This document shows, in pieces, positions 1 to 50,668 of a stretch of DNA of 50,668 bases. The stretch lies in the IMG/VR virus record IMGVR_UViG_3300048768_000066, positions 1 through 50,668 of that record; one strand, 5' to 3'. The notes under the pieces are model-generated. The model worked only from the letters and a program-made list of their open reading frames with translations. It was not told the DNA's origin and ran no database searches. This stretch comes from a virus. Numbering within the stretch: the first letter of the stretch is position 1; each line of letters begins with the position of its first letter. Both the position numbers and the translations under genes were made by a program.

Positions 1-127
1 ATCTTTTTTCACGCGCGATTGAAACGTTTCAAAAGGTGGGTTTGATTACTATATCCCAAGAAGGATATATTGTAATAACTAATTGGACTAAAAGACAATT
101 CAAATCTGATAATGCTTATGAACGGGT
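1..127. repeat. Terminal overlap, left copy
   Basis: These bases are identical to 50542-50668. The replication-initiator reading frame runs through the junction without interruption, so joining the ends gives a 50,541-bp circular unit. An exact 127-base overlap is the signature of a de Bruijn assembler with k=127 closing a circle, so I do not read it as a true direct terminal repeat. A circularly permuted (headful) genome or a circular replicative form would both give this. Confidence 0.9.
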
Positions 128-677
128 GAAGAAATTTAGGGAAGTCAACGCAAAAAGAAACGTTTCAAACCCCGTTTCTGAAACGGCACCAGATACAGAT
201 ACGGATACGGATACGGATAAACCCCCTTTACCCCCCAAAAAGAGGGGGGATGAATACAGCACTGATTTTCTTATTTTCTGGAACCACTATCCCAAAAAAG
301 CGAAAAAGCCGAACGCATATCGGGAGTGGCAAAAAGTAAGAAAAAAAATGCCAGATATGGAGCACATTATTGAGTGTGTTGAAAAACAAAAGACATGGAG
401 GACATGGATTGAGGGATACATCCCGGACCCGGAACGATGGATAAAAAATGAACGATGGACGGACGAAGAACCACCAGTAGGAGGAAATAATGGACGAGGA
501 ACGCGAGACAGCGGCGGAAGACCAGGGATATCGTATCCAAAGGAATGGGCCGGAACAGAGTTACCGCCCCCTGTTTCAGAAGCCGAAAGAGTATCCGCCC
601 TCCGTCGAGTACGAGAATTTATCGGAGAAGGGCCTGATGAGGGTGACGTACCTCCGGGGATCGTTGAAGGGACTTGA
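3..677 (+). CDS. Phage replication initiator / replisome organiser, C-terminal part
   Basis: This is the continuation of the gene starting at 50364; joined across the circular junction it is 284 aa. The in-frame GTG at 36 is not the true start. The C-terminal half holds the FWNHYPKKAKK...W...IPDPERWIKNERW pattern common at the C-termini of phage replication proteins of the O/replisome-organiser type. It is preceded by a low-complexity linker with a DTDTDTDT run encoded by a hexanucleotide repeat and a PPLPPKK basic stretch. By family knowledge such proteins bind the origin, often inside their own gene, and load the host helicase. The last 188 nt overlap the next gene in another frame. Confidence 0.75.
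   Translation, partial: LFSRAIETFQKVGLITISQEGYIVITNWTKRQFKSDNAYERVKKFREVNAKRNVSNPVSETAPDTDTDTDTDKPPLPPKKRGDEYSTDFLIFWNHYPKKAKKPNAYREWQKVRKKMPDMEHIIECVEKQKTWRTWIEGYIPDPERWIKNERWTDEEPPVGGNNGRGTRDSGGRPGISYPKEWAGTELPPPVSEAERVSALRRVREFIGEGPDEGDVPPGIVEGT
192..219. repeat. Hexanucleotide repeat GATACG inside the initiator gene
   Basis: Four and a half tandem 6-bp units (GATACA, three GATACG, then GATAA) lie inside the linker of the replication initiator and encode alternating Asp-Thr. Changes in unit number would keep the frame. The GGATAC core recurs in the palindromes at 5656-5785. Lambdoid phages carry origin iterons inside their initiator gene, so this could be an origin element, but a plain coding microsatellite is equally possible. 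Confidence 0.6.
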
Positions 678-762
678 GTATGTTTTGTTTGAGGATAATG
701 CGAATCACAAAATAAAACACGGATGGGCCATAAAGAGTGAAAATCAAAGGAGGATTAAATAA
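490..762 (+). CDS. Hypothetical protein overlapping the initiator 3' end
   Basis: 90 aa in a different frame from the initiator. It starts at an ATG preceded by a good GGAGG ribosome site (TAGGAGGAAATAATG), stronger than most neighbours. It overlaps the initiator gene by 188 nt. The unique C-terminal part (YENLSEKGLMRVTYLRGSLKG...) looks like folded protein rather than shadow translation. No family recognised. It could be a replication accessory protein by position. Alternatively the initiator tail is the degenerate partner. Confidence 0.55.
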   Translation: MDEERETAAEDQGYRIQRNGPEQSYRPLFQKPKEYPPSVEYENLSEKGLMRVTYLRGSLKGLEYVLFEDNANHKIKHGWAIKSENQRRIK

Positions 763-764
763 TT

Positions 765-1001
765 ATGAAAAAGAAAGGGGTAAAGATGAAAATTAAGGAT
801 TTACCGGGCAATCCTAATCTGCGAGGGATTAAATTTCATGATCCCAAAACAGGGACAACCGGCTATTGGTATTCTCAGTGGGGATATCCAGACGGGAAAG
901 CAGGGATCTGGTGGAAGAAAGACATGAAATCTGGTGCTATTTTTCCGCTATTTTTAGACGATCTTAAAGAAGCCCTTGAATTTGAGGTCATTAAGGAGTG
1001 A
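765..1001 (+). CDS. Hypothetical small protein
   Basis: 78 aa from ATG 765, or 71 aa from ATG 786, which has a better-spaced AAGGGG site. Rich in Trp, Tyr and Gly in the middle (TGYWYSQWGYPDGKAGIWWKK), suggesting a small beta-rich domain. It ends in a TGA overlapping the next start region. Part of the tightly packed early plus-strand operon. No family recognised. Confidence 0.6.
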   Translation: MKKKGVKMKIKDLPGNPNLRGIKFHDPKTGTTGYWYSQWGYPDGKAGIWWKKDMKSGAIFPLFLDDLKEALEFEVIKE

Positions 1002-1003
1002 AT

Positions 1004-1180
1004 ATGCTTGAGGTATATGTGCGTAATATCAAAACCGTAAAAGACATCGCTGATTACGAATACATTGTCATGATAAACGCCGAGCAGATCGCAGAGGGGA
1101 AGATTTTGAAACACAAACGGTCGGATGGATGGGGTCCGCTTGTTGAAAGGATAGGAAAGCAAGGGGAATTGAAAAAGTGA
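1004..1180 (+). CDS. Hypothetical small protein
   Basis: 58 aa. ATG 1004 is preferred to the GTG at 998 because AAGGAG (993-998) is correctly spaced for it. The product is a mixed-charge domain beginning MLEVYVRNIKTVKDIADYEY. Its stop overlaps the GTG of the next gene (GTGA), which is typical of translational coupling in this operon. No function can be assigned. Confidence 0.6.
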   Translation: MLEVYVRNIKTVKDIADYEYIVMINAEQIAEGKILKHKRSDGWGPLVERIGKQGELKK

Positions 1181-1359
1181 CCGAAAAAATCTCAGTCAAT
1201 TCCGTTCCTGCACTGGTCGCCATGAAATTCTGGCTACTGCGTGAACGGCAAAGGCACTTTGACGACATTTGGCAGATCGACAAGGATTTGGATAAGCTGA
1301 AGGAAATCAGGGTGCCGGACAGCCTTGACATTAACGCATGGTATGAGATTGACGTATGA
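1177..1359 (+). CDS. Hypothetical small protein
   Basis: 60 aa, starting at GTG 1177 inside a GTGA overlap with the upstream stop, so probably translated by coupling. Charged and helical (RERQRHFDDIWQIDKDLDKL). It overlaps the next gene by four bases (ATGA). No family recognised; position suggests an early accessory protein. Confidence 0.55.
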   Translation: MTEKISVNSVPALVAMKFWLLRERQRHFDDIWQIDKDLDKLKEIRVPDSLDINAWYEIDV

Positions 1360-1619
1360 AGAAAATGACCGCTATTCTTGTAACGTGGCTTGACGCGAAC
1401 TCCCCCGCCGACAAGTGGATGAATTTGCCAGATTTCAAGGAATCTAATCCTGCGATGAAAATCGAATCGTTAGGGTTTTTCGTCGAGCAAAAAGATAATT
1501 ATCTACGAATGGTGGGAGACCACAGCATCACAAAAGGGGTGGTAAGGGTCACAAACCGCGAATTTAACATCCCCTTGGGGTGCATTTTGACGGTGGAGAA
1601 ATTACATGGAAAAAAGTAA
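1356..1619 (+). CDS. Hypothetical protein
   Basis: 87 aa from ATG 1356 (ATGA overlap with the gene before). The C-terminal half, with VVRVTNREFNIPLGCILTVEKL, looks like a compact beta-rich fold. It overlaps the start of the zinc-binding peptide at 1606. No function recognised. Confidence 0.6.
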   Translation: MKKMTAILVTWLDANSPADKWMNLPDFKESNPAMKIESLGFFVEQKDNYLRMVGDHSITKGVVRVTNREFNIPLGCILTVEKLHGKK

Positions 1620-1776
1620 GCCATGTCCTATTTGCCAAGGTACCGGATTTGCGAATGGCAAACTTTGCCCGTGCGTGACCGGAGAGAAGCCGGCGGTTGA
1701 TTTGCCGGAAGGATGGCAAGACATTTTTGGAGATATCTTTTCCGCTACAAAGGGGAAGAAAAAAGGGGGAAAGTAG
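1606..1776 (+). CDS. Small Cys-rich zinc-binding protein
   Basis: 56 aa. It contains CPICQGTGFANGKLCPC (residues 7-23), a CxxC-GxG-CxC arrangement like half of a DnaJ-type zinc finger, followed by a Lys-rich tail. It starts inside the preceding gene. The stop TAG overlaps a GTG at 1776 that could start a further 21-codon frame (to 1841), which I do not list as a gene. A zinc-stabilised adaptor is likely; no specific role. Confidence 0.6.
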   Translation: MEKSKPCPICQGTGFANGKLCPCVTGEKPAVDLPEGWQDIFGDIFSATKGKKKGGK

Positions 1777-1842
1777 TGGAAAGTTATATTTTAAGGGCCG
1801 AAAATAGGCCACACAGAACACAAATGGCGCATGGAGTATAAC

Positions 1843-2127
1843 ATGGATAAAAAAACCATCAAAAGTAAATATGTGCCGGTAAGTCTTACCGAACAATTCA
1901 TTTTGAACTATGCCGCCCTGCCCCCGGAATTTGACAGTTGGCGATATTATCGCGTTGAATATGGGGGCTGCAATGAGGATTGCTTCAAGGAGATGCCAAT
2001 TTTTCTTCCCCCCGCAGCAGACCCCGAGATTATTGAATTGCTGTTTGAATTATGGCAGGCGCGGACCCATAACCGTCGGAAAAAGATAAAGCATAAAATC
2101 ATTGAGGAATTGGAGATATACTTATGA
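1843..2127 (+). CDS. Hypothetical protein
   Basis: 94 aa from ATG 1843, chosen because GGAG at 1832-1835 is well placed; an in-frame ATG at 1831 has no ribosome site. N-terminal half is Tyr/Pro-rich, C-terminal half a basic helix (RTHNRRKKIKHKIIEELE). Overlaps the phosphoesterase start by four bases. No family recognised. Confidence 0.6.
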   Translation: MDKKTIKSKYVPVSLTEQFILNYAALPPEFDSWRYYRVEYGGCNEDCFKEMPIFLPPAADPEIIELLFELWQARTHNRRKKIKHKIIEELEIYL

Positions 2128-3092
2128 CAAAATCTGAAATTGTCCAAGATGCAATCAGGAGGTTTGAACATTTACCAACGCGGACGCTGGCCCGTTACAT
2201 CCTACATAATTACGGGCCTGTCTTTGATGGAAACCTCGAAAATATTCGAGGGATAATTCGTTATCATGTCGGCAAAAGTGGAGGTGGAAACAGGAAATCA
2301 AAAAAAGACTTTATCCACCACTCCCCCCAAGCGTTACCTCCAACGTGGCGCAAAACCCGGAATCCTTACAAGCTCCCCGTTGGCCTCTGGCTTGTCCTGT
2401 CTGATCTCCATATCCCATTTCATGAACCAAAGCCCATTGAAACCGCCGTGAAGTTCGGGCAGGCGGAAAAGGTGACGGGAATTCTGTTCAATGGGGATCT
2501 CCAGGACTGCGCGTCGATCTCCTACTGGCCTTCGGGCAGGAAACGGGATTTCGATAAAGAGGTTGAAATATTCATTGATTTCCTTGATTTCATTGACCAC
2601 GAATTTCCAAAAGTCTTGAAAGTTTACAAACCCGGAAATCATGAATATCGCTTGCCGCGTTATTACCAGCAGAAGGCCCCGGAAATGATCGGCCTCCCCC
2701 TCCAGGCCGTCGATGATATCCTCGGCCTTGAATATAGGGGAATCGAGTTTTTAGACTACCATCAAATCGTTATGGCGGGGAAACTGCCCATCATTCACGG
2801 CCATGAAATCGCAAATATCAATCGTGCCGTCAATCCAGCTCGCGGTTTATTCATGCGCACAAAATCATGGGCGGCGTGCTCGCATTGCCATACCACGAGT
2901 GAACATACAGCTAAAAATATACAAGGGAATTTACTTACCTGCTGGTCATTCGGCTGCCTTTCGGATCTTTCCCCTGATTTTAACCCTTATGGAAACGATT
3001 GGAACTGGGGCGTTGCTTTAGTAAATGTTGAGAAAAATGGAGATTTTGAAGTTCAAAACAGGCGCATCCTCCCGAGCGGGAAAATTGCATAA
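2124..3092 (+). CDS. Calcineurin-like metallophosphoesterase
   Basis: 322 aa. The conserved metal-binding blocks of the family appear in order: SDLHIP (D94, H96), NGDLQD (D125), GNHE (N172, H173), HGHE (H225) and SHCH (H254, H256). The first 80 residues are a separate small helical domain, possibly nucleic-acid binding. Family members hydrolyse phosphomono- or diesters with two metal ions. In a phage early block the substrate is probably nucleic acid or a nucleotide, but this is inference. Last gene of the plus-strand early operon, followed by hairpins. Confidence 0.85.
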   Translation: MTKSEIVQDAIRRFEHLPTRTLARYILHNYGPVFDGNLENIRGIIRYHVGKSGGGNRKSKKDFIHHSPQALPPTWRKTRNPYKLPVGLWLVLSDLHIPFHEPKPIETAVKFGQAEKVTGILFNGDLQDCASISYWPSGRKRDFDKEVEIFIDFLDFIDHEFPKVLKVYKPGNHEYRLPRYYQQKAPEMIGLPLQAVDDILGLEYRGIEFLDYHQIVMAGKLPIIHGHEIANINRAVNPARGLFMRTKSWAACSHCHTTSEHTAKNIQGNLLTCWSFGCLSDLSPDFNPYGNDWNWGVALVNVEKNGDFEVQNRRILPSGKIA

Positions 3093-3097
3093 AAAAA

Positions 3098-3121
3098 GGG
3101 CGAGGGATTTCTCCCCCGCCC
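3098..3121 (-). terminator. Rho-independent terminator of the minus-strand operon
   Basis: Arms GGGCGAGGGA (3098-3107) and TCCCCCGCCC (3112-3121) form a 10-bp stem with a 4-nt loop. On the minus strand the single mismatch becomes a G-U pair, and seven A's at 3091-3097 read as a U-tract. It therefore best serves the leftward genes 5404-3178. Confidence 0.8.
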
Positions 3122-3127
3122 TAATTC

Positions 3128-3159
3128 TTGTCAGAAAAACTGATCTATATTTCTGACAA
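3128..3159. terminator. Second hairpin between convergent operons
   Basis: Perfect 10-bp inverted repeat TTGTCAGAAA / TTTCTGACAA with a 12-nt loop, followed on the plus strand by ATATTTT. Probably ends the rightward early operon after the phosphoesterase. The U-tract is weak. Confidence 0.55.
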
Positions 3160-3177
3160 ATATTTTCCACTCCCTCT

Positions 3178-3450
3178 CTATTCGGCCTTGGCGATTGCGG
3201 CGCGAATACGGTCAATGACTACCTGTCCCGGCAGTGCCATGAGGTTCGTCACGGCCAGGACGTCGGGATGCTCAAGATAACGTACAGCCATCATCAACGC
3301 CTCAAGTAGCTCCGGCGAACTTGCGATGAGGCGGGCGTCCTGTTGTCTTTCACATCGGGCGATATATTGATGATTCCCACCGACCTCCTCGATAGTCCAG
3401 GTGCATTTCCCATTAAAACTCACTCCCCACGGTCCCGCTGTTGCTTTCAT
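3178..3450 (-). CDS. Small phage protein of the ARLIASSPELLEAL type
   Basis: 90 aa with a good ribosome site (GGAAAGGGAGG). The segment ARLIASSPELLEALMMAV is a hallmark of a very common but uncharacterised family of small phage proteins with an N-terminal PW segment. Last gene of the leftward operon. Function unknown. Confidence 0.75.
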   Translation of the reverse strand: MKATAGPWGVSFNGKCTWTIEEVGGNHQYIARCERQQDARLIASSPELLEALMMAVRYLEHPDVLAVTNLMALPGQVVIDRIRAAIAKAE

Positions 3451-3475
3451 ATTCCCGTCCTCCCTTTCCTTTGCG

Positions 3476-3742
3476 TTATTTCACCGCCATTTCAAGCGCG
3501 GCCTTGGCCTGCTCAATCGGGTGCTCCATACTGACATGGTTCCATCCGTCAAAATAGCCGGCTGATTCTCGTGCCAGTACCGCAAGAAGCAACTTCCGCA
3601 ATGCCTCGACCAGCACCACGTTCTCGTGGACCATCTTGTCAATCAGGGATTGCTTGCCCTCGATGTTAAGGGCCATTTCGTCGTGGACCTTTCGCAAGCG
3701 GTCCACTTCTGCCGTCCATTCGTTTTCAAATGGCTCTGTCAT
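3476..3742 (-). CDS. Hypothetical coiled-coil protein
   Basis: 88 aa, start backed by GGAGG. Mostly helical with heptad-like hydrophobics (MVHENVVLVEALRKLLLAV). Overlaps the upstream gene by four bases. No family recognised. Confidence 0.65.
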   Translation of the reverse strand: MTEPFENEWTAEVDRLRKVHDEMALNIEGKQSLIDKMVHENVVLVEALRKLLLAVLARESAGYFDGWNHVSMEHPIEQAKAALEMAVK

Positions 3743-3924
3743 TGTGTCGCCTCCTTCAATTCATCAATGAGTTTGTCGCATTTTAACCCATATCGAGATT
3801 GCACCTTAACCCAAAACCGCTTTCCCCCAGAGACGGATGGGATGTCATTATCCTTAAACAGTTTTCTGCATTTTTTCACTTCATCCGAGTTGTCCAAAAG
3901 GTATCTGATTCCGTGGTGTTTCAT
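3739..3924 (-). CDS. Hypothetical small basic protein
   Basis: 61 aa, preceded by GGAGGAG. Lys-rich (DEVKKCRKLFKDNDI...GGKRFWVKVQSRYG). No recognised domain. Coupled to the next gene by an ATGA overlap. Confidence 0.6.
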   Translation of the reverse strand: MKHHGIRYLLDNSDEVKKCRKLFKDNDIPSVSGGKRFWVKVQSRYGLKCDKLIDELKEATQ

Positions 3925-3968
3925 AACTCCTCCTCTCCGCGCTTCCGGGGGCGCGGTCCCCGTGAAGG

Positions 3969-4208
3969 TTAGGCTGTTATAAGCCGATCATTCCACCATT
4001 TCAGGGCGTCTGCCCCTGATTCCGTCGTCATTGTCGCGTGTCCCTGCAACCGGAGGCGTCTCAACGCTACCCGGTCCGCGTCGTTGATATCCTCGGCATT
4101 GTTTAAGCATGTCCAGCCGCAACGCGCTACCGCCTCCTCGATATCCTCCGGCGCAAGCCTAAGCCGTCGTATTTTCCCGTCGTCGCCATATCCTGCATTG
4201 ATTATCAT
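3969..4208 (-). CDS. Hypothetical protein
   Basis: 79 aa with AAAGGAG ahead of ATG 4208. Contains a small acidic helical segment (APEDIEEAVARCGW) and a C-terminal ADALKWWNDRL. Unknown function; accessory gene of the leftward operon. Confidence 0.6.
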   Translation of the reverse strand: MIINAGYGDDGKIRRLRLAPEDIEEAVARCGWTCLNNAEDINDADRVALRRLRLQGHATMTTESGADALKWWNDRLITA

Positions 4209-4235
4209 CGTCTTTTCTCCTTTCAGGGTAAGAGG

Positions 4236-4496
4236 TTAATGAACATGTTCCCAGGTAAAATCTACCAACCTCAAAATATGGATATTGTCAAACCTTGCTT
4301 TGTGTTCCTCTGAAAGCGCATTATAAACGGTCCTCATGGCGTTTTTCGTGAAGGCGTCCATATAAACAAAGCCCTTCTTGCTGCCCGTAAACGCCTCCTT
4401 GACGTCGTATTGCCACGGCGTCCCCTTTACATGGTCAACCTTTCGCGGTCTGATAAGTTGCAGCCCTTCTGATTTGATGATTTCCGATGCTGTCAT
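4236..4496 (-). CDS. Hypothetical protein
   Basis: 86 aa with GGGGGAC ahead of ATG 4496. Contains VKEAFTGSKKGFVYMDAFTKNAMRTVYNAL, which looks like a folded alpha/beta domain. No family recognised. Single gene in its own register, not overlapping neighbours. Confidence 0.6.
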   Translation of the reverse strand: MTASEIIKSEGLQLIRPRKVDHVKGTPWQYDVKEAFTGSKKGFVYMDAFTKNAMRTVYNALSEEHKARFDNIHILRLVDFTWEHVH

Positions 4497-4531
4497 GATG
4501 TCCCCCTTCTCCCCGTCGTGCCGGGGTGTTG

Positions 4532-4669
4532 TTATGTGTTTTTCTTTTTATGGCTGTCATGCCATGCCGTCATTTGTTTGTCAGTCGTTTCATATTTGAT
4601 CTTCCGTGACCATTTGCCGCAAGTGCAACCGATTGTTTCTTCATCAATGACCGTCATCTCATGTTTCAT
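4532..4669 (-). CDS. Small CxC protein
   Basis: 45 aa, with a strong GGAGGGAAGGAAA leader. Contains CTCGKWSRKI (residues 15-24) and a basic His/Lys tail, like half of a zinc ribbon. The gene sits behind one copy of the duplicated leader (see 4675-4708). Function unknown. Confidence 0.55.
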   Translation of the reverse strand: MKHEMTVIDEETIGCTCGKWSRKIKYETTDKQMTAWHDSHKKKNT

Positions 4670-4674
4670 TTTCC

Positions 4675-4708
4675 TTCCCTCCTGTTTTATGTCCTGCACC
4701 TTGCAGGC
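4675..4708 (-). repeat. Duplicated leader module with CCTGCA/TGCAGG hairpin, copy 1
   Basis: On the minus strand: CCTGCA-AGG-TGCAGG followed by a spacer ending AAAACAGGAGG, immediately upstream of the gene at 4669. The same module stands upstream of the gene at 5155, and a shorter AAATAAAACAGGAGG version upstream of the gene at 4952. The small hairpin lies just before the ribosome site and could modulate translation, or the unit may mark gene-cassette duplication. Confidence 0.6.
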
Positions 4709-4730
4709 TGTGAGGCCAGCGTGATGTTCT

Positions 4731-4952
4731 TTACTTCCAAATCAGTAAACGATGTTCGGGTGCCGCTCCATGCTCTAACGCAAACCGCCCTTCTTTGGGG
4801 CATACGGATAGATGAACAGCAATCCCGTACCCCGGATGATGTTCTATGCCTGTGGCGTATCTCATGAGACGCTTGGCTCTATCCCTGTTGATGGGTGAGG
4901 CATATCCGTACCCGCTCCAAGACCCCGTCATTGCGATGTAATGCTTTTTCAT
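4731..4952 (-). CDS. Hypothetical small protein
   Basis: 73 aa. ATG 4952 is chosen because GGAGGGAAGGAAA lies directly before it; an upstream in-frame start would overlap the previous gene. Contains MKKHYIAMTGSWSGYGYASP and an RAKRLMRYATGIEHHPGY segment. No family recognised. Confidence 0.6.
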   Translation of the reverse strand: MKKHYIAMTGSWSGYGYASPINRDRAKRLMRYATGIEHHPGYGIAVHLSVCPKEGRFALEHGAAPEHRLLIWK

Positions 4953-4969
4953 TTTCCTTCCCTCCTGTT

Positions 4970-5155
4970 TTATTTGATTTCGCCGCCGTACATACAATTT
5001 AACAAAATACTCTGCTCATATCGCCGCCAGACATCAGGAGCATTTTCCTTCATCCAGCCCCTGATTGATGTATTGGATTCCTTTGCGCTCTGGTAGCATT
5101 CCCTCCAATAATCCCGATCCGCTGTTAGGTTTTTTATTGTTGTATCTTTTGTCAT
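4970..5155 (-). CDS. Small protein, paralogue of the 47219 gene
   Basis: 61 aa from ATG 5155 (GGAGGACATC leader). Its C-terminal half, MKENAPDVWRRYEQSILLNC then MYGGEIK, is nearly the same as the 34-aa product at 47115-47219. A duplicated short module therefore sits in both minus-strand accessory blocks. Function unknown. Confidence 0.65.
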   Translation of the reverse strand: MTKDTTIKNLTADRDYWRECYQSAKESNTSIRGWMKENAPDVWRRYEQSILLNCMYGGEIK

Positions 5156-5160
5156 GATGT

Positions 5161-5192
5161 CCTCCTGTTTTATTTCCTGCACCTTGCAGGCT
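5161..5192 (-). repeat. Duplicated leader module, copy 2
   Basis: Second copy of the CCTGCA-AGG-TGCAGG hairpin plus AAAACAGGAGG, upstream of the gene at 5155. A related CCTGCAAGC sequence lies near 5426-5434. Confidence 0.6.
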
Positions 5193-5212
5193 CTAAGATG
5201 TGCCGGTGGCTG

Positions 5213-5404
5213 TTAGGTAAGGGAGTCATTTAAAAATGCTTTTGCTGCGTCTATATCCGCTTGGAATGTTTTGTTTTGCGATAATGCAGCAATCGCTCCC
5301 TTGATTGCAATCACCATCTTATCGTTTTTCTGTTTCAATTCAACAACTTTATAATGATACTCGCTCAGATTTCCCGTGGTCATGCCTTCCATAATATTCT
5401 CCAT
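5213..5404 (-). CDS. Hypothetical coiled-coil protein
   Basis: 63 aa from ATG 5404; ATG 5392 is also possible and has GGAG at better spacing. Helical: LSEYHYKVVELKQKNDKMVI then a C-terminal DAAKAFLNDSL. First gene of the leftward operon, facing the GGATAC control region. It could be a regulator by position, but no DNA-binding motif is evident. Confidence 0.5.
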   Translation of the reverse strand: MENIMEGMTTGNLSEYHYKVVELKQKNDKMVIAIKGAIAALSQNKTFQADIDAAKAFLNDSLT

Positions 5405-5655
5405 TTCTCCGGCACATTTCACAGCCTGCAAGCTGTATTCCCTGCCATCCGCCCCGCCGTTTCTCCCTGGACTAACCCCAGGTGCCCCCGGTCAAGTGGT
5501 TCTGGATTCTCTTGATTTGGTTGTGAATGAGCTTTGCCTTATATGATGCAACGCCCATGCCAAACCATAGGCCAACATCAGGAAAGCCGCGCCAGTCCTA
5601 CAAAAGAAAATTATCGTAGAACGAAAATAGAACGGATGCCATATCGTAAACGCTT

Positions 5656-5785
5656 GATACTGGATACAAAGTATCCGAAAACTGTTCAATAAGTATCCAA
5701 AAAGGTGGATACAAAGTATCCGAAAATAGTTTACATAACATCCGCCCATAATTAATTTCTTCAAAACTGGATACTAAGTGGATAC
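5656..5785. promoter_or_regulatory. GGATAC/GTATCC operator-like repeat cluster
   Basis: Two identical palindromes GGATACAAAGTATCC (5662-5676 and 5707-5721, 45 bp apart, both followed by GAAAA), a half site AAGTATCC (5691-5698), and two direct GGATAC copies (5769-5774 and 5780-5785). The rest of the 5405-5839 interval shows no gene I can support. Position between divergent operons and just upstream of a promoter suggests repressor operators; origin iterons are the alternative, given the related repeat at 192-219. Confidence 0.7.
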
Positions 5786-5797
5786 TTTTTCCCCATA

Positions 5798-5832
5798 ATT
5801 CCCCTTGACATGATACCAAAACGGCGTATGAT
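5798..5832 (+). promoter_or_regulatory. Sigma70-like promoter with ATTCCCC extension
   Basis: TTGACA (5805-5810), 16-bp spacer, TATGAT (5827-5832). ATTCCCC directly precedes the -35 box, exactly as at 6084 and 50197. The expected start of transcription falls at about 5838-5840, on the A of the next ATG, so the message would be leaderless. Confidence 0.75.
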
Positions 5833-5839
5833 ATAGGCC

Positions 5840-6082
5840 ATGGATCTGGAAGGGACAAGACAGGATCTGGTCAGGCTATTTCGTCAAGGGCGATTAGGTA
5901 TTGACGCCGAAGGTCTGCTTGAACTCCTGGACGACATCTATCAGGCCGACAGTGAATACAACTGGCCAACCGACAGGGATCTCATGAGACGGTGCCCATC
6001 ATGCCGGATACGGTATAGGATCACCGAAGCTCACCGCGAGCCTAAACTCTGCCCCTATTGCCACTTTCAAATCTTTTCTTAA
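5840..6082 (+). CDS. Small zinc-ribbon protein, probably leaderless
   Basis: 80 aa. N-terminal acidic helical half; C-terminal CPSC (residues 52-55) and CPYC (71-74) form a four-Cys zinc ribbon. No ribosome site precedes ATG 5840, and the -10 box ends eight bases upstream, so translation probably begins at the 5' end of the transcript. Being immediately expressed from a strong promoter flanked by operators suggests a regulatory role, but this is inference. Confidence 0.65.
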   Translation: MDLEGTRQDLVRLFRQGRLGIDAEGLLELLDDIYQADSEYNWPTDRDLMRRCPSCRIRYRITEAHREPKLCPYCHFQIFS

Positions 6083-6083
6083 A

Positions 6084-6119
6084 ATTCCCCTTGACAAATC
6101 AAAAAAACCGTGCTAATAT
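6084..6119 (+). promoter_or_regulatory. Sigma70-like promoter with ATTCCCC extension
   Basis: TTGACA (6091-6096), 17-bp spacer, TAATAT (6114-6119): close to consensus. It shares ATTCCCC upstream of the -35 with 5798 and 50197. It would give a leader of about 110 nt before the gene at 6235, and may start the long rightward late transcript. Confidence 0.75.
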
Positions 6120-6234
6120 GTAATCATAAGACAGATGAAAATAGTGTCAATACCCTTTTCGAGTGCGTAAACCTTGTTCTTAATGCTGGCCCCAGCAGTA
6201 GCAAAGCGTTAGCGGAGCGAATAGGACCTCAAGC

Positions 6235-6666
6235 ATGACCCCAGCCCAACAGGCCATCGTCGCACAAAAGACCCTCGAGGGGGTCCCTGGCTGCACTATC
6301 GCGCAATCCCTCGGTGTACATCCTTCCACCGTCACCCGAAACCGTCAATCAGTCCGAGCTTACATAGAACAGGAAATATCCGCCCTCATGCAACGAGGGC
6401 TGAAACCCGCCCGACGTACCCTCTGCCGGCTGGCTGCGATGGGAACCACCAAACAAGCAGACAAAGACACCCTGACCCTCTCTCTCAAAGCCTCCCAGAT
6501 CATCATCGGCCATGCGAACCCCCAGCCAGGAACAGTCGTCTACAACCTAACTCAGATCAACCAACATGAAATGCCGGAAAGTATAAGCAGACTATTCCAG
6601 CAGATCGCACACAACGACACCGGCACCGGCTCTATGCTCCAAGTGGAGGATGCTATTGATGTTTGA
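6235..6666 (+). CDS. Putative terminase small subunit
   Basis: 143 aa. N-terminal helix-turn-helix (TIAQSLGVHPSTVTRNRQSV, about residues 21-40), then an all-helical region, then LSLKASQIIIGHANPQPGTV followed by an Asn/Gln-rich stretch, an arrangement seen in small terminase subunits. First gene of the rightward late block, although TerL lies 4 kb downstream. A small-terminase role is the best guess; a transcriptional regulator is the alternative. Confidence 0.5.
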   Translation: MTPAQQAIVAQKTLEGVPGCTIAQSLGVHPSTVTRNRQSVRAYIEQEISALMQRGLKPARRTLCRLAAMGTTKQADKDTLTLSLKASQIIIGHANPQPGTVVYNLTQINQHEMPESISRLFQQIAHNDTGTGSMLQVEDAIDV

Positions 6667-6729
6667 TCGATCTCAGTTGTTGATAACTTCTCCATCAACC
6701 TATCTCCACCCTGTTCACAACTCCCTCCA

Positions 6730-6790
6730 CCAATCATATCAAGGGGTTAGGTGATGATAGTTGACATAATTGGTTGTCATAATGTATGTT
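6730..6790 (+). promoter_or_regulatory. Putative promoter embedded in inverted repeats
   Basis: The 258-bp gap 6667-6924 has no supported gene. It contains TTGACA (6761-6766), an 18-bp spacer and TATGTT (6785-6790), overlapping an inverted repeat TGACA/TGTCA (6762-6779). TTGACATAATTGG (6761-6773) also pairs at 11 of 13 positions with CCAATCATATCAA (6730-6742). A smaller GTTGAT/ATCAAC hairpin at 6679-6699 follows the putative small terminase gene. Probably an operator-controlled promoter for the HNH and fibre genes. Confidence 0.4.
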
Positions 6791-6924
6791 ATAAGACATT
6801 GGCTGTTGATAGTGGAGCGTGATGGTTGTTTAGTGGCGTGCGGTGGAGGGGAGGGGATGACCGGTTTTAGGGGAGGTAGAGGTGCCACAGATACCAATCC
6901 CGTTCAACACGCAAGGGGTAAAAT

Positions 6925-7272
6925 TTGAGATCTACTGCGCAACAGAGAGAGAATCATAGGCGGCATGACAGGAAATGTCGTCATGAGATTCGTGATTACA
7001 TTGATGCTATCAAGGCAACTGGTTGCGTATTGTGCGGTTATGTGAAGTGTTTGTCAGCGATAGAGTTCCACCATATAAGACGCGATAAAGAGCAGACAAT
7101 ATCGGACATACAGAAGTCTTTAAAAAAGGTAAAGGTTGAAATTGCTAAGTGTATTATTGTCTGTTCCAACTGCCATCGTGAGATTCACGCGGGGAAAATT
7201 GAAGTACACAACCATACCGAGACAGGGGTGGTTGAGGAATTGCCGTTATTGAAACTTATCAGTAATACTTAG
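6925..7272 (+). CDS. HNH endonuclease
   Basis: 115 aa. Contains CVLCG (about residue 32), IEFHHIRRDKE and CSNCHREIHAG, the two CxxC knuckles and His residues of an HNH nuclease with a structural zinc. The start is TTG 6925, with AAGGGG six bases upstream and an in-frame stop immediately before; no ATG exists in the N-terminal third. Free-standing HNH genes near terminase genes are common in phages, either as homing enzymes or as packaging helpers. Confidence 0.8.
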   Translation: MRSTAQQRENHRRHDRKCRHEIRDYIDAIKATGCVLCGYVKCLSAIEFHHIRRDKEQTISDIQKSLKKVKVEIAKCIIVCSNCHREIHAGKIEVHNHTETGVVEELPLLKLISNT

Positions 7273-7280
7273 GAGTAAAG

Positions 7281-8930
7281 ATGGCCAGGTATAGGTTTCC
7301 GAAGGAACTGAACGGGATCACGAAGGACCAGAATGGGCGTGTACTGGAAGGGGTGACGGTGAGTGTCTTCTTGGCGGGGACGACTACGCCTGCGAAGATA
7401 TATGCAACTGCGGTGAGCACGCCTGCGGTTTACAGTGTTTTGAGTGATGCTTCGGGGTCTTTCGTATTTTATGTAAGTGATGGGGATTACACCTATCCAC
7501 AGGCGTTTGACATTGTTTATTCAAAGTCGAGCGGGGGTGTTGAGTACACGACCACGACGAGCAGCAATGTAGGGATACTGACAGCGCCGTCGGCTTCCGG
7601 GAATATTGTTTACAACAACACCACGGCGATAGCCGGGAACTTCGCGTCTTTTTCCGGGGGCACGGGTAAGTTGATAGAGGATTCGGGGACGGCGTTGGCC
7701 GGGTTTGTGACTCTGACGGCGGTGCAGACGCTTACCAACAAGACCCTGACATCCCCGAAGATTAACGAAGCTGTTGCGCTGACAGCCACCTCGACGCAAC
7801 TTAACGCTTCAGCTGCGGCTACACATGCCGCTGTGACGGTATCGGCCCCGATCGTTGTTACCGGGCAGGCTCTTTCCATTGTCAATAGCGCGGCGGCGAC
7901 GGTAACGGCGGTGGATACTGGGACGCTGGCAAGTTCCGATACGGTGATTCCGACAAGTAAGGCGGTTGTGACGGCGATAGCGGCGGCTTCCGGGGCGGTT
8001 GTCGCGTCGGGCGCGGAACTGGATACCGGCACGGACAATGCCAAATTCGCTTCGGCCAAAGCCTTAAAAGACAGTCACAACGTTCCGAGCGTCGTGCCCG
8101 GAACGGCAAGCAATGTTTTACAAAGCGACGGAACAGACTGGATCAGCGGGGCGGCTCCTGCTGGCGTTGTGGCCACTGGCGCAGAGTTGGACACGGGGAC
8201 AAACAATACTAAGTTTGCCTCTGCGAAGGCGTTGAAGGATTCCCACAACGTGCCTTCGGTTGCGCCTTCCACGGCAGGTAATGTGCTGACTTCTGATGGA
8301 ACCGACTGGACAAGCGGGGTGGCGCCCGGATGGAAACAGACCGTCGGAACGTTCACCGCTACCCCTGCATCGACTTCCACTTTGACCATGACTTCCGATT
8401 TGACGGCGACCATTTTAGCGAATATGCCGCTGAAGTATGTCATCGGCGGCGTGACAAAGTACGGAATGGTTGGAACCATTGTCAGCAACCTTTTGACCGT
8501 CAACGGCGCGGCCCTGAGTGGGGACGTGACGGCCCTGTATTACGGCGGAGGCACTATCAGGCAGGTAGTCATCATCATCCCGTCAACTTACGAGGATGCG
8601 ACCAATACCGCCCTGATTACTTCTGACCTGAAATCGTCTGTGATATGGGCCTTGCCTCTTTCGTATTGCGTTCATTTCAAAATATATTCCGACACGGTGG
8701 ACAGCAGCACGAAAGGCACAGCTTCGGTGAGGATCAACGGGACCGAGCTTTGCACGACGGCAGGAGGGTTGACGCTCACGGCCGCTAAAACATGGTATGC
8801 AACGGTCGTGGACATTGCGACTGCGGCCTATGACATCAACCCGAGCGAAGCGATTGAAATAACGGCGGTGAAGAACGGAGCCGGAGATGCTTCGGATCTC
8901 ACCGTTGAGATGATCTTCGTGACCCCGTAG
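7281..8930 (+). CDS. Tail-fibre protein with tandem repeats
   Basis: 549 aa. N-terminus resembles a small Ig-like domain (GITKDQNGRVLEGVTVSVFL). The middle has the QTLTNKTLTSPK motif typical of phage fibres, then a 56-residue tandem duplication (about 240-345; GAELDTGT.N.KFASAKALKD in both copies). The segment HAAVTVSAPI...SDTVIPTSKAV is shared with the fibre at 25896. The C-terminal part looks like a beta-sandwich, probably the receptor-binding or trimerisation end. Ser/Thr/Ala-rich with long repeats, as expected of a fibre shaft. Confidence 0.75.
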   Translation: MARYRFPKELNGITKDQNGRVLEGVTVSVFLAGTTTPAKIYATAVSTPAVYSVLSDASGSFVFYVSDGDYTYPQAFDIVYSKSSGGVEYTTTTSSNVGILTAPSASGNIVYNNTTAIAGNFASFSGGTGKLIEDSGTALAGFVTLTAVQTLTNKTLTSPKINEAVALTATSTQLNASAAATHAAVTVSAPIVVTGQALSIVNSAAATVTAVDTGTLASSDTVIPTSKAVVTAIAAASGAVVASGAELDTGTDNAKFASAKALKDSHNVPSVVPGTASNVLQSDGTDWISGAAPAGVVATGAELDTGTNNTKFASAKALKDSHNVPSVAPSTAGNVLTSDGTDWTSGVAPGWKQTVGTFTATPASTSTLTMTSDLTATILANMPLKYVIGGVTKYGMVGTIVSNLLTVNGAALSGDVTALYYGGGTIRQVVIIIPSTYEDATNTALITSDLKSSVIWALPLSYCVHFKIYSDTVDSSTKGTASVRINGTELCTTAGGLTLTAAKTWYATVVDIATAAYDINPSEAIEITAVKNGAGDASDLTVEMIFVTP

Positions 8931-8939
8931 GAGAAGGGA

Positions 8940-9464
8940 ATGGCGGTATATTCGCATAATCCACTTTGCATAACGGATGTACAAATCTCTGATACCAGTC
9001 CGTGTGTCATTACGTTTTCTGCGGAATACGCTCCAGGCTATGAAGCATATCGTTCTTTCGATCATTTAAATATAATTACAAATTCTTGGTATTCCTATCT
9101 TGCTACGACGGGTTGGATTGAGGTTGATTTGGGAGAGGGAATTACTAAGAGTATTACTTCATACACCGTGTCTTTCCCTTATGATTATGTTGACTTCCTT
9201 GATGGACCTAACGCTTGGACTATTAGAGGAAGCGCTAACGGGACTTCTTGGACAACGGTTGATACTCAAACCGGACAATCCTGGTCCGGCGCGAATGAGA
9301 TGAAAACTTTCACACTCGGTTATACCACGTCTGCTTATCGGTATTGGTTGATGGACATAACGTCGAATTGCGGCGGCAATTCTCTGATGATGGGAGAATT
9401 GGAATTGATAGGACCGGCGGTCGGACCAGTGAGTTACAACAGAAATAACATCATGATCTTTTAA
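8940..9464 (+). CDS. F5/8 type C (discoidin-like) carbohydrate-binding protein
   Basis: 174 aa. The pattern YEAYRSFDH...SWYSYLATTGWIEVDLGEGITKSI...WTIRGSANGTSWTTVDTQTG...YRYWLMDIT matches the discoidin/CBM32 jellyroll family, which binds sugars. Ten bases after the fibre gene, so probably a separate receptor-binding or decoration subunit of the fibre. The domain occupies nearly the whole protein. Confidence 0.75.
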   Translation: MAVYSHNPLCITDVQISDTSPCVITFSAEYAPGYEAYRSFDHLNIITNSWYSYLATTGWIEVDLGEGITKSITSYTVSFPYDYVDFLDGPNAWTIRGSANGTSWTTVDTQTGQSWSGANEMKTFTLGYTTSAYRYWLMDITSNCGGNSLMMGELELIGPAVGPVSYNRNNIMIF

Positions 9465-9481
9465 TAAAGGGAATTTTCATT

Positions 9482-10144
9482 GTGGATTCAGAAGCTATAA
9501 AAGCAAAATTAGATACCATATCGTCATTAATTGCAGACCTTTATGTTCTGACAGCAGTGACTCCTCCTTCTACTTCGTCTCCTGCCGATCCACCTATCAC
9601 GGCTCCGCCTATCACGGCTCCACCCATCGCGGCGTCGCCTGTTAACGGCAGTACTATTGTTAAGATTGAGGATTCGGATTATATTGAGTTTCATGGACTT
9701 AATCAGTATCTTGCAAAGGAATATCTCGACCAGTTGACTATTTTGATGCAACAAAATATCATACAGTTTCCTGATCGGCAATTCAAAAAACTGTATATCC
9801 TCGATGCGGGTACTTCTGATGGAAGCGATCCGCCGAACCATCCCATAGGAACTCATTGCAAGGGATGGGCTGTTGATGCAAAGTATTTCTCTCTTGATGG
9901 AAGTTTCAAAATCTTTGGATCTGATGGAACGATAACAGAGAATTTTGACATTAAGCGAGCGCTGAATTTCATCCTTGCGTTTATAAAAGTGTTTCCTTTA
10001 TGTTATATCTTTATGGATGATCGGATATACTTGGCCTTGTGGAATCTTGCTGCATGGAGTGACAAACAGATTCTTCAAGATAATGTATTTAAGGGATTGG
10101 GACATGATACTCATATTCATCTTGGATATCATGGGCCAAGATGA
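9482..10144 (+). CDS. M15-like peptidase with Pro-rich linker
   Basis: 220 aa from GTG 9482 (AAGGGA upstream). Residues about 30-58 are a Pro/Ala/Thr linker with ITAPP repeats. The C-terminal domain has GTHCKGWAVD (matching the SxHxxGxAxD metal motif of M15/LAS peptidases) and DTHIHLGYH near the end. These peptidases cut peptidoglycan stem peptides or cross-bridges. A second, more canonical M15 enzyme lies at 39503; this one sits among fibre genes and may be virion-associated. Confidence 0.65.
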   Translation: MDSEAIKAKLDTISSLIADLYVLTAVTPPSTSSPADPPITAPPITAPPIAASPVNGSTIVKIEDSDYIEFHGLNQYLAKEYLDQLTILMQQNIIQFPDRQFKKLYILDAGTSDGSDPPNHPIGTHCKGWAVDAKYFSLDGSFKIFGSDGTITENFDIKRALNFILAFIKVFPLCYIFMDDRIYLALWNLAAWSDKQILQDNVFKGLGHDTHIHLGYHGPR

Positions 10145-10156
10145 AAGGATAAAACC

Positions 10157-10357
10157 ATGCCGCTCAAGAAGGGGTCAAGTAAAAAAACGATCAGAAAGAA
10201 CGCGAAGGAGATGAGTTCTCATCCTTCGGAGAAGACAAAGAAGGCGGCCAGGACGTATGCAAAGAGGACGGGAAAGCCGTTGAAGGCTGCCTTGGCGAGC
10301 ATAGCGACTGCGGCGGCTCATTCATCGGCGAGAAAGGCAAAGAAGAAAAAGAAGTAA
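10157..10357 (+). CDS. Small Lys-rich protein (MPLKKGSSKKTI type)
   Basis: 66 aa, extremely basic. The start MPLKKGSSKKTIRKNAKEM and the KKAARTYAKRTGKPLKAAL segment resemble a family of small Lys-rich phage proteins often found close to terminase genes. Probably nucleic-acid binding. The natural role is not known. Confidence 0.65.
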   Translation: MPLKKGSSKKTIRKNAKEMSSHPSEKTKKAARTYAKRTGKPLKAALASIATAAAHSSARKAKKKKK

Positions 10358-10370
10358 AGGGAGGGGTTGG

Positions 10371-10553
10371 ATGTCTGCTCCTTGGGAAGAGAATTTTGAT
10401 AAGTACGTTCATCCCGTAAAAGATGACGGGACCCTGGGAGTTCGTCCTTTGAAAATAGGTTTTGAGAGAATAAAACAGGGTACGTCCAGGATGCGGCGGT
10501 TTTTGCGGATGGTAGATGGATTGAAAAACCCGGCAAGGCGGCAGGATGGTTGA
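10371..10553 (+). CDS. Hypothetical small protein before terL
   Basis: 60 aa, preceded by GGGAGGGG. Overlaps the terminase start by eight bases. Basic C-terminus (RRFLRMVDGLKNPARRQDG). No family recognised. Confidence 0.6.
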   Translation: MSAPWEENFDKYVHPVKDDGTLGVRPLKIGFERIKQGTSRMRRFLRMVDGLKNPARRQDG

Positions 10554-12207
10554 GCAGGACCTGAGCGACATTGATCTGACCCCGTACATTGGCCTTGCTG
10601 ACTTCATTCCGACGGATGTTTTTAAGACTATTCTGGAGATTCGGAATAAGGTTCTTTTGTTTGTCACCGGCAACCGATTCGGGAAAACTAAGGCTCTGGT
10701 GCGGGCGAAGGCAATATATCCTATTTTAGGCCAGTGTCCGATTTCGGAACACAACATTAAACCGGAGGACAAGTGCCGGGTGATTAGATTTGCGGCGGAG
10801 CTACTTCCAGAGGACAAGGAGAACGAGGTAAGGAACACGGTATATCCGCAACTGAAGTACCAGCTTCCGAGTACATTGATACGGAAAGACATAACTGCAC
10901 GGGTTCCGACGATTTCTGTTCAACCTGTCTTGGGGGGCAAACCGGCGACGATTGAGTTTGTTTCGTATGGGCAGAGTACGCAGGCTGGCGCCGGGGTGGA
11001 TCGACGAACGATCATAGTTGATGAGGTATGTCCCTACGAGTTTTATGAAGAATCCCTGCCTCGTCTGGCCACGACAAACGGGCAATTCTGCGCGGGCCTG
11101 ACCCCCGTGGAGGCTGGATGGATGTTTACGGAGCTCTACGAAAGAGCCAGGATGTATATTAGGACGCCTTGCGTGAGGGCCTTCCTGAAGAAACAATATG
11201 GGCAGGTAGTAAAGCAGGTCGAGAAAACGGACTCCAGGCAGGATATTTGCGTATTGCAGGCCGCTTCGGACGATAACCCGATATTTGCTTTGATGATAAA
11301 GCGGAAGATGCAGGAGATCAATGATGGGAAGATTAAGAGGGAAGATTTCCCTTACGAGTCTGTATCTGATTACCTCGACTCTGTTTTTATGTACGATGAT
11401 CCTGACACTGTTGCGATGCGTCGTTATGGGGTGTTTAGACAAATTACTGGAGCTGTTCACAAAGAGTTTCAATGGTCTGTGCATGTCATACCAGAAAAAA
11501 AGTACTTCGCAGAAGGACTACCGGCGAGTTGGAGATTTGCTCGGATGATCGACTACCACCAGTCCGTCCCGTGGGCTATTGTCTGGATTGCTCTTTCGCC
11601 GGACGATGAGGCTTTTGTCTGGCAGGAGATGAACCCTGATCCACATACCTGGACGACTTTGGGAATCTGCAAAGAGATGTTTGAGAGAAGTCTTGAGTAT
11701 TCTTACCGGATAAATCTCATAGATAAATTAGCGACTGAGAAGCAGACGATTACGAACACCAGCACCGTAGAGGATATGAACCGCATGTTCCGGGAGGCTG
11801 GCCACTTGGGGTACGATAAGGCGACCGCTTGGGAATCCTGGGATGACAAGACGACTAAGGGTGAGGACAAGGTGCGAGAACGGTTGATAAATTCCAAAAT
11901 ATGCGGTAAGCCGTTCAACAACCTCCAGATGTCTGCGGGGAAGAAACAGAGACTTCCAACACTGTGGATCTTTGACAACTGCCAGGAGACGGCGAGGAGC
12001 CTCAAAAACTGGAAAATGGAGGAGTGGCTTGACCGGGATGCAATCATAACCAAAGAGAAGAAAGACAAAAGGGAAAGTAAATACTCCCATTTTAATAGGT
12101 GCTTAGAAGCCATTTTTAAGGATTCTCGATTCAAGGTGCCGAATGCCTATATGTCGGCAAGAGAGGAATTTCACGCGCCGAGGTTCTATCAAGGGAGAGC
12201 AGGGTAA
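10546..12207 (+). CDS. terL: Terminase large subunit
   Basis: 553 aa. ATPase domain with Walker A GNRFGKTK (residues 42-49) and Walker B TIIVDE (D159, E160 as catalytic acidic pair). The nuclease domain begins near FARMIDYH (D336), with further acidic residues downstream. Drives ATP-dependent DNA packaging through the portal and cuts the concatemer. Length is normal for the family. ATG 10546 overlaps the preceding gene. Confidence 0.9.
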   Translation: MVEQDLSDIDLTPYIGLADFIPTDVFKTILEIRNKVLLFVTGNRFGKTKALVRAKAIYPILGQCPISEHNIKPEDKCRVIRFAAELLPEDKENEVRNTVYPQLKYQLPSTLIRKDITARVPTISVQPVLGGKPATIEFVSYGQSTQAGAGVDRRTIIVDEVCPYEFYEESLPRLATTNGQFCAGLTPVEAGWMFTELYERARMYIRTPCVRAFLKKQYGQVVKQVEKTDSRQDICVLQAASDDNPIFALMIKRKMQEINDGKIKREDFPYESVSDYLDSVFMYDDPDTVAMRRYGVFRQITGAVHKEFQWSVHVIPEKKYFAEGLPASWRFARMIDYHQSVPWAIVWIALSPDDEAFVWQEMNPDPHTWTTLGICKEMFERSLEYSYRINLIDKLATEKQTITNTSTVEDMNRMFREAGHLGYDKATAWESWDDKTTKGEDKVRERLINSKICGKPFNNLQMSAGKKQRLPTLWIFDNCQETARSLKNWKMEEWLDRDAIITKEKKDKRESKYSHFNRCLEAIFKDSRFKVPNAYMSAREEFHAPRFYQGRAG

Positions 12208-12380
12208 TGAATACATTCCAAGTGGGGCAGTTTGTTCGTCTAAATAGTGGTGGTGCGCTAATGCAAGTCATTTCCGTGAAACCCATGAGGGGGTTTGTGA
12301 GATGTGCATGGTCAGGTGGCATCAATAAAACATACACAGACGACTTTGATTATAGGGTATTAACAAAAGTAGAAGAGTAG
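12207..12380 (+). CDS. DUF2158/YodC-like small protein
   Basis: 57 aa, starting at the TAATG junction with terL. FQVGQFVRLNSGGALMQVIS and FVRCAWSGG match the small beta-barrel YodC/DUF2158 family (VGDVVRLKSGGPxMTV, then CxWF). Function of the family is unknown. Its place between terL and portal may be incidental. Confidence 0.7.
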   Translation: MNTFQVGQFVRLNSGGALMQVISVKPMRGFVRCAWSGGINKTYTDDFDYRVLTKVEE

Positions 12381-12395
12381 GGGGAGGGCGATGTA

Positions 12396-12545
12396 GTGCC
12401 TTTGTACTGTTTTGTCTGCAAGAAATGTGAGAAGATGTTTGAGGCGATTGTCCCTCTATCCGATTCTGACAAGGAAGTTAAGTGTCAGTACTGCGGGAAA
12501 CCGTTGAAAAAACTCATTACTGGTTGCGCGTTTAAGGTGAATTGA
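12396..12545 (+). CDS. FmdB-type zinc-ribbon protein
   Basis: 49 aa from GTG 12396. YCFVCKKCEKMFEAIVPL (CxxC at residues 8-11) and CQYCGKPLKKL (CxxC at 30-33) match the FmdB-like zinc ribbon often encoded next to phage portals. Stop overlaps the portal ATG (TGATG). Confidence 0.7.
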   Translation: MPLYCFVCKKCEKMFEAIVPLSDSDKEVKCQYCGKPLKKLITGCAFKVN

Positions 12546-14557
12546 TGTCTAAAAAGAAATCTCCACTCGAAGGCAAATTCGGACTGGCAGAGGGAATCAT
12601 AAAGAATCTCGTCATAGATTCCGAATATACTACGTGGAAATCGAATAACAACCAACAATATTCGGACTACGAAAGCGTGCTCGACATGGTTGAACTTGTC
12701 CGGTCGGAAAAGAATTACGACTGGAATTCAGATATTTTCATCGGGCTCCTTCTTTCGCACATGCTCACGGATTCCGCGACATGGGCTCAGCAAGACTTTC
12801 AGTCCCGCGACTTCGTTGACATTTACCTTGAAGGGAATCAGCCGGACGACAAGATGAAGGCGAAAGCTGCGAAGACCCTAATCAATCAGCTGTTGAATAT
12901 TAAAGATGTTTACCACTTCCATAAGAGGATCAGGGCTCGCACGATAAACTGGCTCTACGGCCAAGTATATGCGATCATGTGGCCCGAGCAGGAAGTGATG
13001 ACGAGAACGGTTCAACCGCCTCCGCTATCTGTTATTGTACGGGATTTTGATGAGATGGGGAATGTTGTCCCGAAGCAAGTGAGTGTCCCGCAAGAACCGC
13101 AACAAGTAGAAAATGTGGTCGTGGATCGGATCAATTATGATGTGTTTGACGCTCGGAATGTTTTTACCGATTTTAGCTATTCGTATTCAATCCAGCAGAA
13201 ATCCTCTGTGATATTGAGGTCAGAGAAGCGATTTAGTCAGATCAAAGCGGACGGGGCAAAGTTTGGATACTTCAATATGGACGTTTTGCAGGAGAAGTTA
13301 TTCAGCGGTGAAAAGAACCGCAGGGTCAAGTCTTCCGTTGAAACGGATACTTCAAAAGAATCATTCAATAAATTAGGCGGAAGAGAAGGGACAAAACAGA
13401 CTGTATTCCAGCAGGTTGACCCTTCCATGGATATTCTGGATCGGTACGGGTCAATATGGGCAAAAGTAAAAGAACGAGACCCGGAGACTCAACTGCCCAT
13501 TACAATCGAGCCGGGATATGATGATAATGGAGTCCTGGCGGACAAAGCTGAAATGGTTGAGGCTATCATAACCTTTGCCGGAAGCGGATCTGACTTTACC
13601 TTGATCGGGTTCCGGCCCACCTGGGCAATAGACGCTAAAGGGAAACCCTACAAGCCCATCATCCGAGGATGGTGTTACATCCACCCGACAAAGGATACTG
13701 GACTGAGCGACGGCAAAAACCTACGGGAAATGAACATCGCTGCAAACGATACGTTCAATATCTCCAACGACCGGGTAATGCTGGCCACCCTGCCGTCCAT
13801 GATCGGGCGGCGGGATGCTATCGAAAACAATCCAACGGTATTAATCAAACCGGAACACATTACCCTTGTTGAGAATATTGAAACAGACTTGAAGGAATTG
13901 AAGATTCGGGACAACGTGCAGGGAGCAATGGAGACCCTTTCCTTCATCAAGTCCCAATCTTCAGAACTCGATGCGATATTCCCTACCACGATGGGCGGAC
14001 TGCCCGAAAAGACCTCCACGACGGCGACGGCTATCGCGGGTGCCGAGGGAAGGACAAACGCTCGCGGGAATCTAAAGGGACTCACTTGGACGTACACTTT
14101 TGATGTTGAGTTCTATCAGATGATGCTCCAGATGGCGTACAGGTTTATGCGCCCGGAGACCATAGAGAAGATGCTTGGAAAAGAGCTCTCTCAGTTCTTC
14201 GATCCGAATTCCGACTATACCTATGTGCCTATTTCTGAGAACATCGAAGGCGAACACCAGAAGATGCGGAAAGTACAGGTGTGGGACCAAATGATGGGCC
14301 GGATCATGGGCCTTGCAAAGATCGTGCCAAAAGAAATGCTTCCTATTATTTCCATGATAATCGGTGAAGAGGCTCTGTTGATGGGGAGCGAGTATCGGGA
14401 GATTGCAACGATGCTAAGGCAACTTTCTAAGGCGCAACCTCAACCGGAAGGACAGGGAGCGACATCGACAGAAGACGGGAAACCTCCGGCGGTGAGTAAC
14501 CAGAATCAGGTCGAGCAGTCAACCCCGGAGATGGGCGCGAGAGGAACAATGCAATGA
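12545..14557 (+). CDS. Portal protein
   Basis: 670 aa from ATG 12545, overlapping the preceding stop; a TTG at 12542 is the only alternative. Long, mostly helical, directly downstream of terL and upstream of scaffold and capsid, with ERTNARGNLKG-like segments and an acidic Gln-rich C-terminus as in podoviral portals. Forms the dodecameric channel for DNA entry and exit and anchors the tail. Confidence 0.8.
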   Translation: MSKKKSPLEGKFGLAEGIIKNLVIDSEYTTWKSNNNQQYSDYESVLDMVELVRSEKNYDWNSDIFIGLLLSHMLTDSATWAQQDFQSRDFVDIYLEGNQPDDKMKAKAAKTLINQLLNIKDVYHFHKRIRARTINWLYGQVYAIMWPEQEVMTRTVQPPPLSVIVRDFDEMGNVVPKQVSVPQEPQQVENVVVDRINYDVFDARNVFTDFSYSYSIQQKSSVILRSEKRFSQIKADGAKFGYFNMDVLQEKLFSGEKNRRVKSSVETDTSKESFNKLGGREGTKQTVFQQVDPSMDILDRYGSIWAKVKERDPETQLPITIEPGYDDNGVLADKAEMVEAIITFAGSGSDFTLIGFRPTWAIDAKGKPYKPIIRGWCYIHPTKDTGLSDGKNLREMNIAANDTFNISNDRVMLATLPSMIGRRDAIENNPTVLIKPEHITLVENIETDLKELKIRDNVQGAMETLSFIKSQSSELDAIFPTTMGGLPEKTSTTATAIAGAEGRTNARGNLKGLTWTYTFDVEFYQMMLQMAYRFMRPETIEKMLGKELSQFFDPNSDYTYVPISENIEGEHQKMRKVQVWDQMMGRIMGLAKIVPKEMLPIISMIIGEEALLMGSEYREIATMLRQLSKAQPQPEGQGATSTEDGKPPAVSNQNQVEQSTPEMGARGTMQ

Positions 14558-14877
14558 TAACCCCGGAAGACACTCGCAAATATCTTACAGTAGTCGGCAA
14601 GCGCGGTCTGACGACCCTTTCCACGATTGAGAAACTACGCCCGTTTGTCGAGATGATGCAGTCCGAGATGGGTGCGGAGTTCTTACGGGATGATGTCCAG
14701 CAACATTCGGAATTGATTAACAAGATATATGAGGGGCTTATCGACAAAGGGGAGGCGGCGCAGAGGGATGTAATCGCGCTTCAACTTCTCCACAAGAGAC
14801 TTCAGAAAATATATGATCGACTATCCATATACAAGGATAGCGTAAATAAAGTGAAAGGAGGTTCTCAAAATGAATGA
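14554..14877 (+). CDS. Hypothetical helical protein between portal and scaffold
   Basis: 107 aa, almost entirely helical with charged heptads (IDKGEAAQRDVIALQLLHKR). ATGA overlap with the portal gene and eight-base overlap with the next. No family recognised; a head-assembly helper by context. Confidence 0.6.
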   Translation: MITPEDTRKYLTVVGKRGLTTLSTIEKLRPFVEMMQSEMGAEFLRDDVQQHSELINKIYEGLIDKGEAAQRDVIALQLLHKRLQKIYDRLSIYKDSVNKVKGGSQNE

Positions 14878-15688
14878 CGCCGATAACCAAGATGAAAAAG
14901 CAATTTTGGACGCCGAAAGACTTTTGAAGACCGAAGAACCAGTCAAGAAGGAAGAAGTACCAGTAAAGACCGAGGAGGAGATAGCCGCCGAAACAGCCGC
15001 ACAAGAAGCCGAGGCCGCAAAAGCCGCCGAGGCCGCAGCTGCGAAACCGGAAGAGGAAACAGAGGAAGATGCTCTGATTCCTCATGGCGAGAAATCAAGA
15101 CTCGGAAGGAAGGTAAAACGGCTCGAAGACACACTGGGAGAGATCAAGGGGTCTCTCGATTTTCTCAAGGAACGCAGTCAAGTTGCCGCTCCAGAAGTGG
15201 AAGAGGAACTTGCATTGCCGGAAAATCCTACCGCAGAGGAAATCAGGGACTTCGTGAAGCAAGACCGGGCAAGACTCCTGAAGGACATCGAAAAACAGGG
15301 CGCCGCCAAATCCAAGCAGGAGCAGGAGTCAAACCAGAAGTACGGTATGGAATACGCCAAGATGGTGGAGGACATGCTTGATCCCGAAGAAGATGCGGAG
15401 GTTTACAAGCTCATGACCGACACCAAAGACTTGACCTACAACCAGGTTTACAAGCGCGATGCTAAGGAAGATTTTCTCATTAATTATCGCAATGCGACAA
15501 AATCTATCCTTAGAAAGCAGAAGCCTGCAAAGGTCGTCAGTCTCGGCAAGCCTGCCGGTGGGGTGAATGTTCCCGGCGCGACCAAGGTTGAGGCCAAAAA
15601 AGCCGATACTTCAAAATGGTCGGGACCGGAACAGGACATGGCCCGGCTTCTGGGTGAAGATGCTCTTGCGGAGATGGGAATCGGATGA
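14870..15688 (+). CDS. Putative scaffolding protein
   Basis: 272 aa. Highly charged: an acidic, Ala/Glu/Lys-rich N-terminal half (EEIAAETAAQEAEAAKAAEA), a coiled coil near RKVKRLEDTLGEIKGSLDFL, and a basic C-terminus before a short helical tail. Composition and position between portal and capsid are those of phage scaffolds, which direct procapsid assembly and then leave. Preceded by AAAGGAGG. Confidence 0.7.
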   Translation: MNDADNQDEKAILDAERLLKTEEPVKKEEVPVKTEEEIAAETAAQEAEAAKAAEAAAAKPEEETEEDALIPHGEKSRLGRKVKRLEDTLGEIKGSLDFLKERSQVAAPEVEEELALPENPTAEEIRDFVKQDRARLLKDIEKQGAAKSKQEQESNQKYGMEYAKMVEDMLDPEEDAEVYKLMTDTKDLTYNQVYKRDAKEDFLINYRNATKSILRKQKPAKVVSLGKPAGGVNVPGATKVEAKKADTSKWSGPEQDMARLLGEDALAEMGIG

Positions 15689-16107
15689 ACCAGAGTCGTT
15701 ACACTCGATATGACAAGCGTCGCCTTCCGGTACAGAAGCGCACTATCCCGATCTTCGGGGCCGCTTCTTACATTGATGGTCGCGTTGTCAAGGATCAGTC
15801 GGACACGTTTTTCAGGTGTTGGAACTGCGGGTTTATATGCAGGACCGACAGGGACAAGTTAGGCAATGGCGTAGGATACGTCGTCAAGGATCAGGCGGAT
15901 GTGCCTTCCTATCTGAACTTGGGAGCTTCGGCATTTGAGTTTCCCGGTTCGGACAATGGCCGCGATGTTCGCTTGGCCGTAGAAGACGGCGCGACAATGA
16001 ATTTAATGCAACTCGACTCAGACGGGAATCCGGTGACGGTAATGCACAATTTTTACAGCAAGGTCACGTCAGGGTGTCCGTTTTGCGGGACGAGACAATA
16101 TAAGTAA
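15685..16107 (+). CDS. Zinc-ribbon protein of the capsid operon
   Basis: 140 aa. CWNCGFIC (residues 45-52) and CPFCG near the C-terminus are the two halves of a zinc ribbon separated by an inserted segment of about 75 residues. Overlaps the scaffold gene by four bases. Unknown role; a minor head protein is possible. Confidence 0.6.
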   Translation: MNQSRYTRYDKRRLPVQKRTIPIFGAASYIDGRVVKDQSDTFFRCWNCGFICRTDRDKLGNGVGYVVKDQADVPSYLNLGASAFEFPGSDNGRDVRLAVEDGATMNLMQLDSDGNPVTVMHNFYSKVTSGCPFCGTRQYK

Positions 16108-16118
16108 AGGAGAGAATT

Positions 16119-16943
16119 ATGGGATTCAAAGTGGTCGGTGGAACTCCCACCATTTACAGTTTGTGGATGCCTGTTGACAGGGTTGTAGGAGCTACCTCGC
16201 TTTATGTCGGGCAGCTCGTACAGTGCCTGGGCGTAACCCACAATGGCGCGGCCCCGCTGATCGTGTCTACCACACTGGCGGATACGGGCAAGCAGGTAAT
16301 CTTTGGGGTTGTCACGGGTATGAATAACTACCCGATGACAGAACTAACCGATGCGACTTACGGACAGTACATCACATCCGTTCAGACGCAGGCAGAACAG
16401 AAAGCGATTATGAAGATGGGGAATGAGGGCATGTTTGTAAAAGGTGATCCTCAGCCTCTGGTTCAGATCGCTCGTATTTTCCCCGGTACGGTATTGCAGG
16501 GTCCGATCTTTATGGGGACTTATGGAACTGCGCCTACCGTTCTTACGCCGACGGCAGTTACGGCGGCGGGTGTTGGTATGACGACCAATTCCGACGGGCT
16601 CACGATGGCAAGCATGGCACAGTGCAGCACGACATATTGCCGCACAGGAGCTAACGCCGGGATTTACCGCGTTGATTTGGATGTCAGTCAGACAGTCAAG
16701 ACGTTTACGACCTACTGGCCCTATGATCTGGCGGTAACGGATACGTTCGTTAGGGTTCCGTTCAAGGTTGGTACTTGTTATGCGAACCTAAATACGGCGC
16801 CCATCGGGATGGGTTTTGATTGCGTCGCAGATGTTATCACGGCCAACTACATGGTTGACGTGCATTCACTTGATCTGAAGGAAGCTGGAAAAGAAAAGGT
16901 CACCTTCACGTTCAATGCTTCACACTTCTGTGGTAGAGCGTAA
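16119..16943 (+). CDS. Putative head decoration / structural protein
   Basis: 274 aa, directly upstream of the capsid gene, preceded by AAAGGAGAG. Beta-rich, Gly/Thr/Val-rich, with few charged stretches (TLADTGKQVIFGVVTGMNNY). Two domains seem separated near residue 145. A head decoration or stabilising protein is the likely role from position; no motif proves it. Confidence 0.5.
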   Translation: MGFKVVGGTPTIYSLWMPVDRVVGATSLYVGQLVQCLGVTHNGAAPLIVSTTLADTGKQVIFGVVTGMNNYPMTELTDATYGQYITSVQTQAEQKAIMKMGNEGMFVKGDPQPLVQIARIFPGTVLQGPIFMGTYGTAPTVLTPTAVTAAGVGMTTNSDGLTMASMAQCSTTYCRTGANAGIYRVDLDVSQTVKTFTTYWPYDLAVTDTFVRVPFKVGTCYANLNTAPIGMGFDCVADVITANYMVDVHSLDLKEAGKEKVTFTFNASHFCGRA

Positions 16944-16956
16944 GGAGGTAGTTTAG

Positions 16957-17898
16957 ATGAGTAATCCTATGAATCAGTCAAGATTTCAGGAGTTAGTACG
17001 GAAGGGGTGGGATAAAGTTACCGGCGAGGTCACAGAGGAACTGCATCAGCGCGAGTCGCTGCGGGAAACCCTCTATACCGAAGCGGGACTGGATTCCGCA
17101 TATTACGAGAAATACGGCGTCAGCGATCTACCGGATATCCCGCGTTTCAATGGGACCTTAACATATCTGGATGTGGCTCCAGGATTTGGGGTCAGAATCG
17201 AACCTGGCGAGTTTGCCGCTGGCGTAGAAGTGGAAAGGAAACTCTGGGAGAACAATCTTTATCCGGTCATGAAAGACTGGCCAAGAAAGTTTACTATGGC
17301 TTCACATCGCACCAAGGAGAAAGCGGCAATCAAAGGGTATGCAAAGCTCAATTCAGCAGCCTTTGATTTCATGCCGTGGAATGAGGAAGGCGTACCCATT
17401 GCCAGTTCCAGCCATACGACGAAGAATGATTATGTCACGACTTCGGCGGGTGGTTATAGCAACTTGGGCAGTTCGGCTTTCAGCCCGACGGCGGTTGAAG
17501 CTACCAGAATCCTGATGAGGGGATTCCGGGGTCTGAATGGTGAAATTCTTGCCATTACCCCGGACGGCTTCATCGGTCCTACGACTCTCGATCAGAAGTT
17601 CGAGGAAGTGACGGCAACGCCGTTAGGACTTTACACGGCGAACCATACCGTCAACGTACAGCACAACCGCAAGTGGGAGTATAAAACCTCCCAGTATTTC
17701 AATGATTACAGCACGAAAAGCTGGATCATGGTTGATTGGAACCTTCTGAAGCAATTAGCGGTATGGAAAACGAGGATAGAAGACCAGGGTGGGGCAAAGA
17801 TCGACTTTGAGACCTACCGTCTGAAGTTCTCCCTGTACAGCTATTGGGGTTACGGCTTCCTTGGATGGCAAGCGTTTTACTTCCATCAGGTGAGCTAA
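16957..17898 (+). CDS. Major capsid protein
   Basis: 313 aa, preceded by AAGGAGG. Follows portal, scaffold and decoration-like genes and is ended by a strong hairpin, as expected for the most abundant virion protein. HK97-like features include a helical N-arm (ELHQRESLRETLYTEAGLD) and the central segment VERKLWENNLYPVMKDWPRK. Forms the icosahedral shell. Sequence-level family not recognised; the call rests on size, position and composition. Confidence 0.75.
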   Translation: MSNPMNQSRFQELVRKGWDKVTGEVTEELHQRESLRETLYTEAGLDSAYYEKYGVSDLPDIPRFNGTLTYLDVAPGFGVRIEPGEFAAGVEVERKLWENNLYPVMKDWPRKFTMASHRTKEKAAIKGYAKLNSAAFDFMPWNEEGVPIASSSHTTKNDYVTTSAGGYSNLGSSAFSPTAVEATRILMRGFRGLNGEILAITPDGFIGPTTLDQKFEEVTATPLGLYTANHTVNVQHNRKWEYKTSQYFNDYSTKSWIMVDWNLLKQLAVWKTRIEDQGGAKIDFETYRLKFSLYSYWGYGFLGWQAFYFHQVS

Positions 17899-17910
17899 GT
17901 TTTCAACATT

Positions 17911-17943
17911 CGGGTAGGGGGTAACTCAAAAGCCCCCTGCCCG
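17911..17943 (+). terminator. Strong hairpin after the capsid gene, no U-tract
   Basis: Arms CGGGTAGGGGG (17911-17921) and CCCCCTGCCCG (17933-17943) pair over 11 bp with one G-U on the plus strand. No T-run follows. More likely protects or processes the capsid mRNA, or lowers downstream expression, than acts as a complete terminator. Confidence 0.6.
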
Positions 17944-18032
17944 GATCAACCGTGTAAGTGTCCGTTAGAGTCGGGCAGGCAGCGCATGAGAGTAAAGACA
18001 GGGCGGTGTCACATACAGAAAGGAGTAGTAAA

Positions 18033-19016
18033 ATGAGTATCACAAATTTTCCATACGGGGTTTTTGCAACGCCTAATATCGGCGGTGCAAGACTCGCAGA
18101 TATGTGGAACACCGAAAACATTTTCTTTGTTGACGGGGATAATGGACTTGCCGGTAATGGCGGGCAGTCACCGGATGATTCGGCTGATATTCCTTCGACC
18201 GCTGTCGCATTAGCGTCGAGAGGTGCGACCATATATGTGCGTCCGAGGACGACCGCCGCATCTGCACAGAGTTACTATCTCGACAATATAGTCGTTCCAA
18301 TAACCAAGCCCCAGATTGCCATTATCGGTTGTGCTCAAGATCGGGATCGCCCGTATTTGGGTCCGGCGGTCAAAACAACGGTAGCGGGAGCCGCTACATC
18401 CGTATTGATTGTGAAAGCAGCCGGGTTTCTCACCGAAGGCATGGAATGGACAGGCACGAGTCAGACCGGGGATATAAGTGTCATCTATGCAGCTAATGAT
18501 GGGACTTTATCTCTAAGCAGCGGGCTAACTGTTCGTAACTGTACGATTCGTAATGTCAAGGGACATGCGGCGACAACGGGAGGCGGGATTCATTTTGAAA
18601 CTCCCATATTCTCGAAAGTCCAGAATTGTCTCTTTAAGGACAATTTGAACAGTATTATGTTTCGTTCGACTTCCGCAGCCATCAATTCTCTTATTATTGA
18701 AGGCTGTATTTTCAGCGGCATAAATACGGGACGTGATACTGACATTTATTCCAACGCGGATTCCGGTTATGGGCTGGTAATTAACAACTGTCAATTCAAT
18801 GATAACCTGCCCAGCCATGGAACCAACAAGTTCATTGCACTTTCCGCCGGAATTGCCGGGATAATTTCAAATTGCCGTTTTGCTTATACCAGCGCAACGG
18901 CAGATGCTTTACTGGCCGCATCGGGGACGATTGGCAATGTTCCCACTACTGTTTTGACTGTAAATTGTATGGTCGAACAAACGGTTGAGGGTCAGGCTTC
19001 TGTCATTACTCGCTAA
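18033..19016 (+). CDS. Right-handed beta-helix protein
   Basis: 327 aa from ATG 18033, where AAAGGAG is well placed; an in-frame start at 17958 lacks a site. Repeated short strands ending in Asn/Cys (LTVRNCTIRNVKG, FSKVQNCLFKDN, LIIEGCIFSG, LVINNCQFND) are the rungs of a parallel beta-helix, as in tailspikes and polysaccharide lyases. Encoded between capsid and connector genes, so it may be a head fibre rather than a tailspike. Catalytic residues cannot be assigned. Confidence 0.65.
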   Translation: MSITNFPYGVFATPNIGGARLADMWNTENIFFVDGDNGLAGNGGQSPDDSADIPSTAVALASRGATIYVRPRTTAASAQSYYLDNIVVPITKPQIAIIGCAQDRDRPYLGPAVKTTVAGAATSVLIVKAAGFLTEGMEWTGTSQTGDISVIYAANDGTLSLSSGLTVRNCTIRNVKGHAATTGGGIHFETPIFSKVQNCLFKDNLNSIMFRSTSAAINSLIIEGCIFSGINTGRDTDIYSNADSGYGLVINNCQFNDNLPSHGTNKFIALSAGIAGIISNCRFAYTSATADALLAASGTIGNVPTTVLTVNCMVEQTVEGQASVITR

Positions 19017-19030
19017 CCTTTTGAAGCGAC

Positions 19031-19050
19031 GGGGGACGCTATATTCCCCC
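19031..19050 (+). terminator. GC hairpin after the beta-helix gene
   Basis: GGGGGA (19031-19036) and TCCCCC (19045-19050) with an 8-nt loop, no T-run. Same style as the hairpin after the capsid gene. Confidence 0.45.
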
Positions 19051-19059
19051 ACCTAAAAT

Positions 19060-19254
19060 ATGCTGATTAAAATCAAGGGTAGAAACCGAATGGGTAAAAG
19101 CCGTTCGGAAACAGAGGCGAATCTTCATAAGGAATGGGGTAGTGCTTCACTAACTCATGAAGAAATTGATAAGTGCCGGTTCATCGAAAAGAAGACAGGA
19201 GCAGGATGGATAGATAAATCACTCATAGAACACGTGGAAGAAATAAGGCGATAA
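19060..19254 (+). CDS. Hypothetical small protein
   Basis: 64 aa from ATG 19060 or 54 aa from ATG 19090; neither has a clearly spaced ribosome site (AAGGG lies 11 nt before the latter). Charged, ending IDKSLIEHVEEIRR. No family recognised. Confidence 0.5.
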   Translation: MLIKIKGRNRMGKSRSETEANLHKEWGSASLTHEEIDKCRFIEKKTGAGWIDKSLIEHVEEIRR

Positions 19255-19288
19255 GGCGAAAGCCACCCAGATGAAAGGAGAACGAAAG

Positions 19289-20059
19289 ATGGAAGAGATA
19301 GCTTACAAAACAAACGAGGAAGTAATGGCAGTTCCGGATACTAAGAAGCAAGCGGCCAGGGAACGTATGGCAAACGCAAGGGCAAGCAAGAAGAGGCCGA
19401 GCAGGTCAAAAGACATCGAACTTGCCAGACTGAAAGAGCAAGTCAAGGAACTGAAGGAGAGGCTGATTGTTCCGGTGACGGCAGTATCAGCGCCGGGGGA
19501 ACTGCCTAAACCAAAAATTGCATCTGATATTAAGTGGTTCACGGAAGTGGATTTGAATGATAAGGGCAAAGTGGCCTCTGACTACCCCGCTTGGTACTTC
19601 ACGGAGAATGTGAAGGAACTCGCAGAGGATATTCGAAGTCTTGAAAACGGGATCGACGAGGGGATCTACATCGGCAAGAAGCGCCGGGATGCCGTCAAGC
19701 AGCTCGAGACAAAGAAGCAACGATATAGCCAGATCGTAGACGGAAAGCCGAAGATGACCGACGTGAACAAAGACAAGGTTATGAGGTCATTCAAGGAACT
19801 CGGCGGCAAGATCGGGGAATCCATGTTTAGTCACGATGACATGTGGAAGATGACCGCAGACGCCCACGCAGAGGCCGAGCGCATGGTCATGCCGTGCATC
19901 GAGGTAACTGATGCTGTTGCTGGTTCCTTTGTGAAAGAACGCGGCATGAAGGTAGTAGATGGGAAGATTTCAAGGAACGATGCCAGTATAGTTTGGAAAT
20001 GTATGGCAAAAGCCCTTGGTGAACAAACTGACGTGGAGGCTCTTCGGAGGATCAAGTAA
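19289..20059 (+). CDS. Hypothetical charged protein, possible assembly factor
   Basis: 256 aa from ATG 19289 (AAAGGAG upstream); an ATG at 19271 would sit on top of that site. N-terminal Lys/Arg-rich region and coiled coil (RLKEQVKELKERLIV), then a helical region ending VEALRRIK. Lies between the head fibre-like gene and the connector; a minor virion or assembly protein by position. Confidence 0.55.
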   Translation: MEEIAYKTNEEVMAVPDTKKQAARERMANARASKKRPSRSKDIELARLKEQVKELKERLIVPVTAVSAPGELPKPKIASDIKWFTEVDLNDKGKVASDYPAWYFTENVKELAEDIRSLENGIDEGIYIGKKRRDAVKQLETKKQRYSQIVDGKPKMTDVNKDKVMRSFKELGGKIGESMFSHDDMWKMTADAHAEAERMVMPCIEVTDAVAGSFVKERGMKVVDGKISRNDASIVWKCMAKALGEQTDVEALRRIK

Positions 20060-20970
20060 TGCTTGGGATTGATTACATTAGCCGCATTAACCAGCAGTTG
20101 AGTGAGTTCAATTCGTCTTGGATTGATTTGAAGACCAGCTTTGACTATCTGTACGAGGCGTCAAAGGACTTTGCCAAAGAGACCCGTTCATGCAGTAACT
20201 CTCAGACGATCACCACGATTGCAAATACGGCGGCATATAACCTCAATCCCGACTTCCTGGAGATCATGACGACTGACGATCACAACGATGCGGTTATCAA
20301 GTACTACGACGGATCGAACACGGAATGGTTGAACTGGGAATCTTATTCGGACTATCTCCAGAACGGCAATGACCCCGGAACGCCGCAGAGTTTTGCGGTG
20401 GTGGACGCTACGCCGCCCACAAGACTTACGGGAACAAATTTCGCCACAGCAGCCGCTTCGGGTGGAGAATCCTTGCTATCGGCCTATGGCGTCTCTTTTG
20501 TTTCATCCTATCCGGGCGACATGGTGGTGAATACGACGGCAGGAAAGGAATATGTCGGCGTGGCCTTAGTACCTGGAGCACATCTCACGACGGCAATGTT
20601 TGATTTGACGGTAAGGGGTGGAGCGTATGCGGGTTGGACCGCGGGCGATACTTACATGATCCAACCTTCTTCTCGATACCAGATCGTGTTGGACCCTCCT
20701 CCTGACACGTCTGGCGAAACTGTCACCGTCGCCTACTACGCTCGCCCCTTGCCTGTTTACTCTGATTATGGCACTTATCCTTTTGCGACTGGCTACGAAG
20801 AAGCGTTAATCAAGTATGCAGTATGGCTTTATAAATACAGAGATTCTAAGCAGAACATGGGCGATCCTCTTTATCTCGCCTATGAACGTGAGATGCGTAA
20901 GGGGAAAAACGTGAACAGAAAAGCTGTGGGCGGGGTGGGCTTTCGCGTGAATTTCATGAAGAGTCGTTAA
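20059..20970 (+). CDS. Putative head-tail connector / adaptor protein
   Basis: 303 aa, starting at a TAATG junction. Helical N-terminus, an inserted beta domain (about residues 100-215, Gly/Thr-rich), then SSRYQIVLDPPPDTSGETV and a helical C-terminus (EEALIKYAVWLYKYRDSKQN). This N- and C-terminal arrangement is seen in phage adaptor-type proteins next to gp10-like genes. Probably bridges portal and tail hub. Confidence 0.5.
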   Translation: MLGIDYISRINQQLSEFNSSWIDLKTSFDYLYEASKDFAKETRSCSNSQTITTIANTAAYNLNPDFLEIMTTDDHNDAVIKYYDGSNTEWLNWESYSDYLQNGNDPGTPQSFAVVDATPPTRLTGTNFATAAASGGESLLSAYGVSFVSSYPGDMVVNTTAGKEYVGVALVPGAHLTTAMFDLTVRGGAYAGWTAGDTYMIQPSSRYQIVLDPPPDTSGETVTVAYYARPLPVYSDYGTYPFATGYEEALIKYAVWLYKYRDSKQNMGDPLYLAYEREMRKGKNVNRKAVGGVGFRVNFMKSR

Positions 20971-20971
20971 T

Positions 20972-23900
20972 ATGCCAACTAAAGGGCTTGAAAGACAAAC
21001 AGGCCACCAGAGATTCGACTGGCCACTGACAGGCAAACTTCGGAAGGATGTCGATCCTGCTTTGATCGGTGAGACGAATTTCCGCGAACTTATCAACCTG
21101 AGGCCCACAGCGGACTACCCGAAGGGTATCCAGGGGATGACGAAGATAAATGTTGCGTCGTTAAGGTACCTTTGGGGATTTATAGTTAGAGTCCTGTCGG
21201 TTGTGAATGGGTTCCATTTCCGCAAGGATCAACCCGCAGAATCCCATATCTTTGTTCAGGGGAATTACTTTACGGTGCCGTGGTTGTTGAAGTCGGACAA
21301 TACGACGGCGATCCCTAATCAGGATACTTTCTGTGCTACGACATCCGCGCAATTATTGGAAAATACCAATGCGGTGCTTTTCAGCGAAGCCCCGAATGGG
21401 GCCATGTGTGCCATGAATGGGGCGGTGAACCGGATATGGGCTGGGAACGAAGATAGATGCGGCCAGTTCATCGTCTATGATCCTGCCGGGTCTTTCTGGT
21501 ATGACTATACCGACAAGGTGAATAACACCCTTTCCGATGCAGCAAACGTGGCGACCATGCACTCCGCAGCGGGAACAGTAGATTCATCTACAAAACTCCT
21601 GATCCACGCGGGTGAAGCAAATCACACAGCGGGAACAAGCATCATTGATTCTGAAACCTCGGCGAAGACCATAACCGCCCACGGGAATGCTCAGGTTGAT
21701 ACCTCTCAAGCAAAATTTGGAACCGGCTCGGTCGCGTTTGATGGAACTAACAGCTATCTTTCTCTTGCCGATTCTGCCGATTGGTATATGGGAACCGGAG
21801 CATTCACGATTGATTTTTGGTGGAAGCCCAATGGTTCAACTAATCCGCAAGGCTTATTTCAGCAAACCGTCGATACAAATAATTGGGTTGTTTGTATTTA
21901 CGTCCCTATCAGTAGCGTATTAGGCCAACTATCTATTTCCGTAAAGTCAGGAGGGTCATTAACTGTTAATGTAAGCTATGTCGCCGGGATCATAGATGGG
22001 GCGTGGAATCATATAGCTCTTATCAGGGGATGGGGCGGGGATGCAAACAAATGGGCATGGGCAATTAATGGCACGTTAGCTTATGCGGCAGACACAAATG
22101 TGAATCCCTGGCCCGACTTGGCGGCTGCTTTTGAAATAGGAAGATATTACAATTACGGCACAACGACATATTCTTATTTGAAGGGGTGGATAGACGAGTT
22201 CCGCATTTCCAAAGGAGTAGCGAGATGGACGGCCAATTTTCTTCCCTCTTCGTCTGCTTACGGAACAGCAGACACAACCAATGTTTATATCGGGTCCGTC
22301 AGGCCAATCCAGGGAGTTAAATTTTATGTCGGAACGGCAAACACTAACGCCTCGGTTGCGTCCGGGTATGAATGGACTGGCGCAGCCTGGTCTCCTCTTA
22401 CTCTTTACGACGGCACTTCTGCTACGGGCGGAAAGTCACTCGGCAAGACAGGGGAAATAATTTTTAACTCTACGGTGACCACATCAAAGGTCAAGGCCGT
22501 TAAAAGATCAGTAGCCTATTTTTACCAGTTTGTTTTCACAACCCTTACGACTGGAACTACGGTGTATTATTGCACCCTTGACGCTCCCATGCAGGCGGTC
22601 ACAGATATTTGGGACGGCGTGGGAAGATATTGCTTGCAATGCTTTCAATCCGACGGGACATCATATACCGATTTAACTACCAATGTTGCGCCTTCGACCA
22701 CAAGCAACCCGAAAGCCTATCAGGCCGCAAGCGACATGACCTATGCTCAGCTCGGCGGTCAAACAGTATCCCAATGCCTGTACTGCGGATTCAGCGAACG
22801 AGTGTTGGGAATTGAATGGAGTCTACCGGATGCTTTGTATACAAACAATTCCCTTCCATCAACCATGGATTTTATAGATGGTACTGTTGACCCTACTGCT
22901 CAACTAATATTTACCAGCACGGGAAGTGCCTATGCGATGGTAGCTTCAGTAACAATCACAAGCGGTTCATGGGCTGGTGGAGATGCAGCAGGAAAATTTC
23001 TTATAACCGGGTGGAATGGCCAGCCCTTTGATATAGGGGCGGGAACTCATGTTTATTACCAGTCCTTTGTCACGGTCGCTGAAGCAACTTCTCAACCTGT
23101 AAGCCCTGTAAGCCCCGCAACCGTGTCAATATATTACTGGAATGGTTCTGCTTGGGTTTCGGTCGGAAATGTAGATGATAGCACGGCGACAGGGGGAATA
23201 AGTCTAAGCCATTCCGGTTTGATGACTTGGGCTCCTCCAGCCGAAAACATTGAGTTCAAGACAGCAATTGCAAACGATTATGAGTTTTACTATTACAAAG
23301 TTTCATGGGACACTACGTTGGCTTCCGACGTGAGGGTTGACAATATTGGCGGGATCACAGTCCAAAAAACATTAAGACCGTATAGGTTTTCGGTTCTATG
23401 GCAGAATAGATTATGGATGTTTAACGATCAGGCGGATAGAAAAAATACTGGTATCTGCTCTTCTTATGGGACGAACTGCGTTTTCAATGGTGATGATTTC
23501 TATGAAATGGAGTTTGGCGACGCAAAAGAACTTATTTGCGGTGATTCGCTATTCAGTCGGTACGGGAGCAACATTTACGATAACATGATTTTATGCAAAA
23601 GAGGAGCAACTTATTTAATCGACGGGTATGGACCATCGACATGGACGATCTATACCATTTCCGACAAGGTTGGATGTCTTGCGCCTCTTACCATGAAACG
23701 ATGCGATATGAGTTTTGAAGTTGCCGCCGGGATGACAAAGCACGTTTTAATGTGGAGGTCTGCGCGTGCGATAGAATTCTTCGACGGGAATACGATTGCC
23801 CCCGTCACGGACGATATTAAGAACTTCTTCGATCCCACGTCGAGCGACTACATTGATCCCACTATTTATGATGTAAGTCTGGAATCTGGTTGCTACGATG

Positions 23901-24463
23901 AAATAAACTTTGGGTATCACTGGATATTCACTAATATAAATGGGAAGCAGGAGTGGGAGTATTCCCTGAGATACAAGAAGTGGTTTCAAGTAAACAGGGG
24001 AACGGGCAAAGCGTTGACTTGCGGTTTCAACGTACAGGATACGAACGGCGACACGTTCCTTTTTGGCGGGACTGCGGACGGGTTTATTGAACGTCTTGAG
24101 AATGGCACTACTTTCGACGGAAACGCTATTGTCCATACTTTTTGGTTTGGCGACATTCTGCTTGCAAAGACGGGAGATTATGTTTGCACATTGAGGCATG
24201 TAAAATTATTCGCAAAGGCAAAGAATATATCCTCCGCAACGGTAGCTGTCACGCACTATGCCGATACCGCATCAACGGGAGAATCTTTAGCGGCGATATC
24301 TCAGGTAGATGCAACGCACAGGCTGTATCAGGCAAAACATAGCATAGGCATGGATGCCGTATTGCACTCACTAAGATACGACATTACTACGAATGATGAA
24401 GTAATCGGGTTTGAGCCTTTAATGGTTTCGGGACTGTATGAAGTTAAGAGAGAAGATTTATGA
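20972..24463 (+). CDS. P22 gp10-like tail hub protein with inserted LamG domain
   Basis: 1163 aa. N- and C-terminal portions look like the tail-stabilisation family of podoviruses: FRELINLRPTADYPKGIQGM near residue 32, and later RLWMFNDQADRKNTGICSSY...IYDNMILCKRGATYLIDGYG...TISDKVGCLAPLTM. About residues 205-433 form a concanavalin A/LamG-like lectin domain (FDGTNSYLSLADS, FTIDFWWKP, WNHIALIRG, GWIDEFRISKGVARWTANF). The hub closes the portal after packaging and carries fibres; the lectin insert could bind surface sugars. Confidence 0.7.
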   Translation: MPTKGLERQTGHQRFDWPLTGKLRKDVDPALIGETNFRELINLRPTADYPKGIQGMTKINVASLRYLWGFIVRVLSVVNGFHFRKDQPAESHIFVQGNYFTVPWLLKSDNTTAIPNQDTFCATTSAQLLENTNAVLFSEAPNGAMCAMNGAVNRIWAGNEDRCGQFIVYDPAGSFWYDYTDKVNNTLSDAANVATMHSAAGTVDSSTKLLIHAGEANHTAGTSIIDSETSAKTITAHGNAQVDTSQAKFGTGSVAFDGTNSYLSLADSADWYMGTGAFTIDFWWKPNGSTNPQGLFQQTVDTNNWVVCIYVPISSVLGQLSISVKSGGSLTVNVSYVAGIIDGAWNHIALIRGWGGDANKWAWAINGTLAYAADTNVNPWPDLAAAFEIGRYYNYGTTTYSYLKGWIDEFRISKGVARWTANFLPSSSAYGTADTTNVYIGSVRPIQGVKFYVGTANTNASVASGYEWTGAAWSPLTLYDGTSATGGKSLGKTGEIIFNSTVTTSKVKAVKRSVAYFYQFVFTTLTTGTTVYYCTLDAPMQAVTDIWDGVGRYCLQCFQSDGTSYTDLTTNVAPSTTSNPKAYQAASDMTYAQLGGQTVSQCLYCGFSERVLGIEWSLPDALYTNNSLPSTMDFIDGTVDPTAQLIFTSTGSAYAMVASVTITSGSWAGGDAAGKFLITGWNGQPFDIGAGTHVYYQSFVTVAEATSQPVSPVSPATVSIYYWNGSAWVSVGNVDDSTATGGISLSHSGLMTWAPPAENIEFKTAIANDYEFYYYKVSWDTTLASDVRVDNIGGITVQKTLRPYRFSVLWQNRLWMFNDQADRKNTGICSSYGTNCVFNGDDFYEMEFGDAKELICGDSLFSRYGSNIYDNMILCKRGATYLIDGYGPSTWTIYTISDKVGCLAPLTMKRCDMSFEVAAGMTKHVLMWRSARAIEFFDGNTIAPVTDDIKNFFDPTSSDYIDPTIYDVSLESGCYDEINFGYHWIFTNINGKQEWEYSLRYKKWFQVNRGTGKALTCGFNVQDTNGDTFLFGGTADGFIERLENGTTFDGNAIVHTFWFGDILLAKTGDYVCTLRHVKLFAKAKNISSATVAVTHYADTASTGESLAAISQVDATHRLYQAKHSIGMDAVLHSLRYDITTNDEVIGFEPLMVSGLYEVKREDL

Positions 24464-25005
24464 CCATTCCGAATGATACCTATGCCGCCCCACAAAGGGC
24501 CATAACGGGCGGTACTGCCGGTAAAAGGACCGAAACTACGGGATACCAACAATTTGCCACGGGTGGTGGTGGGGGTGCGGGTAATGTTGTTGGTCCCGCA
24601 TCAGCGGTTGATTCGGATATTGTTGAATTTGATACTACGACAGGAAAACTGATAAAGGATGGTGGCATTACTCATGCGCAGCTCGTGGCAGCCATAAATG
24701 CAGCTAAACTTGTCGGGTATCGTGAGGGCATGATTGTCACTGTCAAGGATGCCACGAATCTTTATGTTGATGGTGGTGCGTTGGAGATAAATGGGGATGT
24801 GTGGCAACTTTCCGCTCAAACAACTGTGCCGATGGGAACAACTGATCCAGACACGCTTTATTACCTCTACGCCTCGGTTGCGGCGAGTGTATGGACATTC
24901 ACAGTATCCTTGACCGTCCCTCTTTTTTCCGACACTTTGGGTGCGGCATACATGACAGGGGACACGACGAAACGGTGGTTAGCGAACGTAAGAACGGCGG
25001 CTTAA
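24460..25005 (+). CDS. Fibre-associated structural protein
   Basis: 181 aa, ATGA overlap with the hub gene. Contains VDSDIVEFDTTTGKLIKDGG, a motif recurrent in phage fibres, preceded by a Gly-rich stretch. A C-terminal beta domain follows. Probably a fibre adaptor attaching to the hub. Confidence 0.6.
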   Translation: MTIPNDTYAAPQRAITGGTAGKRTETTGYQQFATGGGGGAGNVVGPASAVDSDIVEFDTTTGKLIKDGGITHAQLVAAINAAKLVGYREGMIVTVKDATNLYVDGGALEINGDVWQLSAQTTVPMGTTDPDTLYYLYASVAASVWTFTVSLTVPLFSDTLGAAYMTGDTTKRWLANVRTAA

Positions 25006-25896
25006 GTGGGAATCGAATCGGTATCACAACCCAGTGGGCAGAGCATCAACCTTCGGAAGGCTACATCGGTAGGTGTGGGTTCTGGATGGTTTATCGACGG
25101 TGTGTTGTGGACAGGATTGACCAAGACCGTTGGTAGCGGAAAGCAGTATGCCACGATAAATCTGGCTATAACTGCTGCCGCAGGAGTGACTTGTCTCTAT
25201 CTGGTTGATGCGGGGACGTATAATGAAGATGTCGGTATTCCTGAAAACACGACTGCATATATTCGAGGGCTTGGCACAAGTCCCCTCGATACTATAATTC
25301 ATGGTACATTCAACCAAGCCATAGCCAATACAACAGGGAGCATCATATTAGAGAACGTATGGGAATATTTCTATTCGGTAGGTGGGGAGTCTCCATCAAT
25401 CCTTAGGGCAAAGGGAGGCGTCAACAAGTGCGTAGTTGGTTGTGATGGAGGCCCCGGCCAGAGTGGACAAAACGCATTTAGTTATACAACGGGAGATTTA
25501 TTAATCAGCTATACTTACGTAATAAGAACCGTGACGGCTGGTCCTAATTATTCCTGGTGTTATGATCTCGCATACATTGATTTATCGACTGTATCATTGG
25601 ATCATGTTTCGTATTCAGTTTATCACAAAGGTCTGCCTGATGAGCAGGGTGGGTGGGGCGAGAAAGATTGTACTGGAACATTGGCATTGGATATCAAAGC
25701 CGAGTCCCCAGCGGCGGGTTATGGTCCGGGATATGGTGCTTTCCGTATTACGCAGGGAGACTTATTTGGTGCACTGTCAGTATCGCAATCTATAAAAGAA
25801 ACGAGACTTCGCAGGGCGACATCTTACACTGGAAGTGGAGAGATTGTTTCAGTATCACAGCCGATTAACGACGTGAGATTAAGGAGACCAGCATAA
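25006..25896 (+). CDS. Beta-helix fibre protein with repeated terminal motif
   Basis: 296 aa from GTG 25006, directly after the previous stop. The core resembles a pectate-lyase-like beta-helix (YATINLAITAAAGVTCLYLV, DAGTYNEDVGIPENTTAYIR). The N-terminus carries SVSQPSGQSINLRKATS, echoed twice at the C-terminus (SVSQSIKETRLRRATS and SVSQPINDVRLRRP). A repeated oligomerisation or docking motif is likely. Confidence 0.6.
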   Translation: MGIESVSQPSGQSINLRKATSVGVGSGWFIDGVLWTGLTKTVGSGKQYATINLAITAAAGVTCLYLVDAGTYNEDVGIPENTTAYIRGLGTSPLDTIIHGTFNQAIANTTGSIILENVWEYFYSVGGESPSILRAKGGVNKCVVGCDGGPGQSGQNAFSYTTGDLLISYTYVIRTVTAGPNYSWCYDLAYIDLSTVSLDHVSYSVYHKGLPDEQGGWGEKDCTGTLALDIKAESPAAGYGPGYGAFRITQGDLFGALSVSQSIKETRLRRATSYTGSGEIVSVSQPINDVRLRRPA

Positions 25897-27347
25897 TGTC
25901 TGATACTCTGGTGTATCATGATGATTCAGAAGATGAATTAGCATACGATAAAACCAATGCGGAGTTGGGAGTGCCGAGTGGAGTGAGTGCAACTGATTCT
26001 CCAATTTTTGTTACTGTCAAACTTACAGGACTTACAGACGGTTATATTCCCTATCATGTAAACGATGCAACCGGATTGGCAGATGGACCCACTAAATCGA
26101 ATGTTGATAGTGCCGTATCTCTGAAACATACTCAGGGAACGGATACCACGTTAGGAACGATGGCCGCCAATGTTGCGATGGGAACTCATAAACTGACCGG
26201 TTTGTCTGTTCCTGCCAGCAATGGAGATTCTGTTAGAGCAACTACTAAAATTACAGAAGCACTACTTGAAAGTGCAACGGATCTGAAACATGCCGCCGTT
26301 ACGGTATCTGCTCCTATATCGCTCTCTGGTCAGGCCGTTTCCCTTGTCAACAATGCCGTGTCGCCAGCAACCATCACGGCGATTGATGTAGGTGCATTGG
26401 CAAATTCGGATACGGTTATACCTACGAGTAAGGCAGTGCAAACGGCAATCGGAGGCGCTGGCGGGGGAAATGTTTACGGTTCGGCATCTGTGACTGATGG
26501 TCACATGGCTGTTTTTGACACGGATGGATACCACATTAAAGACGGAGGGGCACCAGGCGGCGGTAGCGCTCACGTCATCCAAGACGAAACTACCCCCTTG
26601 ACCGCAAGGGCGGCTTTGAATTTCACGGGGGCGGGTGTGACGGTAACGGATAACGCAGGTACGGGGGCAAGCGATGTCACGATTCCGGGCGGCGGGGCTG
26701 GTTCTGATCTTGTGCAAGTCGCCACTGGTGCTGGCAGTATTGTTATTCCCGGATTGAAAGGATCTCCTGACGCAGTTCCGGCATCTCCAAGTGCATACGA
26801 TGACGAATTTAATGCATTTTCTGGTTGGACAACACTCGGGGCGCTTGATGTTCTAAATGTAACAGACTGTCCAAGCCATGTTCATATGAAAAAGAATACA
26901 AGCGGGAGTCAAATCGATGGTATTTATAAAGCATGTCCTACTCCGCCATTTACTGTCACAACCAAATTTTCTGATTATTTGAATGATGTCAACTATCAAT
27001 ATATTGGGTTAATGCTTTTGGATGCTACTCCTACAGCCCTGTTTACATTTGGATATTTTGCGGTCGGGGCTGGTAATTCCTATATTGGCTATTATCCATG
27101 GACAAACAGAACTACGAGAGGCGGGGGTACTGAAGTTGCAAATGTTTTTACTCGACAATATTTGAGGATGGTTGTTACGGCAGGGAATAATATTGGTCTT
27201 TATGCATCATTTAACGGGTATGTCTGGAGCGTAGTGGGAACAGGAAAGAACTCTGGATTAACACCAGTTTATGTTGGTCTTCTTGTCAGTGGCAATGGAG
27301 GCACAGTTGTGATGGAGGCAACCGTGGATTGGATAAGATTCACATAA
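25896..27347 (+). CDS. Tail fibre with lectin-like C-terminal domain
   Basis: 483 aa. The middle (about residues 120-190) is homologous to part of the fibre at 7281 (HAAVTVSAPI, GQA, SDTVIPTSKAV). Another fibre motif follows (GHMAVFDTDGYHIKDGG). The C-terminal ~190 residues (DEFNAFSGWTTLGALDVLNV...) look like a laminin-G/DUF1349-type jellyroll, a likely sugar-binding tip. Confidence 0.7.
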   Translation: MSDTLVYHDDSEDELAYDKTNAELGVPSGVSATDSPIFVTVKLTGLTDGYIPYHVNDATGLADGPTKSNVDSAVSLKHTQGTDTTLGTMAANVAMGTHKLTGLSVPASNGDSVRATTKITEALLESATDLKHAAVTVSAPISLSGQAVSLVNNAVSPATITAIDVGALANSDTVIPTSKAVQTAIGGAGGGNVYGSASVTDGHMAVFDTDGYHIKDGGAPGGGSAHVIQDETTPLTARAALNFTGAGVTVTDNAGTGASDVTIPGGGAGSDLVQVATGAGSIVIPGLKGSPDAVPASPSAYDDEFNAFSGWTTLGALDVLNVTDCPSHVHMKKNTSGSQIDGIYKACPTPPFTVTTKFSDYLNDVNYQYIGLMLLDATPTALFTFGYFAVGAGNSYIGYYPWTNRTTRGGGTEVANVFTRQYLRMVVTAGNNIGLYASFNGYVWSVVGTGKNSGLTPVYVGLLVSGNGGTVVMEATVDWIRFT

Positions 27348-27384
27348 TGAAAGTTTGACTAATTTGATTTAAGGGGGACTCAAA

Positions 27385-27435
27385 ATGTTAAACCCTATCG
27401 AAGAAAAGAAATTTGAAGATCTGAAAGATGTATGA
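27385..27435 (+). CDS. 16-aa peptide with strong ribosome site
   Basis: MLNPIEEKKFEDLKDV, preceded by AAGGGGG. Its stop overlaps the start of the transmembrane peptide at 27428, so it may serve to deliver ribosomes to that gene. Too short to judge by composition. Confidence 0.35.
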   Translation: MLNPIEEKKFEDLKDV

Positions 27436-27511
27436 ATTCATTCTCATAACGGCTGCTGTTGTCATTTACTTCGTAGTCTTTGTGTGGATGAGAATAAGGA
27501 GACTGAAATGA
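27428..27511 (+). CDS. 27-aa single-span membrane peptide
   Basis: Sequence starts MYEFILITAAVVIYFVVFVW and ends MRIRRLK: one hydrophobic helix followed by a basic tail, giving an N-out, C-in topology. ATGA overlap with the ejection protein at 27508, and overlap with the 16-aa peptide upstream. Could help ejection or membrane passage, or modulate lysis; unproven. Confidence 0.45.
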   Translation: MYEFILITAAVVIYFVVFVWMRIRRLK

Positions 27512-28512
27512 ACGATTATCTTCAACAAATTCTTTCTGGCCAAGCCCAGAGGAAGATAGCGGGGCAAGGGGCTTTTACCGGGTCTCAAATTGAAGCTGCC
27601 TTCCAGGGGGATATTGCGGCAAGGTATCAGGCCGAAAGCTCCAACCGCGCTCTTGCCTTATCGGAAAAGAGTGAGGCGGCGCGGGAAAGCGAATTTACGG
27701 CAAGTCAGGCTCAGTCGCAGTCGCAGTTTACAGCCTCTCAGGCGCAGCAAGCGTCGGAATATGGTCAAAGCCTTGCATATCAGCAGCAACAACTTGCCTC
27801 ACAGGAAAAGCTTGGCCAGACCCAAGCTGTCATAAGCGGGGTGGGGTCGGCGGCGTCTTTAGCTTTAGGAACTGCCGCTTTGGGGAAAACCTTTCCGGGG
27901 CTTTTTGGCGGCACGCCTAAAGTAGTACCCCCCGTGACGGATGCTGGAGCGGCGGCTGGTACTGCTGCATATACAGGTGCAGCGGCTGAAGGTACGGCAG
28001 CGGCGGCAGGCGTAGAAGCAACTGTTGCGGGATCGGAAGAGGCGGCAGCGGCGTTGTCGGCTTCCTATGCCGGTGAATACGTCGGTGCAGCTACCTTAGC
28101 CGGTGGAACAACCGCCGCGGTAGGAGAGGCAGCCGTAGCAGGTGAAGTTTTGCCTCAATTCGTTGAAGGTATCGCAGCAGCGATTGCCGCATGGGTTCTT
28201 TGTTCTGAATTGGTACGTCAGGGCAAACTTGACGCGGAAATTGTAGATGACGAATGGTCTTATATCAAACAGATTATCACATATCAAGAGTATATGGGAT
28301 ACCGGGTGATTGCCGATCCTTTGGTTAATCTCATGCAGAAAAGCAAATTATTCACGTTGTTTATGACCCCACTTATCAGGGGCTTCGCATACGAGATGGC
28401 AAGCAGGGTCAATCCAGAGATCGAAGGAAGCAAGTTAGGGAAGTTCATTTTATGGTTTGGGAGGCCGCTCTGCCGGATTTGTGCGCCTGAAACCATAAGG
28501 GTGGAGGTGTAA
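27508..28512 (+). CDS. Putative ejection (internal virion) protein
   Basis: 334 aa from ATG 27508 (AAGGAG upstream); a GTG at 27484 is less likely. Gln/Ala/Ser-rich helical N-terminal third, hydrophobic Gly/Ala segments, then a C-terminal CSELVRQGKLD...YMGYRVIADPLVNLMQKS region seen in proteins next to podoviral injection genes. Probably released with DNA to form the trans-envelope channel. Confidence 0.55.
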   Translation: MNDYLQQILSGQAQRKIAGQGAFTGSQIEAAFQGDIAARYQAESSNRALALSEKSEAARESEFTASQAQSQSQFTASQAQQASEYGQSLAYQQQQLASQEKLGQTQAVISGVGSAASLALGTAALGKTFPGLFGGTPKVVPPVTDAGAAAGTAAYTGAAAEGTAAAAGVEATVAGSEEAAAALSASYAGEYVGAATLAGGTTAAVGEAAVAGEVLPQFVEGIAAAIAAWVLCSELVRQGKLDAEIVDDEWSYIKQIITYQEYMGYRVIADPLVNLMQKSKLFTLFMTPLIRGFAYEMASRVNPEIEGSKLGKFILWFGRPLCRICAPETIRVEV

Positions 28513-28513
28513 T

Positions 28514-29662
28514 ATGGCAAATCCAGCGTACAGTCTTGATTTTAGCCCGATAGCGAATGTTGGCAATCAGATGATGGATATCGCTAAAGAGACACGAGAG
28601 GCGGCATACCAAGGCGAGAAAATGAAAGGTATGCAGCAGCAGGCGGCGATGAACGAAATAACCCTGAAGAAGATGCAGTATGAAGAGGGACAACGACAAG
28701 AGGAAGAGAAAAGAGGCAATACCGTAAGGTCAGTTAATGATTACATTAAATCCAAAGGTCTTGACCCAGATACTGCTGAATATATGATGAATCTGGTCAA
28801 GTCTGAGGGTATGGGAGAAACAATGCCATCGGGCGACCTGGGCATAAAACAAAAAAATATTGATCCACTTATACAGAAAGTTCATGGGGACATTCAAATC
28901 CACCTGGATCTCGATAACCTTGGGTTAGCAGACACGCAGAAAAAAATAGGAGCACTTGAACAGGCTGCAAAAGACCCTAAGTTAAAGGACGACGATAAAC
29001 AGAAAATTGCCGAGCAGCTAAGGGGACTTACTAACAGGAAAGGGGTTCTTGAAGCTTCTATCATTGGATTGGATAAAACCTTGAAAGCAAAGCAGATGGA
29101 GGAAAGAAACAAGGTCGGTATAGAGGCGCAAAAAGAGACCGCCGCGCAAACGCTCCAAACACAGAAAGATACTGCTGCTATGGAACGTGAACAGGTGAAA
29201 GAAAAGGCAACGGCGGGCGTTGAGGCCACAAAAGAGACAGCAGCCGATAAACGAGCAAGGGAGGCTAATGCTTCACGGGAGAAGGCGGCGGGGATTAAGG
29301 CTGCGGCAACCCAAGTTGAAAAGCCATTATCTCGAAAGGATATTTTGGGTATGAAAAAGGATAAACTAAATTATATCCAAAAGGGGATGAAGACTTTCTC
29401 GGAATCCAACCCACTCAAGAAACCTACCACAGAAGAGCAGGATGCTGAACGTGGGCGATTGGGGCAAGAGTTTGATTCCGGAATGGGGAACGAGCCCCCT
29501 AAAGTATCGACAGGCAAGAGAAGTATTAAAACCCTAACCGATTATTTTAACGGTGCCAAAACAAAAGATGCGGCAATAGTGCTAATCAAAAAAGCGCAGC
29601 AGCAAGGTTGGACGGTGGATGAATTAAAGCAAGCGGAGAAGGAAGCCAAATGGGCTTGGTAG
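28514..29662 (+). CDS. Putative ejection protein, coiled coil
   Basis: 382 aa, almost fully helical. Long Gln/Glu/Lys coiled coils (TREAAYQGEKMKGMQQQAAM, then KVGIEAQKETAAQTLQTQKD). Between two other ejection-like genes, with its stop overlapping the next start. Middle member of the three-gene ejection set typical of podoviruses. Confidence 0.55.
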   Translation: MANPAYSLDFSPIANVGNQMMDIAKETREAAYQGEKMKGMQQQAAMNEITLKKMQYEEGQRQEEEKRGNTVRSVNDYIKSKGLDPDTAEYMMNLVKSEGMGETMPSGDLGIKQKNIDPLIQKVHGDIQIHLDLDNLGLADTQKKIGALEQAAKDPKLKDDDKQKIAEQLRGLTNRKGVLEASIIGLDKTLKAKQMEERNKVGIEAQKETAAQTLQTQKDTAAMEREQVKEKATAGVEATKETAADKRAREANASREKAAGIKAAATQVEKPLSRKDILGMKKDKLNYIQKGMKTFSESNPLKKPTTEEQDAERGRLGQEFDSGMGNEPPKVSTGKRSIKTLTDYFNGAKTKDAAIVLIKKAQQQGWTVDELKQAEKEAKWAW

Positions 29663-32600
29663 ATCAGGTTATACAACAGAACAATTCAGGCAATTCATTA
29701 GTAGATGAAGCTCTCCGCCCCGGACCTTCTCTGGTTGACGAGGCCCTTGCCGGTCCTTCGTTCAAGGCGAAGGCTATTGATTTTCTTACCGGTGGACATG
29801 TCCCGGCTGAACCAACTTATGCGGGGAGCGAACTGACAGCGCAAGGAAAGCTCGACCCTCGCGTGCAGACTGGCGATCCCGGATTCTTTAATGATCCTAT
29901 TGTGTGGGGGGCAATGGGAGCAGTGGCAGGAGTCCGTGCGGCTGGCGGAGTGGCGGGGAAGGCACTGGCAGCAGGACGCGAGGCCGTTGGATGGATGACA
30001 GGCGGCGCTTCCGAAGTTCCTGCTATGGCTAAGGGTGGCGTGGAAACGATTCTGAAAGGAACAGAGGCAAAGAACCTGGGGAAACTGGCCGAAGCAAGGG
30101 CCGGTAAACCATTTGCAGAAGTGGCAAGGAAGGTTGAAGCTCCCACGGCAAGTCTTGTTGACGAGGCTTTGAAGGTAGGGCCGAAGGTCGCGCCGGTCGT
30201 TCAACCTGGGGCACCGTCGGGAGGCAAGCAGCCGTGGGAGATGACCGCGGATGAGTGGACAAATAAGGTTTTGGCAGAAGGTGAAGCGAAAACACAGTTT
30301 GGAAAACTTGACCAACAGACAAGAGATATTGCTTCTGCTAATGCACAAGATTATCATTATGGTGCGGTAGAGGATGCCGTGAAAGCAGGAAAACCCGTTC
30401 CCCCCGAAGTCCTGGCGGACTACCCCGATCTGAAGGCCCCGTCGGGAGGCAAGCAGCCGTGGGAGATGACACGGGAGGAGTTTAAGTCAAATCCGCCAGA
30501 AGGGATGATCTACAAACCACAGAAGGGGGAAATCATTTCTGGTGTTGAATCGGACGGGACTATATCGGTAGGGGATAGTTTTTTTGAACATGGATTGAAA
30601 GATAGAAAAGATATTATTGCACACGAAAAAGCGCACTTACTTGAAGGGACAATTACGCCGGAGTATAAGGCAAAGCTCTTTGATAACAAGACGGTGATGG
30701 ATTATCGGGGCAAGAATATAAACGAGAAGTTGGCGAATATGATTGTTGACGGAAAACTTCCCCCCGAAGTCCTGAAGGACTACCCCGACCTTAAGGCCCC
30801 GGCAGCGGGGGCGAAAGGTGGCCTTTCCAACGAAGCCGGTGCAATCGACCCGGACCTCCTAACGCTCGGTACGACAAAATTCCTGAAAGAAGATGTTATC
30901 CCTACATCTAAAACCCTTGCCAACATCATGAGGCAATCCGGGAAGGACATACGCAATGTCTTGTCTCCCGTAAGTGCAGGCCCACAGGCCGCACAGACAG
31001 CCGGGATCATGCGGAAGAACCTTGCTGAAATGGCACGGTCAACCGATCGGGCACAAGAAGCCCTTAAACAGGCAAGAGGATTCTTTGTATCGAAAGACCC
31101 GCAATTCAACTATGATTTTATCCACAGCATCGAAACAGGAGCGAAAAAAAGGTTTGGCTTAAAAGGCCCGAATCCAGACGATTCCTTCTTAGATCATACC
31201 GCCTCAGTCATGCGAAGTTTGATGAACAAAAAGGTTGATGAGGTTCGTGCGCTCGGCACGGGGAAACTTGAAGAGGTTATTGAAAACTATTTCCCTCACA
31301 TGTGGCAAGATCCGAAAAAGGCGAATGAAGCCTTTATGAATTGGTATGCGAAAAGACCGATGGAGGGAAGCAAGGGGTTTCTGAAAAAGAGAACCATCCC
31401 TACGACTCAAGAAGGTCTCGAGATGGGCCTTACACCTATCTCTAACAATCCTGTTGACTTGACCATCCTAAAACTGCGAGAGATGGACAAATACATCATG
31501 GCGCAAAAGACCATGAAGTCCATGAAGGATACTGGTCTTGCGACGTTTGTACGGGCGGGACAGAAGGCCCCGGACGGTCTTGTTCCTATCAATGACAGAA
31601 TCGCAACGGTGTACGCCCCCCCTGAATTACAAGGTCCTGTTGGCAGAACAATTCTCGGTGCTTACTACGCCCCCGAAGATGCGGCCCGGATCATAAATAA
31701 CTATCTCTCGCCGGGACTCCGGGGCAATCAGGGCTTCAGGGCGTACCTTGGAGCGGCAAACATATTGAATCAGGCACAACTTGGATTGTCTGCTTTCCAC
31801 CTTGGCTTTACCTCTGTCGATGCTATGACCTCGAAAATGGCCTTGGCATTAGGGCAAGCGTCTCATGCCGATGTGGGCAAGGCCGTTGTGTCGATGTTGC
31901 AAGTTCCTATCGCACCAGTAGAAAACATCTTGCGAGGCCGGAAACTCTACAAAGAATGGATGACTCCCGGCAGTCAAAGCACGGAAATAAGCAAATTGGT
32001 AGATGCGGTAGTAACCGCTGGCGGCAGGGCGAGAATGGATAATTTCTACCGGACCGAATACGCTCGCAAAGCTGCCGATGCTTTCAGAAGTGGAAACATC
32101 ATCGGCGGACTTATTCGTGCTCCCTTTGCGGCTGTTGACTTGGCTGCAAAGCCCATCATGGAGTATATTGTTCCCCGTCAAAAACTCGGCGTGTTTGCCG
32201 ACCTTGCGAGATATGAATTAGATCGTCTCGGAAAAGCAGGGGCCACTGAACCGGAAATCCATACTGCATTGGCAAAGATATGGGATTCGGTTGACAACCG
32301 GATGGGACAACTTGTTTATGATAACCTATTTTGGAATAAGATGGGTAAGGATTTAAGCATGGCCTCTGTCCGGTCCCTTGGATGGAACCTTGGAACTTTC
32401 AGGGAACTCGGCGGCGGAGGCATTGATTTAGCGAAACAGGTTTTTGACATTGTTAATCGCCGTTCGCCGGAACTTACCTATAAGATGGCTTATACGGCGG
32501 CACTTCCTATCACTACCGGGATCTTGGGGGCCACATTGTATTACCTTTATAATGGGAAAGCACCCGAAACATTAAAGGATTATTACTTCCCTAAAACGGG

Positions 32601-33411
32601 ACAGTTGGATGAGAATGGCAGGCCCGCAAGGGTGGCTTTGCCGTCGTACATGAAAGACCTTGTTCATTATTACGAAACGCCGGGGAAAACATTAGTCAAT
32701 AAACTGCATCCTGCTCTTGCGGAGTTAGGGCAAATGCTTGAGAATGAGGATTTTTACGGGGTCCAAATAGCCGACTGGTCGGAAGGTGTCGGGAAGACGT
32801 TATCCAATCCTCAAATATACAAAGACTATGCTTCATATTTAGGTAAGTCTGTACTACCTTTTGGCGTGAGATTCCTTCAAAGAGAACGGCAATTAGGCGG
32901 TAGTTTGGTGGATCAAGCATTGCCTTTCGTTGGCATTACTCCCGCTCCGGCATACGTCAACAAGACATCTGCCGAAACGCTTATGTCAAATTTGGTTCAA
33001 AGCCGAATGCCAAAAGCAACTATCACAAAAGCCCAGTTTGAACAGTTTCAGGCCAAAAGACAGGCGAAGGCATCGCTTCGGAGAGGGCAAGAAATAAGTC
33101 CAGAGGTCGAACATGAGTTGGGAAAGATGTCTAATAAGCAATTAAAGACTATGGTTTCTGATGTTAGGAAGGGAACCTTTGAAAAGCAATTTGGCATTCT
33201 TACTTTGAAAGAGGGAATCCAAGTTTATAAAAAAGCCAATGCAGAGGAACAGCCGATGGCTGCGGTCTTGTTAATGCAGAAGTTAAAGAACACTGCTAAA
33301 AACAATCCTTCTAATATTGAGTCATTGACTAAGAATGAAAAGGAATTCTTACTGGAAGAACTCTACCACACAAAACCATCGGCAGTGGAGTCCGTAGGAA
33401 CGAGGCAATAA
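29650..33411 (+). CDS. Large ejection / polyvalent-type virion protein with HEKAH motif
   Basis: 1253 aa. N-terminal region repeats SLVDEAL three times (a SLVDQAL variant recurs near the C-terminus). Residues about 185-400 contain two GGKQPWEMT units and three PPEV-LADYPDL-like units, linker and domain signatures known from large polyvalent phage proteins. Between them lies IIAHEKAHLLEG (H325, E326, H329), an HExxH zinc-protease signature. The remaining ~850 residues are helical, as in gp16-like or internal virion proteins that enter the cell. Largest late gene product. Confidence 0.6.
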   Translation: MGLVDQVIQQNNSGNSLVDEALRPGPSLVDEALAGPSFKAKAIDFLTGGHVPAEPTYAGSELTAQGKLDPRVQTGDPGFFNDPIVWGAMGAVAGVRAAGGVAGKALAAGREAVGWMTGGASEVPAMAKGGVETILKGTEAKNLGKLAEARAGKPFAEVARKVEAPTASLVDEALKVGPKVAPVVQPGAPSGGKQPWEMTADEWTNKVLAEGEAKTQFGKLDQQTRDIASANAQDYHYGAVEDAVKAGKPVPPEVLADYPDLKAPSGGKQPWEMTREEFKSNPPEGMIYKPQKGEIISGVESDGTISVGDSFFEHGLKDRKDIIAHEKAHLLEGTITPEYKAKLFDNKTVMDYRGKNINEKLANMIVDGKLPPEVLKDYPDLKAPAAGAKGGLSNEAGAIDPDLLTLGTTKFLKEDVIPTSKTLANIMRQSGKDIRNVLSPVSAGPQAAQTAGIMRKNLAEMARSTDRAQEALKQARGFFVSKDPQFNYDFIHSIETGAKKRFGLKGPNPDDSFLDHTASVMRSLMNKKVDEVRALGTGKLEEVIENYFPHMWQDPKKANEAFMNWYAKRPMEGSKGFLKKRTIPTTQEGLEMGLTPISNNPVDLTILKLREMDKYIMAQKTMKSMKDTGLATFVRAGQKAPDGLVPINDRIATVYAPPELQGPVGRTILGAYYAPEDAARIINNYLSPGLRGNQGFRAYLGAANILNQAQLGLSAFHLGFTSVDAMTSKMALALGQASHADVGKAVVSMLQVPIAPVENILRGRKLYKEWMTPGSQSTEISKLVDAVVTAGGRARMDNFYRTEYARKAADAFRSGNIIGGLIRAPFAAVDLAAKPIMEYIVPRQKLGVFADLARYELDRLGKAGATEPEIHTALAKIWDSVDNRMGQLVYDNLFWNKMGKDLSMASVRSLGWNLGTFRELGGGGIDLAKQVFDIVNRRSPELTYKMAYTAALPITTGILGATLYYLYNGKAPETLKDYYFPKTGQLDENGRPARVALPSYMKDLVHYYETPGKTLVNKLHPALAELGQMLENEDFYGVQIADWSEGVGKTLSNPQIYKDYASYLGKSVLPFGVRFLQRERQLGGSLVDQALPFVGITPAPAYVNKTSAETLMSNLVQSRMPKATITKAQFEQFQAKRQAKASLRRGQEISPEVEHELGKMSNKQLKTMVSDVRKGTFEKQFGILTLKEGIQVYKKANAEEQPMAAVLLMQKLKNTAKNNPSNIESLTKNEKEFLLEELYHTKPSAVESVGTRQ

Positions 33412-33497
33412 TGGAAGACCCTCATTTTAATGATGCAGAAGAGCTATCGGAAGACGACGACAGCGGGGACCCGGCTTTCATGGATGACGACGAATGA
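33411..33497 (+). CDS. 28-aa highly acidic peptide
   Basis: MEDPHFNDAEELSEDDDSGD followed by PAFMDDDE. More than half Asp/Glu, no Lys, Arg or Thr. Starts in the TAATG junction with the ejection gene and its stop overlaps the ATP-grasp ATG. The tight coupling suggests co-translation with the enzyme. Possible substrate, inhibitor, or simple acidic spacer peptide. Confidence 0.5.
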   Translation: MEDPHFNDAEELSEDDDSGDPAFMDDDE

Positions 33498-34738
33498 CCG
33501 ACTATTCTAAAAAGAATGTGCTGTTTATCGGATCGGGTATCGACTGTACCCATGCCGAAAGGATGGCGCAGGATGTCCAAAATCTTTGGTACTTCACTCC
33601 GGTATTCAACGGCTTCCCGAAGATCGAGGACTATGCCAATGGCTTTGGTTTGCCGGGTGTCGAGAAGATCATGCGGCCCCACAAGTATATCAACAAGGCG
33701 GATCTGATTGTCTTCGGGGATATTGGCAACGGGGACTGGGCGGACAAATTGAGAGAGGAAGGTCATACTGTCTTCGGATCTGGAGAAAAGGAAGAGGACT
33801 TAGAATTAGACCGATTCAAGGCAAGACAAATACAGGACAAGCTCGGCCTTCCTATTCAATATACCGAGAAGAAGAAGGGGATGACTGCTCTTACAAAGTA
33901 TCTTGAAAAGAACAAGGATGTGTACGTCAAGCCCTTCATCTTCCGGGGGACCAGGGAAACGACCCATGTCACTAACGACCGGATTATGAAAGAGCTTTTG
34001 AAGAAGTTGGCTGCGCGGTTTGGGCCGATGGGCGAAGAAGTTACATTCACTTGCGAAGATCCGGTGAAGGATGCGATAGCCGAAGTGGCGTATGGTATCG
34101 TATTTAACGGGAAGGAAGCGATCAAACCTTATGAGTTTGGACTTGAAAAGGATGGTCCGTATATTCTTCATTACAGGGATGAGCTTCCGGCACCGATTCA
34201 AAATTCCCTCAATAGAATTTCTAAACTATTGGCGAAAACAGACTACCGGGGGGCTTTCAGCGACGAGGAGCTTGTTGTCAGTAACAAGAAAAGCTATCCG
34301 ATAGATTTCACGGTGCGTTGGGCGTTTCCGCTTTCGACTATTTACTGCGAGACGTGGAAGAATTACACAGAGGTCATTTTCAAGTGCGCTCAAGGTGAGG
34401 ATGTAAAAATTGATGTGATTGCGCCTTTTGCCGGGTGTCTTTCGCTTGCTTGCGAAGAAGCCGAAAAGGATTGGGTATGGGTTGACATCAACAAGGAAAA
34501 CGAGAGGCACGTCAGGCCGATATATGGATGTTGCACAAAAGACGGGTACTATGCCGTCAAGGGTTATTCCGTGGGGATCAACCTGATAGCGTGGGGGGGC
34601 TCTGTTGAAAGCGTGGTAAGCCAGTTGAAAGATTTAGCGGGCAGTATTGATTCGCATGATCTACGTGTCGAATATTCACGCTTGGACGACATCGTAAGTG
34701 ACATTGAAAAGTTAAACGAAATCGGGATCGAATTTTAG
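33494..34738 (+). CDS. ATP-grasp (PurD-like) ligase-fold protein
   Basis: 414 aa. Residues 74-120 (FGDIGNGDWADKLREEGHTV, FGSGEKEEDLELDRFKARQI) match the region of glycinamide ribonucleotide synthetase in which the gene locks the ATP-grasp lid. VYVKP (K146) is the first nucleotide-binding lysine motif. The usual catalytic ExN-RFGDPE segment is replaced by IDFTVRWAFP (D271, R275), so metal-binding residues are altered. ATP-grasp enzymes join carboxylates to amines or thiols through acyl-phosphates. Its setting among virion genes argues against purine synthesis; substrate unknown. Confidence 0.6.
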   Translation: MTDYSKKNVLFIGSGIDCTHAERMAQDVQNLWYFTPVFNGFPKIEDYANGFGLPGVEKIMRPHKYINKADLIVFGDIGNGDWADKLREEGHTVFGSGEKEEDLELDRFKARQIQDKLGLPIQYTEKKKGMTALTKYLEKNKDVYVKPFIFRGTRETTHVTNDRIMKELLKKLAARFGPMGEEVTFTCEDPVKDAIAEVAYGIVFNGKEAIKPYEFGLEKDGPYILHYRDELPAPIQNSLNRISKLLAKTDYRGAFSDEELVVSNKKSYPIDFTVRWAFPLSTIYCETWKNYTEVIFKCAQGEDVKIDVIAPFAGCLSLACEEAEKDWVWVDINKENERHVRPIYGCCTKDGYYAVKGYSVGINLIAWGGSVESVVSQLKDLAGSIDSHDLRVEYSRLDDIVSDIEKLNEIGIEF

Positions 34739-34750
34739 GGAGGTATGAAA

Positions 34751-35338
34751 ATGTTTTATGTAACGAGTTACTTAGGAAGGGCGTTGACGAGCCAGAAGAT
34801 TGTCCCTGGGAACACCCCCACGGGGATCGCTCCATTCGTATATGAGTATAAGGAGCAGTTAATCACATTCACTGGCGGCGGTCCTACGGTGATTGCCATA
34901 GGAACCGTAATCTATGGGGCAACGAGTCACGTTACCGGCATCGTCGTTTCAACGCCTGTTTTGACTGGGGGAACTTTCGGGGGGAGTGACGCGGCTGGTT
35001 CTTTCCGCATCAAATCATCCACGGGGACATGGACGTCGGGAGAGAAACTTACCGTAGCCGCGACTGCCGACGATGGAGATATGACGGGCCTTCCCGTTGA
35101 TTGTGCCGACAATTATCTCTACAAGGGCATGACCGCACGGGCCGCCATGGTATCGGTAAGCGGGAATACGGCATTGATGTCTGAAACGAGTACGCCGGAT
35201 CAGACGTACCTCATGGGGCATTCTATGACCGTTCCCTCTTCGTATATCTTGTATGACATAGGCGACATAATGGCTGTAAGGTTTGTTGATTATGCTTCGG
35301 GAAGTGCATCAGTCATAAACGTAACGTGTCGTTTTTAA
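34751..35338 (+). CDS. Beta-rich structural protein
   Basis: 195 aa from ATG 34751, correctly spaced from GGGAGG; ATG 34745 lies too close. Gly/Thr/Val-rich (TFGGSDAAGSFRIKSSTGTW), with a compact C-terminal part ending INVTCRF. No signal peptide, unlike the next four genes. Probably a small virion or fibre subunit. Confidence 0.5.
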   Translation: MFYVTSYLGRALTSQKIVPGNTPTGIAPFVYEYKEQLITFTGGGPTVIAIGTVIYGATSHVTGIVVSTPVLTGGTFGGSDAAGSFRIKSSTGTWTSGEKLTVAATADDGDMTGLPVDCADNYLYKGMTARAAMVSVSGNTALMSETSTPDQTYLMGHSMTVPSSYILYDIGDIMAVRFVDYASGSASVINVTCRF

Positions 35339-35349
35339 GGAGAATGGTG

Positions 35350-36474
35350 ATGAAAAAACTACTTGTTTTACTTTGCATTGTGCTCATGTTTGCGGCAAAT
35401 GCACATGCTCAACTTGCCGGGGACGGGATACATTATGGCGGCGGGGGCACAGGTTCCATGACTTACCCCGGAGTCGGTATCCCCTACACAGCCAATGGGT
35501 CAAGTTGGGGAACGTCCTTTGGTGTGGGAACCATGACGGATACCTTTCTCTGCTCCTATGCCACAAGCGGGAACACACTTTCCTGCAATACGAATCTGGC
35601 TGCGCCCGGTCCCATCGGCGGCACTACACCATCGGCGGTCTATGCGAAACCGGCTGTCGTTAAAGGTCCGGCTGTCATATCTTCCTTTGCCGGGACGGTG
35701 AGCACTTCGGGTTCTTCAACAACGGTTACTTTCACCTCCACTGCCGATGCGATCCTTGCCGGCTATAACGCCACTAATCCCATCCTTGGTTTTACGTTGA
35801 TAGCGGGTGGGTTCACCCGGTATATTCAGTCATGGACGAACTCCACGACCTGCGTTGTTGACACAGCGGTCACGCTGGCAGGGAGCACAGCAATAACCTC
35901 TGTTCAAGCTCCAATAGCGGTTTATATTACCTCTGCCGGAACGATCATGGGTTACATGGATGCGGCAGGGATCATGCACTTACTGGGAGGTGCGGTTCAA
36001 ACTGGTTCTTTCACCTTCTCCAATGGAGCATCCGCTGGCTGTATCTATTTACAAGAAGGTTCGGGCGGCGGAACTGATACCTCTGCACTGTGTGGGGCGG
36101 CAGCAGTAACTGGCAACCAGGTCTTCACGCTACCAACCTCTACGGGAACAATGGCCCTAACCACTGAAAACGGTCTAACCTCGTATCGGTATGGGGCGGT
36201 TGTCAACAACAATGCCACGCTTACACTTCCCACGGTGACGGCAAGTTCGGGTGGCAGGGGAACGATAGTCGTAGGGGCGAATGTTGATGAAGCAACCTTC
36301 ACGACGGACGCTTCGGGGAATGTCACTCTGAGTGAATGGACGGGAGGAATTGTAGCTAACGCTTCGACGGCTTACAAAGTTCAGATCGGAGCTGCGGCTC
36401 CGGCTAATCCGGTAGTCATAACCAATGCGTCTGGCGGAAATATAATGATTCAGGTCACATTCTTGTACAATTAA
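35350..36474 (+). CDS. Exported fibre-like protein, signal peptide
   Basis: 374 aa from ATG 35350 (AAGGAG seven bases upstream). Begins MKKLLVLLCIVLMFAANAHA followed by Q: a textbook Sec signal peptide with AHA cleavage site. The mature part is beta-rich with phage-fibre features (TGTMALTTENGLTSYRYGA and TTDASGNVTLSEWTGG). Phage fibres assemble in the cytoplasm and normally have no signal, so this product should go to the periplasm or surface. First of four such genes. Confidence 0.7.
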   Translation: MKKLLVLLCIVLMFAANAHAQLAGDGIHYGGGGTGSMTYPGVGIPYTANGSSWGTSFGVGTMTDTFLCSYATSGNTLSCNTNLAAPGPIGGTTPSAVYAKPAVVKGPAVISSFAGTVSTSGSSTTVTFTSTADAILAGYNATNPILGFTLIAGGFTRYIQSWTNSTTCVVDTAVTLAGSTAITSVQAPIAVYITSAGTIMGYMDAAGIMHLLGGAVQTGSFTFSNGASAGCIYLQEGSGGGTDTSALCGAAAVTGNQVFTLPTSTGTMALTTENGLTSYRYGAVVNNNATLTLPTVTASSGGRGTIVVGANVDEATFTTDASGNVTLSEWTGGIVANASTAYKVQIGAAAPANPVVITNASGGNIMIQVTFLYN

Positions 36475-36484
36475 GGAGAGGATG

Positions 36485-36949
36485 ATGAAAAAGAAACTAT
36501 TTACAACTATTGAACTGATAGCTTTCCTGCTGATCCCGGTAATCTGTTTCTCGGCAGCGGCGCATTACGGGGCGTTTGACGCTATCACCAGTAGCGGGGG
36601 AAGCACCTTGACCATTGACGCCGCTCAATCTCTTTCCGCAATGAAGGACAAGGTTGTCGCTGCGGGGAACTGCGTGAACAGTTATTCGGTCAACGCCGCT
36701 AATGGAGCGCTTATCCAGCTCACGTTGGCTGGCAACTGCGCTATTACCACGGCCGCCCCGGTAGCTGGTCAGAGTTTCGCTATCGAACTTTCACAGACCA
36801 ACACGGCAGCTCCGGTTTTTAACGGCACATACTTCAAATGGGGCAATCAACCGACGTGGAGTGCTGCGGGAGGTCTGTATGACTATGCCGCCTGTACATA
36901 CTTCAACACGACGGCTTGGTGGTGCGCGGGTCAGGCTAATATCCATTAA
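36485..36949 (+). CDS. Exported small fibre-tip-like protein, signal peptide
   Basis: 154 aa from ATG 36485 (GGAG six bases upstream). Hydrophobic leader ending VICFSAAA. The mature part has NCVNSYSVNAANGALIQLTL, then FNGTYFKWGNQPTWSAAGG and a Cys pair in YAACTYFNTTAWWCAG, resembling C-terminal tip domains of phage fibres. Four Cys in the mature part fit disulphide bonding outside the cytoplasm. Confidence 0.65.
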   Translation: MKKKLFTTIELIAFLLIPVICFSAAAHYGAFDAITSSGGSTLTIDAAQSLSAMKDKVVAAGNCVNSYSVNAANGALIQLTLAGNCAITTAAPVAGQSFAIELSQTNTAAPVFNGTYFKWGNQPTWSAAGGLYDYAACTYFNTTAWWCAGQANIH

Positions 36950-36960
36950 AGGGGGATAGA

Positions 36961-37572
36961 ATGAAGAAAAGCATTTTAGCGATACTTTTAGCAATTTGCT
37001 TATTGCTTCCGGTTGTTGGTTACTCTAAAACGGGAGCGGAGCGGATGCTTCAGGGGATAGTGGGGGGAAGTGTGGCAGGTGCGGCACCACAAGCGGCGGA
37101 CTATTTTGGCTACAATCAAATTGGTCTGTCCTCTTATATTGACGGTACACCCAGGTGGGAGAAAAATAAAGGATACAGTACGGGGTATATCTGCCCAGGC
37201 ACGGGGACACGGACAGTCGATATGCTTGAACAATATTCTTCAGGGTATTACGGTACATATGCGGTAAAGATTGCTCTGTACACCACGGGAGATATGTTGG
37301 TTTGCCAGACAAATAATTTTAATGTCACGGAGGCAACTCCAGCTTGGTATGGGGCTGCTCCAAATGCAGTCTGTCATTGTACAGGCGGAACATCATATAG
37401 ACTGGCTATGTCGAGTTACAATACCTATATGTATTATAATTCAGGTTCTTCCGGTGATTCAGGAATCGGAACAGATGATTACGTGACAGCGGCTTTCCCG
37501 GGCTCAATCGGTGCTGGTGCGGATAATGATAGTATATTTTCTATGAGGGCGCATGTGGCGGCCATACCATGA
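36961..37572 (+). CDS. Exported protein, signal peptide
   Basis: 203 aa, preceded by GGGGG. Begins MKKSILAILLAICLLLPVVG then YSKTGAER: a clear Sec signal. Mature part beta-rich, Tyr/Gly-rich, with paired Cys residues (YICPGTG, VCQTN, VCHCTGG). Unknown fold, possibly a jellyroll. Its stop overlaps the next start. Confidence 0.65.
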   Translation: MKKSILAILLAICLLLPVVGYSKTGAERMLQGIVGGSVAGAAPQAADYFGYNQIGLSSYIDGTPRWEKNKGYSTGYICPGTGTRTVDMLEQYSSGYYGTYAVKIALYTTGDMLVCQTNNFNVTEATPAWYGAAPNAVCHCTGGTSYRLAMSSYNTYMYYNSGSSGDSGIGTDDYVTAAFPGSIGAGADNDSIFSMRAHVAAIP

Positions 37573-39089
37573 AAAAACTATACCTGATAATTCTGCTTTT
37601 GCTCCTGCCGACCTTATCTTGGGCGGCGTGTACTGGTTCAAGTCCTAACTGGGCGGCGACCGGGGCTTATGCTGATGTTGCAAGCTGCGTATCGCAAGCC
37701 ACGGCAGGAGATACGATCACCATTACTGGAAATGCTACGTGGACAGGTAGCACCCTTACAGTTGACAGGGGGGTGAATCTGGTTGGCGCAAGCAATCCCG
37801 TTATTACATCAAAAGGTACTGCTATCCAATGGACACCTGGAACGGCGGCAAGGGCAGCCCATGACACGCTAAAGATCATCGGCATAACCCTTGACGGCAA
37901 TAGTGCGGCGATGGCCGACTGCGGATACATGGGCCTCATCAATGTTGACAGCGCTTCATCTACTAATTATGTGACCCTTATCGTCGGGAACAACACCATC
38001 AAAAATACCTCAGATTGCCGGGCCTTGTATCTCCGCCATGGCGCAGTGAGAGGCGTTGCCTATCAAAATGATTTTGACACCATTGGGTATCTCCTATTTT
38101 CTGGAGAAAACGATTCTGGCGCGTGGGCAGGTAGAACTCAGTCGTTTGGCGCAGCCAACAACGGGGATAACTTTTACCTTGAGGACAATTACATTCACGG
38201 AGGTGGAAGTTATACTGAAGTTGGCGACGGTGGAAGAGCAGTTCTGAGATACAATACTTGGGATTTCGCAGGGCATGATACTCTTTGGGACGTTCACGGG
38301 TTACAGTCAATGCAGACCACGGCCGGAGGAGAATGTCAATCAGCGGGAGGCTGTGACCCGACAAAGACAGTATGCGGACAACACTCCGCGATGGTATATG
38401 AAAATTACGGCAATGTTGCACGGGGCAGAGATGACGGTTCTGATGGCTACCAGTGGTTGTATTTAAGGGGTGGCTGGTCGCTATGGTTTAACAATACATA
38501 CACTTCTACCACAGGAAAAACGCCGATAACGGTGTGGTTAAACTACGCTTGCGATAGTTGCCAAGACTCAGGAAGCGCAAGTGAGCATATCCAGAATACT
38601 TACCAGTGGAACACCTTTGCCAATGGCACAAGAAGAACGCTGGCGAAAAGTTTCGATATGTGCGCCGATGCTTTTTACACAAACCAGACAACTTACGCGG
38701 CCCAAGTGGCCGCCTCTGCCATACGAGAAGATTATGAGTTTTTTAATGACAAGTATGCTGCCTACGATGGGACAAGCGGGGTTGGCTGTGGGTCAACTCT
38801 TCCAGCCACCTGCACGGCGAATAAGACGGCATACTGGTTGACGAATCAGTCCTGCACCGATGTTTCAACATTCTCAGGTGCGAAGGGCATTGGCTCTGAG
38901 AATAGGAGTGCTAATATCTCCGGCACCCTCTACAAATGCACAGGAACAAACACTTGGACAAGTTACTACACCCCCTACACCTACCCCCACCCGTTGAGGG
39001 GAGCAACAGCAAGTTCTGGCACAGCCACCCTCGGCGGCACCGGAACAGTGACTATTGGCGGGAGTGGAACGATCACGATCACTCCGTAA
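37569..39089 (+). CDS. Exported Cys-rich beta-helix protein, signal peptide
   Basis: 506 aa. Begins MKKLYLIILLLLLPTLSWA and cleaves near ACTGSS. Beta-helix rungs follow (ITITGNATWTGSTLTVDRG, LKIIGITLDGNS, LIVGNNTIKNTSDC), with many Cys pairs (CQSAGGCDPTKTVC, CDSCQDSG). Similar folds serve as polysaccharide lyases or surface binders. The C-terminus is a Gly/Thr repeat (TLGGTGTVTIGGSGTITI), like a fibre shaft or anchoring tail. Last of the four-gene exported cassette. Confidence 0.7.
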   Translation: MKKLYLIILLLLLPTLSWAACTGSSPNWAATGAYADVASCVSQATAGDTITITGNATWTGSTLTVDRGVNLVGASNPVITSKGTAIQWTPGTAARAAHDTLKIIGITLDGNSAAMADCGYMGLINVDSASSTNYVTLIVGNNTIKNTSDCRALYLRHGAVRGVAYQNDFDTIGYLLFSGENDSGAWAGRTQSFGAANNGDNFYLEDNYIHGGGSYTEVGDGGRAVLRYNTWDFAGHDTLWDVHGLQSMQTTAGGECQSAGGCDPTKTVCGQHSAMVYENYGNVARGRDDGSDGYQWLYLRGGWSLWFNNTYTSTTGKTPITVWLNYACDSCQDSGSASEHIQNTYQWNTFANGTRRTLAKSFDMCADAFYTNQTTYAAQVAASAIREDYEFFNDKYAAYDGTSGVGCGSTLPATCTANKTAYWLTNQSCTDVSTFSGAKGIGSENRSANISGTLYKCTGTNTWTSYYTPYTYPHPLRGATASSGTATLGGTGTVTIGGSGTITITP

Positions 39090-39101
39090 AGGAGAATGCG
39101 A

Positions 39102-39494
39102 ATGGAATATACCGGCAAAGAGAGACGAAATGCAGTCATCCCAGTATGCGGCTTACATAAGAATATTGATGGAAAACTCGACCGAATCTTGGAACGTCAG
39201 GAAGGTCATATTGCCGATATCCAGCATATAAAGGATGTTGTCGAGAACGGACTCAAGACCGCTGTCATTAATACAAATGGCAACGTCGCTGAGTTACGGG
39301 ATCGCGTCACCAAAATAAAAGAATCCCTTAGTTTGTTGGAAGAGGGTTTTAAGACATTCAGTTGGTTCCGAACATGGGTTACTGAATTACGGGACAAGCT
39401 CTTTAAGCGAGTAATGCAGATTGCGTTTGTGGGGGCGATAGTATGGTTCATCCTCAATTTTGGGAAACAGGCGATTTTTAAGATTTTATCATAG
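39102..39494 (+). CDS. Coiled-coil protein with C-terminal membrane span
   Basis: 130 aa from ATG 39102 (AAGGAG seven bases upstream). Long coiled coil (LDRILERQEGHIADIQHIKD) and a hydrophobic C-terminal helix (MQIAFVGAIVWFILNFG). Layout resembles XhlA-like haemolysin or lysis accessory proteins. First gene of the lysis block, nine bases before the endolysin. Confidence 0.55.
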   Translation: MEYTGKERRNAVIPVCGLHKNIDGKLDRILERQEGHIADIQHIKDVVENGLKTAVINTNGNVAELRDRVTKIKESLSLLEEGFKTFSWFRTWVTELRDKLFKRVMQIAFVGAIVWFILNFGKQAIFKILS

Positions 39495-39502
39495 GTTGGT
39501 AG

Positions 39503-39919
39503 ATGAAACACTTTGCTTTATACGAACTTGTTGACCGTGTGACATATACAAAGTGGGGAGAGCTTGCTTTTGGCCTATTCGCTCCCGATCTCCTGATTGC
39601 CCTCGACGGAGTTCGTGACTTCTTCAACGTACCAATTACTGTCAACAACTGGTACGGAGGAGGGCCTTTCCAGTACCGTGGATACCGTGGACCTGACTGT
39701 CCAGTAGGAGCCGAGAATTCCTACCATAAGAAGGGTATGGCCGCAGACTTCGACGTTCAAGGGTTGGATGCGGATGTTGTACGGGGGATGATTATGGAAC
39801 ACCAGAATGACCCTCTGTTGGAAAAGATTCAACGTCTTGAGGCGGATGTAAATTGGGTTCACATGGATGTAGGGAAGGTTCCAGAAGGCAAACAAAGGAT
39901 CTATGTTTTCAAAGCATGA
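39503..39919 (+). CDS. M15 peptidase endolysin
   Basis: 138 aa. NSYHKKGMAADFDV matches the SxHxxGxAxD motif (metal His and Asp) and WVHMDV gives the second His of the M15 family. Compact, without a wall-binding domain or signal peptide, so it depends on a holin for release. Members hydrolyse D-Ala-D-Ala-type or L-Ala-D-Glu peptide bonds of peptidoglycan. Confidence 0.8.
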   Translation: MKHFALYELVDRVTYTKWGELAFGLFAPDLLIALDGVRDFFNVPITVNNWYGGGPFQYRGYRGPDCPVGAENSYHKKGMAADFDVQGLDADVVRGMIMEHQNDPLLEKIQRLEADVNWVHMDVGKVPEGKQRIYVFKA

Positions 39920-39939
39920 AAGGAAACATAATGAATGAT

Positions 39940-40037
39940 TAAGCCGCAATAGGAAAGCTAACCACCCATTGCAATGGGAATCTGAAAGCGGCTTATTGGG
40001 ACATAAGAAGGTTGGCCCGTGCGCACGGTTCTTATGT
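39940..40037 (+). ncRNA. Structured RNA element with two hairpins and predicted cross-pairing
   Basis: Stem 1: TAAGCCGC (39940-39947) with GCGGCTTA (39988-39995), enclosing the 14-nt palindrome CCCATTGCAATGGG (39965-39978). Stem 2: ACATAAGAA (40001-40009) with TTCTTATGT (40029-40037), enclosing the 12-nt palindrome CCGTGCGCACGG (40017-40028). The bulge GGTTGGC (40010-40016) can pair over 7 bp with GCTAACC (39957-39963) inside stem 1. This much nested complementarity in 98 nt is unlikely by chance. Not recognised as a known class; a ribozyme, regulator or processing element are all possible. Confidence 0.65.
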
Positions 40038-40077
40038 TTAAGAAACAAGAAACATTTAAGGAAAGGGATGAAGATGG

Positions 40078-40305
40078 ATGATGACCCTGGCGGTTTTTGT
40101 TGCGAACATAGCGACAGACATTTTGGCCGTCCTTTTTATCAGAGAAGTAACGGCGCATCATCGCATAAGGGCGGCTCTGGTAAGTATGCTGATCGTGGCC
40201 CTGTCCTACTTCTCAATCATCTATATCGTAGCCAACGTGTATTATATGATCCCTGCAATGTTGGGCGCGGGGGTAGGCTGTTACATAACTGTGGGGCGTA
40301 AATGA
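40078..40305 (+). CDS. Small membrane protein, lysis region
   Basis: 75 aa from ATG 40078 (or 40081), AAAGGG upstream. Three hydrophobic stretches: TLAVFVANIATDILAVLF, AALVSMLIVALSYFSIIYIV and YMIPAMLGAGVGCYITV. Size, position and membrane content suggest a holin or pinholin-like protein. A 110-codon reading frame overlapping it is treated as spurious. Confidence 0.6.
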   Translation: MMTLAVFVANIATDILAVLFIREVTAHHRIRAALVSMLIVALSYFSIIYIVANVYYMIPAMLGAGVGCYITVGRK

Positions 40306-40316
40306 AAGGAGATACC

Positions 40317-40706
40317 ATGACAGTAGCAAAGACATTAGCAAGTATGGACGCGAAACTGGACAAGATTCTGGCGGCAGTGGTGAAAGATCCGAATGCGATT
40401 ATTCATACCCCCTTCGGGGATGTTGATCCAAGCAAACCGGCACCGGATCCGCTTCCCGCAGTCCCTCCCGTAACGCCGGTTACGGTAATCCCCGTTACGG
40501 TTCCACCCGTAGCAAAATCGTATGATTGGGAACTCGCGCAATTTATGGCGAATGGTCGAACAGTGGAGCAATTTGCACAACAGCTTGAATCGACATACCC
40601 GCCGATTGGAGAGGATTACCGATCGGACATAGGGGATTTCATAAGGGATCACCAGGAAATGTTCAGTCCCACGTTCAAGGCGGCATTTCCACAGTATTTC
40701 AAATAA
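40317..40706 (+). CDS. Hypothetical protein with Pro/Val linker
   Basis: 129 aa from ATG 40317 (AAAGGAG upstream; an in-frame ATG at 40302 is less likely). N-terminal helical peptide, then a Pro/Val linker (residues about 43-66), then a helical C-terminal domain (YDWELAQFMANGRTVEQFAQ). No family recognised. The linker suggests two binding surfaces. Confidence 0.55.
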   Translation: MTVAKTLASMDAKLDKILAAVVKDPNAIIHTPFGDVDPSKPAPDPLPAVPPVTPVTVIPVTVPPVAKSYDWELAQFMANGRTVEQFAQQLESTYPPIGEDYRSDIGDFIRDHQEMFSPTFKAAFPQYFK

Positions 40707-40719
40707 TAGGAGGTATCGT

Positions 40720-40833
40720 ATGAGCATCGCAAAGTTATTGGAAATTTTGAAGTTGATTGCCCCGCTCGCCGGGGTGGACGCGGCAAAGTTGCAGATCGTA
40801 TTGGCAATTTTGGAAATCCTAAAAACGGAGTAG
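40720..40833 (+). CDS. 37-aa amphipathic helical peptide
   Basis: MSIAKLLEILKLIAPLAGVD followed by AAKLQIVLAILEILKTE, preceded by a full AGGAGG. Two short amphipathic helices rich in Leu/Ile. In the lysis block it may be an antiholin or membrane-active peptide; no proof. Confidence 0.55.
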   Translation: MSIAKLLEILKLIAPLAGVDAAKLQIVLAILEILKTE

Positions 40834-40846
40834 GAGGTAAGAAGTC

Positions 40847-41047
40847 ATGGATCAGTTAGTAAATTTGTTAATTATGGTTGTTGTTTTTGGCAGTATTGCT
40901 TATGGGTTGTATTGGGTGCTGACCCATTTCAAAGCCCCCCTTCCTGTGTTTTGGATCGTGGGAGTGATCCTGTTGATCTTCCTGTTGTATTTCCTCATGG
41001 GGCAGTTCGGGGGCGGAGGCTACCATCTGCGTTTCGGAAGGTGGTGA
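40847..41047 (+). CDS. Two-span membrane protein, holin candidate
   Basis: 66 aa with AGGAGG upstream. Hydrophobic helices LLIMVVVFGSIAYGLYWVL and VFWIVGVILLIFLLYFLMG, and a Gly-rich basic C-terminus (GGGGYHLRFGRW). Two membrane spans and position in the lysis block fit a class II holin. Confidence 0.6.
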   Translation: MDQLVNLLIMVVVFGSIAYGLYWVLTHFKAPLPVFWIVGVILLIFLLYFLMGQFGGGGYHLRFGRW

Positions 41048-41048
41048 A

Positions 41049-41594
41049 ATGAACGATCTCTCAAGCTATATGGCTGTCCGGGATAAGATCCAGACGGGTG
41101 ATCTTATCCAATGGCATAGTAACGATATGGTCGGTTCCGCTATTATGTTCATTACGGAGAAATATCGTAGAAAGTATGAAATTGACCACGATGTCAATGT
41201 TAGCCATACAGCCAGTGTCATTCGTTTACCATCGTTTGAACGGGATCGAAGATATACCCTTGAGTCGTTGGAATCTGGTCCTTCCCTACATATCCTAAGC
41301 AAACGCCTTGAAGCCTACAATGGGAAGGTTTACTGGTATCCAGTCAACGCCACCGAAGAGGAACGTAACGTATGGGGAGGAAATGCCCTTGACTGCATTG
41401 GGGATGGGATCTCCTATGGATACACCGACATTCTGAAATTCATCGTGGAGAGGCCAAAAATCGACATCAAAAATGGTCTGATTTGCTCAGAGTATTGGAT
41501 GTATTGTTGGGGTTACGCGGGAACGTCTCTCAGTCCGAATGAATTGCCTACCCTTGACCGGCTCAAGGATTCGATCCCGGTTAGGATACTATAA
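41049..41594 (+). CDS. YiiX/NlpC-P60-like papain-fold protein
   Basis: 181 aa. TGDLIQWHS, then SHTASVIRL (putative catalytic His) and LICSEYWMYCWGYAG (putative catalytic Cys), in the His-before-Cys order of the permuted YiiX-like papain fold. SPNELPTLDRLKDS follows, as in phage relatives. Likely hydrolyses a peptide or lipid-linked bond of the envelope. Located among lysis genes. Confidence 0.65.
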   Translation: MNDLSSYMAVRDKIQTGDLIQWHSNDMVGSAIMFITEKYRRKYEIDHDVNVSHTASVIRLPSFERDRRYTLESLESGPSLHILSKRLEAYNGKVYWYPVNATEEERNVWGGNALDCIGDGISYGYTDILKFIVERPKIDIKNGLICSEYWMYCWGYAGTSLSPNELPTLDRLKDSIPVRIL

Positions 41595-41607
41595 GGAACG
41601 GGATGGT

Positions 41608-41826
41608 ATGAGAACCGAGGCGGAAATTAAAAAGTTTCTGATTCGATGTAATAAAGCGCGGGGTTTTGGGATGAGTGAAAAGAGATGTCCTGCCGAGAAT
41701 GGGCGGCGAAAAGGATGTTGTGCTGAGTGTTCGATGCCGTCGTCACTGACATGGGTACTTGGAAAGGAGACAAAACCATCGGCAAATGGCCAAGATTTTT
41801 TGATTGAAGTTTTCAGGAATATATGA
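41608..41826 (+). CDS. Small Cys-rich protein
   Basis: 72 aa from ATG 41608. CNKARGFGMSEKRC and KGCCAECSMPSSLTWVLGKE give five Cys in a zinc- or disulphide-type cluster. Preceded by AAGGAA. No family recognised. Confidence 0.55.
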   Translation: MRTEAEIKKFLIRCNKARGFGMSEKRCPAENGRRKGCCAECSMPSSLTWVLGKETKPSANGQDFLIEVFRNI

Positions 41827-41835
41827 GGGATGATT

Positions 41836-42162
41836 ATGCAACACATTGACCTTTTCAAGTTGATCTTCATGGCCGCCTATGCCGCCGGCGTGACAGCGGC
41901 TTCGTTTTACTTTTTCTTCCAAATCGTATTCGGAAAAATCCCGGACGATAACCAACAGTACGCCAACCTCATCCTCGGCTTCCTGATAGGTTAGGGGATA
42001 CCAACTTTTCTTGGATACTATTTCGGGATGAGTCAAAGTACAAAGGCCCGTGGCGCTATGGATACCATGCCTCCCAACGGCAGTCATACGCAGACGCTAA
42101 CCGAAACGACAACGCAGAGCAAGACGGATGAACCAGATGCGAAGGCAGAGATAAAAACATAG
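41836..42162 (+). pseudogene. Holin-like gene with in-frame amber codon
   Basis: Reading from ATG 41836 (GAGGG upstream) gives 52 codons, TAG at 41992-41994, then 55 more codons in the same frame to TAG 42160. The first span is FKLIFMAAYAAGVTAASFYF; the second is split by the stop (QYANLILGFLIG | GIPTFLGYYFGMSQSTKARG), and the combined sequence matches the NLILG-GYYFG-S pattern of a common two-span phage holin family. It may be a true nonsense mutation, a sequencing error, stop readthrough or suppression. Other genes here end in TAG, so TAG is not globally recoded. Confidence 0.65.
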
Positions 42163-42639
42163 TCACTCATCTTTGGCCGCCTTGAGGGCGTCTTTCACAG
42201 CAGAGGGAATACATAAAGTTTCTTTATCCCTCATGCGAAGGGACATTGACTTCTCTACTAACTCAGCTAATTTATCCGTTGGCAAAGCACCCCAAATCAC
42301 TAAGTATGATACGACATCCTCAGCAACCTTTAGTCTTTCCCTCAGCCGTCCATTCTCGGCGGTCAGGACATCGATCTGCTTGTCCTGTTCCATCACTGTC
42401 CCATTACAGGCATATAAACTCCTCTGCGTCGCTGCGTGGTTTGCAATTTCGAGAGATAAATCTCTCTGCGTAACCAGTTTTTTGCGTTCCGCTTCTCGTG
42501 CCATATCGCATTGTCGAGCAAGCATGGTGGCATTTGCGGATAAGTCGGCACTAAGCCGCTCAACCTCCTTATTCTTCGTTTTCACCTCCGCTTCGAGGGC
42601 GGCGATTTCCCCATTCAGTGTAATGATTAAGTCACTCAT
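42163..42639 (-). CDS. Coiled-coil protein with IAALEAEV repeat
   Basis: 158 aa from ATG 42639 (GAGG upstream); an extension to 42762 would overlap the zinc-ribbon gene. Starts MSDLIITLNGEIAALEAEVK, long coiled coil, helical C-terminus. Its stop abuts the stop of the convergent holin-like gene with no gap. Shares a DNA repeat with the next coiled-coil genes. Function unknown. Confidence 0.6.
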   Translation of the reverse strand: MSDLIITLNGEIAALEAEVKTKNKEVERLSADLSANATMLARQCDMAREAERKKLVTQRDLSLEIANHAATQRSLYACNGTVMEQDKQIDVLTAENGRLRERLKVAEDVVSYLVIWGALPTDKLAELVEKSMSLRMRDKETLCIPSAVKDALKAAKDE

Positions 42640-42787
42640 CTTGTCCGTCCTCTTCTTCCCGTGGATCTTCCGGTATCTGGCAGTTCGTCCCGCCGCAATT
42701 CGGGCAGTAGGTATAAGGCGAAATACCCGTAAGATTTTTCCAATAGATTCCGTATCGCCCACAGATACTACAAATCATCGTACTCAT
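42632..42787 (-). CDS. Small zinc-ribbon protein
   Basis: 51 aa from ATG 42787 with AAGGAGGGG upstream. CSICG (residues 6-10) and CPNCGG (28-33), plus C36, with YWKNLTGISPYTY between, form a zinc ribbon. C-terminus acidic. Stop overlaps the start of the coiled-coil gene at 42639. Confidence 0.65.
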   Translation of the reverse strand: MSTMICSICGRYGIYWKNLTGISPYTYCPNCGGTNCQIPEDPREEEDGQDE

Positions 42788-42987
42788 CTTCCCCTCCTTG
42801 CCCTATCGAGTTCTCGTTCAAGGGCGGCGATCTGCTCATCCTTCTCCTTCACCTCCGCTTCGAGGGAGTCGATGTGCTCTCCTCTTCCTTCCCATTGTCG
42901 TTTATAGTGTTCAACATCTTCCTTTAATTGGAAACATTCAATGCTATCTTCTTGTTTCAGGGCCGCCGCCTCAAGGGTGGCGATCAT
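42784..42987 (-). CDS. Coiled-coil protein with SLEAEVKEKDEQIAALE repeat
   Basis: 67 aa from ATG 42987 (TTAGGG upstream). A GTG at 43017 overlapping the upstream stop would give 77 aa; the longer in-frame extension overlaps the previous gene and looks spurious. Coiled coil with two repeat units (TLEAAALKQED, SLEAEVKEKDEQIAALEREL). ATGA overlap with the zinc-ribbon gene. Confidence 0.5.
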   Translation of the reverse strand: MIATLEAAALKQEDSIECFQLKEDVEHYKRQWEGRGEHIDSLEAEVKEKDEQIAALERELDRARRGR

Positions 42988-43010
42988 TTTCCCTAATCTG
43001 TCCACTTCCT

Positions 43011-43544
43011 TCAGCACCAGTCGGTAGTCGGAGATGAATTTGTGATTACTTTCTTGACAATGCTCAGCAACAATTTGGTCATGGCGGCGATCTGCTCCTC
43101 TTTGGCACCTATTGCCAAAAAAATTGCATTGATTATGTCGGGTCCGGCAATATCTTTTGGCACCCAAAATCCTCTTTTTTGTAGCCCTTCCCTAATTTCT
43201 TGTGCCAAAGATATCCTATCTTCCGAATATATGGTCTTCCTTTCCCTCACCTCCGCTTCGAGGGCGGAAATCTGCTTGATATAGCCATCTGCTATCTTTG
43301 CCCATGTTGCAATATCACACTCTCTGGATTTCACCGCCGCTTCGAGGGCGGCGATCCTGTTTTCGTACTGTTCTTCGATGCTATCCATCGTACTCATCTT
43401 CTCCTCCTTCCCTGGCCATGTCTCCAGTGCAATCGGTAACGATTTCTCCGCCAGCAAGTTATTTTCAGAAGCCATCGCCTCATAACCCTTTGCCAAAAAT
43501 ATTGGTTGCCAGCGGATTTCACCTGCCGTATCTGTTTTGTACAT
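43011..43544 (-). CDS. Coiled-coil protein, possibly two fused units
   Basis: 177 aa from ATG 43544 (AAGGAGGAGAAG upstream). An internal ATG at 43397 has its own identical AAGGAGGAGAAG site and begins MSTMDS, like the zinc-ribbon protein start MSTMIC at 42787. The gene thus looks like a fusion of two cassettes, and may give two products. Coiled-coil units NRIAALEAAVKSRE and ISALEAEVRERK follow; the C-terminus is AAMTKLLLSIVKKVITNSSP. Confidence 0.55.
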   Translation of the reverse strand: MYKTDTAGEIRWQPIFLAKGYEAMASENNLLAEKSLPIALETWPGKEEKMSTMDSIEEQYENRIAALEAAVKSRECDIATWAKIADGYIKQISALEAEVRERKTIYSEDRISLAQEIREGLQKRGFWVPKDIAGPDIINAIFLAIGAKEEQIAAMTKLLLSIVKKVITNSSPTTDWC

Positions 43545-43564
43545 CTTCTCCTCCTTCATAAGTC

Positions 43565-43738
43565 GGTTGTCATGATCGGATTCCCCACCCGACACCTGTC
43601 CTGTTGCCTGTCAGACCAACAGGCGCTTAATGGCCCTCTCGATTCCCCGTCCCGAACCTCTGCCGGTCGCAGCCATTCTCCATGCAATTTCACAGGCGCA
43701 TGAACTCTTACCCGACGCTGACACGCCGCATGACAACC
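43565..43738. repeat. 10-bp inverted repeat enclosing a 174-bp gene-free segment
   Basis: GGTTGTCATG (43565-43574) and CATGACAACC (43729-43738) are perfect inverse complements. The right arm ends exactly where the HNH-AP2 gene stops. Inside is CCTGTTG/CAACAGG (43608-43631). No gene is supported here; only frames of about 45 codons without ribosome sites exist. It may be a structured leader or the edge of an insertion. Confidence 0.45.
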
Positions 43739-44263
43739 TTAGATTAAGTTTACCTTGGCTCCTTCCCCGAAATATTTGATAGCTGCATTATTATAAGCCA
43801 TTGCCGCATCTTTGGGATTATCGAAATATCCAAGATGAAATCGCTTTCGTTTGACACCTATTTTACTTGTAAATTTTTGCTCTTTAATATTCCAACTTAC
43901 TCCTTGATATTTTGAACGTATCATGTTTTGGGTATTTTGTGATTGTGTGCAATTCCTCAGATTTACCTTTTGGTTATTTAGGCCATTATGGTCAAGATGA
44001 TCGACCACGAATCCGACAGGTGTTTTCATAATTATTCTGTGCATAAAAATTACCTTTTTGTTTTCGACCCTGACCGCATATTTGTATTTTTCCCGACCAG
44101 CAAGACACCATTTCCATTGGGATAATAAATTGTAATCATCAGCATCTACTATCGCTACCTTTCCTTGCGATAGGGATATTTCTCTGAATCCTGTCCCGAT
44201 TCCAGTAGGGGCTATGGCATTTTGGACATACATTGATTTTTGGCTTCCGGGGAGACCATTCAT
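43739..44263 (-). CDS. HNH-AP2 homing endonuclease, N-terminus out of frame
   Basis: 174 aa if started at ATG 44263 (GGAGGTG upstream). HNH domain: FMHRIIMKTPVGFVVDHLDH...NLRNCTQSQN. AP2 domain: YQGVSWNIKEQKFTSKIGVK...FHLGYFDNPKDAAMAYNNAA. The family core begins at REISLSQGKVAIVDADDY; the ~27 residues before it are translated from the zinc-ribbon coding sequence in another frame. Related proteins often carry a zinc ribbon fused directly ahead of this core, so a frameshift is suspected. Likely a homing enzyme cutting cognate sites. Confidence 0.75.
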   Translation of the reverse strand: MNGLPGSQKSMYVQNAIAPTGIGTGFREISLSQGKVAIVDADDYNLLSQWKWCLAGREKYKYAVRVENKKVIFMHRIIMKTPVGFVVDHLDHNGLNNQKVNLRNCTQSQNTQNMIRSKYQGVSWNIKEQKFTSKIGVKRKRFHLGYFDNPKDAAMAYNNAAIKYFGEGAKVNLI

Positions 44264-44306
44264 GTTGACACCTCCGACAAGTTAATTTTAGTATCTTGAT
44301 TTTCAT
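44139..44306 (-). CDS. Zinc-ribbon protein/domain upstream of HNH-AP2
   Basis: 55 aa from ATG 44306 (AAGGAGAG upstream). LTCRRCQHEWSPRKPKINVC then PKCHSPYWNRDRI is a well-conserved zinc ribbon (C10, C13, C27, C30). After residue 39 the frame becomes uninformative and stops, while the HNH core continues in another frame at the same DNA. Either an independent small protein overlapping HNH, or the first half of a frameshifted fusion. Confidence 0.7.
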   Translation of the reverse strand: MKIKILKLTCRRCQHEWSPRKPKINVCPKCHSPYWNRDRIQRNIPIARKGSDSRC

Positions 44307-44409
44307 GATCTCTCCTTATCATAGTCATATTACTATTGTCAAGTTTTATTTTAAGATCGGGCGGCGCAGGATCACAGTGATTATGAGCCAGAGCCCTGCA
44401 CAGGTCAGA

Positions 44410-44565
44410 TCACTCGTTACCGCCCTTTGCTTTCTTCTCCCATACCGGGCAATCCTTAAAATCCTTGCACTTTTTGCAAAACGAGGCGAAAACCATATCC
44501 CCCTTGTGCGTGAAATGAGGGCATTTGACCAGTGGGCCTCTATGCTTCAGGATTTTATTTCCCAC
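44410..44565 (-). CDS. Small Cys-cluster protein
   Basis: 51 aa from GTG 44565, overlapping the previous gene. VKCPHFTHKGDMVFASFCKK then CKDFKDCPVWEKK gives C15, C30, C33, C39 plus His, consistent with a zinc site. No clear ribosome site, so coupled translation is likely. Typical of small uncharacterised phage zinc proteins. Confidence 0.55.
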   Translation of the reverse strand: MGNKILKHRGPLVKCPHFTHKGDMVFASFCKKCKDFKDCPVWEKKAKGGNE

Positions 44566-44717
44566 CCGCGTATCCATACCAAACAGTCATCCTCATGCTC
44601 GTCTGGAGCTATCTGCCATTTTGCCGGTTCAAACCAATCGTTGAAATTATCCATTACGTCTTTTTCCGTAAGTCCGTCGCCCTCGATTTCAATATCAAAT
44701 TCAACAAGTAGTTTCAT
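44547..44717 (-). CDS. Hypothetical small acidic protein
   Basis: 56 aa from ATG 44717 (GAGGAA upstream). MKLLVEFDIEIEGDGLTEKD, then WFEPAKWQIAPDEHEDD, ending in a Trp-rich strand. Looks like a small alpha/beta fold. Directly downstream of the AAA ATPase; unknown role. Confidence 0.55.
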   Translation of the reverse strand: MKLLVEFDIEIEGDGLTEKDVMDNFNDWFEPAKWQIAPDEHEDDCLVWIRGWEIKS

Positions 44718-44725
44718 TTATTCCT

Positions 44726-45907
44726 CTATGCTTCTGGATTGCTTTCATGCGCCTCTGATTTTCCTATATTCAACGGAACGTCCTCATCCGGCGGTTCAAG
44801 GATGATCCCCGCCGCTACGTTGTCAATCGTATTTTCCGGCACGCCCAACAATGTCTTCACCCGACGCAATCCCTGTTCGAGTACGCCAAAAGACATCCCT
44901 TCGATCTTTGTTGACGATGATGTTCCAAACACCTTCTCCATGACCTTGATTCGGGCCTGCTTCTCTTTTGCAGAGGATGATGGGTACACCTTATCCACTT
45001 CCGCTTTAAGTTCCTCCAGCGCAATCGTGGCGCGTTTTTTGGCTATAACCCAATCGGGTCGTCCCTCGCTGTCGAAAAGTCCCTGGCTGTCCCCCGACTC
45101 AAGAGGTTTATGCTCCCCGCCGATGTTGATGGATTCCCAATGGGGGGCGAAGTCGGCATAGGACGGGTTATAGAAAACCTTACCATCCATGATGTCGGAA
45201 CGGTCCTTCAGGACGGTCGCCATACGGACAAATTCACGTTCAGCCATCATCTGCTTTGCGGCCTTCATCTTCGCGTCTTTTGTTTTAGCTTCCCGGTAAC
45301 TTTCGTTTGCCTCCGGGTTTTTGATCCGTTCCATCTCTATCAGAAGGGAAGGTTCAAATCCAAACTCCCCTTCTGCTTTCATTTTGGTTCCGGTCTTGTA
45401 AAGTTCCATCTTGCCGTCGTCGCCTTCAAAATAATCATACTCAAAACCGGCACGACCACAGACTATGATGTGCAGGGCCGACGTAACGAAAGGTGTAGCA
45501 AAATCACCGCTCCACATTGGTTTGAGTATTCCCCAGTCCTGAAAGGACAGGCGGTTTACATTCTTTTTCTTCCGGTAGGATTCCACGATATCAACCCAAA
45601 AATGGGAAACGCTGTCGATTATAAGGATGTCAAAGATTCCCGGTCCTTCCCGTAACCCTTCGGCTAAGTCACGAAAAGCCCTCGTTTTAGATACCATCAT
45701 TTCGATGCCATGTTTTTGGAATATTGGCAGAACAAAGTCCGACCCCGTTTCCGTGTCGATGAAGCCAATAGGTTTTATGGATTTTATTGCCTTATGCAAT
45801 CCGACCGCTATTTCCGTCGCTGTCCTCGTCTTTCCCGATCCAGCGAATCCGAGAATCCCCACCTTGGCAAAGGCCATCGTGTTGCTTGCCTTTTTGAATA
45901 TACTCAT
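44726..45907 (-). CDS. RecA/AAA-type ATPase
   Basis: 393 aa from ATG 45907 (GGAGG upstream). Walker A GFAGSGKT (residues 20-27), sensor-like FIDTETGSDF, Walker B FDILIIDS (D98). Resembles the phage AAA_24/RecA-like nucleotide-binding proteins found in recombination cassettes. The C-terminal third is a helical region with an LGVPENTIDN motif. Probably a recombination or DNA-repair ATPase acting with the RuvC-like nuclease; no separate annealing protein is seen. Confidence 0.75.
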   Translation of the reverse strand: MSIFKKASNTMAFAKVGILGFAGSGKTRTATEIAVGLHKAIKSIKPIGFIDTETGSDFVLPIFQKHGIEMMVSKTRAFRDLAEGLREGPGIFDILIIDSVSHFWVDIVESYRKKKNVNRLSFQDWGILKPMWSGDFATPFVTSALHIIVCGRAGFEYDYFEGDDGKMELYKTGTKMKAEGEFGFEPSLLIEMERIKNPEANESYREAKTKDAKMKAAKQMMAEREFVRMATVLKDRSDIMDGKVFYNPSYADFAPHWESINIGGEHKPLESGDSQGLFDSEGRPDWVIAKKRATIALEELKAEVDKVYPSSSAKEKQARIKVMEKVFGTSSSTKIEGMSFGVLEQGLRRVKTLLGVPENTIDNVAAGIILEPPDEDVPLNIGKSEAHESNPEA

Positions 45908-46086
45908 ACTTCCATTGCCTCCTCTAGTCTGAGATAATCCGGGTGTGTAGCCCCTTTGAGAAAGTTCTGCCATGCCTCTTCTTTCGTCTCGCCCTCCACT
46001 CTCGTTCCCTCAAGGGGGATGTGCAGATACGGTGTATGATAATCATAAGGGGCGATATATCTGAACCTCAATAGCCATAAACTCAT
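45904..46086 (-). CDS. Hypothetical small protein
   Basis: 60 aa, ATGA overlap with the ATPase gene. Aromatic N-terminus (MSLWLLRFRYIAPYDYHTPY) and GETKEEAWQNFLKGATHP. Co-transcribed with the ATPase; unknown. Confidence 0.55.
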   Translation of the reverse strand: MSLWLLRFRYIAPYDYHTPYLHIPLEGTRVEGETKEEAWQNFLKGATHPDYLRLEEAMEV

Positions 46087-46280
46087 GCCGCCGCCTCCTT
46101 AATTTTCTCAGCCACTTCGTAAATCCTCACGGTAATGTTACCGAGTACGATCTCCCTTGCCGCCACGCGGTTAGTCATGTCCGCTTCAACTGGTGTGAAA
46201 ACCGCAGGGTCAAAGACGCTCATGACTTCGATCAACAATGGATCGTTTTCATGAATCGTGATGTTGATGTTGTCCCTCAT
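46083..46280 (-). CDS. Hypothetical small protein
   Basis: 65 aa from ATG 46280 (GGGAAAAG upstream). MRDNINITIHENDPLLIEVM and a C-terminal amphipathic helix. Its 5' end overlaps the 47-aa gene at 46249-46392. No family recognised. Confidence 0.5.
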   Translation of the reverse strand: MRDNINITIHENDPLLIEVMSVFDPAVFTPVEADMTNRVAAREIVLGNITVRIYEVAEKIKEAAA

Positions 46281-46392
46281 CTCTCTTTTCCCTCTCTTTC
46301 TTTGTTGCCTCGGCCCATTTGTAGCCTTCTGGGTCGAGGACTGCGACAATCCCCTTGATATCTTCGATCAGCTTGTCAATCTCTTCGCTCAC
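46249..46392 (-). CDS. Small charged protein
   Basis: 47 aa from GTG 46392 in a GTGA overlap with the upstream gene. Helical IDKLIEDIKGIVAVLDPEGY then KWAEATKKEREKRDEGQHQH. Overlaps the next gene by 32 bases. Probably coupled translation; function unknown. Confidence 0.5.
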   Translation of the reverse strand: MSEEIDKLIEDIKGIVAVLDPEGYKWAEATKKEREKRDEGQHQHHDS

Positions 46393-46604
46393 GGTGCTAC
46401 CTTTGCAGTACATATCCAGGTCCGGGGATCGGCAAATTCACCCTGCCATTCTAAGGGGTAGTGAGGATCGTCTTTTTCATACTTAAATGACGCTGCAATC
46501 AAGGGGCAGAAGAGGTCCTTTTGTGGATCATCCTTCACGCATTGGAAGCAATTTCGTTCCATGAATATATCCCCTTCGGCACCGTTGGATGGTCTGAATT
46601 TCAT
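46389..46604 (-). CDS. Small Cys-containing protein
   Basis: 71 aa from ATG 46604 (GGAGG upstream). MKFRPSNGAEGDIFMERNCF, QC..., FCPLIAASFKYEKDDPHYPL. The CxxC plus downstream Cys pattern resembles a common small phage protein with likely metal binding. Unknown role. Confidence 0.6.
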   Translation of the reverse strand: MKFRPSNGAEGDIFMERNCFQCVKDDPQKDLFCPLIAASFKYEKDDPHYPLEWQGEFADPRTWICTAKVAP

Positions 46605-46630
46605 GCATCCACCTCCTTTCCTATCCTCTG

Positions 46631-46885
46631 TCATAAATCGAAAAATTCTCTGTAGTTTTCCAGGATGGCAAGATCGTACTGATCTACTTTTGCCGCTATA
46701 AGATCATCCCATTTTAATCCAGATTCACTTATTAGTAATTCTGGCCCGTCAGATCCCAGAAGAAAGAGCGTTGCGATACAATAAGCAATCCCTTGAGTAA
46801 ATTCGTCTCCTTTATTCTTACGACTCGGACCCTTTTGCAGGTTCTGATAACATCTCCAGAGCTCATCTTTTGACATGACGTTCAT
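46631..46885 (-). CDS. Hypothetical helical protein
   Basis: 84 aa from ATG 46885 (GGAGGGG upstream), preferred over the longer frame that overlaps the neighbour. Helical, acidic C-terminus (DQYDLAILENYREFFDL). No family recognised. Confidence 0.55.
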   Translation of the reverse strand: MNVMSKDELWRCYQNLQKGPSRKNKGDEFTQGIAYCIATLFLLGSDGPELLISESGLKWDDLIAAKVDQYDLAILENYREFFDL

Positions 46886-46887
46886 GA

Positions 46888-47118
46888 TTATTTCCCCTCC
46901 TCGTATGGAACTTCTTTCAGCGGCTTCCCGCAGTAGCAGCAGAATTTCATTCCATTTTCTGTGGGTCCGCTGTCGGTGAAAACGAAGGCATTGTCGCAGG
47001 ATGTAAACCATGTTCCCTCGTCATCCTCTTTCCATTCACAAGGGATCATGGGGGCTTTCTCCTTGCCGAGTTCCCGCCATAGCCGGTCCTGATTTTTCGG
47101 ACTCCGTCGCGTTCTCAT
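46888..47118 (-). CDS. Small zinc-binding protein with FCCYCGKPL
   Basis: 76 aa from ATG 47118, overlapping the stop of the gene before (ATGA). CEWKEDDEGTWFTSCDNAFV and FCCYCGKPLKEV form a C..C..CxxC zinc site of a type very common in small phage proteins. Unknown role. Confidence 0.65.
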   Translation of the reverse strand: MRTRRSPKNQDRLWRELGKEKAPMIPCEWKEDDEGTWFTSCDNAFVFTDSGPTENGMKFCCYCGKPLKEVPYEEGK

Positions 47119-47219
47119 TTTATTTCTCTCCCATACATGCAATTCAACAGGCGGTTTTCCTCATATCGCCTCCAGATGTCAGGAGCATTTTCCTTCATTA
47201 TTTCCAACGGATTCTTCAT
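47115..47219 (-). CDS. 34-aa paralogue of the 5155 gene
   Basis: MKNPLEIMKENAPDIWRRYE then ENRLLNCMYGREIK. Matches the C-terminal half of the 61-aa protein at 4970-5155 with few changes. Ribosome site GAGG upstream. A short conserved unit kept at two distant loci implies function or a cassette duplication. Confidence 0.6.
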   Translation of the reverse strand: MKNPLEIMKENAPDIWRRYEENRLLNCMYGREIK

Positions 47220-47225
47220 ATTTCC

Positions 47226-47366
47226 TCACCGCCTTCTTGATTTCTTTTGCCGTCTGTCCTTCCAATGCTTCCGCCTGTCGGTATGCGCGTCACTATGGAA
47301 AATGAGCCACAAGGCGATTGAAATTCCAATCGAAGCCATTAAGTAGTAATACCATTCAGGAAACAT
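47226..47366 (-). CDS. 46-aa membrane protein
   Basis: ATG 47366 with GAGGAGGGGG upstream. One span (YYYLMASIGISIALWLIFH) followed by a strongly basic tail (DRRKHWKDRRQKKSRRR). Inner-membrane, C-in topology. Unknown; possibly a membrane-associated accessory factor. Confidence 0.55.
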   Translation of the reverse strand: MFPEWYYYLMASIGISIALWLIFHSDAHTDRRKHWKDRRQKKSRRR

Positions 47367-47369
47367 TTT

Positions 47370-47531
47370 TCACCCCCTCCTCACCGTCCTGCCGATCATC
47401 CCCGTGTTGCCAAAACAGTCCCTGATCCACTGGCACAACAGGCCGAGCCCGTGGAGGAGCAGGATACCGCCGCCGATGCCGATCAGGATCACTCCGCAAA
47501 CTAAGATTGCTTCGCTGAATTCTGGATTCAT
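47370..47531 (-). CDS. 53-aa membrane protein
   Basis: ATG 47531. One long span (AILVCGVILIGIGGGILLLH) then a basic C-terminus (GMIGRTVRRG). Overlaps the preceding gene by four bases. Adjacent to another single-span gene; the pair might act together. Confidence 0.55.
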   Translation of the reverse strand: MNPEFSEAILVCGVILIGIGGGILLLHGLGLLCQWIRDCFGNTGMIGRTVRRG

Positions 47532-47737
47532 AGCCCTCTCTCCTTTGCCAGTTGCGTCATTTTAGAGTGAAAAGCGCGACTCCATTTTGCAAACCACGCC
47601 GCCCTTGCCGCCTCGTGGCCGCCGGGGAAGCGCACTCTATGCGCCTTGTTGGCGTATCGTTCCGCCTCCGGGATCAGGAGATTCCTGGCCCTGCTGTATG
47701 CAATATCCCGGTCATCGCATTTTTGAAAATTCCTCAT
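47528..47737 (-). CDS. Hypothetical small basic protein
   Basis: 69 aa from ATG 47737 (GGAGG upstream). Arg/Ala-rich helix (AYSRARNLLIPEAERYANKA) and GGHEAARAAWFAKWSRAFHS. No family recognised. Overlaps both neighbours by four bases. Confidence 0.55.
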   Translation of the reverse strand: MRNFQKCDDRDIAYSRARNLLIPEAERYANKAHRVRFPGGHEAARAAWFAKWSRAFHSKMTQLAKERGL

Positions 47738-48141
47738 TTTGCCTCCACCAGTTCCAAGTTCTCGTAGATATTGCCGATGACCTCCATGTTCCAATTCCCC
47801 GCTTTTCCTGTGCAGACATTTTCACCGAGAATCATGTTATAGAATCCGCACCGGAACGCCCCATCCTTAAAATAGACGGTGTTGGGAGCAGAATCTACCG
47901 GCTCGTCCGTTTCGTATTGGCTTTGAACACGGACAATATCCCCCTCGTAAATCTCCTTTCCGTTCTTGTCCAAAAGGCCGGTGAACTGCATGAGAACCGC
48001 ATCATCCCAATCTATCCATCTGAACCCATCATCATTAACTTGCACCCCCGCCCTTTTCCCCCATTCAGTAAAGACAATCTGTGTAACAGATAAGATTTTC
48101 TTTTGTATTTTATCCCACGCCTTGAACTTAATTTCCCTCAT
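47734..48141 (-). CDS. YopX family protein
   Basis: 135 aa. MREIKFKAWDKIQKKIL..., LMQFTGLLDKNGKEIYEGDI and EVIGNIYENLEL are the hallmark blocks of the YopX family, common in phages and of unknown function. First gene of the leftward operon 48141-42163; AAAGGAGG upstream, with a hairpin in its leader. Confidence 0.85.
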   Translation of the reverse strand: MREIKFKAWDKIQKKILSVTQIVFTEWGKRAGVQVNDDGFRWIDWDDAVLMQFTGLLDKNGKEIYEGDIVRVQSQYETDEPVDSAPNTVYFKDGAFRCGFYNMILGENVCTGKAGNWNMEVIGNIYENLELVEAK

Positions 48142-48556
48142 CCCAGCCTCCTTTAAGTGGGGAAGGCGGCTACTACTCCGCCCTCCCCGTTCACAGGTAC
48201 TTCCGCTTCAACCTCAAAGAACAAAGATTCGACGCGAGCCCTCCTCTCCTAATCTGGGCGACCGCTGGTGATGCTCTAAACATCTGCTTGTCCTGACTTG
48301 CTCCAGGCAACGAATCGCCCATTTTCCGTTTTATCCTGCAATCAGTGTGCCAGGTTGAGTGATTTGTTGGCAATCAATATAATCAAATGCTTATGAATTT
48401 TTCGTGTTGCAAGCCGATCACTATGTGGGGAATTATTACCCGTTTTCTGGGGAAAAATACCACACTTTATGCCACAATACCATAGACCATAAAACATGCG
48501 TTTCAATGATATTCGCCGTTTGCGCAATGGCATAGTTATTGCTTAAGTTATGGGTC
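48142..48556. promoter_or_regulatory. Divergent intergenic region with leader hairpin
   Basis: 415 bp without a supported gene between divergent operons. GGGGAAGGCGG (48159-48169) and CCGCCCTCCCC (48178-48188) pair fully on the minus strand (one G-U), forming a hairpin just before the yopX-like ribosome site. A weak rightward promoter candidate (TTGCGC, 17 bp, TTAAGT) lies near 48515-48543. I see no confident leftward promoter. AT-rich repeats (ATGGT/GTGG) near 48470 are unexplained. Confidence 0.4.
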
Positions 48557-48751
48557 ATGAAATCACGCCATACTAAACCACCAACAAAGAAATGTCCCAA
48601 GTGCGGCGGCTTTTTGGTTTTTGGAGGAGTAATATACGGACGACCAGCTCCCCATTTAGGGACATGCGTTAATTGCGGGTTTTCCAGTGACTCTGAAAGT
48701 TTCTACGACGCCGTTCACAAGGTCCGGCGCAGCGTGAGAGGGGATGAATGA
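48557..48751 (+). CDS. Zinc-ribbon protein
   Basis: 64 aa from ATG 48557 (a TTG at 48539 is possible). KKCPKCGGFLVFGGVIYG and LGTCVNCGFSSDSESFY form a zinc ribbon. Opens the rightward block leading to the RuvC-like gene. Possibly a DNA-binding early protein. Confidence 0.6.
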   Translation: MKSRHTKPPTKKCPKCGGFLVFGGVIYGRPAPHLGTCVNCGFSSDSESFYDAVHKVRRSVRGDE

Positions 48752-49098
48752 ATAATCGTGTCCCTTCAACTCCTTGGAATGTTGGGTATCAAAAGAACCC
48801 TCTTCCCTCCTTAATGGGAGACATTTTTGATAACCAAAAGGAACCGCGAAAGCGGTTGTCTGGTGTGCGCCGTGCCGGATGTAAAATAGAGTTAACGGCC
48901 AAAATTAAACCCAAACCTGCCCCTCACGCCTCTGGCATTGCTAAGAACCAGAAAAGTCCAAGCGAACCACGAGGGGCACCCGTTGGCCATAAATGCAACG
49001 GCAATATGCGGTATCGCAATCTCATATTTTGGCGGGAAGATGGGTCGTTATGGAAAAGGGGAGGGAAGGGCAATGAAAAGATATATCCTCGGGATTGA
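48748..49098 (+). CDS. Hypothetical basic protein
   Basis: 116 aa in an ATGA overlap with the previous gene; overlaps the RuvC start by 26 bases. Lys/Arg/Pro-rich (KIELTAKIKPKPAPHASGIA) with a C-terminal MRYRNLIFWREDGSLWKRGG. Composition is unusual and no family is recognised; the second half could be a shadow. Confidence 0.45.
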   Translation: MNNRVPSTPWNVGYQKNPLPSLMGDIFDNQKEPRKRLSGVRRAGCKIELTAKIKPKPAPHASGIAKNQKSPSEPRGAPVGHKCNGNMRYRNLIFWREDGSLWKRGGKGNEKIYPRD

Positions 49099-49555
49099 TC
49101 CGGGCACGGTCCAATCGGCTTTCGTCTATTGGGACGCGGACCAGAAGCGCATCATCGACAAGGGAATCCTGCCTAACGAAGACATGCTTCATTATATCAT
49201 CAATTATTACAAACTGGGATCAAATATGGATGTCATGGTGATTGAGGGCATCGCCAGTTTCGGGATGCCTGTCGGCAAAGAGGTCTTCGCCACCTGCATT
49301 TGGATAGGACGTTTCTGGCAGGCTTGTCAGTATCCGGTCCGCCTCCTCTACCGCCGGGAGGTCAAAATGTTCCTGTGCGGCAATATGAGGGCAAAAGACG
49401 GCAATATCCGGCAGGCATTGATGGATATGCTTGAAAAGGATGCCTGTAAGGGCGTCCATAAGGATATGTGGAGTGCCCTTAGCATATGCATAACTTATGC
49501 ATATAAAGCACAGCGCGAGACGGACGGGGAAATCGTTAAGGAGACGGGAATATGA
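49073..49555 (+). CDS. RuvC-like Holliday-junction resolvase
   Basis: 160 aa from ATG 49073 (GGAAGGG upstream). MKRYILGIDPGTVQSAFVYW holds the first catalytic Asp, VMVIEGIASFG the Glu, and GVHKDMWSALSICITYAYKA the C-terminal Asp region of the RNase H-fold RuvC family. Cleaves branched DNA before packaging or during recombination; natural partner of the ATPase at 44726. Confidence 0.75.
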   Translation: MKRYILGIDPGTVQSAFVYWDADQKRIIDKGILPNEDMLHYIINYYKLGSNMDVMVIEGIASFGMPVGKEVFATCIWIGRFWQACQYPVRLLYRREVKMFLCGNMRAKDGNIRQALMDMLEKDACKGVHKDMWSALSICITYAYKAQRETDGEIVKETGI

Positions 49556-49719
49556 ATGCACTTTATGATGAAATCGACAAGCTTAGGGCGGATATTGAAC
49601 ACTTAGCACGGCTTTGCCTATCCCACGGCCTGATCTCCCGTGGAAAGTTTGCATCCCTGCTGAAAATCGACAGGTGTGATGTCGATGAAAAAATGAAGGA
49701 GATAGCGGAGAGAATATGA
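49552..49719 (+). CDS. Hypothetical small helical protein
   Basis: 55 aa in ATGA overlaps at both ends. IDKLRADIEHLARLCLSHGL then a second helix with CDVDEKMKEIAERI. Looks like a helical hairpin. No family recognised; co-translated with the resolvase. Confidence 0.6.
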   Translation: MNALYDEIDKLRADIEHLARLCLSHGLISRGKFASLLKIDRCDVDEKMKEIAERI

Positions 49720-49964
49720 TAAACACTATATCGCGCAAGGTGAAAAGACAAGAGGATCATGTAATTTCCGTCACTTGCGACAAATGCAAAAAAGTTATAC
49801 ACACCGATGATTACACGGAAATTCAAGAAATGCACCATGTACGCTTTACGGGGGGATACGGATCGGTCTTCGGCGATGAATCCAAAGTCGAGTGTGACTT
49901 GTGCCAGCAATGCCTCAAGGAAGTGATCGGGCAATATTGCAGAGTGGACGGCGAGGCCCTATGA
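49716..49964 (+). CDS. Zinc-binding protein
   Basis: 82 aa. CDKCKKVIHTDDYTEIQEMH, GGYGSVFGDESKVECDLCQQ and CLKEVIGQYCRV carry two CxxC pairs in a layout seen repeatedly in small phage and bacterial proteins. Unknown function. ATGA overlap at both ends. Confidence 0.65.
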   Translation: MINTISRKVKRQEDHVISVTCDKCKKVIHTDDYTEIQEMHHVRFTGGYGSVFGDESKVECDLCQQCLKEVIGQYCRVDGEAL

Positions 49965-50194
49965 CTCGCCGCTACCTTGCTCTCCTCGGCGCCATCATCC
50001 TCCTGGTGGCGATCTACTGCGGCCTGATGTGGATGCTGCTCCAGCCAGCGCCGAAGCCGACCAGACCTCCTGAATGGTCGCCTGCGGAGAAAGGGTGGGT
50101 CATTCACCGCATGCAGGTACACGGGATCTGGGGCTGTGAATGCGATGGAAATAATTGCTACTTTTATCGTAATGGCAAGAAATGTCCATTGTGA
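49961..50194 (+). CDS. Membrane-anchored Cys-rich protein
   Basis: 77 aa from ATG 49961 (ATGA overlap). N-terminal anchor TRRYLALLGAIILLVAIYCG, Pro-rich linker (QPAPKPTRPPEWSP), then GIWGCECDGNNCYFYRNGKK and CPL with four Cys. Likely N-in with the Cys domain in the periplasm. Could be a superinfection-exclusion factor, but this is speculative. Confidence 0.55.
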   Translation: MTRRYLALLGAIILLVAIYCGLMWMLLQPAPKPTRPPEWSPAEKGWVIHRMQVHGIWGCECDGNNCYFYRNGKKCPL

Positions 50195-50196
50195 AG

Positions 50197-50231
50197 ATTC
50201 CCCTTGACAATGCCATTAAAGGGAGTATTGT
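50197..50231 (+). promoter_or_regulatory. Sigma70-like promoter with ATTCCCC extension
   Basis: TTGACA (50204-50209), 16-bp spacer, TATTGT (50226-50231), with ATTCCCC just upstream as at 5798 and 6084. Start of transcription expected near 50238, exactly where the structured leader begins. Drives the replication initiator. Confidence 0.7.
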
Positions 50232-50236
50232 GGATC

Positions 50237-50343
50237 TGCAACGATAAATGAGGCTGAGTGTGATTAACCAAAAACCAACAATTAAGGCCCGCCCAGATGA
50301 TAGACTCATCCTCTATCGTTGCAATCTGACGCGGGTCTTTTTT
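50237..50343 (+). promoter_or_regulatory. Attenuator-like 5' leader of the replication initiator
   Basis: Two mutually exclusive folds. Antiterminator-like: TGCAACGATA (50237-50246) and GAGGCTGAGT (50250-50259) pair with TATCGTTGCA (50314-50323) and ACTCATCCTC (50304-50313), with one mismatch. Terminator-like: AAGGCCCGC (50284-50292), CAGAT (50294-50298) and GATAG (50299-50303) pair with GCGGGTCTT (50331-50339), ATCTG (50324-50328) and CTATC (50313-50317), ending in a T-run to 50343. The shared 3' arm means only one can form. A coding leader runs through it. Confidence 0.7.
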
Positions 50344-50367
50344 GTTGGTGAAGGGTTGTCGCTATGA
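50260..50367 (+). CDS. Leader ORF inside the attenuator
   Basis: 35 codons from GTG 50260, with GAGG at 50250-50253 six bases upstream; ATG 50248 in the same frame gives 39 aa without a ribosome site. Sequence includes QKPTIKARPDDRLILYRC. Its ribosome site lies in the arm of the antiterminator-like stem, and its stop overlaps the initiator ATG (ATGA). Translation would traverse the terminator stem and deliver ribosomes to the initiator. Confidence 0.5.
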   Translation: MINQKPTIKARPDDRLILYRCNLTRVFFVGEGLSL

Positions 50368-50668
50368 AATGGTTTAGGTTTTGGACTGATACCGTGAACG
50401 ATGTTAAAATGCTCCAATTATCAGATTATGAATACCGGATTTGGACATATCTTTTGGCTTACGCTTCCGAAGTCAACTCACTTTCAGGTGAACTTCAAAT
50501 CACTTTCACATTACTTTCACTTCACTTTCACCAGCGTTTCAATCTTTTTTCACGCGCGATTGAAACGTTTCAAAAGGTGGGTTTGATTACTATATCCCAA
50601 GAAGGATATATTGTAATAACTAATTGGACTAAAAGACAATTCAAATCTGATAATGCTTATGAACGGGT
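50364..50668 (+). CDS. Phage replication initiator / replisome organiser, N-terminal part
   Basis: Starts MKWFRFWTDTVNDVKMLQLS, followed by YEYRIWTYLLAYASE and FSRAIETFQKVGLITISQEG then YIVITNWTKRQF: the N-terminal winged-helix domain of phage replisome organisers. The frame continues at base 3 of the window (contig is circular) to 677. ATG 50364 overlaps the leader ORF stop. GAAGGG lies eight bases upstream as a modest ribosome site. Confidence 0.8.
   Translation, partial: MKWFRFWTDTVNDVKMLQLSDYEYRIWTYLLAYASEVNSLSGELQITFTLLSLHFHQRFNLFSRAIETFQKVGLITISQEGYIVITNWTKRQFKSDNAYER
50542..50668. repeat. Terminal overlap, right copy
   Basis: Identical to 1-127; see the left copy. Downstream coordinates should be counted once when the circle is closed. 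Confidence 0.9.

Follow-up and report, generated by a model that had tools for sequence, protein, structure and literature searches.

A pseudoknotted RNA of about 98 nt is encoded on the plus strand of the phage contig analyzed here (an IMG/VR record of 50,668 bp, taken at full length and referred to as the window). Together with a homolog at locus L012 in a contig of a distantly related phage, it constitutes an RNA family that is real, new to Rfam, and previously undescribed. The fold and its assignment to the plus strand are well supported, from two sequences only. Among the structured RNAs of phages are ribozymes, riboswitch relatives, and RNA-based anti-CRISPRs; the present one combines a covariation-backed fold and no Rfam counterpart with a size that allows direct synthesis and assay. 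The family probably belongs to environmental podovirus-like phages, and we tentatively favor, at somewhat less than an even chance, a role in late phage mRNA, where it would act in cis on its own transcript.

Architecture of the RNA

Without the two 7-nt strands of the pseudoknot, the window RNA would consist of two ordinary hairpins, the first composed of P1, P1.1, and P2 and the second of P3 and P4:

39940–40037, plus strand: whole pseudoknotted RNA, about 98 nt; 31/31 pairs kept in L012 (6312–6412)
39940–39947, plus strand: 5′ arm of P1, UAAGCCGC; pairs with 39988–39995 (8 bp); P1 pairs vary on both sides in L012
39950–39954, plus strand: UAGGA, 5′ strand of the proposed short helix P1.1; conserved; partner UCUGA at 39981–39985
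39957–39963, plus strand: GCUAACC, pseudoknot strand a (PKa); partner 40010–40016; L012 counterpart GGUUAGU (6327–6333)
39965–39978, plus strand: P2 hairpin, CCCAU-UGCA-AUGGG; UGCA loop retained and 4/5 pairs double-changed in L012
39981–39985, plus strand: UCUGA, 3′ strand of P1.1; partner of 39950–39954
39988–39995, plus strand: 3′ arm of P1, GCGGCUUA, from the stem search
40001–40009, plus strand: 5′ arm of P3, ACAUAAGAA; pairs with 40029–40037 (9 bp); proximal AGAA/UUCU kept in L012
40010–40016, plus strand: GGUUGGC, pseudoknot strand b (PKb), flush between P3 and P4; L012 counterpart ACUAACC (6389–6395)
40017–40028, plus strand: P4 hairpin, CCGU-GCGC-ACGG; 2/4 pairs double-changed in L012, loop GCGY
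40029–40037, plus strand: 3′ arm of P3, UUCUUAUGU, from the stem search

The 8-bp stem, the 9-bp stem, and the 7-bp cross-pairing proposed in the initial annotation were all recovered at the coordinates given there. P1 encloses the palindrome CCCATTGCAATGGG, and P3 encloses CCGTGCGCACGG; both hairpins had been described as palindromic, and the palindromes are indeed perfect in the window, but the corresponding elements of L012 (GGGTTTGCAAGCCC and CTATGCGTGTAG) form hairpins that are imperfect palindromes, so that the property is incidental. P1.1 contains an A-G mismatch and is flanked by AA on both sides; in its region, UAGGAAAG and AAUCYGAAAGC are conserved between the window and L012. The pseudoknot (GCTAACC with GGTTGGC at the DNA level) comprises six Watson-Crick pairs and one G-U pair, and in hairpin 2 zero unpaired bases link P3, the pseudoknot strand, and P4. 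One 7-nt strand is located 5′ of each inner hairpin; their mutual pairing would lock the two hairpins into a single compact body.

Single stems of this kind are near the chance expectation for 50 kb: perfect 8-bp stems enclosing loops of 3–40 nt begin at 39 places in the window. The 98 nt likewise fold with a minimum free energy close to that of shuffled sequences (z = -1.3). Among 20,000 dinucleotide shuffles, 2 contained a pair of adjacent perfect stems of at least 8 bp, and none contained such a pair with an inner hairpin in both stems. The 7-bp cross-pairing appeared in 440 of 100,000 loop shuffles (0.44%). The combination of stems and cross-pairing in the window is not due to chance, and the homolog at L012 settles that the structure is real.

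A homolog in a related phage

A search with the portal protein identified 13 contigs at 42–100% identity. Two of them are nearly genome-sized: G004 (49,814 bp, portal identity 62%), which carries locus L012, and G009 (48,056 bp, about 43%). The order of the morphogenesis genes is conserved. The IMG/VR contig 3300036913_000016 (12,784 bp) has essentially the same sequence as positions 12542–24600 of the window and represents the same phage in a second sample.

A covariance model built from the single window RNA, with the pseudoknot left out, matched L012 at 6310–6377 (16.7 bits, E 0.39) through hairpin 1, most of hairpin 2 being skipped. The remaining parts, including both pseudoknot strands, were found by reading on in L012, where the homologous RNA spans 6312–6412. 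There P3 corresponds to GAGAA/UUCUU and P4 to CUAU-GCGU-GUAG, with no linkers, as in the window, and an extra hairpin (GCCC-GAAU-GGGC) separates the two halves of the RNA. Common to both copies are two inner hairpins, one of 5 bp closed by a UGCA loop and one of 4 bp closed by a GCGY loop. Hairpin 2 and the pseudoknot lie outside the match by which L012 was found. Taken alone, a 7/7 pseudoknot match located anywhere is not rare when wobbles are permitted (30%), so it is the arrangement that counts: when the 3′ side of L012 was subjected to 300,000 dinucleotide shuffles, the full zero-linker order of P3, pseudoknot strand, and P4 appeared once.

Covariation and strand

In the MAFFT alignment of the two sequences (window and L012), all 61 cells pair and 31 of 31 pairs are kept, 12 of them with changes on both sides (two in P1, four in the pseudoknot, four in P2, and two in P4). 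The pseudoknot is thus double-changed in 4/7 pairs, from GCUAACC/GGUUGGC to GGUUAGU/ACUAACC. None of 500 column shuffles was as good as the real alignment, and pairing fell from 100% to 29–49% when the partners were slid by 1–3 columns. The pairs of P1.1 and of proximal P3 hardly vary and are supported by conservation, not covariation. The proposal of a structured RNA with a pseudoknot is thereby supported by compensatory changes.

Six pairs are wobbles (two in the window, four in L012), and all are G-U on the plus strand and A-C on the minus strand. This favors an RNA of the plus strand and disfavors a DNA dyad; an RNA of the minus strand was rejected, since the wobble pairs are broken there.

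Known families and distribution

Neither the whole window nor L012 matched any Rfam 15 family at the gathering threshold, in agreement with the initial view that the RNA falls into no recognized class. At E values up to 10, only chance-level hits were obtained for both; the best of these, wcaG, queA, and Mahella-1 RNAs, lie far below gathering and share only short stems with the element. ARAGORN found no tRNA or tmRNA in the window.

Exact and degenerate DNA patterns retrieved from IMG/VR only the L012 contig as a real match, the others being due to chance; a wider scan gave 54 matches, among which the same contig was again the sole real one (reappearing as L096, a positive control). All 19 matches of a GTDB genome pattern scan were due to chance, blastn against phages and plasmids returned nothing convincing, and no viral-contig relatives were obtained via the holin or via the terminase. 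A covariance model built from the two members detected only the two known copies among the relatives, no copy in G009 (the third near-complete relative, searched with filters off), and no third member in three INPHARED podoviruses or in 696 genomes drawn from two phyla; in genomes, an empty result is weak evidence. A portal profile revealed no prophage relatives in genome contigs. The family is either rare or fast-diverging, and two members are too few for a reliable consensus. Fast sequence divergence would cause ordinary searches to miss the family, so that finding further members requires the covariance model of both copies together with the secondary structure as corrected here.

Genomic context of the two copies

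The window RNA sits in the 158-nt gap between an endolysin gene and a holin-like gene and ends 40 nt before the start codon of the latter:

39503–39919, plus strand: peptidase M15-type endolysin, 138 aa (phrog_894, E 9.9e-21)
39931–39942, plus strand: three-codon ORF MND* (ATG AAT GAT TAA), from sequence and translation; SD-like AAAGGA upstream
40078–40305, plus strand: 75-aa membrane protein with a weak holin match (phrog_7045, E 0.026); SD-like AAGGAAAGG at 40059–40067

The stop codon of MND* coincides with the first three bases of P1, and a terminating ribosome would cover this stem; the ORF has no counterpart in L012. A 7-bp hairpin, TATGTTT/AAACATA, surrounds the endolysin stop (39902–39930), and AAACATAA (39924–39931) can pair with TTATGTTT (40032–40039) in the P3 arm as a possible alternative fold.

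The L012 copy heads a packaging operon. A 75-aa ORF starts 23 nt downstream of the RNA, and behind it come a 56-aa ORF, a gene resembling that of the terminase small subunit (phrog_3802, E 7.8e-6), and the large terminase gene. Upstream lies a sigma-70 promoter matching the consensus at 12/12 positions (TTGACA at 6265, a 17-nt spacer, and TATAAT to 6293), and P1 begins about 12 nt past the predicted transcription start. This promoter lies in an AT-rich non-coding stretch of about 1.1 kb (L012:5300–6435) that separates divergent genes and contains repeated GTAAGGTTTTGTAAG-like words; the stretch is possibly a control region or origin.

Placement in a lysis module, as originally described, is therefore not conserved: the L012 RNA precedes terminase genes, whereas the lysis genes of the same contig encode a different endolysin type, abut each other, and lack the RNA. 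At L002, where the endolysin is 68% identical, the next gene starts directly after it and leaves no gap for the RNA. No promoter consensus was found upstream of the window copy. Neither copy has an intrinsic terminator (a GC-rich hairpin followed by a U run), and no terminator-like site was found at the 3′ end of the RNA (40037 and L012:6412) or before the next start codon. On the simplest view, the RNA belongs to late mRNA but is not tied to any one gene.

Other features of the window include a row of minus-strand ORFs (42163–43595) in which AALEAEV-like coiled-coil stretches recur and CGCCGCCTCAAGGGTGGCG-like hairpins are repeated, and which looks like a paralogous family; a minus-strand 174-aa ORF (43739–44263) that reads like an HNH-type homing endonuclease and has a relative in G009 (L028); and a second possible peptidase M15-like ORF (9482–10144), located just before the terminase gene and far from the lysis cassette.

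Possible functions

The RNA is probably carried in the late rightward transcript, where it may govern the stability, processing, or translation of the cistron located 23–40 nt downstream. This cis-acting role, which we hold to be the best explanation with somewhat less than even confidence, is suggested by the position of both copies on the strand of the downstream genes, with 23 nt in L012 and 40 nt in the window separating the RNA from the start codon and no intervening terminator-like site; the L012 promoter, with its start about 12 nt before P1, is counted for it as well. The downstream genes are unrelated (holin-like in the window; in L012, the 75-aa ORF and then the terminase small subunit-like gene), a finding equally compatible with action in trans or independent of any particular gene. 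A switch in which P3 sequesters the downstream SD sequence was unsupported, as alternative pairing of the conserved UUCUU strand with it does not exceed chance (shuffles did equally well in 39% and 29% of cases).

A bolder reading, possible but rather doubtful, would make the RNA a new functional class, either a self-cleaving ribozyme or a trans-acting RNA for host takeover or packaging, with a flush bulge-to-bulge pseudoknot and mobility as a module between genome positions. In a trans-acting version, which we consider unlikely, a non-coding RNA would be released from the late transcript by cleavage or termination and, once free, act on a target of the phage or the host, for instance in packaging, host takeover, or counter-defense. 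The differing genome positions and unrelated neighbors in the two phages would be expected of a self-contained module, the L012 copy has its own strong promoter directly upstream, and a compact pseudoknot would presumably resist nucleases; however, neither copy shows a terminator-like 3′ site, and the window copy has no promoter consensus before it.

A new class of small self-cleaving ribozyme with pistol-like topology, processing late phage mRNA, is more doubtful still. The RNA is small, pseudoknotted, and located in phage late regions; pistol ribozymes likewise occur near phage genes (PMC4604425), and both copies carry GU at the pistol right-shoulder place. This GU, however, is able to pair, which would leave a right shoulder of 0 nt, a C replaces the pistol general base G40, the A/G-G preceding the pistol pseudoknot is not conserved, and no Rfam ribozyme matched.

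A ligand-sensing riboswitch in the late leader appears slightly less probable again. The pseudoknotted body of about 95 nt lies 23–40 nt before a start codon and contains conserved unpaired or mismatched bases (AA pairs beside UAGGA/UCYGA, the UGCA loop), but the downstream genes are unrelated and not metabolic, and no competing structure beats chance in the two sequences available.

It is highly improbable that the region acts as DNA (protein-binding dyads, a cruciform, or a replication signal): the stems are inverted repeats and the L012 copy adjoins the long AT-rich non-coding stretch, but pairs are kept through G-U on the plus strand only, the pseudoknot is impossible in a DNA dyad, and fixed 7-nt bulges without linkers have RNA-type geometry. 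A small or broken protein gene across the element (MND*AAIGKLTTHCNGNLKAAYWDIRRLARAHGSYV*) can practically be dismissed, as previously concluded from the window: its frame is open from 39943 to 40038, the TAA at 39940 apart, but its codon score lies at the 5th percentile of real genes, no protein match was found for it, the differences between the window and L012 are spread evenly over the codon positions (6, 6, 6), and in-frame stops in L012 leave no reading frame conserved.

Comparison with known structured RNAs

In pistol ribozymes (RF02679), a pseudoknot links hairpin 1 to the left-shoulder junction of hairpin 2, and GU is located at the right shoulder (PMC4604425). The phage RNA resembles them in that a strand of hairpin 1 pairs with the junction at the left shoulder of hairpin 2, where outer and inner stems meet; its pseudoknot has 7 bp, four of them double-changed, compared with 6–7 bp in pistol, and the hairpin 1 strand lies in an internal rather than a terminal loop. 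GU occupies the right-shoulder place as G40028-U40029 in the window and G6407-U6408 in L012, but its two bases can pair into P4 and P3, which would give a junction of 0 nt, whereas the pistol junction is exactly 2 nt. The phage RNA further differs in the extra inner hairpin P2 and helix P1.1 of hairpin 1 and in left and right shoulders without unpaired linkers. The position of pistol G40 is C in both copies, and the catalytic A/G32, G33, and G42 are not conserved, G33 and G42 not being kept in L012. The RF02679 model gave no match in the window record; its sole hit in G004, at 12.2 bits and away from the RNA, was due to chance. Membership in the pistol class was therefore rejected on catalytic bases and model, despite the similar topology.

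The phi29-type pRNA is likewise a phage-encoded structured RNA, and the location of the L012 copy upstream of terminase genes adds to this likeness. Kissing loops of pRNA are intermolecular. The phage RNA differs from it in having no Rfam match to the pRNA family and, in the window, a position 29 kb from the terminase gene.
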